Source: Chaetoderma sp. LZ-2023a (Eukaryota; Mollusca; Caudofoveata; Chaetodermatida; Chaetodermatidae). Taken from it: a stretch of DNA of 64,000 nucleotides. Positions 1 to 64,000 of the stretch are shown here, one piece after another. The position numbers and the translations under genes were made by a program. The first letter of the stretch is position 1. Each line of letters begins with the position of its first letter. Where the stretch lies: assembly GCA_034401795.1 (NCBI GenBank), contig CM067366.1, positions 74,716,129 through 74,780,128 of the forward strand, given 5' to 3'. The notes under the pieces are model-generated. The model ran no database searches. It saw only the letters and a program-made list of their open reading frames with translations, and was not told the origin of the DNA.

Positions 1-469
1 TCCCAAAAAACTGGCACACTGTCATCCCGCGAAAATGGAGCAGTTGCACCTCTGTATCTGTCGAAACTTGTACCCGGGCCATCCAGACACGTTTCCCGCA
101 CATCAACCAACCACTGAACATAGTACTGTCTCCACCACGTTACCAGCTTCGTTTTCTGCCAGGAGAAGCCCAATGAACACCCACAGCACCTTCTTCCTGC
201 AAACGCTCGCGCTCGGATTCTGAGTAGTTCCGTATCCAGACAATCATTCTTCCGCTGTCTATCCATCTACTATTCCAGAACGATCTCCTCTCACAACAGC
301 TCTCCAGTTCTTCTTATGAACAATTATGAACAATTTGCTCTCATGGTCATTCCTCTCGCAGCAATTCTCGCACCACCATTCTTCCGCTCCATCTTCTCAT
401 GGCAGTTAATCTCGCACCACCATTCTTCCATGCCACCTACGAGCTACAAGTTCTTGTGTTGTCATTCCC
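1..469. other. No supported gene
   Basis: C-rich sequence with only short open frames. No domain, repeat partner within the window or splice pattern was recognised. Confidence 0.5.
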
Positions 470-720
470 CACATGGCTATATCTTCCATGCCAGCAGAGA
501 AGTCGTTTTCTCAAAAACTAAGTCATCCAAGGTGACCGTCGAAGCATTTGGCCAATCAAGTTTCCTCGAACAAATTTGATTCAGCTGTTGAACTAGATGA
601 TGTTTCAGGAGTTTTAAATCAATCCCACAAGTGGTTTCGGAGATTTTTTAGAGACATTTCTAAAAATCAGCCAAAATTAAAGATAGATCGCTTTTGCTAA
701 AAACTGAAGGGTATGCTGTT
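470..720. repeat. Fragment of dispersed repeat shared with 62940-63140
   Basis: The stretch around 490-650 matches 62955-63125 in order: a 'cgttttctc' block, 'gtcatccaag', then 'ctagatgat' and 'tggtttcgga'. Both copies therefore derive from one dispersed family. At 62.7 kb that family continues into ~150-bp tandem units, so this is probably a truncated copy. No coding potential is seen. Confidence 0.6.
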
Positions 721-893
721 GGAGTCAAATTCAAAATATTTTCAATGAGTTTCGTTATGTCGTTCTTTGGAGTGTGGATCACGGAAATCATGTTTATGAA
801 ATAAGATCTTTAGATTCTTCACAGTATTGTAAATATGTTAATCATGTGGAAATATTGTATTCTCAGGAATTTGTCCGCTTAGTGGAAATTGAT

Positions 894-1127
894 TAGCCCT
901 GTAGGTGGGGCTTAGAATACACCTTCCGTATCCTCTGCGTGTAGTAAGAGGCGACTAAAGGAGGTAAGGGTGAGGTAACCCTGACAGAAACCTCGAGTGC
1001 TGAAGACGGAGGTTCCAGGCCGCATGGCGCACTCTAATAAACCATGGATCCACGCACTTAACGCTTATGATCATGTCGATAGTCACTTAGGACTGGCGGT
1101 ATGATCAGCGAACAAAAAGAAGAAAGA
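894..1127 (+). mobile_element. SINE-like insertion with 13-bp target duplication
   Basis: A 234-bp segment is flanked by a perfect direct repeat, 'agtggaaattgat', at 881-893 and 1128-1140. This is the signature of LINE-machinery insertion. The insert ends in a purine-rich tail (about 1110-1127). It contains 'ggttccaggcc' near 1010, which resembles a pol III B box. The block 'agtaagaggcgactaaa' near 947 is a phrase I associate with widespread molluscan short repeats, possibly a MetaSINE-type core, but that name is uncertain. No A box was confidently located. Confidence 0.75.
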
Positions 1128-1244
1128 AGTGGAAATTGATCATTCATAAGTTGAGGAGGAAGTACTATGATCCCATTGAGGTTAATTTGGTAAAATAAAG
1201 AAAATGAGAGTGAGTTGACAATGCAAAATTTATGATAATCGACC

Positions 1245-1560
1245 TACCGAGTTTAGCTATGCCCCACCTATCTCTGGCTAAGCTCCACCCACACTTCGCC
1301 TGTGTTGGTATCGATCGATCCCTGAACAGCCTGACTATTAATTTCCATAAAACTATACAGGTAAGCTGTTGAATATTTTGAAACTAATTTGACTGGGTGC
1401 AGAAACAGCACCCAGTCAGATTAGTTTCCAAATATTCAATAGAATGTTTATTAAATAGTAAAAACATACAATTTGTACGTGTCAGACGTTTAAGATTGAC
1501 TAAATCGAGTCATTCATGATGTAATTGATTAATGCTGCGCGTCACGTAGTTGTTTATCAC
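1245..1560. repeat. Dispersed repeat with 30-bp-arm hairpin (copy at 27822-28140)
   Basis: The order of motifs ('ctaagctccacccacactt', 'caggtaagctgtt', 'catgatgtaatt') is repeated at 27822-28140. At its centre is a hairpin with arms at 1371-1400 and 1408-1437, 28 of 30 positions paired, and a 7-nt loop. The same hairpin core ('aatattttgaaactaatttgactg' type) recurs inside the MITEs at 41530-41683 and 41875-42034, and in degraded form near 46270 and 58500. Confidence 0.7.
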
Positions 1561-1741
1561 GTCATATGATGGATGGATAAACTGGAAAGGTGCATTACTT
1601 AATATCTATTTGGGTTACAGTGAGAACCAGGAAATTTATGTATACCCCGCCCGATGACTAACGTTCTGATTTTGAAACAACATAAATGACAGTTATAAAA
1701 TATCCATGAAGGGTGTGTGGAGGACAATACTGGCCACAATC

Positions 1742-1745
<4 letters not shown>

Positions 1746-1791
<46 letters not shown>
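1746..1791. repeat. (TA)n microsatellite at Tc1 insertion site
   Basis: About 22 uninterrupted TA units run directly up to the left end of the Tc1 element. The right flank of that element also begins 'tgtatata', so the transposon appears to have entered a TA run. Confidence 0.9.
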
Positions 1792-1794
<3 letters not shown>

Positions 1795-3444
1795 GTGCAA
1801 AAGTTAAGCACCACCCTATTTTTACGCACATGCGAGGGTATATTCATGTGCTATGAAGAAAGCAATAGCATAAACATTTATATACCCATCCATCTTAGTG
1901 CAAGAGGTAATAATGCAACTAGAGGAATGCTGATTATGATGGTGGGGAAACACTGTATGTTTTTGTTTGAACTTGAAAACGAGGCCTGAATATGGTTACG
2001 TTGACACAACTGACAACTATTGCCCTACAGTTGACACACGTGGCTAGATTGTCATTAATGGTGTCTGAAAACGAAGTTTAACATCTGTGCACGAGTTTGA
2101 GACTGTCATTATTAATACCGGGTATATCCACCTTGTGCCTGGATGACGGCCTGGACACGACGTCTCATGCTGGTCACCAACCGACTGATACGCCATTGTG
2201 GTATTCGTTGCCATTCAAGATGGAGTGTGTCTGTTAATTCCTGTAGGTTCTGCACAGGAGGATCCCTCCTTCTCACCATGTTTCCCAGAATGTCCCAGAT
2301 ATGCTCAATAGGGTTCATGTCAGGGCTCCTTGCTGGCCATGGTAGGGTTTCGATGGCATTCTGGCGGAGGTATTCATGCACAGCTCTAGCACGATGTGGT
2401 CGGGCGTTGTCATCCATGAATATAGGGTGGGTTCCAGGTGCATGATTTACAAAATGAGAGACCACAACTCTATCCAGTATGGAATCTTGATATCTTTGTC
2501 CATTTAGTGTTCCAGGTACAGTCAACAGATCCAGCTTACAATCAAATGAGATGCACCCCCATATCATAACGGAACCTCCACCAAATGGAACTTCTTCCAT
2601 GATGTTACGTTGGTCGTACGCCGTGCGTCTGGACCTCCATGCACGAGTTCGACCATCTGTGGCATGAAGCAGGAACCGACTTTCATCAGACCAGTGTACC
2701 CGTCTCCAGGATCTCATGTTCCAGTGTCTTCTTTCGTTGCACCACCTCAGACGCTCCTCTTTGTGGTGTGCAGTGAGGAGAGGACGTCTGACAGGTCTCC
2801 TAGCTTTCATGCCAGCAGCATACAGTCTCCTTTTGACGGTAGACATTGACACTCTATTGCGCGTTTCCCATTGCTGGCTGAGCACTCTGCTGTTGGTGAA
2901 TGGAGATCTCCTAACAAGGCGTACTAGGGCTCGATCATCACGGGCAGTAGTCTTCTTCGGTCTTCCAGATCTAGGCCTGTCCTTCACCTCGTTAGTTTGC
3001 CCATGTTTTGCAATCAAACGACTGATTACAGTATGGTTAATGTTCAGCTGTCTGCCAATCTCTCTGCATGACATACCAGTGGTATGCATGCCTATGATTT
3101 GCCATTTCACACGATCACTTAACCTTCGTCTTGCCATAGCGGTTCACAATCAAGAGCTAATTCTCTCTGTACAAATAAACCACGGTCATGAACACAAAAT
3201 TCCTAATCTTGTCGCCTAAATCTGTATGTAATGTTCTACACCTCAAACTAGACTTTTACATAACTGAACACGTGTGCTGTTTCCCGCCACGCACGGACAT
3301 CAAGCGGCGTGAAGTCATGCATGCATGTGCATTTCGTACTTGGAATTATGTCAGCTAACGCGGGGACAAAAAGTATGGCAGCCTAGTTGTACCATCATGT
3401 TTCTACGTTCTATTGTTTTTGCTAGTGCTTAACTTTTGCACAGG
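1792..3444 (-). mobile_element. Tc1/mariner-type DNA transposon, apparently whole
   Basis: The ends carry perfect 20-bp terminal inverted repeats, 'cctgtgcaaaagttaagcac' at 1792-1811 and its complement at 3425-3444, flanked by TA. The element is about 1.65 kb, usual for Tc1. The only gene is the minus-strand transposase. The TIR may extend one or two imperfect bases outward on each side. Clean TIRs and an open transposase suggest a recent insertion. Confidence 0.93.
2112..3137 (-). CDS. Tc1-family DD34E transposase, unbroken
   Basis: A 341-residue protein starting MARRRLSDRVKW, the usual length for the family. Residues 1-110 form the paired-like helix-turn-helix DNA-binding region, with GMSCREIGRQLNINHTVISR as the first HTH and the GRPKK hook near residue 60. 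The catalytic domain follows: first D in HWSDESRF, second D in MDDNARPH, and E in SPDMNPIEHIWD. Exactly 34 residues separate the second D from the E, giving DD34E. The WGC block (MIWGC) is present. The protein would bind the TIRs and catalyse cut-and-paste transposition into TA. It fills most of the element, with short untranslated ends. No stop or frameshift is seen, so activity is possible but untested. Confidence 0.95.
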   Translation of the reverse strand: MARRRLSDRVKWQIIGMHTTGMSCREIGRQLNINHTVISRLIAKHGQTNEVKDRPRSGRPKKTTARDDRALVRLVRRSPFTNSRVLSQQWETRNRVSMSTVKRRLYAAGMKARRPVRRPLLTAHHKEERLRWCNERRHWNMRSWRRVHWSDESRFLLHATDGRTRAWRSRRTAYDQRNIMEEVPFGGGSVMIWGCISFDCKLDLLTVPGTLNGQRYQDSILDRVVVSHFVNHAPGTHPIFMDDNARPHRARAVHEYLRQNAIETLPWPARSPDMNPIEHIWDILGNMVRRRDPPVQNLQELTDTLHLEWQRIPQWRISRLVTSMRRRVQAVIQAQGGYTRY

Positions 3445-3446
3445 TG

Positions 3447-4107
3447 TATATATAAATCAGCCGCCACCATTAACACAAAAGATTATGATGTGCATATCTT
3501 TCCAAACTAGATTTCAAACACAGCAAATGATGCCGCACTACCCTTGTTGGCAGGTTTGCTGGTTTCAATGAAGCCATCACAATGATTATTTGATGCATAT
3601 TTACATATTATGTACATCCAATAATAAAATCTCAATATCCTGAGTATCTTTGTAAGCAAGTGTAAGGGAGTAACTGATCTGAGATTACTTATGGACCCGT
3701 AATCCTAATGTAAACAGGTCAAAATTCAAAAATAAATATTCTAAAGTGGGAATTGGATTTAGAGGTAAAATTTTAGCAATCACATAATGTTCTTATATTT
3801 TAAGTGAATGACTGGACTACTAGATGGAAAAGTAAAACTGGAGTAATCCAATGGACGGTCTCAAAGATGCAATTTGTGTTATCCCTACCCGCCTAAATTC
3901 AATTGATTGCTGTGCACTGTGCTAACAAGAATTGTACACAAGACAAGGCTGAAGAATAATTGCAACGTTTATTTATATACAATACTGCGAATGACTACAA
4001 ACAATCATGATTAATATAAAAAACCTTATATATAGAAGATTGTTTTATCCTTACACTATACAGCCTCTGTATATACTTCATATCAATCTAATGGTAAAGT
4101 GGCACAT
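3447..4107. other. No supported gene
   Basis: AT-rich sequence between the Tc1 right end and the 3' end of the CR1-like LINE. Nothing recognisable was seen. Confidence 0.5.
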
Positions 4108-4187
4108 ATTTTATGATACAATGATACAATGAAAGGACATCTGACAGCCGGCCTCAGGCCTCTAACGTCAGGAATAACAGTTTCACA

Positions 4188-7100
4188 TCAGTCAACTAGT
4201 ATTGAAGTAAAATTGGAAATACATGTGGGTTTAGCTTCAAAGTTGAAGCGCATAGAGTGGCTTTCCCAAAGTTTGTCCAATCTATGTTTAAAAGAATTAA
4301 TTGAAGGTGCGTTAATGACATATTCAGAGAGTATATTCCAATGATCAGTGCACCACAATGGGAAGGAGTACTTTCTTATGTCTAGTCTGGGTCTTCTAAC
4401 TTTCATGAGTTTTAAGCTATGGCCTCTTATATTAGTTTTTGTGTTATGAAGTTCAATGAAGTCTGATGTTCCTTGGTCATATTTGTTGTTGAGATGTTTA
4501 TAGATCTCTATCATATCGCCACATAATCTACGAAATGCCAACGTCAGTAATTTCAAAGTTTGTAGGCGTTCACTGTATGATAGACGGCGTAGGCCAGGAA
4601 CGAGCTTGGTGGCTCGTCTTTGAACATTTTCTACAGCATGTATGTGTTTTTTCAAATGTGGGGTCCAGACAACATTAGCATATTCAATATGTGGTCTAAC
4701 GGGGGCCTTGAATAGGTGGGTAAAATTATATTTATCTATATAGCTAAACGTACGTCGGATTAATCCCATTATTTGGTTTGCTTTGTTTATCTTTTCACTT
4801 ATGTGCTGGTCGAAATTTAGTTTTTCATCGCTTATTACACCAATATCTTTTGCAGCAGGGGAGTTTGTTAATGTATGGCGGCATAAGTTCATTGTATAGG
4901 AGTGTGTTTCTGGGGTTTTTTGGTAGAGAATCGCATATATTTGCATTTATCTGGGTGGAGTTTTAATAATGAATCATCCGTCTATGAACATATCGAATTT
5001 ATGTCTTTTTGCAGTGAAATACAGTCTGTTGGATTAAAAATTGATCTGAAGAGTTTTGTGTCATCTGCAAACAGGAACATTTCAGAACCACAGTCAACTG
5101 CATCAGGAAGATCATTGATATATATTATGAAAAGAAGTGGTCCCAAAACAGAACCCTGTGGTATGCCACTTGTGACCTGTGTTGTTTTAGAAAGGACCCC
5201 ATTAATTAATACCTGTTGCGTTCAACTGGTTAAAAATGCCTGTATCCAATCTAACAATTTACCTTCTATGCCATATATAGACAACTTTTTTATGAGACGT
5301 TTGTGAGGAACCTTGTCAAATGCCTTCATAAAGTCGCAGTAGATAACATCAATCATCCCGCCTTTATCAAGTGTCTGCAGCCATTTTTCAAGTACATTTA
5401 GAAATTGCAGAATGGTAGATCGGCCACTGATAAAGCCATATTGTTTATCTGAAAGCATTTTATTTGTTCTTAGATGGTCCATTATTGCATCCGTAATTAT
5501 TGATTCCATTATTTTACACACTACCGACGTTAGGCTGATTGAGCGATAATTTTCAGGTTTCTTTTTGTCCCCCTTTTTTTAATATGGCTGATATATTGGC
5601 GTTAGTCCAACAGTCTGGCAATTTCCCAGATTCTAGTGATCTATTAAAAAGCAATGATAAAGGATTGCAGAATACTTGCCTAAGTTCATATATTAGCCTA
5701 GGATGTAATCTGTCAGGTCCAGGAGACTTAGAAATCTTGGATAATTTTTCTTTCACAATGTCTGGAGTGATATTAACAATTAGTGGAGACTGCATAATTA
5801 TATGTCTAGTTGAAATTGGCGGTGCGTCTTCATCCGGTTCAACTGTGAAAACAGAATTAAAGTAGTCAGCTAAAACATCTGCCTTTTCCTTATCATTTGT
5901 AGTAAAAACACCATTGTTATTAGGTATTTCCAAATCAGGGATACCAATTGTTGTTTTTGTCAGGGATTGAACATATTTCCAAAATTTCTTTGGATTTTGT
6001 TTAGCATATTTCGAGATATTATGTTCATGCATTCTCATAGCTTTTCTTGTAGCTGTCCTGACTGGATTTCTTATTTTACAGTATTCAATATATATGTCTT
6101 CACTCTCAGTTTCTATATATTTTCTCCAGAGACATTTCTTTTTATTAATCTTACTTATGGTTGTATTATCGAGTGGGTATTTGTTTCGCTTACTTTTAAT
6201 TTTTAAAATAGGAATGAATTTCTCTTCAACTTCGTGATATTTTGAAAGTATTGTTTGCCAAAGGTCATTAACATCATTGAACCTTCCCATAAGGTTGCTC
6301 CAGTCTATGTTCAAATATGCAATCATAGCTTTATAATCTGCTTTCTCATAGCAATATCGCAATTTTGTGGTTGTACTGCTGACCAGGTCGAGATGGATTG
6401 TAACTTGTATTATAGAATGATCACTCTTACTGAGTGGGGCATTAATAACTATGTCATCCACTAGTTCAGGATAATTTGTAAATAGTAGATCTAGTATTGA
6501 GGGCTTAGCCGAGCCCCGTCCTCTAGTGGGAGTTGTTATCAATTACTGTAGGAAGCAATCCCTTATTGTCTCAATAAAGTGGTAAGTAAAATCTAAATTA
6601 GTAGCGCTGGTATATGTAGCTAGTGACCAATTGATATGCGGCATGTTAAAGTCACCCAGTATAAGTGTGCGTCTGTTATCAGAACGTAATGTATGTAGTA
6701 CATGGCAAAGTTGTATGTTGTTCAAACTACCTGAATGTGGGCTTCTATAAAATACACCGATCATCAGAGATTCTTTTTCCACAGTTATATCACAGACGAG
6801 ACATTCTACAAATGCATCGTTGGAGGTTATCAGGTTATAGGATATAGATTTCCTTATGAATAAAAGAATACCTCTCCCGTGTTTGTCAGCAATATTAGAT
6901 TCTTCAATGTTGTATCCTTCTATGTTGTAATCAGCTAGTGTTCGATGAACTTTATAGTTCTTTGGTTTTACCTCAGTGATGGCTATGATATGTGGTGGTT
7001 TGTCTTGGATTAGATGTTTGAGTTCAATAATCGTGTCTTGCGTGAAGACATCTGCATTAGTGTATAAAATATGGCATGCGTTGGGCTAGACGTTTGATAT

Positions 7101-7430
7101 ATTTAGTCTACATTTGTCACTTAAGGGCATGTTATGGTTTTTAGTTTTGTTCTTTACGTTTATAAGAGGTGCACTTGCAACTAAACTAGTTTTTACAATC
7201 TTTTTCTTAGAGGAATTATTAGTAGTACTTAATAGTACTGGCTTAGTGGATTGGGCTGGGCTAGACGTTTTCTTTGATGATATATTTGGTCTACATTTGT
7301 CATTTAAGGACATGTTACAGTTTTTAGTTTTGTTCTTTACATTTATAAGAGGTGCATCTGTAACTAAACTAGGTTTTACAATCATTTTCTTAGAGGAATT
7401 ATTAGTAGTACTTAATAGTGCTGGCTTGGT
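4188..7430 (-). pseudogene. CR1-like LINE ORF2: AP endonuclease and reverse transcriptase
   Basis: The endonuclease starts near 7060 with LYTNADVF, followed by AITEVKPKN, LILGDFNMPHINW (about 6670) and SKSDHSIIQ (about 6420), the usual APE catalytic blocks. The reverse transcriptase follows: SPGPDRLHP (about 5710), CDFMKAFDKVP, GIPQGSVLGP (about 5160) and FADDTKLF (about 5070), so the catalytic DD is kept. The thumb and C-terminal part run to 4188 (HLFKAPVRPHIEYANVVW). Breaks include a stop at 6543-6545, a likely indel in an A/G run near 5565-5580, a stop near 5222 and another near 4985. The product would nick target DNA and copy element RNA. Similarity to CR1 is by motif reading only. Confidence 0.85.
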
Positions 7431-7440
7431 GGAGTGCCTG
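7105..7440 (-). repeat. 183-bp in-frame tandem duplication inside LINE
   Basis: Two copies of a segment containing 'ttttagttttgttcttta' start near 7138 and 7321, a period of 183 bp or 61 codons. On the minus strand both read PLINVKNKTKN with KCRPNIS or KCRLNIS close by. The length is a multiple of three, so the frame is kept across the join between the esterase and endonuclease regions. Confidence 0.85.
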
Positions 7441-9290
7441 TGTTGCAGTGTGTAAGGCGTTGATTGGGCATGTTGCTGATTCGTGTATGATGTGTAGTAT
7501 ATGCTGGTGGATTCCTCCCATGGATCCTTCCATTGTGAAAATTTGGATTGTAAGCTGATCTCTCAGCTGGGTAAGTCTTTCGAACAGCGGAAGCATAGGT
7601 GTTGTAAGAATTGTTGATAGGGGTACTGTTGAGGTAGTTTCTACTACTCTCTGATAGGATACGAGTCCCCTGCACATGTGGATGTATGTGATCATAAAAT
7701 AATTCCTCATACACCTCACCACTGGGATTGAAGAAAAATGGTGAGTTGACTATAAATGTTGTATGTTGCGTTTCAGACAGGCTTAGTAGGATACAATTGA
7801 ACTCAAGTGTTAGATTATGGCAATACTCATTTTGTGGTCGTGGCAGCAAGGATGATACAAAGACCTGAATGTGAGGGCATATAGAGCGAATGCGATCGAT
7901 TAAGGCAGAGTAACCTTGAGTCATACTTTGTTAGTTTCGTTTGCCAATGTCGTTGCTACCTACATGTATGGCAATAGCATCATGACTATTTACTTGAAGG
8001 TATTTGTCTAATTGGTCTGTTAAATCATTAATCCGTGCCCCACGTAGAGTTCGAATATTAATATTGAGTTCATTGGTAGACATATGCCTTCCACTTAACT
8101 TTCTAAGTGTGGAGCTACCGATAATGAGGACCTTTTTTCGTTTGTCAGTTCAATTATCATTCGCGTTGGTGGAAGTGGGTTTGGTATTGGAAAATCCTGT
8201 TAATCGGCTCTTAGATATGTAGTCCTTATCCTGATTTTTAGTGTGGTAATGACTGCCATTATCAGCCTGAGTTAGCGATGGTGGTATTTCATGTTGAATC
8301 GGTACTCTGGTTCAGGAGTATCATGATGGCAAGTGTTGGACATATGAGTTTGGTGTCTGATTTGGATGTGTCCCTCGATTGGTCACTACAGGAATTGACC
8401 TAACGTTGACACTTTGAGTGTTTTCCGTGACCTTCAAAATTGGCGTTGTTTTGCCAGTATGCAGGTTAGACAGACTTTGTGAAACAACCTGGTTGCCAGT
8501 TGCGAGAATATCTCTATAAGATTAATGTTGTGGTGTACCGGTATCATTAGTTTGTGTTCTATGTTGAATATCATTGACATGTTTTATCAATGCATCAAAG
8601 TTATTCTGCATATCATTAACCTGCTTTACCAACTTATGAAGAACATCCATATTATTGGTTGTTTCTGTTCCTACAGAAATAGATGGTTTGGAATTGGTAG
8701 GTGGAGGTACTTCTGTCAGTTGTGTGTTTATTTGGTAATCAGCAATACTGGCTGCCTTTTGAGTACAATTTATTGCAGGATTTGGTGTTTCAGACACAGG
8801 TTCAGTAATATCATGATCAGCAGTGGTTACTTTAACGACTTCATGTGCTGTTTGCTTATCAGCGTTACTGTCACCCATTTCAGTACTATTTGTTTCATTA
8901 TTGGATGTTTCGGACACGTGTTCAGTACTATTATGATCAGCAATGGTTGTTACAAGGACTTCGTGTGCTGATCCATACCACTCGAGGAATTCTCAAATAT
9001 GTTTGGTTATCACTGTACAAGCACTCCAAGTGTACTTTCGACGGGATTTAGATGTAAGTGCCGAGAGCATGTAAAGTGGTAGCTTGGTACATGCATAATG
9101 TTCCCAATTTTTACAATTGGAGCACATCACCCTGTAATTGTCGTTTTGCTTACCACAGGAACAGAAAATGCGGAGACTGGATATATCTCCATTAAGGTTG
9201 TCGTTATCGTGTGGTATGTCATGTATTTGTAGAATGGGGGTAATACCATTTTGCATATCATCAGCTTGTGACTGTTGCAAATCTTCCGTC
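7412..9290 (-). pseudogene. CR1-like LINE ORF1: PHD-like finger, coiled coil, SGNH esterase
   Basis: Near 9180-9080 lies a PHD-like zinc finger (FCSCGKQNDNYRVMCSNCKNWEHYACTKL). The last Cys pair is damaged, with Trp where Cys is expected in YTWSAC. A Ser/Thr-rich linker with a short coiled-coil-like part (LHKLVKQVNDMQNNFDALIK) follows at 8522-8917. An SGNH hydrolase domain lies at about 8135-7600: block I LIIGSSTLRKL, block III HVGSNDIGKRN, and block V YDHIHPHVQG with the D-x-x-H pair. This PHD plus esterase order is known for CR1 ORF1 proteins, where the esterase is thought to aid RNP or membrane contact. A stop follows the GSND block. No clear ATG is in frame at the 5' end. Confidence 0.8.
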
Positions 9291-9300
9291 CATAACGAAA

Positions 9301-10937
9301 GGATGTTGATGATGATTGACTGGACGTGTCGTGTTTAGACTCGATTTTGCGTTTTCTAGTTTAATCCTTGTTAGCTTGTTGTTAATTCTCGATGTGTTTT
9401 ACACATATACAGCCATAAATGAATATGTGTGTAAAATCTACCGTATGATTCTAGGAAAAAGTGATTGTTTATGACAGACTACGACGGACCATGGTTGATT
9501 TCTACCCCTCTGGAGAAATTAAAATATTAGGTATTATCATGTCATATTATCTCTGGGCTACGGTCCGGTATAATACACCGCTGAACTATGCCCTGTAAAC
9601 CAGATTTCACCACCCATAACGTCACCATCTAGCATGTTTCTCTCAGGAATGGTTCTCGACACTCGCTGTCAATACAAAAATTGGACTCTATGGTCCAACT
9701 TGTCACATTCAGATTTACATTCGTGAGTCACATCACCCTTCCATAGAACTTATTTCCTGTCCAACTTGTTATGTTGACGATTAGCAATGAAAGAGAATGA
9801 CCAGACCTGGCTCTCGCACTATATTCACATCCCTACTACAAGACCAAATAGTTTGTTTTCTTCACCCCTACATCACAACCAATTTAATTATTTAAATCCA
9901 TATCAAATAACCAATGATCGGACTGAATTAAACAATAAAACTGAATGGTCACCACCCCCACCTCTTCCACGTATTAAAACCTCATTTCTTAATGCAAACA
10001 TCTCACTACATGCAATATTACTCCGCCCAAGACAACACCATCTACCACATCCCACGCGAAATATACATCCGAAATGTACAGCTAGGGGAAAACGGGTATT
10101 GTGAAACCCCGGGGAACGTATATTCCTATACCACTATTGTCTAATGCATACACGGAAATAACACTCGAATAGGGGAGACCGGGGTAAAAGGGTACACTTT
10201 GGCATCCAATATCAACACATACATGGAAACATGAAATATATAATTTACTTATTTCACTCTCTTGCACAAGCATTTAATTTCGAGAAATGGAGTGTCAAAC
10301 CTCATCTCTCCATGTTCAACAATTTCACTGATGCAATTTCAAAGATAATATATAAACATTTTACTTATAATATTGGCATGCATATGTTAATTATGTTCCG
10401 CTATTACCTTTTATCCGAATACAAGTCGGTGTCTATTTAGATCATGACATAGCCAGTAAGTGCATGTGCAAATCTCAATTGTCTGATGATTTTTGACAGT
10501 AGTTCATATGTCTATAAATGCACAGATGAGCTGCGCTTGTGCCTTGTGGGGGTGATGCAATATTTTAGGATTCCGCTTTTCACCACTTCTCGGCCCGAAA
10601 TAAGACCCCATCATCATTCGTTTGCTTTTGGTGAACCCCTATTGGGTTCGTTCATGAATACGCGTGTAGGTGTGAGATGTTTTGCAGCTATTGGAAGCAG
10701 CTCATCAAGAGAACCCTTTTGTTATCTCGCATTTTCACGAAGTTGAAAAAAAAAAGAAGATTTTGGGAGGGGGGGAAATGTTGGCGTCAGCGTCTACTCT
10801 GATTAAGGTTTTAAAAAATGACATTTGCACCCTTAAGGGTTCGTCCGATTAAAAAAATAATTTCACAGATGTGTTATATGCGATGCTTATTAGGACTAGT
10901 TTACATCAAGACTATATCGATTTTTGAAATTTTTCTT
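9301..10937. other. No supported gene
   Basis: Unique-looking AT-rich sequence. A pair of C/G-rich stretches near 10090-10190 ('aaccccggggaacg', 'gaccggggtaaaagg') stands out, but no element end could be shown. An A/G tract lies at 10746-10780. Confidence 0.4.
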
Positions 10938-13570
10938 AGTACCATCGGTGTTTTGAATTGGCATGTTGATTGTCAAATTTCAAAATGAGACTGTATCCAG
11001 TGGTCCATCATATCCTGTCATGTACAATTAATGTAGCTCTTGTGGAATTTTGATATGACCTCAGGTGCAAATGGGGGTTGGAAATGTGGGATAAAAAATA
11101 AAAATTTTCCAAAGGTGGTCATGTCACATAGCATTTTGAAGCCAATGATGAGTAGACTACAGTACAATGAATTATTTTGATCTTGGGTCAAACTCACGGC
11201 AGGGGGCGTGGACAAAAGTGGGCACCAATCGATTGTAACACAACTCCTAGACCATTTCACATAGAAACGTGAAACTTTCGGTAAGATTGCGCATATGGCC
11301 AGGGATGTGCATGACACATTGGAATGTTGATATCATCCCCAGGGACACGGTTGGGGGAAATAGTGGGCAGAAAATAAATTTTATCAAATGTGGTCATGTC
11401 ACATATCATTTTGAAGTCAATGATGAGTCAACTTCAGTACAAGGAATTATTTTGATCTTGGGTCAAACCGAGGGTAGTGGCGGTGTCAGAAGTTCAAAAG
11501 TCAGCACAAATCGATTGTAATGCAACTCCTCCTAGACCATTTCACATAGAAACTTGAAACTTTCGATATGGTTACACATGGCCAGAGATATGCATGGCAC
11601 TTTTGAAATTTTGTTATGGCCCCCAGGGGTTAGGGACTGTGGGTAAAAAATTGAATTTATCCAAAGGTGGTCATGTCACATATCATTTTCAAGCCAATGA
11701 TGAGTAGACTACAGTACAAGGAATTATTTTGATCTTGGGTTAAACTGAGGGTAGGGGCGGGGTCAAAAGTGGGCACCAATTGATTGTAATGTAACTCCTC
11801 CTAGACCATTTCACATCCAAATATGTATTATGCTGATTGTTTTTGAAAATGTTCCTTCTCGTGAACTGTGAACTTTGCCTAGGTTTGGACCATTTGCCTT
11901 TGCTTAGTACCAGGGGTGTTAGTTGTCATTAAATGACTTCAGGTTACTCTTGGGCAGAAAGGATTTATGGTTCAATCTCCAAGCTATGCTTGCCCGATGG
12001 GTAGTACCATGGGTGTTTTGAATTGGCATGTTGATTGTCAAATTTCAAAATGAGACTATCCGGTGGTCCATTATATCTTGTGATGTACAATTAATATACA
12101 GTACAGGTAAGCTATTTGCTATCGTCTGATAGCTCTTGTGGAATTTTGATATGACCTCAGGTGTACGGCCATGGGGGTTGGAAATGTGGGGTAAAAAATA
12201 AAAATTGTCCAAAGGTGATCATGTCACATATCATTTTGAAGTCAATGATGAGTAAGTAGACTACATTACAAGGAATTATTTTGAGCTTGGGACAAACTCA
12301 CGGCAGGGGGCGTGGTCAAATGTGTGCACCAATCGATTGTAACACAACTCCTAGACCTTTTCATATAGAAACTTGAAACTTTCGGTAAGATTACACATAT
12401 GGCCAGGGATGTGCATGACACATTGGAATGTGACATGACCACTGTTGGAAAATCTTAATTTTTGACCCCATTGTAATGTAACACCCCCAGCGACACGGTT
12501 GGGGGAAATGGTGGGCAGAAAATAAATTTGATCAAAAGTGTGCAACAATCGATTGTAACGCAACTCTTCCTAGACTATTTCACATAGAAACTTGAAACTT
12601 TCGGTATGGTTACACATGGCCAGGGATATGCATGGAACTTTTGAAATTTTGCTATGACCCCCAGGGGGTAGGGACTGTGGGTAAAAAAAAATTAAATTTA
12701 TCCACAGGTGGTCATGCCACATATCATTTTCAAGCGAATGATGAGTAGACTACAGTACAAGGAATTGTTTTGATCTTGGGTTAAACTGAGGGTAGGGGGC
12801 GGGGTCAAAAGTGGCCACCAATCGATTGTAATGTAACTCCTCCTAGACCATTTCACATCCAAATATGTATTATGCTGATTGTTTTTGAAAATGTTCCTTC
12901 TTCTTTCAAACTATGAACTTTGCCTAGGTTTGGACCATTTGCCTTTGCTTAGTACCAGGGTGCCAGTTGTCATTAACTGACTTCAGGTTACTCCTGGGCA
13001 GAAAGGCTTTATGGTTCAGTCTCCATGCTATGCTTGCCCGATGGGTAGTACCCTGGGTGTTTTGAATTGGCATGTTGATTGTCAAATTTCAAAATGAGAC
13101 TATTCGCTGGTCCATCATATCCTATGATGTACAATACAAATATTCAGTACATGTACGCTTTTTGCTATCTTCTGATAGCTCTTGTAGAATTTTGGTATGA
13201 CTCCAGGGGTACGGCCCTGAGGGAGGGAAATGTGGGGTCAAAAATTAAGATTTTCCAACAGTGGTCATGTCACATATCATTTTGAAGCCGATGATGAGTA
13301 GACTACAGCACAAGGAATTATTTTGATCTTTGGTCAAACTGAGGGTAGGGCAAAATTGGGCACCAATCGATTGTAACACAACTCCTAGACCATTTCACAT
13401 AGAAACTTGAAACGTTCGGTATGATTACACATATGGCCAGGGATGTGCCTGACACATTGGAATTTTGATATAACCCCCAGGGCAGTGGTGGTGGAAATGG
13501 TGGGCAGAAAATAAATGTTATCAAATGTGGTCCTGGCACATATCATTTTGAAGTTTGTGGTTAGTAGACA
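10938..13570. repeat. Higher-order tandem repeat, ~1.05-kb period
   Basis: The phrase 'gtgttttgaattggcatgttgattg' (given by its first part) begins near 10938, 12003 and 13047, so the large unit is about 1065 then 1044 bp, with 2.5 copies. Each large unit holds several related subunits of about 270-290 bp, each marked by a 'ggtcatgtcacat' block followed by 'gatgagtagactacagtac'. Blocks start near 11104, 11393, 11671, 12217, 12707 and 13262. Copies differ by scattered changes and small gaps. No coding frame is conserved. Confidence 0.9.
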
Positions 13571-13949
13571 ACAGTACGACTCTACGTCTTATTCTATATA
13601 TGTAGGTGTACATGGCTTGGAAATGTTTTTTTCGCAGAATATTTAGTCATGGGCAGACCGGATCCTGCAGCAGCCGGATCCTGCTGTAACTTAAAATGCG
13701 AGATATTGGTATCTTCTGATACCTCTTGCTCATTGATGAAATCTACATCATATCTATAGACCATCTCTAGTGGCATGTCGCGTTCTGAGATGAGAGCGTA
13801 AATGGTCCCATATAAGGAACTGTGGGTGGGGCATAATTGATAACGTCACATAGGTCACGTGAACCCTCTCGACCAATCAGAATGGTGTCCGTAAAGCCTC
13901 CCTTGTGAACACTTAAAATAAACAAGAATTCCGCGGAATTATCTCTCGC

Positions 13950-14690
13950 CTGTCTCCTGTTTGTCACAGTTACTTTGACCTTTAACCGTCTGCCCTCAAT
14001 GTTATTTTGCTGCTTCCTAACATTATAGGTAACCAGGAATACAAATTTAGTTGCAATAAGCTTAGCCAATCCTGAAATATAAGCGAAAAGTTTTGCTAAA
14101 CGCAAACACTTAAATGTTGAAATAACAGAGTTCTGTGTCAAGGTCACCGTGACGTTGACCTTTGACCTTGTGACGCCAACATCGTCATGCTGCTTCCTAA
14201 CATTATAGGTAACCATGTATCCCAGTTCAATTGCAATAGGCTTAACCAATCCTGAAATATAAGCTGAGAGGTTTTGCTAAACGCAAAAACCTAATGTTGA
14301 AATAACAGAGTTTTGTACCACGCTTACAGTAACCTTGACCTTTGACCACACCATCATCATGCTGCTTCCTGTCATTATATGTAACCATGTATCTAAGTTT
14401 AGTTGCAATAAGCTTAACCAATCCTGAAATATGTGTTAAAAAGTTTTGCTAAACGCAAAAACTTAATGTTGAAATAACAGAGTTCTGTATCAAGGTCACA
14501 GTGACCTTGACCTTTGACCTTGTGACCCCAACATCATCATGCTGCTTCCTATCCTTATAGGTAACTATGTATCCAAGTTTAGTTGCAATAGACTTAACCA
14601 ATCCTGAAATATAAGTTGAGAAGTTTTGCTAGACTCAGAACCTTAATGTTGACGCCGTCGCCGTCGGAAGTGATACCTTTGTCTCGCTTT
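13950..14690. repeat. ~180-bp tandem repeat, four copies
   Basis: The marker 'tgctgcttcct' occurs at about 14008, 14188, 14360 and 14540, spacing 180, 172 and 180 bp. Each unit has a 'gacctttgacc' block, 'aggtaaccatgtat', 'caatcctgaaatat' and 'ttttgctaaacgcaaa'. A degraded relative lies at 40550-40950. Confidence 0.9.
14493..14520 (+). promoter_or_regulatory. Nuclear-receptor-type motif pair (IR3 plus DR1) inside a repeat unit
   Basis: AGGTCACAGTGACCT at 14493-14507 is a perfect inverted repeat of AGGTCA with 3-bp spacing, the consensus estrogen-response-element layout. It is followed at once by TGACCTTTGACCT (14508-14520), a perfect direct repeat with 1-bp spacing, as used by RXR/HNF4/COUP-TF-type receptors. 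Related but mutated copies lie at 14141-14168 and 40720-40747. The motif match is direct; function is inference. Confidence 0.45.
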
Positions 14691-14709
14691 TTCTGCTGTG
14701 CAGGCGAGA

Positions 14710-14950
14710 CAAAAAGCACCAGCCTTGCAATAATTGCTAGTTTTGAAATAAAAATTGACCATTTTTTGCAATAACGACCTGATTTGAAATAAAAAACATA
14801 CAGTCTTGCAAAAAGGTTCGTTTCTTTCATAAATGGTAAATTTTTATTTCAAAAGTGGTCAGCGAAAATATTTCAAATGTGATCAATTGTTATTTCAGAA
14901 ATGGTCGTTTTTCAAGTGGCAGTTTATTGCAAGAGTGGTTTCTATAGGGT
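14710..14950. repeat. Short-period repeats in inverted halves
   Basis: Units of about 40 nt built from 'ttgcaa', 'tttgaaataaaaa' and 'gaccatttt' occur at 14715-14815 and in opposite orientation at 14835-14945. A similar style of sequence is seen at 31370-31590. No coding potential. Confidence 0.5.
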
Positions 14951-15179
14951 CTCAAACATATGTTAGAGCTGCAGCCACGTAATAGCTGAAGACCACTGGT
15001 GATAACCTATCTCTGCATGGTGATTATTCTGATTGACGTGGTAAATTTTTCAGAGTGTTTATTTGACACGAACATTTAATTTTGTGTTTACCATTAGGAG
15101 TCTCACCTGGTGTAAATCGCCATCATCACGTTCATCTTGATGGAGGAATTGGAGAATCTTTAATCTCTTGATGGTATCT

Positions 15180-18100
15180 TCTTCTTCTCGCGTTCATCTT
15201 TCTCATGACAGTAACCTTAGACTGTTTTCCTTATTTGGTGCATGAAATCTGAAGTGGTCATCAAACTGTCTCTGTCTCCTCTTATCTTCTCTTCAAAAGA
15301 TACTTCAATAGGCCAGAAGCTTCTCCGAGCCTGTTCATATCGCTGGCAGTGCTGCAAGAGATGTTCTGCTGTTTCTTCTCCCTGTTGACACTCACAAAGT
15401 GCAGAATCTGTAAACCTGAGACGGTGAAGATGTGCATTGAGACGATTGTGACCAGTCCTCAATCTGAAGATACATGTTGATCCTCCCTACTGAGGCTGTG
15501 TATTGCATCATTATGCTGCTTGCTGCTGGTTCGTGTGGCTTTAATGATATGCTTCAGTTCTTCAAAGTCAACCTTGTGGTTGAATTGTTCTTTATTTGAC
15601 CCTTCCTTAGCCAGTTGATCAGCTTTGTCATTTTCCAATATGACCCATTGCGAGGGGATCCACTGTAAGTTGACATTGATCTCCTTAGACAGTTGCGTAA
15701 GATTTTCATGAATTAAATGTGTACTTTCCTTTCCACTCTCCAGCGCCTGGAGCGCTGAGAGGAAGTCTGTCAGGAAGACAATATTTTCATTTCTGATTTT
15801 TAGTTGTATCAGCTTTTGGCTAGCTAAGATCAGTGCCTGGATTCCTGCAGTGTAATTGCTACAGTGCTTCCCTGTTGACAAGCATAAGTCTGTTATATCT
15901 CGACATGGAAACCGAATGTGAGCACATGCCCCTCCATTCTTGACAGCCTGGATAGCTGATCCGTCTGTATAAACATGTATCCACTCTTCCTCAGGGTAGT
16001 TTTCTGCAATATGACTCAATGCAAGAACTTTGTTTGTCACCTTTGCTCGATCTCCCATGCTTTCAATCCCTGGAATCGAGGGCCAGATTGAAATTGTGTT
16101 TTCTATTTCAGAAGCGTTCCACGGATCCTTCTCAGAGATAGCAGTTATGTTTCTACATCTGGGGAAGATGTCCGACTCTCTGTTTCTTTCAATTTTCTTT
16201 GAAGTTAATAAAGAAATTATTCCTCTCGAGCCTTCCTCTAGACATTTGGTGAGTCAGCATATGCATGGGATGGTGAGGCATCAATTTGAATTTCTCGTAT
16301 TGAATCTCGGCCTTGATTTCTTGTCTCTGCTGTAGTGGCTGGATATTGGTAAGTTCTTCCATCGCTGCTGTTGGAGTGGTCTTCATAGACCCTGTTATGA
16401 TACAAAGAGCCTGATTTTGTACCTTATTCAATGTCTGAAGGGTGCTTGTAGCAGCTGTCGTCCATGATGATGAACTGTATTCGATGATGGGCCTAACTGA
16501 TCCAGAGTAAACCTGTTTCAGAATTTTCATGTTAGCTCCCCATTTTCTTCTAGTGAGCTTCCGCATAACTGCCAGTCTTCGCTTGGCTATACCTTCAGCT
16601 TTTCTGATTTGCGCCTTCCAGGTTAGTCTTTTGTCAAATACCAGACCAAGACAAGTTACTTCATCCTCAAAGTGCAGAACTGAGTCACCAAATTTCAGAC
16701 CTGTCTTGTGTTCCTTTTTAGTGGATAGTGTGAATAGAGTTGCGACTCTCTTTGTTGATCTGGACAAACCATCTTGTAACCCAAGAATTGAGGTGATCAA
16801 TTGCGAGTTGCATGCGGTAATTGGCTGTTGACACATACTCCTCGCTGCTCCACATCAGAAGATAGTCAGCATACAATGCAGCTCTGACTCCAATTGGAAG
16901 GTTCTTCACCAGGTCATTGATGAATATTGTCAAGAGGGTGGGAGAGACTACACCACACTGAGGTACACCATGCCATAAGAGAACTTTCTTGCTGCTCGTC
17001 CTATTCAGCTGTACTGATGCCTTTCGGTTGTGGAGATACTGGCATATCCAGCTGTACATTTTTCCAGAGATAGCACTGGTCCTGACCTTTTGGAGGAGTC
17101 CATGCTTCCATACTTTATCAAATGCCTTCTGCAGATCAACCCACACAGTGATGGTATGCTTTTTCTGTTGGAACTCCTCTTCAATAGACTGTGTCAGATA
17201 CGTTGTTTGATCTTCAGTAGATCTACACTTTCTGAAGCCATTTTGTTCATCGTTTAAGAGATTGTTGCTTTCAAGATGTCGAAGAAGTCTTTGGTTGAGA
17301 ATTCTTTCCATGGCTTTGACAGTGTAACTAGTCAGACTGATCGGTCGATAACTTGCCGCATTGGATTTATTCTTGCCTTTTTTCAGTACAGGGATCATGT
17401 TGGCCTCTCTCCAAGACTGGGGAACTTCTCCTGTGTACCAATTGTGGTTGAAAATCTCCAAAAGCTTGTGCTTTCCAATAGTACCCAGATTCCTCAGCAT
17501 CTCATTGGTTATTCCATCTGGTCCAGGAGACTTCCTGTTTTTCAGAACTTTCAAGCTTTTCTCCAACTCGCTGATGGTCAGAAGCTCATCAATTCCCGTG
17601 GCATGTATTTGTGTCGCTCCGTTCCCTTTGCAGACTTCATTGCAGCTTTTTTACAATTCACTGGCACATCTAGATTGCTTACTTTCTGAAACTTACAAGC
17701 AAAGTGATCAGCAGCAGCCTCTCCTGTTTTAATGTCACAATCCTCTTCAAGAGTTATGTTCAGTACTCTGGTGTTTTTATCGTTAAGCTGCTTCACAAGC
17801 CTCCAGAGTTTGTTCGTATCCTTTTCAAGCTTTAAGCTTAAAGTTTTTTCTCTCCACGATTCTCTGGTAGCTCTGATTTGGCTTTCAGTATTTTGCCTTG
17901 GATTGTTGGAGTCTCACATGATTGGCTTCTGTTGGGACATTCTCTGCAATTTCCCTTGCATTGGATATTACTGTGTGTAACCTTTGCAATGACGTACTCC
18001 AGTAAGGTCTGTAGTTTTCCTGGATCCCCTAGGAATGCATTTGCCAGCAGCAGAGAGTAAAGCGGAGCTAAGCTCTTTAACAACTTTATTGATGTTTAGG

Positions 18101-18900
18101 GTTTTGACATCAATGTCTTTTGCCAATCTGTCAGTCTCTTTCTGATATCTGTCTCAGTCTGCTTTCTTATAGTTCCATCGAGGAGTCTGATTTCGGTCAA
18201 TCTCAACATCCATGTTAATGGTAATGAAAACAGGGCAGTGATCACTGCCTCCAAGTTGTTCCCCAACAATACACAAAGATTCTTGATGTAGATTTTCTGT
18301 CGAAAATGTTAGATCAGGAGAACTTGAGGTATGCAATCGTCTTGAGTAGAATGTAGGGTGGGGGTGCCATCTGCCGTATTCAAGAGAATCAGTTTCTGCT
18401 CATCCATCCAATTTTCAATGTCCTCACCCCTCCTAGCAGTAGAATGATAGCTCCATAACTGAGAATGACTGTTGAGGTCACCAGCAACGATAGTTGAATC
18501 TGGGAGAACTGGGATTTTTCCGAGATTCAATGGTTGATTATTAGGGCAGTAATAGTTGACAACAGTGATAGGATGTTTCTCTGGAATTATCTTGATTGTG
18601 AGAATTTCAGGTCCTTCCATGTCTCTCTGAATTTCAATGGCGTTTAGGTTATTCCGGACCAGGGTTATGACTCCTCCTTTATGTCTTCTATCCCTGTCAG
18701 ACCTTTCTCCTTGAGAATTTGGCTAAGCTCCGCTTTCTTGTTAGAAACTTCTTCAGCATTCCATTGCATGATAGTCAACGGTTTGCTTACTTGTTCTTTA
18801 GGTTTGACAACCTTCTTCCTTTTTCTCCGAGGTCTACAAACTTTACCACCAGTAGCTTGGGTGGACCCCTTCGAGGCTGGGGGGGGGCGGTGATGCACAT
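15180..18900 (-). mobile_element. LINE with RNase H (I/Nimb-like), 5' end missing or unseen
   Basis: A minus-strand non-LTR retrotransposon holding endonuclease, reverse transcriptase, RNase H and a C-terminal Cys/His motif in that order. RNase H places it in the I group of the Jockey-like LINEs. The clade name is tentative. No ORF1 was recognised upstream of 18900, so the copy may be 5'-truncated there. The 3' untranslated part runs to about 15180 or beyond and holds a short GAA-rich stretch. Confidence 0.85.
15217..18898 (-). pseudogene. LINE ORF2: APE endonuclease, RT, RNase H, Cys/His tail
   Basis: The endonuclease begins LTIMQWNAEEVSNKK (about 18770) and keeps VAGDLNSHSQLW (about 18490) and GGSDHCPVF (about 18240). 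The RT has SPGPDGITNEML (about 17520), WVDLQKAFDKVW, HGVPQCGVVSPTL and then YADYLLMW (about 16870), where family members have YADD, so one catalytic Asp is replaced by Tyr. Thumb and linker follow (VFDKRLTWKAQI). RNase H at 15459-16058 shows YTDGSA, NYTAGIQAL, LTDFLSALQAL and NDKADQLAKEG. The tail has RLRTGHNRLNAHL and CECQQGEETAEHLLQHC. Several frame changes interrupt it, including one near 15480-15490 just before the tail. The copy is dead. Confidence 0.88.
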
Positions 18901-19237
18901 GCCTGGCGGGAACTCACACGGCGAGCACCATGATGGATATTCATAATATTAACTGTCATGAAAGATGAGTTGTTTAGTGCTATGGTTGGCCACTCGCTCC
19001 AAATACCCAGCTTGGTACCCAGATAAAGTGTTACACCCCTGGGCCCGACTCAAGATCAGAGATCTTAGGTCTACTTTGAGGCCTAGCACTTGTAGCAGGG
19101 GTAATGGTATCAATTGCACATTATATGTCAATTGTGGAATTTTCAAAATTTTGATAGAACTAGCGATTTTAGCATACGTTATGATCACACTATGTAGGCG
19201 CAACTGGATACTGTTTTAAGCCTGTAACACTCATAGC

Positions 19238-19400
19238 AAGAGGCCGAGGGGCCTGTGGTGCGTACATGGACCATTAGCATTTGAAACATTTTCATTTAAA
19301 TAGACTGGATGGATAATTTGCCGAAAATCCAAGATGACACCAAACGAAAAATTCTGGATATATTGTAATCAAACAGCAGCCGGATCGAATTGTGAGATTG
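19238..19400. repeat. Start of dispersed family A (uninterrupted copy)
   Basis: The opening 'caagaggccgaggggcctg' and 'ggaccattagcatttga' match 42537-42600, where the same family is interrupted by a MITE. Here the target 'catttaaatag' (TTAA at 19296-19299) is intact, which makes this the empty site. The family usually leads into ~150-bp tandem units, but here similarity stops near 19400. Confidence 0.75.
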
Positions 19401-22400
19401 TGTCAATTTACATTTCATTTGAACTGTGAGTTTGAATCCATTTTTATTATTCGATTGCAGTGCTCCTTACATAGGATGGTTATTCCCCTTCAGTTAGTTA
19501 TCAAAGACTATTCTTTTGAGACGAACGTGAATTTTAGACGGCGTGGCTTTTGTTAGGTTCCAGATTTTCATATCAAGCAATAGCTAGCCGGAGACGTTAA
19601 CCACTCGATTCTGATAGCCTGTTTTTGAGATTCTCATCATACGGTTGGTGTCTTGGAATTTGTTTGATTTTCTTTGAATGATGATGCTAGAAGTGGTTGC
19701 AGATGTGCAGTGCAACAGTTTCCGGTAGTTAGTCAATGAATTTCTCTCAGACAGATGCTTTCTGATGTGTGTGTCGAAACGGAATTCAGAGTGGAATGGT
19801 TACGTGTCAATTCTGGAGTAACGCTCTGACTAGATAGTGAGCTATACGTTAGCATGATTTCAAATCCGAATATAAACTGCTACTTTGGTAATTGTAGTTT
19901 GCCTGACATTGAAGTTTCCAAAATATTAGCGTTCTCTTTCACCGGCTGTTGTGCAGTATGACAGTGTGTTGCTTTCTAAGTTTTATTAACATAAAATGTT
20001 AGCGGGCTCGGATTCTGTATGGCCAGCTGATTAGTTGGTAAACGTGGCTGTATTTTGTACGGCAGTAAGTTGCTGTATTGCCACTTAATTTGGCTGGAAC
20101 CGAGTGCCAAGTGTGCGCACAAGACCTATTTTCTGGTCACAGATTTGATTTTTAACTTATTTGTGATAGTTTTATAGTTTGCATGCACAGTCGGAGAAAG
20201 GGAACGCTCAATGTCATGGCCCAAGGAGGCTGGTTTCATTGTAATAGCAGGTAACATTAGTTTTTGACATTTCCGCCTTCTTGTACTAAATTGTTATCGG
20301 GTCTTAAACCTGTATTTTAAGCAGCTTTTTCTAAACCATTACTTGATTCCATGTTCGTACATGCTCGCATAATTAGTCCTTGTGGCTATGGGTTACGTTC
20401 ATGGAACCAGACACGTCTCATTTTCTGCTGTCAGCCACACTGTCACGTGATTCACTCAGTTTCAAAGGTAACTAAGTTTTTATGGCCGGCCGCCATCTTG
20501 GCTATTTAATTATTTGTATAAAATCCAGTAAGAGTAACTTTCAGACTGTATTTGATAGTCGTATATTTCGCGAGTAATATTTAATTAAGAGATGCATTAT
20601 GTTAAAATTGTCCAGTAGTAAATGAATTGTAATGCATTGTGTTAAAATCACCATTTGGAGATAAAAAATACAAGTCACGCTTCCAGATTTAGAAATTACA
20701 GAGAAACCAAAACTTCTTGTTGCGGATATTCCACCACTTCGAGGCGCAACCAATTATTGTCCAGTTTATGAAGATTACATTCATGTAGGCACACTTCAAC
20801 AGTACACGTACAGAACCGATAATTGTTATTACCTAATATACGACACTAGGAATTTATCTGATTGTTAATTACAAGATGTCATTTATTGAATATTTCAAAT
20901 CTGTTTGTTAAAGGGCTAGGTCATTGTCAAAGGGGCGTTCCTCCCTCTTGACGATGGCTTCAGTACTAAAATGTTATCGTTTAACGATTTCTATTAAAGC
21001 AAATTGGCTGTACACTTTTTAGGCTATAGCTAGGATAGGTGAACTTGATTTATTAGATAGCAGCCTAGGGTGCTTATCAGTTCTGTCTTGGCTGTTTCTG
21101 ATTAATTTAGTAAAACTTTGACTGGGTACTTTAAAATTAGTTCCAAATTGCCACAAATTTGGCCATAGGTATCAGCATCCTTTGGATGCTCAAAACTTAG
21201 TCTGGTAGCAGATTAACCCAGGCCCCAAGGGAAAGCTTGTCCATTTTAGCAGGGAGTGCGAAAGTAAAGCAGCAGGGTATAAACTCTTTCTTGTGATGAA
21301 TGTTGGTTAAATGTGTTTTCAAGAACACATTTGAACAATATTCCTCATCATAAAGGGTTTACAATAAAGTTATATGTCTGCTTTATTTGCCCAGCTATTT
21401 CAATAGCAAGTTCTCGCTCCTATAACCTAAGAAGTTAGCCACAGGACAGTCTAAAATCAATGGTCTTACTAAATCAAATTCAGTAACCGGCTTCCCTAGA
21501 ATTTAAGTTTCTTTGGCATCCTTATCCTCATTCTTCTTACGGTTGAATAGCTTTGCAGGCAAAGTACTCTTCTGCTGATTCACCTCATGGTTCATCAGCA
21601 GCTCACGAGTGTGCTTTCCGTGTCAGGTTGTTCTAGTCAATTTGTGGACTTAGTTTTCCTTTTCACTTGTTAGATTTTAGGACAATAGTTTGTTGTCAGT
21701 GCTTTCCAATTGGTACTTGTTGCCCGATTGCATTCATACTTGGTACTTGTATACGCGACATCGCTGAGCCCAGTCCTTTCATTTTCAGTGCTTGAACATT
21801 GTCAGAGTGCATTCTATTTGGTAGTCGTTGCCGGATTGTACCCGCGGTATTGTGTTGCCAGATAGTGTCAACACTGTTACCCCATTAGTATTTGTAGTTA
21901 TATCAAAGCTGAATAGAATTTAAATTCGTGTGTTGTTGCCAGATAGTCTGCTCAATCGCTATTACTATAGTATTTAATCTGTGCACCGAATACTTGCCAG
22001 ATTGTTATGATTAGTTTCTACCTCACCTATTGTTTATAATAAGTGACATTTATTAATAACATTCAACTTTAATGCTAATTACTTAGTTAGTTTTTAATTG
22101 ACCGTTTTAAAAGTGATTTTTGAGATAACCATTACACTTTTCTAGGACACAGTAGGTTAATTTGACCTTTGAGCCATTAGCTAGCTATTAGTTCATTAGG
22201 TTTTTCCATTTGTTGGTATTTGAACTGTTGTTCTGTCGATTGCAAATTAAGTTGCAAGGCTGGCCAACAACTTTTCAACTAATAACATTTTGGCTTAAGA
22301 TCTATTTTTCTTATCAAGCTCGGTCTTTTCTTGTAAAACCTTTATATTGCATCACACTGCCCTTAAGAATGTGAGTCTCCTTTAGAACTTAGCAGACCAG

Positions 22401-22859
22401 GCACAACCTTAGATAACCCATCAGGATTTTAGTGCCTGCCCTTCCTATTGCATGTATAGCACCCTCTACATCGCACTGTCTTTGCACTAACATCACATTT
22501 GCACACTACTCCTCAAGATGTCCAACAGAGTCATCTGACCCTATTTAAATTATGAACATGTCATCTTAATGCACTCAGTGGATCTTTCAAACGAGTCAAT
22601 TGTTTGAGAGGTTCATGGACTGCAGGGAGATGGACTCTTCTGTGTATAAACAAGGGATTAAATTAGGTCAACGACGCAGAGATGAAGCAGCTATCCGGCG
22701 GCCCCAGTGGACTTCGGATCCAGATCATTATCAGGGTGGTGGGCAGAAAAGGCATGTGGGGAAATTCTTACCCATAGGTCCCATGTAGCCCATAATTAAC
22801 CACCTTTTTCTGTCCTGTTCCTGGTTTTAGTAGCATCCGTTTTGGCCTGTTAAATCCCT
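19401..22859. other. Long stretch without a recognised gene
   Basis: AT-rich sequence with only short frames. Loosely recurring phrases around 'ttgccagatt' lie at 21700-22020. A 62-codon frame at 22600-22788 has no recognised family. No splice pattern or element end could be supported. A hairpin at 21279-21353 is listed separately. Confidence 0.4.
21279..21353. repeat. Imperfect hairpin, ~36-bp arms
   Basis: The central stem 'aaatgtgttttc'/'aagaacacattt' is extended outward by partly paired 'ctctttcttgtgatgaa' and 'ttcctcatcataaaggg' arms. It could be a degraded short palindromic element. No target duplication was identified. Confidence 0.55.
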
Positions 22860-25800
22860 ATTTTATTACAATATATACGTTATGAAACCTACCCACATAC
22901 GGTTCTTCCAGCTGAGTTTGATTGAAATCTGCCCAGCGTTTAATGAGGTGTAGGCTTTTAACTGATTTACCAAGACTTTTGGAAAATCGAAGATGGCCAC
23001 AAAACAATTGACCAATCAAAATTCTGCATACAAAATCGGAAGCCTGCCACCATAGGGTCCTTCCATTCAAATTTGGTTGAAATCGCCCAAGCAGTTTGAG
23101 GAGTCGTGTTTTAAATTTTCATAAAATTCAAGATTTTCACCAAAAAGTTTACCAATCAAAATTCTGTATACAAGTTCTGAAACCTACATCCATAGGGTCC
23201 TTCCAGCCAAACTAGGTTGAAATCCGCCAAACGGTTAATGAGTTGCGCTTTGACAATTCCCAGTAATTTTTTGTACAAAATCTAAGATTTTCATCCAAAA
23301 AACTACCAATTAAAATTCTCAATACAAGTTCTAGAGTCTACCTTGTCCTTGTGTTGGAAGTTTCCTCTTTGTCAGAAGCACCTCAGAAAAACTCCAGGTA
23401 GTTGAGAAAAACCATATCGAATGAGAACTATATTGTGACTATTAAAACGTTGCGATGTCTTTAATGAGTTATTTACAGAATAGTTTAGTGCGTTGTCCTA
23501 TCGTTCGCTGTGTTAGTTTCGCATGTGGAGCTGTATCCACGTTCTGCAGCTTCAGCCTATCACTGTATAGGAAGTAGATCAAATCTTGGGAGATTAACTC
23601 GACGTGTGGTTGTATGTCCTGAGAGCTCAGCATATTTAACAGTGTGTCTGGGAGTGTGGTGTGTCTACAGTCGATAATGAGCTGGAGCATGACATCATTA
23701 AAGTGGATTCTTCAGCATTTCATGTAGGCGGTTAGCATATGGCTGTCTGTTTCCCTCCAAGGCCTCACAGTATAGGATGAAGTGTAGTCTCGTCTCTGGT
23801 TCTTTGCATCATAATTTGCAGACTGGGGAGGTTGCCTTTGATCTATCAGAGTGCCTTTATAGACTGTAGAGCGAGAGCCCCACATAAAACCTTAGCTTTC
23901 ACCCTCGCTTTGAGTGTTTGCATGATCGTCGCTATGGATGTAGTCCATACTGCCACCACTTTGTTGAGGAGGAAGATGGAGTCCGCTGACATGTATCTTG
24001 TGGAGGAGAGATAGCTGTAATCTGCCAGTGACTGATGACAGCTTTTCGGACATCTTTGTTCCACCTACCCTTCTCTGGAGTCCATATTCTTGCAGCCTCT
24101 TTTCAATATGAATGAACGAGCTGGAGGTGTGGTGTTTGGTTGCTAACTGCCGCCCATCGAACCTGAGTTCTTCTGAGTTCTTGGCTTCGATGAGGTTTCT
24201 AAATAGACATATGGCTCTGATGTCAATTTTGCACTAACTGGGATGATACCCACAAGGCCGAGAATGGCTATCTTTGCTGTCCGTTCAGGGAGGCTTTGGA
24301 TTTGGCATAGCTTCTCTCGCTGGAAAGCCTCTAAGCGGTGCTGCTGTTTCTTGTTTAATATCCACCATAGAATGCATCTAGTAAAATTTGGTTGAAATAT
24401 GTCCAGCAGCTGAGGAGTAGCATTTAGACCATTTCCGGTAGATTTTTCATAAAATCTACGATGTTCACACACAAAATTATCAACCAAAATTCTGAAAAGA
24501 TGCTCTAGAGCTTACCACCATAGAATTCATCTAGCCAAATTTGGTTGAAATATGCCATGCAACTATGGAGCAGTAGCATTTTGATAATTTCCGGTAAATT
24601 TTCCATAAAAGATTTTCACACAAAAACAAAATTCTGGATAGAAGTTCTAGAGCCTACCACCATAGAATGCATCTAGTCAAATTTGGTTGAAATATGTCAA
24701 GCAGCTAACTGAGCTAAGGAGTAGCATTTTGGCAATTACCGGTAGATTTTTAATACAATCTCAGATATTCACCCAAAAAATTGATCAATCAAAATTCTGA
24801 AAAGATCTAGAGCCTATCACCATAGAATGCATCTAGTCAAATTTGGTTGAAATATGTCAAGCAGCTGAGGAGTAGCATTTTGACCATTTCCGGTAGATTT
24901 TTCATAAAATCTCAGATTTTCACCCAAAAAATTGATCAATCACAATTCTGAAAAGATCATGAGCCTACAACTATAGAATGCATCTAGTCAAATTGGGTTG
25001 AAATATGTCCAGCTGCTAAGGAGGAGTAGCATTTTGACCATTTCCGGTAGATTTTTAAGATTTCACCTAAAAACTGATCAATCAAAATTCTGAAAAGAAG
25101 ATTTAGAGCCTATCACCATAGAATCCATCTAGTCAAATTTGGAGCAGCTAAGGAGGAGTAGCATTTTGACCATTTCCGGTAAATTTTTCATAAAATCTGA
25201 TTTTCACCCAAAAAATTGATCAATTAAAATTCTGAAAAGATGTTCTAACGCCTACCACCATAGAATGCTTCTGGTAAAATTTGGTTGAAATATGTCAAGC
25301 TGTTAACGAGTAGTATTCTGACCATTTCCGGTAGATTTTTCATAAAATCTGATTTTCGCCCAAAAAATTGATCAATTAAAATTCTGAAAAGATCTAAATA
25401 CAACCATAGAATCTAGTCAAATTTGGTTGAAATATGTCAAGCAGATAAGGAGTAGCATTTTGACCATTTCCAATAGATTTATAATATTTCACTCAAAAAA
25501 TTGATCAATCAAAATTCTGAAAAGAAGATCTAGAGCCTACCACCAGAGAATCCATCTACGGTAGTCAAATTTGGTTGAATTATGTCAAGCAGCTAAGGAG
25601 GAGTAGCATTTTGACCATTTCCGGCAGATTTTTCATAAAATTTCAGATTTTCACCCCAAAAACTGATCAATCAAAATTCTGAAAAGAGTTTCTAGAGCGT
25701 ACCACCATAGGATGCATCTAATCTAATTTGGTTGAAATATGTCAAGCAGCTAAGGTGGATTATCATTTGGACCATTTCCGGTAGATTTTTCATAAAATCT

Positions 25801-25970
25801 AATTTTCACCACAAAAATTGATTTGAAAAAACCATCTGGAGGGTAGCAGGCTACCAGCTTAGGATCATTCCAGCCAAAATTTGGTTGATATCGATCAAAC
25901 CATTAAGAAGAAGCGATTTGATGGATGGACAGACGACGACCGGGCATCATGGCATAAAGGCCAAGCGAGC
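22860..25970. repeat. Tandem array of ~150-bp units (family A interior)
   Basis: Units carry 'ccaccatagaatgcatctag', 'aaatttggttgaaatatgtc', 'gaccatttccggtagattt' and 'attctgaaaag'. Marker positions from 24366 (24366, 24519, 24661, 24821, 24972, 25117, 25259, 25405, 25544, 25706) give spacings of 139-162 bp, mean about 149. Three older units lie at 22860-23340, before a LINE fragment. The end near 25915-25970 ('gatggacagacgacgac', 'gcgagctaa') matches the end of family A at 43738. Confidence 0.9.
23343..24345 (-). pseudogene. 5'-truncated LINE 3' fragment inside repeat array
   Basis: Minus-strand frames give LEAFQREKLCQIQSLPERTA and LGLVGIIPVSAKL (about 24330-24220), then MQTLKARVKAKVLCGALALQ (about 23920) and a C-terminal piece ending LIIDCRHTTLPDTLL. 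These resemble the last third of the LINE ORF2 at 54560-55300 (YHRRTLKRLQHLPASTA, LLLGVIPIEGQI, VKAKLLTQRYNLY). The array resumes on both sides (23340 and 24360), so the fragment was inserted into it. No RT core is present. Confidence 0.75.
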
Positions 25971-26117
25971 TAAATACCAACAAGAGCTCCGCAAACGGTG
26001 CATACTACCCCGCCATGATGACAAACCAATGAATGAGCTATCAGAAAATATTTATTTCTTCCTCAGTCCCATCAGACCAGTCATCCTTATGAAGTGTCAA
26101 AGCGATCGATTAAACGG

Positions 26118-26830
26118 TCAAGGAGGTATCGGCCTGAAACCAATTTTCAAGATGGCTGCCGCTGACTGGTGGATTATCGTAAATTTCGATAAGTTTTCAC
26201 CAGACATATTCCAACGACCATAGGAAGTGATCCAATAAATGAAATCCAGAAACCAACTTTCAAGATGGCAGCCCATGGCTGGCGGCCATCTTGGAGTTTG
26301 GATCATCGTCAATTTCGATAGGTTTCTTCTCCACACCTAGTCCAACCACCTTATGAAGTTTCAGAGGGATCCGATAAACGGTAACGGAGTTATCATTTGG
26401 AAAGTAATTTTCAAGATGGCCACCGGTGACTGGCAGCCATCTTGGAGTTCGTATCATTGTCAATCTCGATAGGTTTCCTGCCCATAGGTAGTCGAACCAC
26501 CCTATGAAATTTCATAGCGATCCAATAAACGATACCAGAGTTATCATCTGGAAACCAATTTTCAAGATGGCTACCGGTGGCTGGCGGCCATCTTGGATTT
26601 CGGATCAGTGTCAATTTCGATAGGTTTCTTCCCCAGTCCTAGTCCAACGACTCCATGAAGTTTCAAAGCGATCCGATAAACGGTAACGGAGTTATCATCC
26701 GGAAACCAATGTTCAAGATGGCCGCCAGTGGCTGGCGGCCATCTTGGATTTTAGATCATCGTCGATTTCGATAGGTTTCTTTCCAAGACCTAGTCCAACC
26801 ATCCTATGAAGTTTCAATGCGATCCGACAA
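26118..26830. repeat. Second ~150-bp tandem array
   Basis: Units contain 'ggccatcttgga', 'caatttcgataggtttct', 'ctatgaagtttc' and 'cgataaacggtaacgga'. The 'ccatcttgga' marker falls near 26286, 26434, 26588 and 26740, spacing about 148-154 bp. The sequence differs from the neighbouring array but the period is nearly the same. Confidence 0.85.
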
Positions 26831-26849
26831 ATCTTTTGGCGGGGTATAA

Positions 26850-27015
26850 AAACGGCTTCTGCAGTGGTCTTGTGAAATGTCCATTTGCAGACTAAAAGAA
26901 GAAACAGAGCCAGTCATTCAAGTGGTAAATTTTCAAAAAATAGTCTTCTCTTGGTCTGCAAATGGACATTTTCTATGAGAAAAGAAATTTTCTTGAATAA
27001 ATTCGAGGGTTAAAG
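26850..27015. repeat. Hairpin repeat related to the TTAA MITE at 42600-42804
   Basis: The blocks 'cttgtgaaatgtccatttgcagac' and, inverted, 'ggtctgcaaatggacatttt' (given by their cores) pair across about 60 nt. The same order, including 'aacggcttctg' and an 'agggttaa' right end, is found at 42600-42804. The left end here is not a clear TTAA, so the copy is partial. Confidence 0.6.
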
Positions 27016-27112
27016 ATGCTCTGCCAATTTCTCATAAATCTGTCAATTCTATTTCTGATGCGAGATAAGGTAACATTTGATAACATTTTCTGATGCTTTT
27101 CAAGAGCATGAT

Positions 27113-27463
27113 TGGCTTCATGTTGTTTCTTGTGCTTAGGTAGTGTGTTGAGTCAGCCTTCTTCAGCAGTGATAGGGAGTGGTTTCGTGTGTTTAGGCAG
27201 TGTGTTGAGTCAGCCTTCTGCAGCAGTGATAGGGAGTGGTTTCGTGTGTTTAGGTAGTGTGTTGAGTCAGCCTTCTGCAGCAGTGATAGGGAATGGTTTC
27301 GTGTGTTTAGACAGTGTGTTGAGTCAGCCTTTTGCAGCAGTGATAGGGAGCGGTGTCCTGCGTTTAGGCAGTGTGTTGAATCAGCCTTCTGCAGCAGTGA
27401 TAGGGAGTGTTGTCTTGTGTTTAGGCAGTGTGTTGAGTCAGCCTTTTGCAGCAGTGATATGGA
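27113..27463. repeat. 57-bp minisatellite, six copies
   Basis: A unit of 57 bp (19 codons) starting 'ggtttcgtgtgtttaggcag' repeats at about 27124, 27181, 27238, 27295, 27352 and 27409, with high similarity between copies. Because 57 is a multiple of three, frames stay open on both strands. The minus strand would read repeats of the type SLSLLQKADSTHCLNTRNH. There is no sign that either is translated. Confidence 0.92.
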
Positions 27464-27690
27464 GATTCTGGTCAGAGTTAATGATGTGTACGCGGAGGGC
27501 TCACGAGATCGTATTACCTGCATGCTTGAGCAGTTGTTGATGCCATCTAGCCCGCATGCACGTCCATTCTGTAGAGCCATTATTGCTTTTCTAATCCCTG
27601 CTTCTTTTATTGGGGTTTGCAGGTGTCTTGGCTGACCTTCGAATCGGGTTAGTGGCTCATCCTCTGTCAGTTAACTGACATTTGAATGAT
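27464..27690 (-). pseudogene. LINE reverse-transcriptase fragment (RT N-terminal block)
   Basis: The minus strand reads IMALQNGRACGLDGIN near 27580-27530, followed in another frame by a LLKHAG-like stretch. This is the 'LKNGKAxGxDGIxxELLKxGG' block that opens many LINE RT domains. The fragment abuts the minisatellite directly. Nothing of the catalytic core remains. Confidence 0.6.
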
Positions 27691-27821
27691 TATCTGATCG
27701 TCTCAGATTTGGCTTGGTCAGAGGCGATGAAATGGGGGTTTTTTTTACTGCAGGGACCACTTGCTGGATAATGGTCATATACAGATCTTCCTGAATGGAG
27801 GAATCCAGTTTTAGTTATGCC

Positions 27822-28140
27822 CTGTCTATCTTTAGCTAGGCTCCATCCACACTTCGCCTGTATTGGGATCAATCAATCTCTGACTATCAATTTCCAGAAA
27901 ACTATAGAGGTAAGCTGTTGTATGGCAGCAACAGTGCCCAGTCAAATCAGTTTCAAAATATTCAACATCATGTTTATTATAGAGTAAAGCCATACAATTC
28001 GCACAACACAGCTTAGTCCGTCATCAATTAAGAATTTGTGACGAACTTAGCTACATCATCCATGATGTAATTAATTACACAATCCGACACATCATCTAGT
28101 TCAACAATAGTTGATTGACATCATGATTGACTGATAAACT
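27822..28140. repeat. Second copy of dispersed repeat from 1245-1560
   Basis: Shares 'ccatccacacttcgcctgt', 'gaggtaagctgttg', 'cagtcaaatcagtttcaaaa' and 'catgatgtaatt' in the same order as 1245-1560, with the hairpin core shortened on one side. Confidence 0.75.
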
Positions 28141-28595
28141 TGATCCTCCATTGGCTCATTGGTAGACTTCCATGAAAAAATGCGTGACCTTTTATGAGCC
28201 TGTGGTTGTTCAGCGTTATTTCTGTCCAGCCTTGTCAGATCTATGCTTGCAAATATGTTCAATCATTTGAACCTTATTTTCTGTTTGTAGAGGCATGGGA
28301 AAATGATATCTCGTTGCATGTTGTCCAGTGTTCGATGATCTGGTTCCGCTCATTATATTTAAATCGTGCTATTGACCAAATACTACATATATGACACACT
28401 TCTCTGTCTTTCATTAAAGGTCATATTTGGAGAAATCCCTTTTACTTACAATTTTGCAAGTATTTAAGGCATTATTGTATAGTAATTAATAACAAACCAG
28501 CTGTATGTGTCTAACATTCACCAAATAGCTAAATCAGCGGAAATTGGCTCTCTCTTTGTATGTAATTTACGCACTACACCGGTAGCCTATAAATT

Positions 28596-28682
28596 TTATT
28601 TCTTCTGGAAAATATGCAGTGAAATCCCATTTGTTTTGTTTGCAGTATCACCGCAGCTGTAAGCCACACAACGGCTAGGCAT
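28596..28682 (-). pseudogene. THAP-domain-like first exon or fragment
   Basis: From an ATG at 28680-28682 the minus strand reads MPSRCVAYSCGDTANKTN and GISLHIFQKK, then a stop. This matches the start of a THAP zinc finger: M-P-x-x-C, a second Cys five residues on, and G-I-S-L-H-x-F. THAP proteins bind DNA through a C2CH finger whose later Cys and His lie 35-50 residues on; these are not seen here. No obvious GT splice donor follows, so the piece may be a broken copy or an exon whose boundary I cannot place. It could come from a host THAP gene or a THAP-bearing transposon. Confidence 0.5.
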
Positions 28683-28768
28683 ATTTGACAACCTTCCGCG
28701 ATCGGGCAACAGGGTCACAATGAAGTATTCGCACTGTCGAGGCGCACGATAACGATAGGTCCCTCCGA

Positions 28769-28776
28769 TGACGTCA
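28769..28776. promoter_or_regulatory. CRE-type palindrome upstream of the THAP-like exon
   Basis: A perfect TGACGTCA lies about 90 bp upstream of the minus-strand ATG at 28682. This position would suit a promoter element. Another TGACGTCA occurs at about 48023-48030 in a repeat-like setting, so it may be repeat-borne. Confidence 0.3.
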
Positions 28777-29036
28777 TACATATAGAGCTTTTCTATTTCG
28801 TTTTTTTTTTGGAGGACAACACAGAATTGCAAAATACAACGTAAAACAGAGTAATATTTTAAAATAAAACATTTTATTATATTATTTATTGCAAAATCTT
28901 GTACATTAAAGCCACTTTTGCTACCGTTGTGCTTGGTCTTTAAGCCGCGAAGTTGGCGTATAATCGAATACACGAAATTACGTGATGACTTACCTCCCTT
29001 GATTTTGAGCTCTACGGCGTCAATAATGACATAATA

Positions 29037-31014
29037 GTGGAACAAGCTATTATACCGTTAAGAACACAGATGCTGAGACATTTTACCGAAGCGCTAGATC
29101 AGCTATATGAAATCTCCCAAAAGTACTGTGTCTCACATAATATACTCATAGCAGGAGATCTTAATTGTGATCTAACCATCAGAGAGAAGTTCAAGCGACA
29201 CCGCCTGATGCGAGAGTTCCTGCAGGAACAAGGTCTATTGTATAAAACATCTGGACCTACATTCATACATGCCAGTAATGCTGGGAGCTCAACTATAGAT
29301 TATTTCCTACTACCAGAACACTCATCACATAGAAACGTAGAGGTAGATAAGCATGAAATGGCCAGTAACTGCTCTGATCACTATCCTCTCTCAATCTCGC
29401 TTAACATCGCAATTCAGCCGCTGGGAATAAAACCGACGCAGACTGCAATGCCGCTCCCTCAGAAAGTAAACTGGAGCAAAGTCGATAGCAAAGGCTATAA
29501 AGCGTACCTGCAAAAGGCATTGGAAGGATAAAATCCTGAGATCAAGAGTATGCTGGCCATATGTAACGTATACGCTAAGCTCCGTGACACTCTCCATGCA
29601 GCTGCTACTGCCTCATCACCGCAGATTATCCAAAAACGCCAGAGGCCTTTCCGGCTATGGAATAATGAAATTGCTGACGCTATCGCAGAAAGTAAGATAG
29701 CTCTCCATAATTGGAAGACCTGTAACAGACCATCAAACCAAAACCACCCAGCCTCAGCCCGAAGATCTAGAGCCAAAAAGCTACTGCGCCAGGCACAAAG
29801 AAGATCAGTAGCGGACAAGCGTAACGCTGACACCCAAACCCTACTGTGTGCCAGAGGGAATGATAGAAGACTATTGGTTAGGCTAATCCGCAAACAGCGA
29901 GGCTGTAGAGTACCTGAAGTTACAGAACTCAAGGTCCAGAAAGATACATTCCCAAAAGACCGCATCATAGAGGGATGGTATTCACATTTCTCACAGCTTG
30001 CCACCTCACCAAATATCCCAGCTGATGTCCATAGGAAAGCAGAACTGGAGTTTGATGAACTGGTGTTATCTGACATTGCAGCAGGAGAAAATGATCCAAT
30101 TGCGGTGAAGTAGAGCAAGCAGTCAAGCGATTAAACAGCGGCAAAGCCTCAGATACTGATGGCATATCAGCCACCAACCTAAAAGGAGGTGGGATTGTAA
30201 CCATGCACCTGCTGAGCTTAATCTTGAATGTTATTGGCAAACTTAAAACCATTCCAGACATCTTCAAGGTATGCCAATTAACAACAGTCTATAAGAAAAA
30301 AGGCAATCCTAACCTAGCTACATCCTATCGCGGTATTACAGTAACATAAACCATTTGTAAAACTCTAGAAATGCTTCTGAAAGTCCGCATCCAACAGACA
30401 GTACTTAAAACACAACACCCTCTTCAGTTTGGATTTACATCCGGGTTATCACCAATGTACAGCGCACTGATGCTCCAGGAAGCTACCTCTGAATTGCGAA
30501 TCAAGAACCTTAATACATACATTGCTCTCCTTGATGCTAAGTCAAGCCTTGCGCGTATACTGTATCTTGCTGGAATAGAGGGAGCCACTTGGACCCTCAT
30601 CACAGACCTTCACAAAAATGCTACTGACTTTCTGACTGCCTGCACTGCTCCAGCTGAAAACCGTATGAAATACCTCAATTTGATCCACTCTAGCCTATGT
30701 ACCACGTGCAACACCAACACCCACAACATCTGGACCAACAACAGCATCCTAACATCATTCCTGCTCGATCCTTCTACATATATGTCTAACAAACCAAGCT
30801 GCAACTGTCATCATAAACTAGAAATGTCAGTGCGACAATACTTCTACTCACTACACCATCACAGGACCACAAAACTCACAATTATAAACGGTAATAAATA
30901 GACCAAGTAATTCATACACAAGTCTGCTTCTACTTTTGTCATTTTTGTATTTTACTCGCTCACGAGGTGCTCCCGTATATGGGAGGGATTTCCGAAATGA
31001 ACTGAACTGAACTA
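29037..31014 (+). pseudogene. LINE copy, 5'-truncated, RT core deleted
   Basis: The frame opens inside the endonuclease: LIAGDLNCDLTIRE (about 29150), SSTIDYFLLPEHS (about 29290) and NCSDHYPLS (about 29375). A linker region follows (FRLWNNEIADAIAESKI). The RT begins NSGKASDTDGIS (about 30140) and continues YKKKGNPNL and LQFGFTSGLSPMYSAL. After LDAKSSLARI the sequence jumps to a C-terminal tail (AENRMKYLNLIHSSL), so the block with the catalytic Asp pair is gone. The tail ends in short 'gaact' repeats at 30999-31014, abutting the inverted-arm composite. It resembles the 48486-55558 LINE in general organisation. It has several breaks and no ORF1. Confidence 0.8.
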
Positions 31015-31876
31015 AGCTGGTACACGATAGGCTGGTACCCGACTCTTCATTCCCTCGCTTCCGATTCTCTGGCTCAAGCTATGAAATGATGGCCACTGAC
31101 CAATAATGTCAAATTCCTATTCAACAGGCACAAAACCTATATTATTGCCATGCTCACTGAAAATTCATCAACTAAGAGAGCCGAGTATAACTCTTTAATG
31201 ATAATTAAGCCGGCAAAAACCAGCCTTTGCAGTGGTATTGGGAATATTTTCAAGAATTTATCACTGTATTGCCTTCGTTAGTCATTCCAGTGTTAAAATT
31301 AAAAAAAATGTCTTATTGGCCAGCAAATGAAGTAAAATGACAATTTTCATAACCAATCTTAACCATTAACAGTAATAATTTTGATAGGAAATATGAAGAT
31401 TTTGGGCTGAAATGCATAATTTTTATTCAGAAACATAAAAATCTTGGTACAAATGCAGAAATATGACCATTTTGACTGAAAATTAAAACATTTCTGTACA
31501 AAGCATGGATATCTATGTTCCAAATATGAAAATTTGGCAAAAACATGACCATTTAGGTCAGAAATGAAAAAAAAAGAATTTCCATGCAAAACAAAAGAAT
31601 TGATGATGGACACTGGCTCAAAGATCAAAATCTATACATCACTGTTTTCACAGTCAAGACCACCATCTTAACATGTAACAAAAGCTCAAATGTGATTGGC
31701 CGATATTGTCGAGTTTGCTTTAGCTTAGCTGACTTTTCATACACATATAGCTGGGAAAAACATCTACCAGTAGATCAATCTGGCCTAGTTTCTTAAGAAT
31801 ATATGTAAACCATAAATTTTCATAAATATGAATGGTCACCAGTAATAACACATTCAGCCAGTAAGCTCTGCATGAA
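31012..31876 (+). repeat. Outer part of left inverted arm, with a ~740-bp interruption
   Basis: Segments 31012-31080 ('aggctggtacccgactctt', 'gattctctggctca') and 31826-31876 ('gaatggtcaccagtaataa', 'cattcagccagtaagctc') match, in reverse complement, 44683-44745 and 44598-44652. On the right the two blocks are only about 30 bp apart; here about 740 bp intervene. The intervening part includes ~40-nt AT-rich units at 31370-31590 and a fragment near 31210 that resembles the MITE at 42600. Confidence 0.75.
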
Positions 31877-32127
31877 TTATTGCGCATGCCCGGAACATGG
31901 CTGGTGAAATTGTGCAGCTTACCAAATTCGTATCTACAAAATTGGAATATCACTTAAAATCGCGACCAACCAACAAATAAATAAATAAAAACATTGTATC
32001 ATCGAAATATGAAACAGCAAACTTGATATGGATCATAGACTGAGTATTTTGTGCAATTGGAATCTATATTCGTAAAATTGTCATCTGAATCCGTGTTTCC
32101 TAGTTATCACACAACAAACACGAAACT

Positions 32128-35100
32128 ATGGCTCGCCAACCGGAAAGAGTTTCTATCATCTTGATGTCCGCTGTGTTTATATTACTACTAACTTTCTTAG
32201 TGGAAAAAGTTCAACCAATCAAGCCGAGACGGACACTGCCTATTCTAGAAATTCGTGGCTCCATTGTTCACCAAAATCACGGTAAAATCAGCATACTCTT
32301 TAACATCGTACAGAGAGCGGCAAACGGTAGGAACAGTTTATTTAAATGTCGTCACAAAACATCATTGATATTGTGAATTCGTCTACTGAAGTGTGGAGAT
32401 ATAGAGACTAATCCAGGTCCCAATGTAAAGACACCCAAATATCCATGTGGCATTTGCTCAAACAATGTTACATGGAGAGCCAAAGCAGTACAATGCGACT
32501 GTTGTGACGTCTGGTATCACGCAAGTTGTGCAGGCATAGGTTCAGTGTCTTACCAACATCTAGCTAACAGTAGTGTGAACTGGTTCTGTTTAAAATGTGG
32601 TCTGCCAAACTGTGCAACGTCATTCTTTAGCTCAACACGCACATCAAACAGCACAAATAGCTTCTCTGTATTACAACATGAGACAGAGTCCACACAGAAT
32701 TCAAGAGATACCACCCATATGCAGAGTAAACTACCACGTGTAAGCGCTATACCCCTTGCTGAATCGTCGCCTAAAGCTATGAAAACAAACACTCAGTCCA
32801 GCCCAGTGAGTGATCCAAATACAACACTACCAAGCCCGATCCATCACCACAGATATTGTGCTACCCATGACAGTAGTAGTGAACCATCCAAGCAGTCATC
32901 TATACCTACAAAACACCCCAATCGGCTTAGAATATCAGTGATCAACTTTCAAAGCATTACCAATAAACAAGAAGCATTGCTACAAGAGATAAGCACCCTC
33001 AGCCCAGACATCATATTAGGAAATGAAACACACATAGATGATAACTTCCTTGACTCTGAACTCTTCCCAGAAGGCACACCAGATGAATACAGGTACACTC
33101 CTTTTCGACGAGACCGAAATGATGATGGAGGTGGTGTCATAATAGTCACTAGACCCGGACTTACATGTACCCGGAGAGAAAACCTTGACACGGACTGTGA
33201 AATAATCTGGGTTGAAATTGCGTTAGTGGGAGACAAAACAGCACTGCTAGGAAGCTTCTATAGAAACCCACCAGCTAGCATCGACAGATTACATGCCCTA
33301 CGTGCTTCACTCGACAAGGTTAAACAAACTTATCCATCATCCATAATATATCTCGGAGGAGACTTTAACCTGGGATTTATCGACTGGGACAACCACGCCT
33401 TGGTATCAGGAGATCCTAGACGTGCACAATTAGAGCTACTGATTGATTCTATCCTTAGCACATCACTTGAACAAGTAAACAGACACCCAACAAGAGGCAA
33501 CAGTCTCCTAGACCTATTAATCACCACACACCCAAGCCTAGTTACAAAGACATTTACCGCACCTCCATTTGCAGATCATGACATCCTAGTCGTTGATGTA
33601 ATGACAAGACCAAAAATCCTGAAGCAACCACCTAGAAAGATATTTCAGTATAGCAAGGCTAATTGGCAAGCCATCAATACAGACATTGAAGGACTGCAAA
33701 TAAACTACTTCAACCGAATTCCATCAAACTACAGTGTTGAAGAGAACTGGCAGCTCTTTAAGAGTACAATAACCGAGACAATGTCTAAAAATATACCCCA
33801 AAAAGAACTAGGGAGACATCAGAACGTTCCCTGGATAACTCAGAACATCAAAAAATTAATTAAGCAAAAACATCGAGCTTACAATACAGCACGAAGATTA
33901 GGTGAAGACAGGGACAAAGACAAATTTAAGAAACTACGCGTGAAAATACACCACATGCTACGGCAATCCTACCAAGTCTACATACATAAAATACTGGACC
34001 CAGAGAATGACCAGAGTAGTAAGAAATTCTGGCGTTACATCAAGAACAAACGGCAGGATAATGTAGGAATCAGTACCATCAGACAAGACGGGCAAATCAT
34101 CACCGACCCAGAAGGAAAGGTCAGAGCACTAAACGAACAATTCACATCAGTATTTACCGAAGAAAACATCAGTTCAATGCCTACCCTACCACCATCACCA
34201 TATAGCGTCATTCAGAACATAGAAATAACATCACTAGGAGTAGAGAAGGCTCTATAGCGCCTAAACCCATCAAAAGCATCAGGTCCAGACAATCTACCAT
34301 CAAGAATTTTAAAAGAAACATCAAGCCAAATTGCACTGAATGACTCAACAATACCATCAGCCTGGAAGACAGCCAATGTTTCACCGATTTATAAGAAAGG
34401 TGACAGAACAGCAGCTTCAAACTATAGGCCTGTTTCCTTAACATCAGTCATATGCAAGGTGATGGAGCATATCATAGCCAGCCAGCTAATGCAACATATG
34501 GACAAGAACAATTTACTCCACCCAAACCAACATGGCTTCCGACGTAACAGATCCTGTGAAACCCAACTTATTCTGACAACTCATGATCTCGCCCTAGCCT
34601 TGGACCAACGCAGACAGGTAGACATGGCCGTACTGGATTTCGCAAAAGCTTTTGATACGGTACCGCATCAACGTCTATTACTCAAACTACACCACTACGG
34701 AATACAAGGCAACATTCTGGGATGGATAACATCATTTCTCAGTGGAAGAACACAAAAGGTCGTCATAGAAGGTGCCTGCTCGGAGTCAACCAATGTCTTG
34801 TCAGGAGTACCACAAGGATCAGTTTTAGGCCCAATCCTCTTTCTCGTCTATATCAATGACATAGCAAACGACCTCGACTCCATCATTCGACTATTTGCTG
34901 ACGACTGCCTCCTTTATCATACCATAGACACACCCGAGGATCAACAAGGAGACTTAGACACCCTCATGGCCTGGACGGAAAGATGGCAGATGAAATTTAA
35001 TATCTCGAAGTGCAACATCCTCAAACTCACCCAACGAAGAACGTGCCTCAGCACACACTACACCATGAGCGGGGATCTGTTGGAGGAATATAAGGCAGCA

Positions 35101-35703
35101 CCATACCTTGGCGTCCAGTTAATGCATAACTTGAAATGGCACAACCAGATATCCAAATCAACATCATCAGCCCATCGAGTACTCGGCTTTCTGACGAGAA
35201 ATCTAAAATCATGCCCAACATCCGTGAAAGAGCGTGCATACCAATCACTTGTCCGACCCAAAATCGAGTATGCTTCCACAGTCTGGGACCCACCAACATG
35301 TGATCTGGTAAACCAACTCGAAGCGGTACAACGGAAGGCAGCAAGATTTGTTCTAAGTCGACCAGTCTACCTCTACCCAAGAGAGAGTGTCACAGCAATG
35401 ACAAATCGCCTAGGATGGGAAACCCTTGAACAGCGGCGCATGAAAGCCAATGCCATCATCATGTACAAGATTCTGCACAGGCAAGTAGCCATACCATCAG
35501 AATATCATCCCCAGTGGGCCAACATAAACACCACCAGGCGCAGCCACCCACTGAAGTTACAGCCATACCAAACAACAATCAGCCAGTACCACAGCTCGTT
35601 CCTACCCAGAACTGTGCCAATATGGAACAACCTGGCTGCAGACACAATCGCCGTCACGGATGTAGAACAATTCAAGATCTGCATCCGGGAGACGACCTTC
35701 TAA
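32128..35703 (+). pseudogene. LINE polyprotein: hydrophobic leader, 2A-like, PHD finger, APE, RT
   Basis: One frame runs through the whole span, about 1191 codons, broken only by TGA at 32374-32376 and TAG at 34255-34257. Order: a hydrophobic N-terminal segment (IILMSAVFILLLTFLVEK, residues ~9-27), a 2A-like motif (32386-32421), and a PHD-type finger (32446-32598: CGIC, CDCC, YHASC, CLKC). A Ser/Thr-rich linker leads to the AP endonuclease (INFQSITNKQ, GNETHIDD, GGDFNLGFIDW, FADHDI). The RT follows: NPSKASGPDNLPS, VLDFAKAFDTVPH, SGVPQGSVLGP and LFADDCLLYH, with the catalytic pair intact. The stretch between SSQIAL and NDSTIPSAW seems short by roughly 25 residues. The TAG sits where Gln is likely. 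It is nearly intact but not functional as read. Confidence 0.92.
32386..32421 (+). other. 2A-like ribosome-skipping motif LKCGDIETNPGP
   Basis: The peptide fits the D(V/I)ExNPGP consensus. Skipping would occur between Gly (32416-32418) and the final Pro (32419-32421), just upstream of the PHD finger. 2A-like sequences near the N-terminus of non-LTR elements are documented in other invertebrates. Here a hydrophobic signal-like segment lies upstream, with one stop between them. Confidence 0.85.
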
Positions 35704-35878
35704 ACTGAACGCGACGATGTAAATAGTGTACAGAAACCTTCAATTGAACAATGAACAATTCTTAATTTTTAATTTTTAATCGTGTGGACTGTGAAACCCA
35801 GCCATGTTTACAAGGCACGCACCTAGGCGTGATGTCCTTTAGGATTTTGTTTAGTATCAGTACAGATACAGATACAGA

Positions 35879-36535
35879 AGTGGATGATGGTGTGACTTAG
35901 TGATCCAAATAGGCAAGGGCCTCTCTTCCAAACTCAGAATTTGTTACTGGTAGAATGGTAAAGGTTTTTCAAAAAATTTAACAACCTGCAAACAATCATT
36001 GCATATTGTTTTATTTATTGAGCTATTTAGACCAAATATATTGCCATGGAATAAGCTCATTTGGCCTCTCAGGTTTTTCAGACCAGATGAGCTAGAACTG
36101 AGATCTGCAGAAAACTAAATAGTTTGAAATTAATTTGTCTGAAAGTGATTTAGGTCTTGCGGTTTGAGCAGCTATATATCCTTAAATCAAATAATCTGAC
36201 TGAATTAATAAAGAAACAAGGAGTTTTTGGTCTTGCTCACTCTGATTACAAATAAATCTGTTTTTAAGAGAGATTATATAAAGATTGTAGAATATCTTGA
36301 AAATAACCTGATTGACAGCTGTTTGCCACTCTCAATGGAACAGCAGGTTTCAGTGAAACTGTTTAAAAATAGTTTGCCTCTTGAAATATCATGCACGTAC
36401 ACGGTCATTGTCATACAGGGTGAAATTGAATATTGTTTCCAATGGTTTTATTAATTTGATAAATCTTTTTTCAGATGACAATTCTCACCTCAGAGGGATG
36501 TGTTACTAAATGTCAAACATTAGTCCAGTAAGAAA
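35879..36535 (+). repeat. Inner part of left inverted arm
   Basis: Matches the reverse complement of 43745-44597 over about 650 bp, for example 'ggtgtgacttagtgatccaa', 'taataaagaaacaagga' and 'gacagctgtttgcc'. The right partner has a 204-bp MITE plus TTAA added. The empty site here is at 36048-36055. Identity looks moderate with scattered changes, so the arms are old. Confidence 0.88.
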
Positions 36536-36659
36536 TGACAATGGACCCGGACATTTTAAGTAACAACCAGATTTTTGCCCAGAACTCTTCCATTGTATCT
36601 AAATTAAGACCACAAAAAATTCCCCATGAATCCCAATTGGGGAAAATGCTTTTTTAGCA

Positions 36660-37105
36660 AAAATTCAAAATGGCCGCCAAAGTGGCTGAAAATTATACAT
36701 TTCTAGATAGTTCAGTTACTATATAAGCTAGAGTGGCGATTAAAATCTCTAAAGTATTTTGACCGCCAAAATGGCCGAAAATTATACATTTCTAGATAGT
36801 TCATTTACCATATAAGCTAGAGTGGCGATTGAAGCCTCTAAAGATAATGTTTTGGGGTCATGGAATTGAATTCTGATATTATTTTTACAGAATAACACAT
36901 GCTTATTGTGGTAATTTATTCAAAATGGTGGAAAAACGTCAAAATGGCCGCCAAAATGGCTGAAAATTTGACATTTCTAGATAGTTCAGTTACCATATAA
37001 GCTAGAGTGGCGATTGAAGCCTCTAAAGTTAATGTTTTGGGGTCAAGGAATTGAATTCTGATATTATTTTTACAGAATAACACATGCTTATTATGATAAT
37101 TTATT
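36660..37105. repeat. Three tandem units with 'ctagatagttca' core
   Basis: The core 'ttctagatagttca' occurs near 36701, 36791 and 36976 (spacing about 89 and 186 bp). Each is followed by 'tataagctagagtggcgatt', and the last two by 'gaattgaattctgatatt'. The first unit is shortened. The sequence around the core includes 'aaaatggccgccaaa'. Confidence 0.85.
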
Positions 37106-37202
37106 CATCATAATTCACCTGTCAGGATGGCAGATATAACTAAAATTATGCATGGTGCATAGAGTCAGCAAATTACGGCTGGCTCCACCAAGTAATGTTC
37201 TG

Positions 37203-37895
37203 CTAAAGTTCAATGTGAGAATTTATATATTGCCCCTCGCATTTGCAGTGTATGCTGCATGGAATTCCTCTCTTGGCACAAGTACAAGATACACAACACT
37301 CGCTCTTACAGGGGCATCTGATCTCTGCCAATATATCTGCTGGTGCTGCTGCTTAATCAGTGATTACCGGCACTACAATCTTGTATCCGAACTCTTCCTT
37401 TTGGAGAATCGTTTGAAGATGACGCCATGTGCTTACTTGGTGATGTACACGTAGCGAGTGATAGTACATAGCTCTGCTGGTAGGTGGCATTCTCTCAACA
37501 GGTACATATTTGGATGATACCACATTTAAATAGCGCAGTTCATCGAGTCCTTCAGCATTGGTTCCCCCTATGTACAAATTCTTTGCAAAATTTTCTCCTA
37601 CCTTTAGAAGCACTTCTTTAGGTGTGTCTGTGTCACCAAAGACCAGCGCATCTGCGCGTAACTGCTGTGATGACTGGAGCAATTTCATGAGCTTCAGTTT
37701 CCCCACACCATACATTCCAGATGTTGTATCACAGCCTGACATAGCATGAGCAAATGGCAAACACATATACATCTCTCTCCCTAACACCTCCTTTGCAACT
37801 TTAATGGCAATGGTATGTTGTCTTGTCTGCATATAAACATGTTTCCCATAATTTGTGTGGTGGATAAACATTATCAGAATGTCTGTATCATCAGC

Positions 37896-37929
<34 letters not shown>

Positions 37930-40045
37930 TTTTCATATGTGTTTGCCAATTCCATTGCCTTCTTAACTATGCAGACATCAGCATCACCCTCTTCACCAGC
38001 ATGCTCTACATGGGTGCCTGCCTTCTGAAGGTGCTGAGATACTAATTTGATCAAACCCTGCTTGTTCTTTTTGTTTCCAAGAAATGCCTTCTTGTCTCCA
38101 GGTATTGGTGTTTTCATCTCCACAACAAATCTGGGAACATTTTCTCCTTTTGCTGTCGCTTTTGTTCCTGATCTTTTGTTGTTGCCACTTCATAGCTGTC
38201 AAACTCTACCCAAAGAGGAAGACCATATGAAGAATGGGAGAAAACAGAGTGGCCCAAACCAGTTTGTGCAAAAGAGCACATCCATCAAGCACTTTAGCTG
38301 CTGGTCCAACTGTCTCTGATGTGATTTCTGTATCCATCTCAAGTATACATTTAGCCATATCTGCCTTATTTGCTTTCCTCATACTCCCGTCATCTTTGAA
38401 CAGAGCAGGCGATACAGTTGCAAGTTCATGTGAAAACACACTTTTGTCAGGAGGGAAACCATTGACATATGACATGGACACAAATCGATGGTACAGCTCC
38501 TATGATGACATTCGGACTTCATCACCAGATATTTTGAGGGGCTTTCGCATGGCAGCAAATGTTTTAGCTTGTTCTACCCTCTTAAACTTTACATCGTCAA
38601 ATTTCTTCTCATTCAGTTTTTCTTGGATTGTGGTCCCAATTGGACTGTGGTTCTGGTGTACGCTCACATGAAGTCTCAGTTTGACATGCAATTATACCCA
38701 TTACATGTGTGGTATCATGCCCTGATTTTGTATCTTCATTATAGTCAAAGTTGCCAGCTACCCACTGAAAGAAACCGCCACGTTTGCTGACTTCAACTAG
38801 ACCGGATATTAATGAATCCACTCGCTTTCCAACAGCTGCACTCTTTTCAAACTGCAGAATCTGAGCATACGATATACATAGACCTAAGGATGACAGAACA
38901 TCAATGAGCACCCTTGATCGTGTTGTCTGCTTGATAAAGAGGTCAACTGATAACATAAGAGGTGATATGTATGATTGTTGGCCTGTTGCCTGCATGAGGA
39001 TGTGGAAACAATGAAGTTACTAGAAGTTGCTTCTTCATGTTGGCTGATTCACTTCTTGATTCTGAGAAAAGCTTCGCAACAAGGGTGTGGAGTGAGTCTG
39101 GAATGGACTTTTCTACTTCACTCAATTCAAATTCTGATGGACTTGGATAAGTGTCATTATCATGTTCTATATTCAAGATATCTTCTCTAATTTTTGCACC
39201 TATCAGTTTTGTCTGTTTTAGGGTTTCTTCACTGTCTCCTATGTTGTCTACATCAATATATGACTGATGTAAAATGTTATCTGCAGCAGCTCTGAATGTA
39301 AGTGTGTTAATTTTCCCTTCATTTTATACAACGCATACACATTCACCAAACTGCTTCACAAGGCGACGTTTCAGATGCTTCTCTGTGTATGGCGGAACAC
39401 CTGGCAAGTATGTTGCCAGCTGATCTCTCAGATCCTGAAGGGAGAATTGACCCTGCATTTGCTCTGTTTGTTGTAACCAGTAACACAACTTGTTGAAAGC
39501 ACAATCATTAAATGTGTCAAGGTTTCTAGAATTGCCACATGTTATGTCAACACAATTCTCGCACCCTGGAACACCTTTTCCTAGCATAAATAATGTCATA
39601 GAAGTTCGGTGATAATGAGCCTCTATTGCACGGAGATCTCCCGCAAAATGTATTCGTGCTTTTACATTTACTGCTAGATTGTCGTGGCTATTGTCACATT
39701 TTTTCATTAGTGACTCTTGGATGAGACTTCTTTTTTCTTTGCTTGATACAATCTCCACACTAGATATCTGAGATGCTCGGTCTGGATGGCGCTTGACATC
39801 ATCAGTCAAGTTCCTTTGCACATATCAAGCAATGTGTTGGATAATCAAAAGGCTTGCTTTTCGTTTTCAAACGTAGTGTAACTCCAGAACAATTTTCATG
39901 AACATAGTTCTTCTCAGTAGAAGATGTTTTCAAATGTATGTCATCACCTCGTTTCAATGAAACTTCATTTAGGGCTTGTGTCGCTTTAGCACCAAGTTCT
40001 CTGCCATTGACATGTATCTGTACATTTACATCGCAAATGATTCAG
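37203..40045 (-). pseudogene. FEN/XPG-like nuclease family protein with Cys-rich tail, decayed
   Basis: Minus-strand pieces, N to C: a His/Cys region ending PTHCLICAKEL (about 39840); a linker (39324-39821); FFQWVAGNFDYNEDTKSGHDT (about 38770, split here as FFQWVAGN and FDYNEDTK); PAAKVLDGCALLHKLVWA (about 38290), like an XPG N block; VEFDSYEVATTKDQEQK (about 38190); EEGDADVCIV, ADDTDILIMF and MSGCDTTSGMYGVGKLKLMK (37960-37700). The last resembles the acidic core and helix-hairpin-helix-like segment of FEN-type 5' nucleases. After PVITD and a TAA (37353-37355) the frame goes on to a Cys-rich tail (EIRCPCKSECCVSCTCAKRG). I recall multicopy relatives in cnidarian and mollusc genomes, mostly unnamed. 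Several frame changes make it non-functional. It lies between the long inverted arms. Its role is unknown; DNA cleavage is inference. Confidence 0.7.
37893..37929. repeat. (AAC)n tract inside the nuclease core
   Basis: About 12 AAC units on the plus strand read as a run of Val on the minus strand, in the strand that leads into the acidic ADDTD motif. Relatives, as I remember them, have about four hydrophobic residues there. Confidence 0.9.
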
Positions 40046-41054
40046 GGCGTGTTCAGCCCGGCCATCGCTGTTTAGCCCGCACAAGCTTCACAATCAAATT
40101 AGCAAGCCAAAACGGGTGAATAGAAAATAACACACAGGCTATAAGATCAACAATGCGAGAATGAAAATAAATCAAAGGTCATACAGTGTAAATCGTGAAA
40201 TTGGAGAAAATACGAGCATGAAAAAAGAACAAGTGCAATCTGTGCTTGATCCGAGCAAAATACGAGTTTTACTGCGTCTCGCAACGAGACAGCACGGACA
40301 ATAATACCGAAATATATCAAACATGCAATATAAACACGAGGGAAAGGAAAGGGATATTAAAACAGGCGCAACCTGGGTTCATATGGTATATATTCAACTT
40401 TTACTATGTCTAACAAGCAGACGACAAACAAATTCAACCTTATAAAATATGTGGTTTATATAATTTACTTAAATTGCGGATTTCTAAAATTACCCCGGAA
40501 CCTATATTTCTCAAACGATATGTATTTAACAATATGCTAAAAAGGGTGCAGCAAGTTATCCACTGTGACCTTGGCATTTGACCGTTTGACTCCAAATTTT
40601 GGAGACATGAATATGACTATGTGGCCAACAATCAAGCAATGATTCATCGAAGTATTCCCAGTGAGACGTGAGTAAGCAAATTTTGAAAAATGCTGCCGAA
40701 AATGCTTCAAAGAGATTTTAGGTCGCTGTGACCTTGACCTTTGACCTTTTCACGAAAGATTTGGTAAATATGTTCGGAACCTAACTGCTAACCTCCCACC
40801 CAAATTTGGTTAAGATACTACCAGTAGAATCAGCGTTATTAAAAGAATAGCTTATGAACCAACATAAATCTGTTTTTAGAGGTCACCTCTTTGACCTTGA
40901 ATAACCTACTTTCCCCATGTGGGAATCGTGGGGAATTTTTTCTGCAGACACTATGGTATATATAGGCAACTTTGAAACATAAATTTGCTTGTTACTTAAA
41001 ATATCCCGGTTCGACCAAAATCAAATGTCACCGAAAAGTCATTATTGTTTTGTG
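40046..41054. other. No gene; degraded copy of the ~180-bp repeat at 40550-40950
   Basis: The part before 40550 has no recognised content. At 40550-40950 blocks of 'gaccttgacctttgacc' type recur. AGGTCGCTGTGACCT (40720-40734) followed by TGACCTTTGACCT (40735-40747) repeats the IR3 plus DR1 layout of 14493-14520 with one mismatch. Confidence 0.6.
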
Positions 41055-41529
41055 TTACAGCATTTTCTCATTGAGTACATGGGTACAGCATGAAATAGAT
41101 TGTTCAGATTTACTGATTTTCCAGCTGATCATTGAAATCTTATATAAGATTTTTCATTCCAGTGAATTAATTAAGTTGTGATTTACTTCTTGGACAGCAG
41201 ATTTTCTATCCCCACACTTTTTGAGAAAATGCTGGAATAATGAAATCGCACCTGTTTGTTCATTTACAGGCCACGAGGAGACTTTTTTTGCCAGTTTACA
41301 CCTGTAATGACTGATTCTGCGGTCGCACCAGCCACTAAGTGTTAAACTTTCAAAAATAGTCTACTGCAGAAGCTATTTTGGCCGGTTTGGCGATTAATTG
41401 GTTATATTCAAGTCATTAACTCATTCAAAACCCAAAAACCATACAACATATTCCTCATGGTAACATGAGGTTGTTGGTTGCACACGGTACATGGCCATTT
41501 TGGGCTGATAGATAGTAATACCAGTTTAA

Positions 41530-41683
41530 CCCTCAGTCTCAATTTCAAGACACCTATACAGGAAACCTGTTAACTATTTTGAATCTATGGCAGCAGCAGC
41601 TCAGTCAAATTGGTTTCAAAATACTCAATAGAATATTCATTACTGTACATCATAAAGAATCTGTCATTTCTGGGCTATGAGGG
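41530..41683. mobile_element. TTAA-flanked MITE, left-arm copy (piggyBac-like)
   Basis: Starts 'ccctcagtctc' after TTAA (41526-41529) and ends 'gctatgaggg' before TTAA (41684-41687), 154 bp. CCC/GGG termini and TTAA duplications are piggyBac features. The interior has the hairpin core shared with 1371-1437. It pairs with 41875-42034. Confidence 0.65.
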
Positions 41684-41874
41684 TTAAATGGTTAACACTT
41701 TGAACTCTGAATATCAGGCTATGAACTCTGAATATCAGGCTAAACAAATTATTCTGGATGAAAGAAATATTATGTTGAATATTGTGTTTTAACTAGATTC
41801 AAGATTCTTTATTTTCATATAGATAAACAATTTAACAGTTCAAAACAGGCATATTTCCAAAACAGAAAGTTTAA

Positions 41875-42034
41875 CCCTCATAGCCCAGAAATGACAAAAT
41901 CTGTATTAAATGCAGAGTAATAAATATTATATTAAATATTTTGAAACTAATTTGACTGAGCTGCCACAGATTCAAAATATTCAATAGGCTTCCTGTATAG
42001 TTGTCTTGAAATTGAGACACTGACATTGTACGGG
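41875..42034. mobile_element. TTAA-flanked MITE, right-arm copy (piggyBac-like)
   Basis: Starts 'ccctcatagcccag' after TTAA (41871-41874) and ends 'attgtacggg' before TTAA (42035-42038), 160 bp. It is an inverted counterpart of 41530-41683, at the mirrored place in the foldback. The duplication of the arms therefore probably happened after this MITE inserted, or both arms descend from one element family that contains it. Confidence 0.65.
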
Positions 42035-42536
42035 TTAAACTGGTATCACTATTATCAGCCTAAAATGTCCATGTACCTTGTGCCCACGAGAACCTGGTAT
42101 TACCATGAGGAATATGTTGTCTGGTCTTTGGTCTTTGAATGAGTTAATCATAATGGCTTGAAAATAACCTGTTAATCACTGAACCATCCAAAATAATTTC
42201 TACAATGGTCTTGAGAAATATCTCTTTGTAGGCCACAAGACAATTTTTTTAAATTAATACTAGAATGGCTGGTTCATAACAGAACTAGTCATTAGTGTGG
42301 TACAATTGGAAAAATAGTCTCCTCTTGGCCTGTAAATAGACAGACAGGTGAGATTTCAATATTCCAAAGTTTTTAAAAAAAATGAGTGGGGATAGAAAAT
42401 CTGCTGCCCAAGAAGTAAATCACAAGTAAATTCACTGGAAAGTAGTTCAACAATCAGCTTGTAAGTCAGGAAATCTGAGCAATCTATTTCACGCTGGACC
42501 CCGTGCTCAATGAGAAAATGCTGTCACAGAAAACCA

Positions 42537-43738
42537 CAAGAGGCCCACGGGCCTGTGATGCTCACCTGGACCATTAGCATTTGAACAATTTACATTTAAC
42601 CCTTTAATGGTCATGCCGGCCAAAAACGGCCTCTGTCATGGTCTTGTGGAATGTCCATTTACAGGTCAAGAAAATACAATTTTTGAAAATGTACCACTGG
42701 AATTACAGTAGTAAATTTTCAAAAATTGTATTCTCTTAGGCTGTAAATTGACATTCAATAGGCAGATATTTAAATGTTCTTGACCAAATTTGACCATTAA
42801 AGGGTTAAATAGACATGATGAATAATTTTTGAAAAATCCAAAATGTCCACCAATGAAATTGACTAATCAAAATTCATGTTTGGTATGTTGATGCCTACCA
42901 CCATAGGATCATTCCCCTCGTTTCATTGAAATCGGACCATTAATTACGGAGTAGCGTTTTAAAATGGTTCTGGAAAATTTTGAACAATCCAAGATGTCCG
43001 CCAAAAAAATTGACCAACCATAATTCTGAATACAAGTTGTAGAGCATACCATGATAGAATCCTTCCAGTAAAATTTACTTTAAATGCGAGAAGCGGTTAA
43101 TGAGTAGCGTCTTGACAATTCCCATTAAACTTCTCATAAAATCTAAGATTTTCACCCCAAAAATTGACCAATTAAAATTCTGAATAAAAGTTCTGGAGCA
43201 TACCCAAATAGGGTCCTTCCAGCCTACTAGGGTTGACATCCGTCAAGCGATTAGTGATGAGTAGTGTCTCGACAACTTCCAGTAAATTCTTCATAAAATC
43301 TAAGATTTTCACCAAAAAACATGACCAATCAAAATTCTGTACACATATCTGAAGCCTATAGCCATAAGGTCCTTCCAACCAAATTAGGCTGAACTCCGCC
43401 AAGCGGCTAATGAGGAGTAGCATTTTGACAATTTCTGGTAAATTTTTCATAAAATCTAAGATTTTTACCCAAAAAAATTAACCAATCAAAATTCTAAAAA
43501 AAAACCCGGAGGGTGAACTCCGTCAAGCGGTTAATGAGGAGTAGCATTTTGACAATTTCCGGTAAATATTTCATCAAATCTAAGATTTTCACCCCCAAAA
43601 ATTCTGGGGAAAAACCCTGGATGGTACCAGTATATGATCATTCCATCCAAATCTGGTTGAAATCAATCAAACCGTTAAGGAGGAATTTGACGGATGGACG
43701 GACGACTGCCATGGCATAAGCTCATCAGGTGAGCTAAT
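42537..43738. mobile_element. Family A non-autonomous element with ~153-bp internal units
   Basis: Opens 'caagaggcccacgggcctg' with 'gctcacctg' near 42561 and closes 'cataagctcatcaggtgagc' near 43720-43735, so 'gctcacctg' and 'caggtgagc' form inverted subterminal motifs. Inside are four or five units with 'aaattctgaata', 'ccttccag' and 'agtagcgttttga', spacing about 153 bp. It is interrupted by the MITE at 42600-42804. Relatives start at 19238 and about 62746. No protein is encoded. Confidence 0.75.
42600..42804. mobile_element. TTAA MITE with perfect TIRs inserted in family A
   Basis: Termini 'ccctttaatggtca' and 'tgaccattaaaggg' are perfectly inverted. TTAA lies on each side (42596-42599 and 42805-42808), giving 205 bp. 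The interior is also palindromic in part ('gtccatttacag' with 'ctgtaaattgac'). The family A copy at 19291-19302 shows the unoccupied single TTAA. CCC ends plus TTAA duplication indicate mobilisation by a piggyBac-type transposase, none of which is in the window. Confidence 0.85.
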
Positions 43739-43744
43739 AATGAC

Positions 43745-44745
43745 ATTTTGGTGACATGGTCATGTTTGACATTAGTAAAGCATCCCTCTGAAGTGAGAAC
43801 TCTCATCTGAAAAAAATATATCTCAAATTAATAAAACCAGTGGACACAATATTCTGTTATGACAAAACCATTTCATTCTGTATAACAGTGTACAACATAG
43901 ATGATATTTCAATAGGCAAACTATATTTAAAACAAGTTCACTGAAAGCCGCTGTTCCATAGAGGGGCAAACAGCTGTCAATGAAGTTATTTTCAAGATAT
44001 TCTACACTCATATCATCTCAGATTTTTTTGTAATCGGAATGAGCAAGACAAAAACACTCCTTGTTTCTTTATTAGTTCAGTAAGAGTATTTGATTTACGG
44101 GTACAGCTCAAACCTCAAGATCTAAATGACTTTCAAACACAAAAATTTCAAAAATATTTAGTTTTCTCCAGATCTCAGTTTTAGCCCAGCTGGTCTGAAA
44201 AGCCTGAGAGGCGAAGTGAGCTTAACCCTTAGCGCTCTGATGTCAATATATCTTTTTACTGTGTTAATAGCAAAGAAACTGGTGTACATTTTTCAACAAT
44301 TTTGGTGGAAGATGTTGCTGTCTACGACAGCACCATCTTCCAACAAAAATGGATGAAAAATAAACACCAGTTCATCTTTTACTTTAATTTGAAAATTTAT
44401 AATTTTGACATCAGAGTGGTACGGGTTAATGTCATGGCAATATATCTGGTCTCGATAGTTCAAAATAAATAAAACACTAGGCAATGTTTGTTTTGCATGT
44501 CGTAAATTTGGTGAAAGACATTAACCTTGAGCTAATTCTGAGGTTGGAAGGCAGGCATCTGACCATTTGGATCACTAAGTCACACCATCCTCCACTTCAT
44601 GCAAAGCCTATTGGCTGAATGCGCTATTATTGGTGACCATTCAAATTTAATTAAGAAAATTGACCGTTGACATGTCCTGAGCCAGAGAATCGTCAGCGAG
44701 AGTATGAGGAGTCGGTACCAGCCTATTATAAGTTTGGTTGCATTT
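43745..44745 (-). repeat. Right inverted arm of the nuclease composite
   Basis: Reverse complement of the left arm pieces 31012-31080, 31826-31876 and 35879-36535. It reads through without the LINE that splits the left arm. It is interrupted only by the MITE at 44226-44425. Its inner edge abuts the family A element at 43738. Confidence 0.87.
44226..44425. mobile_element. Fully palindromic 200-bp TTAA MITE in right arm
   Basis: Starts 'cccttagcgctctgatgtca' and ends 'gacatcagagtggtacggg', with TTAA at 44222-44225 and 44426-44429. Nearly the whole element folds on itself around 'gctgtctacgacagc' (about 44320). The left arm at 36048-36055 ('gaataagc') marks the unoccupied site. Confidence 0.85.
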
Positions 44746-45433
44746 TCCCGATCAGGCAAAGATAAAAATAGCTTTTTCAGGTCTTATGCCAATAAAAAAT
44801 AATAGAAAGTTATATGTTGATTGATTTTAACCCTAAATAAACAACTGACCAATGCACACGCTTACTTAACATACATAATATAGCCTAAATAGCGGAATGA
44901 CAGTTTTTTTGTTGCTGAATTAAATACATGTGCATACATAAAACAGACACACGTAGATCAGCTAGATCTTTCTTATCTGTCTAAAACAAAAATTGTATCT
45001 CTCCGGCCCGTCAGTCTGTCCAAATATCTGTCACAGGGGCGGGTTGAGTCCGAGCAGACCCGGACTAGCCTAGAGGGTGGGTGTGTAATTAGAATCACGC
45101 AAAAACAGCAACAGCTACGAAAAACCAATGCGGCAGATTTTTCTCGGTTTTATGTTTCCAGACATGTTTGAGAAGACGATTGCTTCAATGGCGATTTTGG
45201 CTCGATAGAAATGTGCGTGAACAAAATTAGCCTGTAAATGGCAAGATAATTTAATGTACAAGTGTGTGAGTTTTTAAAGCTTGGCATATACTCATTTTCG
45301 AGACCAACTGTTTGTAGGTTTTATCAGAAACCCTTCTGGTTTTACCTAACATGCATTGGCTTGTGTCACTAGTAAGATTACAGTTGAATATGTGAAGAAA
45401 AATAATCAGAATTAATTATATGACCGTAGCAAT

Positions 45434-45510
45434 GGTTGGATGGTGGGTGGGAGGTGTATGGGGTGGGATGGGGAAGGTAGGTGGGGTGGGGGAGGGGCTG
45501 CCAGTTGGGG
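45434..45510 (+). other. G-rich tract with G-quadruplex potential
   Basis: Runs such as 'ggggtgggatgggg' and 'ggggtgggggagggg' give at least four G-tracts of three or more with short loops on the plus strand. Confidence 0.6.
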
Positions 45511-46719
45511 GAATCGACGGGCCTGCATATTTTCACGTTAGTGCAAAGCATATTTTGAGAAATTAAGACCGGGCTTATTGAAAATTAATACCGGGCGATA
45601 AAACAAGTATTCCGTGTGATGGAAGCACATAAATAGTTGCAGATGAACGAATTCATAGGAAGACTGACATAACGGTTATCGATCGTCTCTCTTTCAGTTC
45701 ACGCGGACGTCAATGAAAGCTTATAGTAAACAAACTATTTTGACAGTCTTCGACGCGTAAGCTAGCCAACGTAAATTTGTGCAATGTTAATAAACGTAGG
45801 CCTACCTAATTATGACAATTTAGTTCATCTTACCCACCTGTTATAAATTATTATATAATAACCCCCCCCCCCCAGCGAAATAGGATTAAAAATGTTCAAT
45901 GGTTTTCCAGTAGGCCTATATGAGTATATCTGTCTTGCTATATAGTGTTCTTGCTGTATGACGCCGCAACGACTGACGAGCCGTGTAACATGTTTTCAAT
46001 GATCAGAAATGTAATCTTATTTATGATTCATATTGATGTATTAAATATTGTTGATTATTTTAAAACTAATATGACTGTCATCGGCAGCCGGTACAGCAGT
46101 AGGTTCCAGCGAAATAGGTTTCAAATTTTTATCTGTCTATATATATGGGCACTATCATTTCAATAAACTCATGCATACGAAATATGTGGGGTAGGTGTAA
46201 CGTGTTTTCACGTGTCAAAATTTAGGATAAAAAAACAACAATTTATTTAACAGGTAACATGTGGCTAATATTTTGAACAAAATTTGACTAGGACTGGCAG
46301 ACTGACAGCAATATGTTCCAGTGAAATACGTTTCAAAATATTCAGCATTGTGTATTTCAATCCTTCACGGAAAGTACTGGATAATTATGCATAAAAGTTA
46401 GCTCCAATCTCCCGCTGAAAGTAGTTGCTGTCAACGTTAATTGGTTAAGGGATTTATTTGTATGAAGAAATTGTACAAGTTTTGGCGTTAAAATCGCGGC
46501 GGGATTTGTATGAGTGTACGCATTGTTATCTCGCCCCCACCCCCCGCTTGGATAATACGTACCCTAATTGCTGGAAACCATTACAATGGTAGCTTATGTC
46601 CGCCTGAATACACATCTAAGACTAGGCATATAAAAAACCACAATGATGATTCCTCTGTCCAATAAACTATCAGTTACGATTGCAACGAATCAGAATGAAC
46701 ATGTATTTTCACGTTGTCT

Positions 46720-46930
46720 ATCAGATTCAAGTAGCAGATCAGTCTGTAATAAACTTCTGACCCTTACGGACGCAAACTTGCTAGACTCAAAATTATCTCA
46801 AATTTTTCACAAATTTCTTTGCGTGTGTCAGATTCAGGTAGCTGATCAGTCGGTAATACACTTTTGACCCTTACAGACTAAAACTTTTCTCAAATTTTCC
46901 ACAAATGCCTTTGCGTATTAGACATTCTTG
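46720..46930. repeat. 107-bp tandem duplication
   Basis: 'cagattcaagtagcagatc' at 46722 recurs as 'cagattcaggtagctgatc' 107 bp later. Both are followed by 'gacccttac' and 'tttcacaaatttctttgcg' or a close variant. Confidence 0.8.
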
Positions 46931-49630
46931 TTTCAAAGATTTCCGTACCTCTTGAGAAACTCATTTGTAGTGAAAATAATCAAACGTGCGAAATTTTTCA
47001 ATTTTATTTATTTGCTAAGTGATAATTTCAAAATTCAGCGTATCATACGCAAATATAAATTGTTGAAATCTTATACTTTTAGAGGCTTCAATTGCGTAGC
47101 TAAATATGATGAAAAGAAGGAAATCAAATTCACAACTAAAAGTATTATTAATTTATACATAATGAAATCTCACTTGTTAAGATATCTTACTTAATTTTAT
47201 TTTCAGGCATTTCGCGTGTCAATATGCACATTTAAATTTGAAATATGCGTTTTAATGTTAAGCCGTTCTGCATAAGTTAGATATTTACACAACCGTTTCA
47301 ATACAGCTTTTTGTAGCACTAAACTTGTAGCATTAAATATCTTTGCGCACTCTAGCATTATCTAGCAGACGTACAGTGTTCACTTTTTAAATTGCTACTT
47401 CCTGAATTTTCGTTCCCTTACTTTAGCCACAGTCTACCCGACGGTACCTGAACAAACCCCACACAAATTATATAAGTCAAATTAGATAGGAACTCCTAGT
47501 AGGAAACATATAATATTTATAATATATATTGTAACTTATAGAATATTCGTAGCGGATAGTAGTTATTGTTAGGCTTATTAGGAATACTATAGCGGTCATT
47601 TTCGTCCCTACCGCGGTCATTTTAGCTCGCGGTCATTATGGACTGAGATCGTCCGCCCATATCTCCCCAAACGACCATTTGGAGGGGACACGCCCTCACT
47701 CACAGACCCTCTCCAATATTGGACTAACGCAATAATAAAATCCAAGATATGCGCTTGACGGCCATCCCACCAATACCGGATGTAGCAAGATATAGTGTTG
47801 TAAAAATACAGTATCTACAGAATCGCATCTTCGCGAAGCAGATCTCATCTAAAAAGGGGGGTTTTCGTGCTCGAGATATTCATATTTAAATATGGCATCG
47901 GCGCTATTAAAAACTTCTGATTAATGTCTACCGGGAATATCATTGAGATCACTGCCCATTTCAAAATTCATTGCTGAATACAATAGAATGAAAAAGTTAC
48001 CCTGGTTAAATAGTGTTCCACTATGACGTCACAGCTGCTTGGAATTCAAGGGAGGTAATTCATGACCTGGTATTCTAAAGCTATGCACTTTATCGGCAAT
48101 AAATATAAAAATATGCCATGTATTAGCAAATTGATAACAGCTTATATACTTTTGAAGGACTGGATATATACTGAGCCAAAAAAGTTTAGCAACAGTGAAG
48201 TTTGGTTTGTTGTATTAAAACTATGCGTCCATTTATAACCAAATTTGCAGGCATGTTTCGTCAATGTAATGCGATTTCTTGCATTTCTCGGCCGCACGCT
48301 TACTGCGTGTGAAAATGCATTTTCCATGCACTGGCCCACATTGCCGGGTAGCGAAGGCAAAAATTCACCATATTGCAAAAGCAGATAACGAGCGTTAACA
48401 GAAAACGCTTAAAAGTTTACCCTACCGAACATGGGCCGCCGCCCAGGGCTACTCGAAAATCAGCGCCATGAAGCAATGGGAAGACAAAAAAAACCCTTCC
48501 GGTTGCCGTGTGGAGAAGACGGAAAGAATAAATTTCTCCCAATCTTATCGACAATTATCGTCGTCATCCTTGTTATTGTGCAATAGTTTTAATAATAATA
48601 CTTTTAATTGCTGTCCGGAAGTACTTTTATCGTCTTATTTATTAACTTTGACTGTGATTCTTGACGTATCTTGTGATATCATGCCTTACTAGTCGAAATA
48701 AAAAATAATCGGTACGACGCCATATTGAACTGCGCCTGTCACCAAAAAAATCAACAACTCATAAATCTATGTATCGTCGCTAGATTCAGACAAATAAGTG
48801 AAATTCGGTCTGCCAAAACACAGCATAACATCTAGATTGTGTGTCACAGCAAGAAGACGATTTTAACATGCTCAATCTGCCAAAATCGGTGTTTAAAGCT
48901 GAACCGTCATCAGAAAGTCAGCAAAATCGTAACTGAAAGTTTTTAAACCTTCACATAATCACCACCTTTTAAACATCTTCAGAACCATATGATCAAGATT
49001 TTTATCTTCATCTTCATACAAGTATCGTATCTACTATCGACACAGTTTTAATCTTCATCAAATAAAAGTTTTAAATTGTTGTTTTAAAATAAAGCTGTTG
49101 CCAGAATAAAGCCGAACTCATATTTTAAAAATTGAACTCATATTTTTAAAGTCGTCAGACGTGTCCACTTTTAGTCTTCAAAAGTTTTTTAATCATCTTC
49201 GGAAGTTCGAGCAGTATAAGCAGTGTTTTTTTAAATTCATAAAACTTTGCCTCTAAAGCAGAACTCTCTACCATACGAATAAAACTGAAGTGTTTTCCTT
49301 ACATCCTCCATCTCAAATTTAGCAAGTCTTTAGCTGCAGCCAGCAATATGTAGCACAAATTCGCAGTCGCCTACAACCAGCCATACCTCGTGCAATTGAT
49401 GGTGTCCAGACCACGCTTCAGCGACCATCATAGTGTCACATTCATTGACCTGCATTCTGAATATTGCAACCCACGGCCAGCCCCTGCAGACAGCTGGACC
49501 AGCGTTTGAAGTATCCTTACCTACGCACGCCTCTACCGAAGTCCATATAAGGTAGGATCTAATCATTATTAACTGATAATTTGCAAAAGAACATTCCTGT
49601 CTACTCTACCACTAGAGAATCCCACTCACC

Positions 49631-51571
49631 ATGGAGGTAGCCAAATCCATCAGTGAAGCAACTCCAAACACCAGGGTACGTCAACTCCCAAAAACGTATT
49701 CACCTTCAGTTCCTAAAGGGAACGGAGATAATTATCGTTAAATGGGTTTCAGATTAAATAAGGCGAAGGCTATGAAGAAGAAAATAAATGCAGCAAACCG
49801 GTCTTGTCCTATCGACATTCAATATAAGCCCAGAAATCTTGTCATAGACCTTTCTGCAGCTGCTTATGAAGCCTACAGAGTTGCGATTACCAACCATCTG
49901 AACGACAATACCAAGATATCGTGTAACACTACCTACAAAAGAGATCGTGATGGCCTTACTATCGAAGACTCCATTGCAGTCAGACCCATGTGGGATGGCC
50001 GCCAACTCTTTAGAGTCAATCTCTACCATACTCAGGGTAAGGTGGTCATAAATGGTGTTAGCCTACACCAGTTCATATCTATAGACTTGCCTCACATTAT
50101 AACAGCAATAAATAGCACCTCAAACCTAGACGAGGTAAATGACCAAATCCGGGAATTCTGCCACAGTTACCTGATAAACCAGTCATCCAGTACCAAGGAC
50201 AATGACATGCGCCATTCTCCGCCATCAATTCAGTCAGGCAGTAATCCTAGTATCAGTACATCTCAGCTATGGTCATCCAACCTCACCTTGAACAACCATA
50301 TGACAGCTAGCCCAAAACAGCCAGATCATGACACAAATTCTGTTGAAATCATCATCACTAAGACTACCGGCAATCCTAGCAAGAGGAAGGAACCAGTATC
50401 TAGTCCACTCACGCCAATGACTCCTGGAAATAGTGCCTTAACGGGACCAACTTCATCTCATACGTGTCCAGCAAATCTGAACACCTCCAATGACAATGCC
50501 GACACCTCGGACTCGTGCCTACACTGTCAACAACACGTTCTATCCAGCGCTGTATTATGCGAGACATGTGACAACTGGATACATTATCGTTGCGAAGGCT
50601 TATCTCCAAGCGCAGTTACAAAACTGGAACAAGATAAACATCCATACACATGCTCCTCTTGCTCACTTTTGTTAGAACAGGACACCAGAGAAGATGAAGT
50701 AGCGAAAATACCAAGCCCGTCCGATCACGATCAGCTGAACCAAACAGCCCAGCGATGCGATGTGCCACCCAGAAACGAAACTGTCATCACAGGTGAAACT
50801 ATAGCACTTAGTGCTCCCATCCCAGAAGATGCAGCAAAAAACTAAAATGTCAATTCCACAGACTCGCTGATAAGATCACTGTCACTCGAAGCCAAAGAAA
50901 AGCAGTTAAAAGCTCAGGAAAGGTCGCTAAAAGCTAAACAAATCCAGCTCAACAAACAGCAGGAGGAATTCAGTGAGCAATCATCCCGCCTTGAAGAACT
51001 TATGTCAATAGTCAGTAACCTAGAGTCCAAGATTAACACTCTGTCAGAAGAGAACCGCCTACTAAAACTTAAAGTGGTGTCTCAAAATGACATACAAACC
51101 TTGGCAAATGCTCCATCTCAGACACCTTATTCTCTATACGGCTATATGTGTCCACCATGGTTACTTCCAGCATCAGGCTTCCAGTGTTTTTCACCACCTC
51201 AGCCGCCACATCTTGGGTTTCCTCCGCCACCACCCCCAGCAGCTGGATACCGGAATTTTCCACAATCTCAGCCGCCTCTAGCAGCGGGGCACCAGAGCTT
51301 TCCATCACCTCAGCCACCAGCACCAGCTGGATACCAAAGCTTTCCACCATGGCCACCTATCCCACCATGCTGTCACCAAAACCACTATATGAGTCAACCT
51401 AATGTACCATCTCATTCAGGTCATATGGACACCCTGGTTGCGTCACTGACAACATTAACTACCGCTCTGATCGCAAATGTCACTAACAGTACTATGCAAC
51501 TGCAGAAACCTAATAGGCGGGTAACTTCGGAAGAGTCTCACACCAGAATCAAACTAGACAGAAGGATTTGA
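49631..51571 (+). pseudogene. LINE ORF1: N-terminal conserved domain, PHD finger, coiled coil, Pro-rich tail
   Basis: One frame runs from ATG 49631 with TAA at 49739-49741 and TAA at 50843-50845; the main open part is 49742-50845. The N-terminal ~130 residues (LVIDLSAAAYEAYRVA, MWDGRQLFRVNLYHTQGK, SIDLPHIITAI) form a compact domain of unknown name. A PHD-type finger at about 50514-50675 has CLHCQQ, CETCDNWIHYRC and YTCSSC. Next come a strongly charged coiled coil (EAKEKQLKAQERSLKAKQIQ, 50880-51080) and Pro/aromatic repeats of the type SFPxPQPPxPAGYQ (51170-51360). It is probably an RNA-binding or chromatin-contact factor for the element. A further open frame, 51568-51903, may be its shifted continuation. 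Confidence 0.85.
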
Positions 51572-52059
51572 ACAAACCATCAACAACATTGCCAATGACA
51601 CTGTCCGATACCACATGCAAACTCTACCAGAATGAATCTCAGCCAGTGCCTAGCAACGGGCTACAGGATGCAGCTTCCAACTGTCGCGTAGTAGTCAAAC
51701 CAGTAGCTGTAAATATAACGAGCGAAAGTCAAGCTCTGTCAGAAAGTCATCAAAACCAAGACGTACCCACCAGAGTCATAGCCACAAATAATCAGACCAA
51801 TAAATCAGAGGTTCTTCCTCTTCTAACTCCGACAGACGAACAGTCAGCGCCTGTGTTTGACAATAATAATGAGTCAGAAAGAACATTCCCGCCAAATACC
51901 TAACCAATCATCCACAGATAAACAATATTGCAGTGAACAAGCCTCGCTAGATAACAACTAACAGCAAGTCTCACCGGCTCCAAGTAACATTCATTTTTTA
52001 GTCTCCTCAGGGGACAGACAAACCACCACCCCACAGAAACGACTAGACACTACACATCT

Positions 52060-55000
52060 CTCTGATGTATACCTAAGGATTGTTTCCTGTAACATTGAAA
52101 ATATCACCAGCAACATCGCCTATGTGGAGGAGCTATTGAAAGGAAACCAAACCATCCTCTGCCTCCAGGAACATTGGCTCTTTAACTACCAAGCAGATCA
52201 TATTTGCAAAGCATTTCCATCACATGAAGCAGCCATAAAGTGTTCAGACGATGATGACCCTCTACCTCCCTCGTATAGACCTAGAGGTAAAGGCGGGGTT
52301 GCAGTCATCTGGCATAAAGATCTGTCATGGAAAATTGAAGTATTACCGGATGGCAGTAACAGAGTCCTAGCAATACGCATAAGTACAGAGGAAACACCCT
52401 TAGTTCTCATTACCACCTATCTGCCTTGCCAAGGCTCTTCAGACCAATACAACTATAAAAGCATCTTGGATGAAGTTTTTGAAATTCGAGAACAGTACAG
52501 TGATGTACTTTTTAAGGAATTCTGCACTTCTGCAGCCTTCAGTGTCTGATAAAACCACAGATTGCCCAACATATTACCACTTTTCAGGGAACATTACATC
52601 CCATATTGACCACTTCATTGAACCGACGGATCAAGAAACAATAATCACAGATATTGTAGTTCACACAAGAAACGTTATTAACCAGAGTGCACACGACTCA
52701 GTCACTGCAACCTTATCACTAACAATACTCCCAGGGAGGGTAAAGAAGATAAACTGCCCTCCGCAACCACGCGTTAATTGGTCAAAAGCAAATCTGGAGA
52801 ATTATAAGTCATTGACTAAGACCAGACTTACCAAGGTCTTAAAGGACTGCCCGCCAGACAGTTCTCCAGATATCATACTTCAAGCCACTAACGCAATTCT
52901 AAAGAAGACCGCTCTTCAGTGTGATCCTACATATGCTAAACCTCCTCGCCGTAGGACAACAACTAAATGGAACTCGGCACTAAAACCGCTAGTCTCTAAA
53001 GCGAAAGCTGCGCACTGGGCCTAGAAGAAGGGAGGCCGTCCTACAGACAAAGTCAACCAATTAACTAATAACAGGATGCCCTACGTCATGCTCAACGCCA
53101 ACTGTCAGCTGACTTGCGTAACAATCTTCACAGTGCTATCATGTACATGTCAACACATGACAAACAATCCATATTTAAACTTGTACGTAAACATCGACCT
53201 GGTAGCAGAGCATCAAAAATGTCAGCCATCGACTTCAAGCAGTTCTCTTCAAGAATATCAGAATATCAGAAACTGAAGGATGGGCCAACTACTTTGAGGA
53301 TTTGGCTACTGCCAAGCATCATCCTAGTTTCAGTGAAGACGCAAACAACTCTGCTAACATGATCCATGCTCTCCTTAGCTCGTTGCCATCAAACGAAAAT
53401 GCTGTTCAACTGCTCACAGAAGCTGACACAGAGACATTGATTCAATGAAAAAGGGTAAAGCTGCAGACTCATTTGGCCTATCGGCGGAGCATGTGAAGTT
53501 TGCCTCTGAGGAAGTAATAAGTGTCATCACATGTCTAATTAACGGAATACTGAAACGGGGGACGATTCCAGATGGTATGAAAATGCGCATCGTATCACCA
53601 ATCTTGAAGAAAGGAAAACCAGCAAACAATCCAGACAGCTACAGGCGTATTACGGTTACATCCCTTTTAAGCAAGTTGCTAGAGAAAGAACTTCTGAAAC
53701 GGTCAAGGGCAGTCTTGGACCCAGAACAAAACAAGCTGCAATTTGGATTCACCAATAGATGCTCTTCTACTCATGCAGCCTTCTTGCTTACTGAATGCTT
53801 AGCTGAGGCAAAAGATAGTGCGTTGCCACTGCTTATTACATTCATGGATGCTTCAAAAGCGTTTGACATAGTCTGGCACAAAAGCATGCTGAATGCAGCC
53901 TCTACTCAAGGACTAGATGGCAGACTATGGGAGCTATTTAACAGCATGTATACCGGCATCACATCAGTAATCTAGTGGCAGGGGAATGTATCTAGAGCCT
54001 TCATTGAAGAACTCGGCATCAGACAGGGCGCATACACATCTCCTGATCTCTTCAAACAATGTAGCAACCCATTACTGAATAAACTGACAGCTCATCCAGG
54101 TGCATTTCGCATTGGTTCTATTCCTATTGGCGTCATCATGTGTGCAGACGACCTGGCCATTATCTCCAGGAGTGCCTTTCAAATGCAGCAACTATTGAAT
54201 ATTGCAGAGCTCGATGCATCAAACGAGCGATACCTGTTTAGCACAGCAAAGACCAAAGCTATGGTCCCAAAAACAGCACCTGGTAAATCTTCAGATACAG
54301 TTCTTCATCTTAATGGAGCTGAATTGGAACTTTCCCCAGAGGAAACACATTTGGGAATTCACAGATCAAATAATGTAAAAAACAAGTCAACAATCGTTGC
54401 ACGTATTGACTCAGCACGCCGAGCAGCATACTCGCTGATGGGCGCCGGAATGCACGGTCTTAATGGGATCAACCCAATGACATCCATCAAGCTATGGGAG
54501 ATCTATATCACACCAATCCTTCTACATGGCTTAGAAGCAGTTGTGCTCTCAAACAGCGAAGTCCAAATGCTGGAGGACTACCACAGACGGACTTTAAAAA
54601 GACTGCAGCATCTACCTGCCTCAACCGCTAATGCTGCTGTTTACCTGCTCCTTGGCGTTATCCCAATTGAAGGTCAAATCCATAAGAGAATACCGACACT
54701 TTCTCAATATGCTGCGACGACCTGACTCAATTGAAGCATTAGTTATTAGATGACAGTTGGCAGTCAAAAGCTACAACTCCCATAGCTGGGTGATTGTTGT
54801 TAGAAAGCTCCTGATTCAGTATAAGCTTCCATCAGAGTTCAACCATCTAAAATCCCAACCTACAAAATGTTCCTGGAAGAAGCTGTTGCATGCTAATGTG
54901 AATAACTACTGGCTAGAAATCCTACTCGAGGAAGCTGCAGCGAAAGTAACATTGGGATACATCAACTTATTGTCCTGCAAAATAGGAAGTTGCCACTCAG

Positions 55001-55542
55001 TCTGGAATATGGCAAACACTGATACCCTTACGGTCATCAAAGCAACAGTCAAAGCAAAGTTGCTCACTCAGCGCTACAACTTGTATGCCGGCTCTACTCA
55101 AAACCGTGCCTCTAACACTGATTGTCCACTCTGCGAATCTGAACCAGAGACCACTGAACATTTCCTTCTTAATTGTCCATGTCTGGAAGAAACCCGCAAA
55201 CCACTCATCAACAAGATTGAACACATCATGTTAGCCGGTAACCTCCAAATCTTGAAAGAATGTCAGCAGGACAACATCGTTAGACTAATTCTCGACACCT
55301 CCCATACATTCACTAAATGCAATCCGCTCGCAATCATGCTAGAGGAGGCCACCCGTGACCTCTGTTTCAAGCTGCACCACAAGAGATCTTGCATACTAAC
55401 TGGAAAGTCTCAGTACCCTATATTTCGTCCAAGAAGGCATGATAACACAACGCGACAAAATCAACATTTTACATCAGCAAGGAACTTAGTGCCGGCTGGT
55501 GGTTCTCCTAGAACAGAGAGGAGGGATTTACAGAACAAGTAA
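52060..55542 (+). pseudogene. LINE ORF2: APE endonuclease, RT, CCHC tail
   Basis: The endonuclease opens VYLRIVSCNIENITSNI and LCLQEHWLFNYQ (52070-52190), then RGKGGVAVIWHKD. The GDxN block expected near 52500 is missing, and the next recognisable part is NITSHIDHFIEP. RT: KKGKAADSFGLSAEHVK (53447), SYRRITVTSLLSKLLEK, FMDASKAFDIVWHKSM, then GIRQGAYTSP and MCADDLAIISRS (54138), so the Asp pair is kept. Thumb: LGIHRSNNVKNKS. The tail has VKAKLLTQRYNLY and CPLCESEPETTEHFLLNC (55124), a CCHC-type finger. Stops lie at about 53022 and 53973, with shifts near 53380 and 54725. It is not functional. Confidence 0.88.
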
Positions 55543-56734
55543 CAAGCAAGTAACAAGTAAGACTCGCTGCTGGGCAGAGCATTCGCGCTGTTGCTCGACA
55601 TTTTAATGTTCACGCCTCAACCATTTCCCGTCTCCGCCAACGTGAGCAGGAAACTGGACATGTTAATGACCGACCACGATCTGGCAGACCGAGAGCAACA
55701 ACACCACGAGAAGATCGCTACTTAGTGACGTCATTACGACGTCACAGGTTTGAGACTGCGGCGCCGCTGTCCCGTAATTTGCATACCGCTACCGGCACTA
55801 CAGTGCATCCACAAACTGTGCAAAACAGACTCCATGATGCTGGACTGCCTGCCCGTCGTCCACTTGTTGCTGTTCCGCTTACAGAGCGTCACATCGAGAA
55901 TCGGTTTGCATGGGCAAGAACTCATCAGCGATGGCGTGCTCAACAATGGAGCCACGTTTTGTTCAGTGATGAGTAGAGGTTTTGTGTGGATGTGGCGGAT
56001 GGTAGGCAACGGGTTTGGCGACATTTAGGAGAACGGCATGATGCAGCCAACATCATTCAGCACGACAGATTCGGTGGCGGCAGTGTCATGGTGTGGGCTG
56101 GAATCCATGAAAATTGTAAAACAGATCTTATTGTGATTCGCGGAAATTTAATGGCTCAACGTTAATGTTAAGAAGTTGTCGCCCATGTTGTCATCTCTTT
56201 TATGCAACATCATGCAGACTTTATGTTCCAGCAAGACAACGGCCGTCCTCATTCAGCTAGGGTCACCAGTGATTTCCTTGAGGCTAACAACGTTCCGGTG
56301 TTGGACTGGCCAGTGCGATCACCTGTCTCCTATCGAACACGTGTGGGACATTCTTGGCCGTATGGTGCGTGAGAACCATCCACATCTTCACAACGTGCGG
56401 GAGCTGGAAACTGCACTGCTCCAGGAATGGGATGCGATTCCTCTTCGTGACATCAGGTGCTTAATTCGAAGCATGAGAAAGCGATGTACGGCGGTGGTTA
56501 ATGCGCACGGAGGTCACAACCGGTATTGACAGCTCAGTGTCATTATTTAAATTGGACCCTTCCGTTGAATGATACCGTGTTAAAGGCGCGATGCTAGCAT
56601 TACAGTAACAAGACTGTTGTTCAAATTGGAAAATGACCTATCAATTAAATAATATATTTGAATCAATTTATTGTTTTTGTTAAATAACATTTAAACAGTA
56701 ATATTCTCAGTGTTGCTAAACTTTTTTGGTTCAG

Positions 56735-57850
56735 TATATTATAATGTCTTAAAATACACTCCATATATGACCTTTAAAGAAGAACAGTTACTACATGAAA
56801 TTATTCACTAAGTCCTTTGCCATGTCCTTATTGGGCCATTTTTTTTATTAACTCAGAGAATCATACTTTTGTCAATGCTGGTGTCATCTAGAGAAGAATG
56901 CAATCTTGAAGGTTTCAACGTGGGTATTCTTCTTTAACGTTGACTTTGTTTCTGATATTCTCATCTATCCTGTATACATATAAGCTTATCCCTCAAACAA
57001 GACTCTTATAAAAGCCAGTCACAAATTGTTTTGGTAGAGTAGCATTATATCCACAGTGGCCAACCTTTTTCATAGGTGCCCATCTGCAATTGTTCAATTT
57101 CAAAAGCTTTTGGTTCACTCAATTTATTTGGACCAATTCTTCGAGTAACAATGTTGATTATATTATTTAGATGATCAGCCGGAATAAGAGGATTAGCGTA
57201 TAATGGAGGGCTGTCCTGCATTATGGATTAGCTTATTATGGAGGACAGGGCTGTAACATGTCTAGGAATAGTGTGTTGTAGAAGGATTGGAAGTACAGGG
57301 CCCATACAAGGAATTGTGGGTCAGCTACTAAAACAAATAACAAGTTGTTGGTAACACGTGTACTACAGCACATCACCATTTATTCATGCATCCAAAAGTG
57401 TTAAGAGTTAAATAAAATACAAAAATATCACCAATATTTCATTTGCAATGTGAACGATTTGTATATTTATATAAATGACAATAATTAACTGTCTGGTATG
57501 CGTAACGAGATATACAATTCAAGTACAATATGTAGATAATGGCAGAGGCCATGTATATATTATGTAATGCTGGATGAATCTATGAAAAAATATTGCTTAT
57601 TAAGAGCGCTTAGTACATACATGTAGATGTATTGAACATTGTATAAAAGTTAAACAAATTAATTTATAGAGTCATTGAAATAATTCAACAAAATATACAG
57701 CTTGAGTACAATGTACAGCAAATATTCAGACTCTAGACCACCATCATCAATAACCTTGACTTCCTGACCTCCAAATCAATAGGGGTTTTCGGGACCCCAA
57801 GAGCAACCACCAATTGAAAGCTGTTAAGATCTCCACTAAAACTTGGGCTA
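56735..57850. other. No supported gene
   Basis: AT-rich sequence between the Tc1 right end and simple repeats. Short frames only. A duplicated phrase around 'ggattagc(t/g)tataatgga' lies near 57190-57240. Confidence 0.5.
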
Positions 57851-57934
57851 ACACACACACGCATGCATGCATGCACACACACACACACATGCATGCATGC
57901 GGTGGGAGAATGCATGCACGCACACACACACACG
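57851..57934. repeat. (CA)n and (GCAT)n microsatellite
   Basis: Alternating purine-pyrimidine runs of 'acac' and 'gcatgcat', which can adopt left-handed or cruciform DNA. Confidence 0.9.
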
Positions 57935-57944
57935 GGACGATTAC

Positions 57945-58140
57945 ATATGAATGAATGAATGAATTAGTGCATGAATGGGCAAGTGGATGCATGGATAGGT
58001 GCAGATGGATGGATGGGTAGGTGGGCAGTGGATTGATGGGTGGAAGGATAGATGGATGGCAGGATGGGTGGGTGGATTGATGGTCAGTTGGTTTTTTGAG
58101 GTGATGGATGGATGCATGGATGGGATGGATGGGTTAATTA
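57945..58140. repeat. (GGAT/GAAT)n degenerate tetranucleotide tract
   Basis: Begins with four 'gaat' units, then degenerate 'gatggatg' and 'gggtgggtgg' runs. Long open frames on both strands here are artefacts of the repeat. Confidence 0.9.
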
Positions 58141-58654
58141 GTGAAATAACCAACATAACATTTTTAATACTAGAGACAGGTCATGACATGATAATATTGT
58201 TAGTATAGAGAATGTTCCACAGGAACCACAAGATGGTGGGTATTATTAACACGGACATTTGAGCATGTGCCTTAAAACGTATCATTTTATGGCCGATAAG
58301 GCATTTGCTGGCTTCTCAATTAGAAACAGTGTGATTTTATCACAAGAATAAGCAATGATAGAAACAAACTGGTGAGTTTAAGGCACTGGCTTATAAAGTT
58401 TAGAAAACACAGACATTAGAAAATACGTTAAAATTTTCAACCACAGAAATCAAATACAATACATTAGGTACGTGCGATTTATGAAAGCATTAGTCTGTTG
58501 GATATTTTGAAAATAATTTGACTGAAAGCTGTTGTGGTCTTATTTTAAAGATATTTAACAACTTTCTTATCTTATTGCTTTATTCAGATCATGTACTGGT
58601 ATTTCTGGGTTGAAAGGGATCAGGTTATATGAGGTTTGAAACCTGTATCACTAT

Positions 58655-58684
58655 ACATATATATATATATATGTATATATAAAT
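58655..58684. repeat. (AT)n microsatellite
   Basis: About 14 TA/AT units with one 'tg' interruption, close to the left side of the Penelope-like element. Confidence 0.9.
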
Positions 58685-58813
58685 ACCTTAGTACTGAATA
58701 AATGATAGATCCAAGTCTGAATGATCTGAGCTGCTTTATTATCATTACTATGAATAACGCTGAGACATGTTCCTGTCACTGAAACAGAGACGATCATCCT
58801 TCCATCCGTCTTA

Positions 58814-59668
58814 TTGCTTACTTTGGACTCAGTCGACACTGATCTCCTCCAAGATCCATCCACTACCAGCATATTAGATACAAAGAACCGCCAGAGAGTC
58901 ACAGAGGCATCCACACCAGTGGATCCAACCAGACCACACCCTGAGCGAGCTAACAAACGCCGCCGGGTCGGGAACCAGCTACAGCCAGGGTTCGCAGCTC
59001 AGTGGCAGTATTGACAAACACACAGAAGTATGCAAGGCCTAATATCCCTGAACAACATATCAACGCCTACAGACAGTGGCGAAATGCAGCCTGCAGAGAG
59101 ACCCGCTTTGAGTACCAGGTCGAGAAGCTCAGACTAGCGGTAGAATCAAAATCTACACCGCCAATGTTCAAAGCAAGCACTGCCTTCAAACCAGACCAGT
59201 CAGACACAGAATTCCTAACAAAATGGAATTCTCTTTTCAAACATTTTGAAGATGAACACACGACTCTAGTTTCTACGCATGCCGCCAACAAACTGGCGGC
59301 ACAATAGTGTGAAACTGCGGGCCTAAAGAGGGCATTTAAAGAAGCAACCGATGCTGCCACCATGAAGGAGGCTGAACTGGCGATCACCACCACGCGCAAC
59401 TGCCATGATAGTGCACAAAGGTCACCGAGTCCACGAAATAGAAGACAGAAGAGCCGCCAAAGACCGGCACCAAGCCCAAGCAGCAATCCAGGGACGCATA
59501 CAGTCCCAAAAACCCAAGAAAATGCGGGTACCCATACAGATCCAGCGACCGTCGTACCAGCTCCTACCACCAGAGGAGCCCGCCGAGGCCTTTGATGGAG
59601 ACCAACAACAGGGACCCATTGGAGGAACTTTTCAATGTTGTTTCCAGGATGCGCAACAACGCGCATAA
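58814..59668 (+). pseudogene. Penelope-like element upstream ORF remnants
   Basis: Two frames hold protein-like sequence: a basic stretch PHPERANKRRRVGNQLQPGF (58920-58980), then YRQWRNAACRETRFEYQVEK and TPPMFKASTAFKPDQSDTEF (59070-59215), followed by an Ala/Lys-rich helix and a Ser/Pro/Arg-rich tail. Some Penelope-like elements have a poorly conserved upstream ORF of unknown role, which fits this position. The family cannot be named from motifs alone. It is broken by at least one stop and shifts. Confidence 0.45.
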
Positions 59669-60052
59669 TAGATTTTGACTATACCATATCTTACGTGCTA
59701 ACACTGTTTCATACAATTTCGTTGCACTCTCACCTAGCTATACTGCCAATAAGCATCAAATGTCCTTTCTAAACTGTAACAACAACAGTAAGGCCATCCA
59801 TCTGGATAGCAATAAATCTAGTCAATCATACACGTCCCTGTTTGTTGTGAACTTATCTGCCATAGAGCTAGACAAGGACACAATAAGTGTTCAAATATGG
59901 GCAAGCTCTACACCGACTTACAGGCCTTTTTCAGGCGACTTCGTCTCACCCACTTTTTTACCCCACACCCCCACCCCCATACTCACTCCTACAGGCTGAA
60001 CCACCAACACACACACCACCAAGCTTCCTAGAGAAAGTTTAAACTCAAGAAA

Positions 60053-62070
60053 ATGACCATGCCGCCACGATCTCTTGATCCCACTCTAGAATCTTTTATC
60101 AGGTCAGTACGTTATGATTTCAACAAGCATATCCACCATAGGGTAACCATGGGAAACCTAAACCGTCTTGAAGTCAGTGCCTTAAACAACCTCAAAAGCA
60201 ACCACGATATAGTGGTCCAGAGCCGATAAAGGGCAGGCTACAGTAATCCAATCTAGACAAGACTACGTTGCAGAAGCCTATAGACACTCAGCGGACACTA
60301 AGTTCTACCAAAAACTAGTATCCGACCCCACCGCCAGACACACTGAACTGGGTCAAATAAGACTAGACCAATTAGTCAGGGACAAAGAGATAGACGCTTG
60401 TACCGCCAACAGGCTAATTCTCAACCCACCTATCAGCACCAGATTTGACCTCCTTCCCAAAATTCATAAGAGCAAAATGGACGGTCTTACACCAGGTAGA
60501 CCCATCATCAGTGGTATAGGTTGCCCTATTGAACTACTCAGTAGTTTTGTAGATGAGCATATCAAAGTCCACGTTACAAAAATCTGTTCGTATGTCAAAG
60601 ACACAACCGATTTCATTAAAAAATTGGAGTCACACGGTGAGCTTAAACCAAATTCTCTCCTAGTCACCATGAATGTTACCTCTCTTTACACCAATATACC
60701 AAATACAGAAGATATCCGTGCAGTAGCAGTGTTTTAAAAAAAACCATGGCCTCCCAGACACCATTTCAATTAGAGGACTCTGCAACCTTCTCAAATTGGT
60801 GTTAGAATGCAACAGTTTTGAATTTAATGGAGAGCACTACCTCCAAATTGGAGTGCCAGCAATGGGCAGCAAAGCAGCATGCACCTATGCGTGCATTTTT
60901 ATGAGTGCCCTAGAGGAACGCCTTCTACAAAACGCACCATCATCACCAGCACTCTATGTTAGATACAAAGATGACATCTTTATGATATGGGAGCATGGAC
61001 ATACTGCCCTCCTAGAATTCGTCTCCTATATGAATGCCTCCCACCACAGTATCAAATTTACAATGGAATCATCAAACCAACGCATCTCCTTTATGGACAC
61101 CATCGTCCAGATCTCACCAACTAACAACATCATGTTCGACCTGTACACCAAACCCACAGACACACATGGATACCTCCATTATGATTCTGCACACCCCAAC
61201 TCGTGCAAGGATGCCAGCCCATATGGACAGTTCCTTAGATTAAGGAGAATATGCTCATCAACAGATTTCGAGAAAAACAGCCTCGTAATGCAAACCCACT
61301 ATACCGCCAGAGGTTACCCACTAAAGATCCTACAAAAAGCTCGCCAAATAGCCCGCTCGAAGTAGCGACATTCCATTATTAACCCCGCCCCCAAGCCAAT
61401 AACTTCCAAAATAAACAAATCTTCGTTTGTGAATTCAACCGCACAGGGATGTTGTTGTTAAAAGACACAATTGTCAAATACTGGCCGATTCTACAAAGCA
61501 CTGAGCGTTGCAGACTGGCCTTCCCAGAAACACCATTGTTTGGCTTCAAAAAGAACAAAACAATAAAAGACACCATAGTCAGGGCGAAATTACCAGACCC
61601 AGACCACAACAACACAGTCATCCACCGCAAACCCCTCCTCCCATGTGAAACCAAGAATTGCAACATCTGTAAGAATATGGTTAAGTCAAGACTTTTCTCC
61701 AGTAAGGACACAGGCCTCTCCTACAGAGCCAAAATTATAGGAAACTGCAGAACATGCAATGTAGTTTACTACCCGAGTTGTAACCACTGTGGTAAACAAT
61801 ATGTAGGAGAAACCCTGAGACCTTTCAAGATCAGGATCCAAGAGCACCTACGCTCCATCACAAACTTCTACAAACACGAAAGATACGACACACCAGTATC
61901 ACGCCATTTCAATAGACCCGTGCATCACAGAAATGACATGCAATACAGGATCATACAAGTCCTATCATCGGATCCGGCAGAAAAAAGAATGTCACTGGAT
62001 CCACCAACTCCACACTATGGAACCGATAGGAATAAATTTAGCGGTGTAGAAACTCTTAGAATGTACCAGG
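60053..62070 (+). pseudogene. Penelope-like RT with C-terminal GIY-YIG endonuclease
   Basis: ATG at 60053 opens MPPRSLDPTLESFIRSVRYD. The RT blocks are LLPKIHKSKMDG (60450), GRPIISGIGCPIELLSS, VTMNVTSLYTNIPN (60665), GVPAMGSKAACTYACIFM (60850), YVRYKDDIFMIWEHG (60955, catalytic DD kept), ISFMDTIVQI and KPTDTHGYLHYDSAHPNSC. The endonuclease has KNCNICKNM, YPSCNHCGKQYVGETLRPF (61770, the GIY-YIG region with its preceding Cys pair), IRIQEHLRSI and SRHFNRPVHH. The family resembles telomerase RT and nicks DNA through GIY-YIG. Reading frames change at least twice (near 60230 and 60740, and again before 61449), so the copy is inactive. Confidence 0.92.
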
Positions 62071-62116
62071 CACGCACGTACGTACGTACGCACGCACGCA
62101 CACACACACACACACT
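62068..62116. repeat. (GTAC/GCAC)n and (CA)n microsatellite
   Basis: 'cgtacgtacgtacg' followed by 'cacgcacgcacacacacaca' directly downstream of the Penelope-like coding region. Confidence 0.9.
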
Positions 62117-62159
62117 ATATTCAACAGTTAATTTATTATGTAAAATATCTTTGTTCATA

Positions 62160-62321
62160 AGGCATTAAAATAAAAGATTAAAACCTCATAAAAAAACCCA
62201 AAATAAAATGTACAAAATGCTTTAAAAAGGTATAAAATTAAGGCATTAAAATAAAAGATTAGAACTTCATAAAAAAACCAAAATAAAATGTACAAAATGC
62301 TTTAAAAAGGTATAAAATTCA
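62160..62321. repeat. 81-bp tandem duplication, two copies
   Basis: 'aggcattaaaataaaagatt' starts at 62160 and again at 62241. The copies are nearly identical, so the event is recent. Confidence 0.9.
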
Positions 62322-62377
62322 GCTTTCTATTTATATGAAATTAAAAGAATTTCTAAGGTCGTGTTCTCACTAGCGAC

Positions 62378-62439
62378 TTAATCCTGAACAACGCCATAGG
62401 TCCAATGGCCTACTGACATATGGCATTATTCAGGATTAA
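62378..62439. repeat. 62-bp hairpin with TTAA ends
   Basis: 'ttaatcctgaacaacgccat' pairs with 'atggcattattcaggattaa' with three mismatches. It may be a minimal palindromic MITE; TTAA is at both edges. Confidence 0.55.
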
Positions 62440-62449
62440 CTCTTGAGTT

Positions 62450-62740
62450 ATCCAACCACTCACCAAACTAACCACCCACCCGCCCATCCACTCATTCACT
62501 CACTCGGTCCCTCCCTCACCCACCCACCCACACATCAACCCACCCTACCTCCCTCCCACAACTACACTGTGACAGTCATCATCGCACATCGTCACTCAAC
62601 TGTTGTCAACATTACTCACCATTACTGTCACTCAACATCACTCGGCACCACCGTCACCACCACTAATTGTCACAAAAACTCAGTTACCATCGCTCACATT
62701 CACTCACACATACCGACAGTCACTCGCCAAATCAGTAGTA
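62450..62740. repeat. Low-complexity C/A-rich tract
   Basis: Degenerate 'ccaccca', 'cactcact' and 'gtcaccacc' repeats. The open frame across it is a repeat artefact. Confidence 0.8.
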
Positions 62741-62745
62741 AATTT

Positions 62746-64000
62746 TCAACAAGAGGGCCAAGGGACCTGTATCACTCTGGACCATAGGTATCTCAACTAG
62801 AATGGTCATTAACAATAAGTAGAACTCTAGTGAGCTGAGCAGACATGTAACAAAAAACAGAGGCCATGTTTCTTTATGTATCAACTTCTCTTGAACAACT
62901 TTAATGGCCCATAGTCATCAAAATCATCTCCTAAACTTCAGTCCGATCACTTCAGCAGTTCTGGAGAAGTTGTTTTCTCGAAAACTAGGTCATCCAAGAC
63001 AGTCACCGAATGAGTCGGTAAATCAAGTTCACAAGTGAACAAATTTGGTTTAGGGCTTGCACTAGATGATATTTTATGAGTTCTGAATCGATCCCTCAAA
63101 CGGTTTCGGAGAAGTTTTTTAAAGATGTTTCCTAAAATCGACCAAAATCCAAGATGGCCACCGGCCCAATTGGCCGATCGGCTTCGTTTGAACAAACTTG
63201 AATCTCTATGCCCTATGGATGCATCCTGCCAAATATAACTGAAATAGTTCCAGTAGTTATCGAGAAGACATTTTAAACTTCCCATTGCTTTAGTATGGGA
63301 GCGTTTGGCTGGAAAATGATCCAAGATGGCTGCCAAACCGCTTATCTGACTGTTTCGAAAATTGCAAATTTGAGATCAGTTTTTGAAATCTGTCAAGAAA
63401 CTAAGGAGGAGATGTGTTTTGACACAAGTTTTTTACCACACAATTTAAATATAAAAAATCTGAAGAGGTTCTAAAGCCTACCTTCATATGATCGTTCTAG
63501 CCAGATTTGGTTGAAATCTGCAAAGAAACTAAGAAGATGCATTTTGACACTTTCAGGTAAATTTGCAACAAAATCTACATCTAAAGCCAAGAAACAAAGG
63601 AGTAGCGTTTTAAAGCAATTTGACAATTTCATGCGAAAATTGCAAATTTGAGATCAGTTTTTGAAATCTGTCAAGAAACTAAGGAGGAGATGCGTTTTGA
63701 CACTTTTTGGTAAATTTTAAACAAAATCTAAGTTTTTTACCCAAAAAATTGAAATATAAAAAATCTGAATAGAAGTTCTAGAGCATACCTCCGTATAATC
63801 GTTCTGGCTAGATTTGATTGAAATCTGCAAAGAAACTAAGAAGATGCATTTTGACACTTTCAGGTAAATTTGCAACAAAATCTAAGATTTTTACCCAAAA
63901 AATCGAAATATCAAAAGTTTTAATAGATGTTCTAGAGCCTATGTCGGTATGAACCTTCTAGCCAAATTTGGTTGAAATCTGTTAAGAAACTAAGGAAGAG
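62746..64000. repeat. Family A-like copy with ~152-bp units, running off the window
   Basis: Opens 'caagagggccaagggacctg' like 42537. The region 62940-63140 matches 470-720. From 63350 units with 'aaactaaggaggag' or 'aaactaagaagatgc' alternate; markers near 63392, 63519, 63671, 63826 and 63978 give spacings of mostly 152-155 bp. Two unit types in alternation suggest a ~300-bp dimer. Confidence 0.8.

Follow-up and report, generated by a model that had tools for sequence, protein, structure and literature searches.

Does a nuclease-like gene lying between long inverted arms mark one large mobile element? The question arises from a 64,000-nucleotide stretch of DNA from the mollusc Chaetoderma sp. 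LZ-2023a, the whole of which is called the window here. The original prediction, made from the letters of this stretch, proposed either that the arms are the ends of an unclassified transposon, with a FEN/XPG-like nuclease family travelling as its enzyme or cargo, or that two repeat copies happen to have trapped the gene between them. Our analysis makes a nested insertion highly probable, in which a transposon carrying a C-terminal nuclease-like domain, together with a LINE, lies inside one of two tail-to-tail copies of the arm repeat, with AcademX as the best fit for the transposon. Arms and nuclease are most likely unconnected.

Inverted arms from a dispersed repeat

The predicted inverted blocks were found in place, as pairs that are 82-92% complementary: 36043-36125/44151-44233 (86%), 35877-35941/44534-44598 (86%) and 36283-36332/43960-44009 (92%), and, in the outer blocks, 31823-31876/44596-44649 (87%) and 31039-31083/44671-44715 (82%). 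The left arm (35877-36520) and the right (43736-44673) align over 487 columns at 80% identity (E 8e-122) and over a further 175 at 78%, a likeness far above chance. The arms and their interruptions are laid out below, with identities to L017, the reference copy of the arm repeat, and to two other copies, L039 and L040.

31028..31083, plus strand: left terminus of the arm repeat, TAGGCTGGTACCCGACTC, in the left copy; the stretch between this terminus and the next block is deleted in the window copy
31080..31876, plus strand: arm repeat, left copy, 94% identical to L017
31877..35876, plus strand: LINE inserted in the left arm, with endonuclease, reverse transcriptase and PHD finger
35877..36520, plus strand: arm repeat, left copy (the left arm of the original prediction), 95.5% identical to L017
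41025..41852, plus strand: arm repeat, left copy, resumed beyond the nuclease transposon, 83-89% identical to L017
41870..44725, minus strand: arm repeat, right copy, inverted, mostly 76-83% identical to L017 and 92-94% to L039/L040

The LINE carries IETNPGP near the start of its frame and has ACAGAT repeats as its 3' tail. Once the LINE is removed, the left arm aligns continuously to all four arm loci tried. The right copy contains the previously noted right arm (43745-44597) as well as tandem repeats at 42.8-43.6 kb, and the two copies meet tail to tail at 41853-41869.

Searches of the 2.44-Gb source genome revealed that the arms are copies of a dispersed repeat. The 40 best-scored of 327 left-arm candidates comprised the window, a duplicate of it (99% identical) and 38 other places (94-96%), nearly all of which stop at or near query position 642; from the right-arm search, the 40 best-scored places of 4,572 candidates were kept. 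We read 10-kb stretches at 17 of the 38 listed left-arm loci outside the window and its duplicate (L012-L028). Most of these carry most of a repeat of about 5.6 kb, mainly at 91-98% identity to the reference copy (L017, oriented, 2138-7763); some copies, L012, L022, L024 and L026 among them, are truncated or rearranged, or run past the end of the sequence read. The repeat ends in TAGGCTGGTACCCGACTCC and TAAGCTGGTACCCGACTCC (as in L017). Both ends were seen in ten copies among the 17 loci, nine of them flanked by exact 9-bp target duplications and the tenth (L015) matching at 8 of 9 bases. No trustworthy coding sequence was found in L017, the one 5.6-kb copy examined for genes. The arm repeat is a dispersed, apparently non-coding element with terminal inverted repeats (TIRs) and 9-bp target duplications.

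The left and right arms of the window represent different subfamilies of this repeat, at about 95% and about 80% identity to L017, respectively. Both terminate outwardly in the same 'left' terminus, at 31028 and 44725, and their internal stop points nearly coincide, at L017 positions 7026 and 6883. These two features would suit a reading in which the arms alone form a single, old foldback element derived from the 5.6-kb repeat, with the nuclease transposon landing in it later. We consider this unlikely: its halves would have to come from subfamilies about 20% apart, and the arm pair lacks a shared flanking 9-bp duplication. The target duplications looked for outside the arms did not match, the outer 9 bp being GGTACACGA on the left and TTATAAGTT on the right; because these bases differ, the arms do not have the appearance of one insertion.

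A transposon nested inside the left arm

The block that holds the nuclease-like gene interrupts the left arm copy and is laid out as follows:

36521..41024, minus strand (3' end at 36521): decayed Academ-like DNA transposon copy, delimited by alignment to L045 and by the uninterrupted arm at all 17 loci read
36521..36577, minus strand: intact transposon TIR, TAGTCCAGTAAGAAATGACA..., sharing 79% identity with the opposite end of the L045 copy
36671..37107, unstranded: subterminal tandem repeat within the transposon, its 163-nt units lying 89 and 185 apart; other copies of the transposon have the same

In all 17 arm loci read, the match to window sequence ending at 36520 passes within a few bases into the match that begins at 41025. 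In 16 of the 17 the empty site is AAATGTCAAACATGACCATGTCACC, with a one-base difference in L018. In these arms AAATGTCAAACAT runs directly into GACCATGTCACC with no transposon between (again one base off in L018), whereas the order in the window is AAATGTCAAACAT, transposon, ATGTCACC. Since the arm copies read run uninterrupted across the site, the left arm has been split by the insertion of 36521-41024, which includes the nuclease. The far end of the inserted copy (41005..41030) is damaged and lacks the terminal 15-20 bp or so together with a 4-bp target (GACC), which explains why no intact target duplication flanks the transposon in the window. The string ATGTCA lies close to both breakpoints of this loss, which suggests a small microhomology deletion.

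At the other loci compared, the two components were found apart. No transposon sequence was detected at E 1e-5 in the 17 arm loci, and neither arm block was detected at the same threshold in seven nuclease loci (L045, and L031-L036 together with 1.5 kb on either side). Among 142 matches to the nuclease family, two lie within 50 kb of an arm when compared with the 80 best-scored arm places (40 left and 40 right, the latter being the best piece at each scored right-arm place, from 80 rows). These two, the window and C8:75.09 Mb, are products of one segmental duplication and do not count as independent loci. The arms thus occur at 38 other listed left-arm places, 17 of them read and free of the nuclease transposon, and the listed nuclease copies lie almost wholly away from listed arms, contrary to the proposal that the arms are the ends of a nuclease-bearing transposon. 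Within these lists, both observations that the original prediction named as refuting it were made, although an arm beyond the best-scored places may lie near some other nuclease copy.

The duplicate, about 337 kb from the window, also bears on the history of the locus. A 25-kb piece of it matches window 10.6-48.5 kb over long segments of 96-99.8% identity, and the nuclease loci of the two segments (L029 and L030) are 98% identical. It retains the transposon end at 36521, the nuclease part of the transposon and both arm blocks, and because it carries them, the arm and transposon insertions predate the segmental duplication. Window positions 30047-35205 and 39063-41614 are absent from it; the breakpoints fall off the element boundaries, and these gaps look like later deletions.

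In the sequence of events that we propose, two copies of the roughly 5.6-kb repeat, from different subfamilies, would have met tail to tail at about 41.86 kb to yield the inverted arms, and the LINE and, separately, the nuclease transposon would have inserted into the left copy. The enclosure described in the original prediction is real, but what is enclosed is not one unit, the left arm being split by both insertions. Its alternative, a gene caught between two repeat copies, came close, although the sequence caught is a transposon enzyme inserted inside one arm rather than a stray gene.

A high-copy transposon family with its own ends

The nuclease family yielded its 142 matches from the 139 best-scored of 9,248 first-look candidates. 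Ten of these make up a more divergent subfamily, with identities of 57-59%; three of the ten (L066-L068) were read. Homology among the loci L029-L036 starts at a single base, corresponding to window 36520/36521, and the junction sequence differs in the six loci outside the duplication. Farther out from this junction, short repeat-like matches of 72-78% link two pairs among the same loci.

A full-length copy, L045 (666-6976), spans 6,311 bp, is flanked by the target duplication CAA and has TIRs of about 66 bp with 77% identity, beginning TAGTCCAGTAAGAA. Thirteen copies with both ends were listed, and 11 of them, including L045, were read; left out were the window copy and C833, which has the same spans and scores as C904 on the opposite strand. 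At the left end, nine of the 11 paired copies are identical over their first 20 bases, and all 11 carry TTACTGGACTA at the right end. Eight of the 11 pairs are flanked by a 3-bp target duplication and one by a 4-bp duplication; the other two have none. Because it has its own TIRs and target duplications elsewhere, the nuclease unit is a transposon in its own right, most likely a high-copy TIR DNA transposon separate from the arm repeat. The nuclease family does travel as a transposon enzyme, as had been suggested, but in this transposon and not in one bounded by the arms.

The window copy covers L045 element positions 16-1136, 1190-2434 and 4088-6311 of 6,311 bp. The deleted section includes part of the presumed transposase region, and with that part and one terminus lost, the copy should be immobile.

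A single large foldback transposon, with the arms as its ends and the nuclease as enzyme or cargo, would account for the enclosure and for the like termini at its two outer edges (31028 and 44725), but it is extremely unlikely in the face of empty arms at all 17 loci read, a nuclease unit with its own TIRs and target duplications, arms from two subfamilies, one about 95% and the other about 80% identical to L017, mismatched outer 9 bp (GGTACACGA versus TTATAAGTT) and no arm-nuclease linkage elsewhere among the listed places. The nested reading removes the false lead of a large arm-bounded element. For a high-copy transposon family of the source genome that carries a nuclease, it also fixes the boundaries to the base and supplies the termini and target duplications.

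The encoded protein

The decayed nuclease-like gene between the arms was confirmed as minus-strand coding remains at 37353-39824, in several broken frames with an internal deletion:

37353..38189, minus strand: remnant of the FEN/XPG-like C-terminal domain, with motifs AGEEGDA, ADDTD and GCDTTSGMYGVGK
38609..39824, minus strand: remnants of the N-terminal half of the nuclease protein, split among three frames that overlap or adjoin (38609-39016, 38943-39323 and 39324-39824)

The fuller protein of L045, whose segments are spread over several frames in that copy, has CIIC...HENC in its N-terminal region and DNFDYN, LTFDQPLY and SGIEELW in its middle, where a DDE triad may reside. Its C-terminal part contains FDSY, AGEEGDA, ADNTD (ADDTD in other copies) and GCDTTS, followed by a cysteine-rich tail that matched the TCR/CXC profile weakly in two of seven members (best E 0.14). 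We propose that the 'nuclease' is the C-terminal domain of the long protein of this high-copy TIR transposon. The N-terminal half of this protein would supply a DDE-type transposase that drives movement, and the FEN/XPG-like domain may trim or resolve ends during excision or integration.

The likeness to FEN/XPG nucleases lies in the order and spacing of acidic motifs. In four aligned copies without a longer poly-valine run, the order is D-42-FD-69/70-E-27-D-54-GCD, compared with D-53-FDG-72-E-21-D-63/64-GTD in 27 archaeal FEN1 proteins that have all five hand-written motifs (drawn from 62 proteins extracted from 80 loci). The spacing of 27 is replaced by 29 in L036, 37 in L032 and 34 in the window. 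The NYN (PIN-like) profile matched weakly in three of seven aligned members (best E 0.00088). 'FEN/XPG-like' is accordingly used as a weak, motif-level statement that refers to this order and spacing and to the NYN match.

In none of the profile comparisons did homology to FEN/XPG become significant. An hhalign comparison of the aligned nuclease copies against the 62 archaeal FEN1 proteins gave P 0.28, with AGEEGDA/APSEGEA as the sole aligned patch, and a global run gave no match. The Pfam XPG_I profile had ten matches at E up to 10 across the whole genome, none of them at the listed transposon copies. A PDB search with the nuclease alignment profile returned one match (E 1.1), taken as chance, and no solved structure of note; single-sequence searches of the presumed DDE region in Pfam, NCBIfam and PDB gave no confident match. 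A Pfam scan of the nuclease alignment also produced single chance-looking matches, including GP4 (E 0.0096) and 7TM_GPCR_Srb (0.014). The single-sequence AlphaFold2 model of the 278-aa nuclease remnant of the window was uninformative (mean pLDDT 33.5). No relative was found among 100 pattern-matching stretches of viral contigs, and a literature search for the motif strings MSGCDTTS and SGCDTTS found neither.

Comparison with known transposons

The 9-bp target duplications of the arm repeat are shared with non-autonomous TIR elements derived from MuDR/MULE or AcademH. In passages of PMC10045372 these duplications measure 4-10 bp in IS256/MuDR and 9 or 10 bp in AcademH; unlike those superfamilies, the arm repeat offers in L017 no confident coding sequence that would point to its source.

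The nuclease transposon can be set beside two kinds of element that pair a transposase with a nuclease. Kolobok transposons target TTAA, a site that none of the 11 paired ends of the nuclease transposon showed. The likeness to them is the combination itself: as described in part of PMC9587614, KolobokE, KolobokP and KolobokD join a DDD/E transposase to nucleases of the PD-D/ExK, His-Me finger and DEDDh types, none of which is FEN/XPG.

AcademX, compared by description, fits better. AcademX elements have TIRs, and their accessory nuclease is of the XPG type. Like the nuclease transposon, they are multi-kb TIR elements. A literature search found nothing that joins Academ transposons with XPG, or XPG with a DNA-transposon transposase. 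Placement of the transposon in another superfamily, or in a lineage of its own that also bears a FEN/XPG-like domain, draws on the lack of a confident Pfam or NCBIfam match to the protein and on an Academ likeness that is one of description; we hold it improbable, because its 3- or 4-bp duplications and accessory nuclease are both AcademX features in the sections of PMC10045372 concerned, and its 6.3 kb is close to the mean of 5,565 bp that part of PMC10294476 gives for curated bivalve Academ elements. More doubtful still is a separate lineage in which a single polypeptide unites a DDE transposase, a FEN/XPG-like flap nuclease and a CXC-like cysteine-rich tail; by processing end-joining flaps, the nuclease would set the short 3- or 4-bp duplication.

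We return to the AcademX reading, under which the nuclease transposon is most likely a new family of a known transposon kind, one that could help in studying the role of the accessory nuclease in Academ-like elements. According to passages of PMC10045372, target duplications are 3 or 4 bp in AcademX and 9 or 10 bp in AcademH, a difference related there to the encoded nuclease and helicase, and part of PMC10294476 describes Academ as amplified in bivalves, with the curated elements near in length to ours. On the strength of its 3- or 4-bp duplications and nuclease-like domain, the window transposon family best fits the AcademX lineage of the Academ superfamily.

Segmental duplication and repeat content

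Window positions ~10635-48529 are duplicated at a distance of about 337 kb in the source genome (G000:C8:75074464-75099463). Across the 25 kb of the duplicate compared, long blocks match the window at 96-99.8% identity, and window positions 30047-35205 and 39063-41614 are absent. The LINE inserted in the left copy of the arm repeat, a dispersed TIR element, retains a single frame that is broken by one stop codon and carries a 2A-like IETNPGP string close to its start.

32377-35703, LINE coding frame (endonuclease, reverse transcriptase and PHD finger)

The right-arm subfamily of the arm repeat contains tandem repeats of the kind found at 43.1-43.6 kb, where spacings are 124-157 bp. With the duplicate locus as intermediary, these repeats cross-match stretches in several other parts of the window, identity being roughly 66-82%.

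Tandem-repeat-related stretches, cross-matched through the duplicate locus
22873-23342
24362-25822
42824-43706
63451-64000

At three other arm-repeat loci (L018, L023 and L028) ends of the element are clustered, apparently reflecting copies inserted in, or adjoining, one another's ends.

Poly-valine runs in the transposon protein

In the protein of the Academ-like nuclease transposon, a poly-valine run lies immediately ahead of the ADDTD motif and differs in length among copies, an in-frame variation adjoining a presumed catalytic residue.

About 37890-37930, minus strand, poly-valine run of the window copy (also in the copies at L032, L036 and L030)
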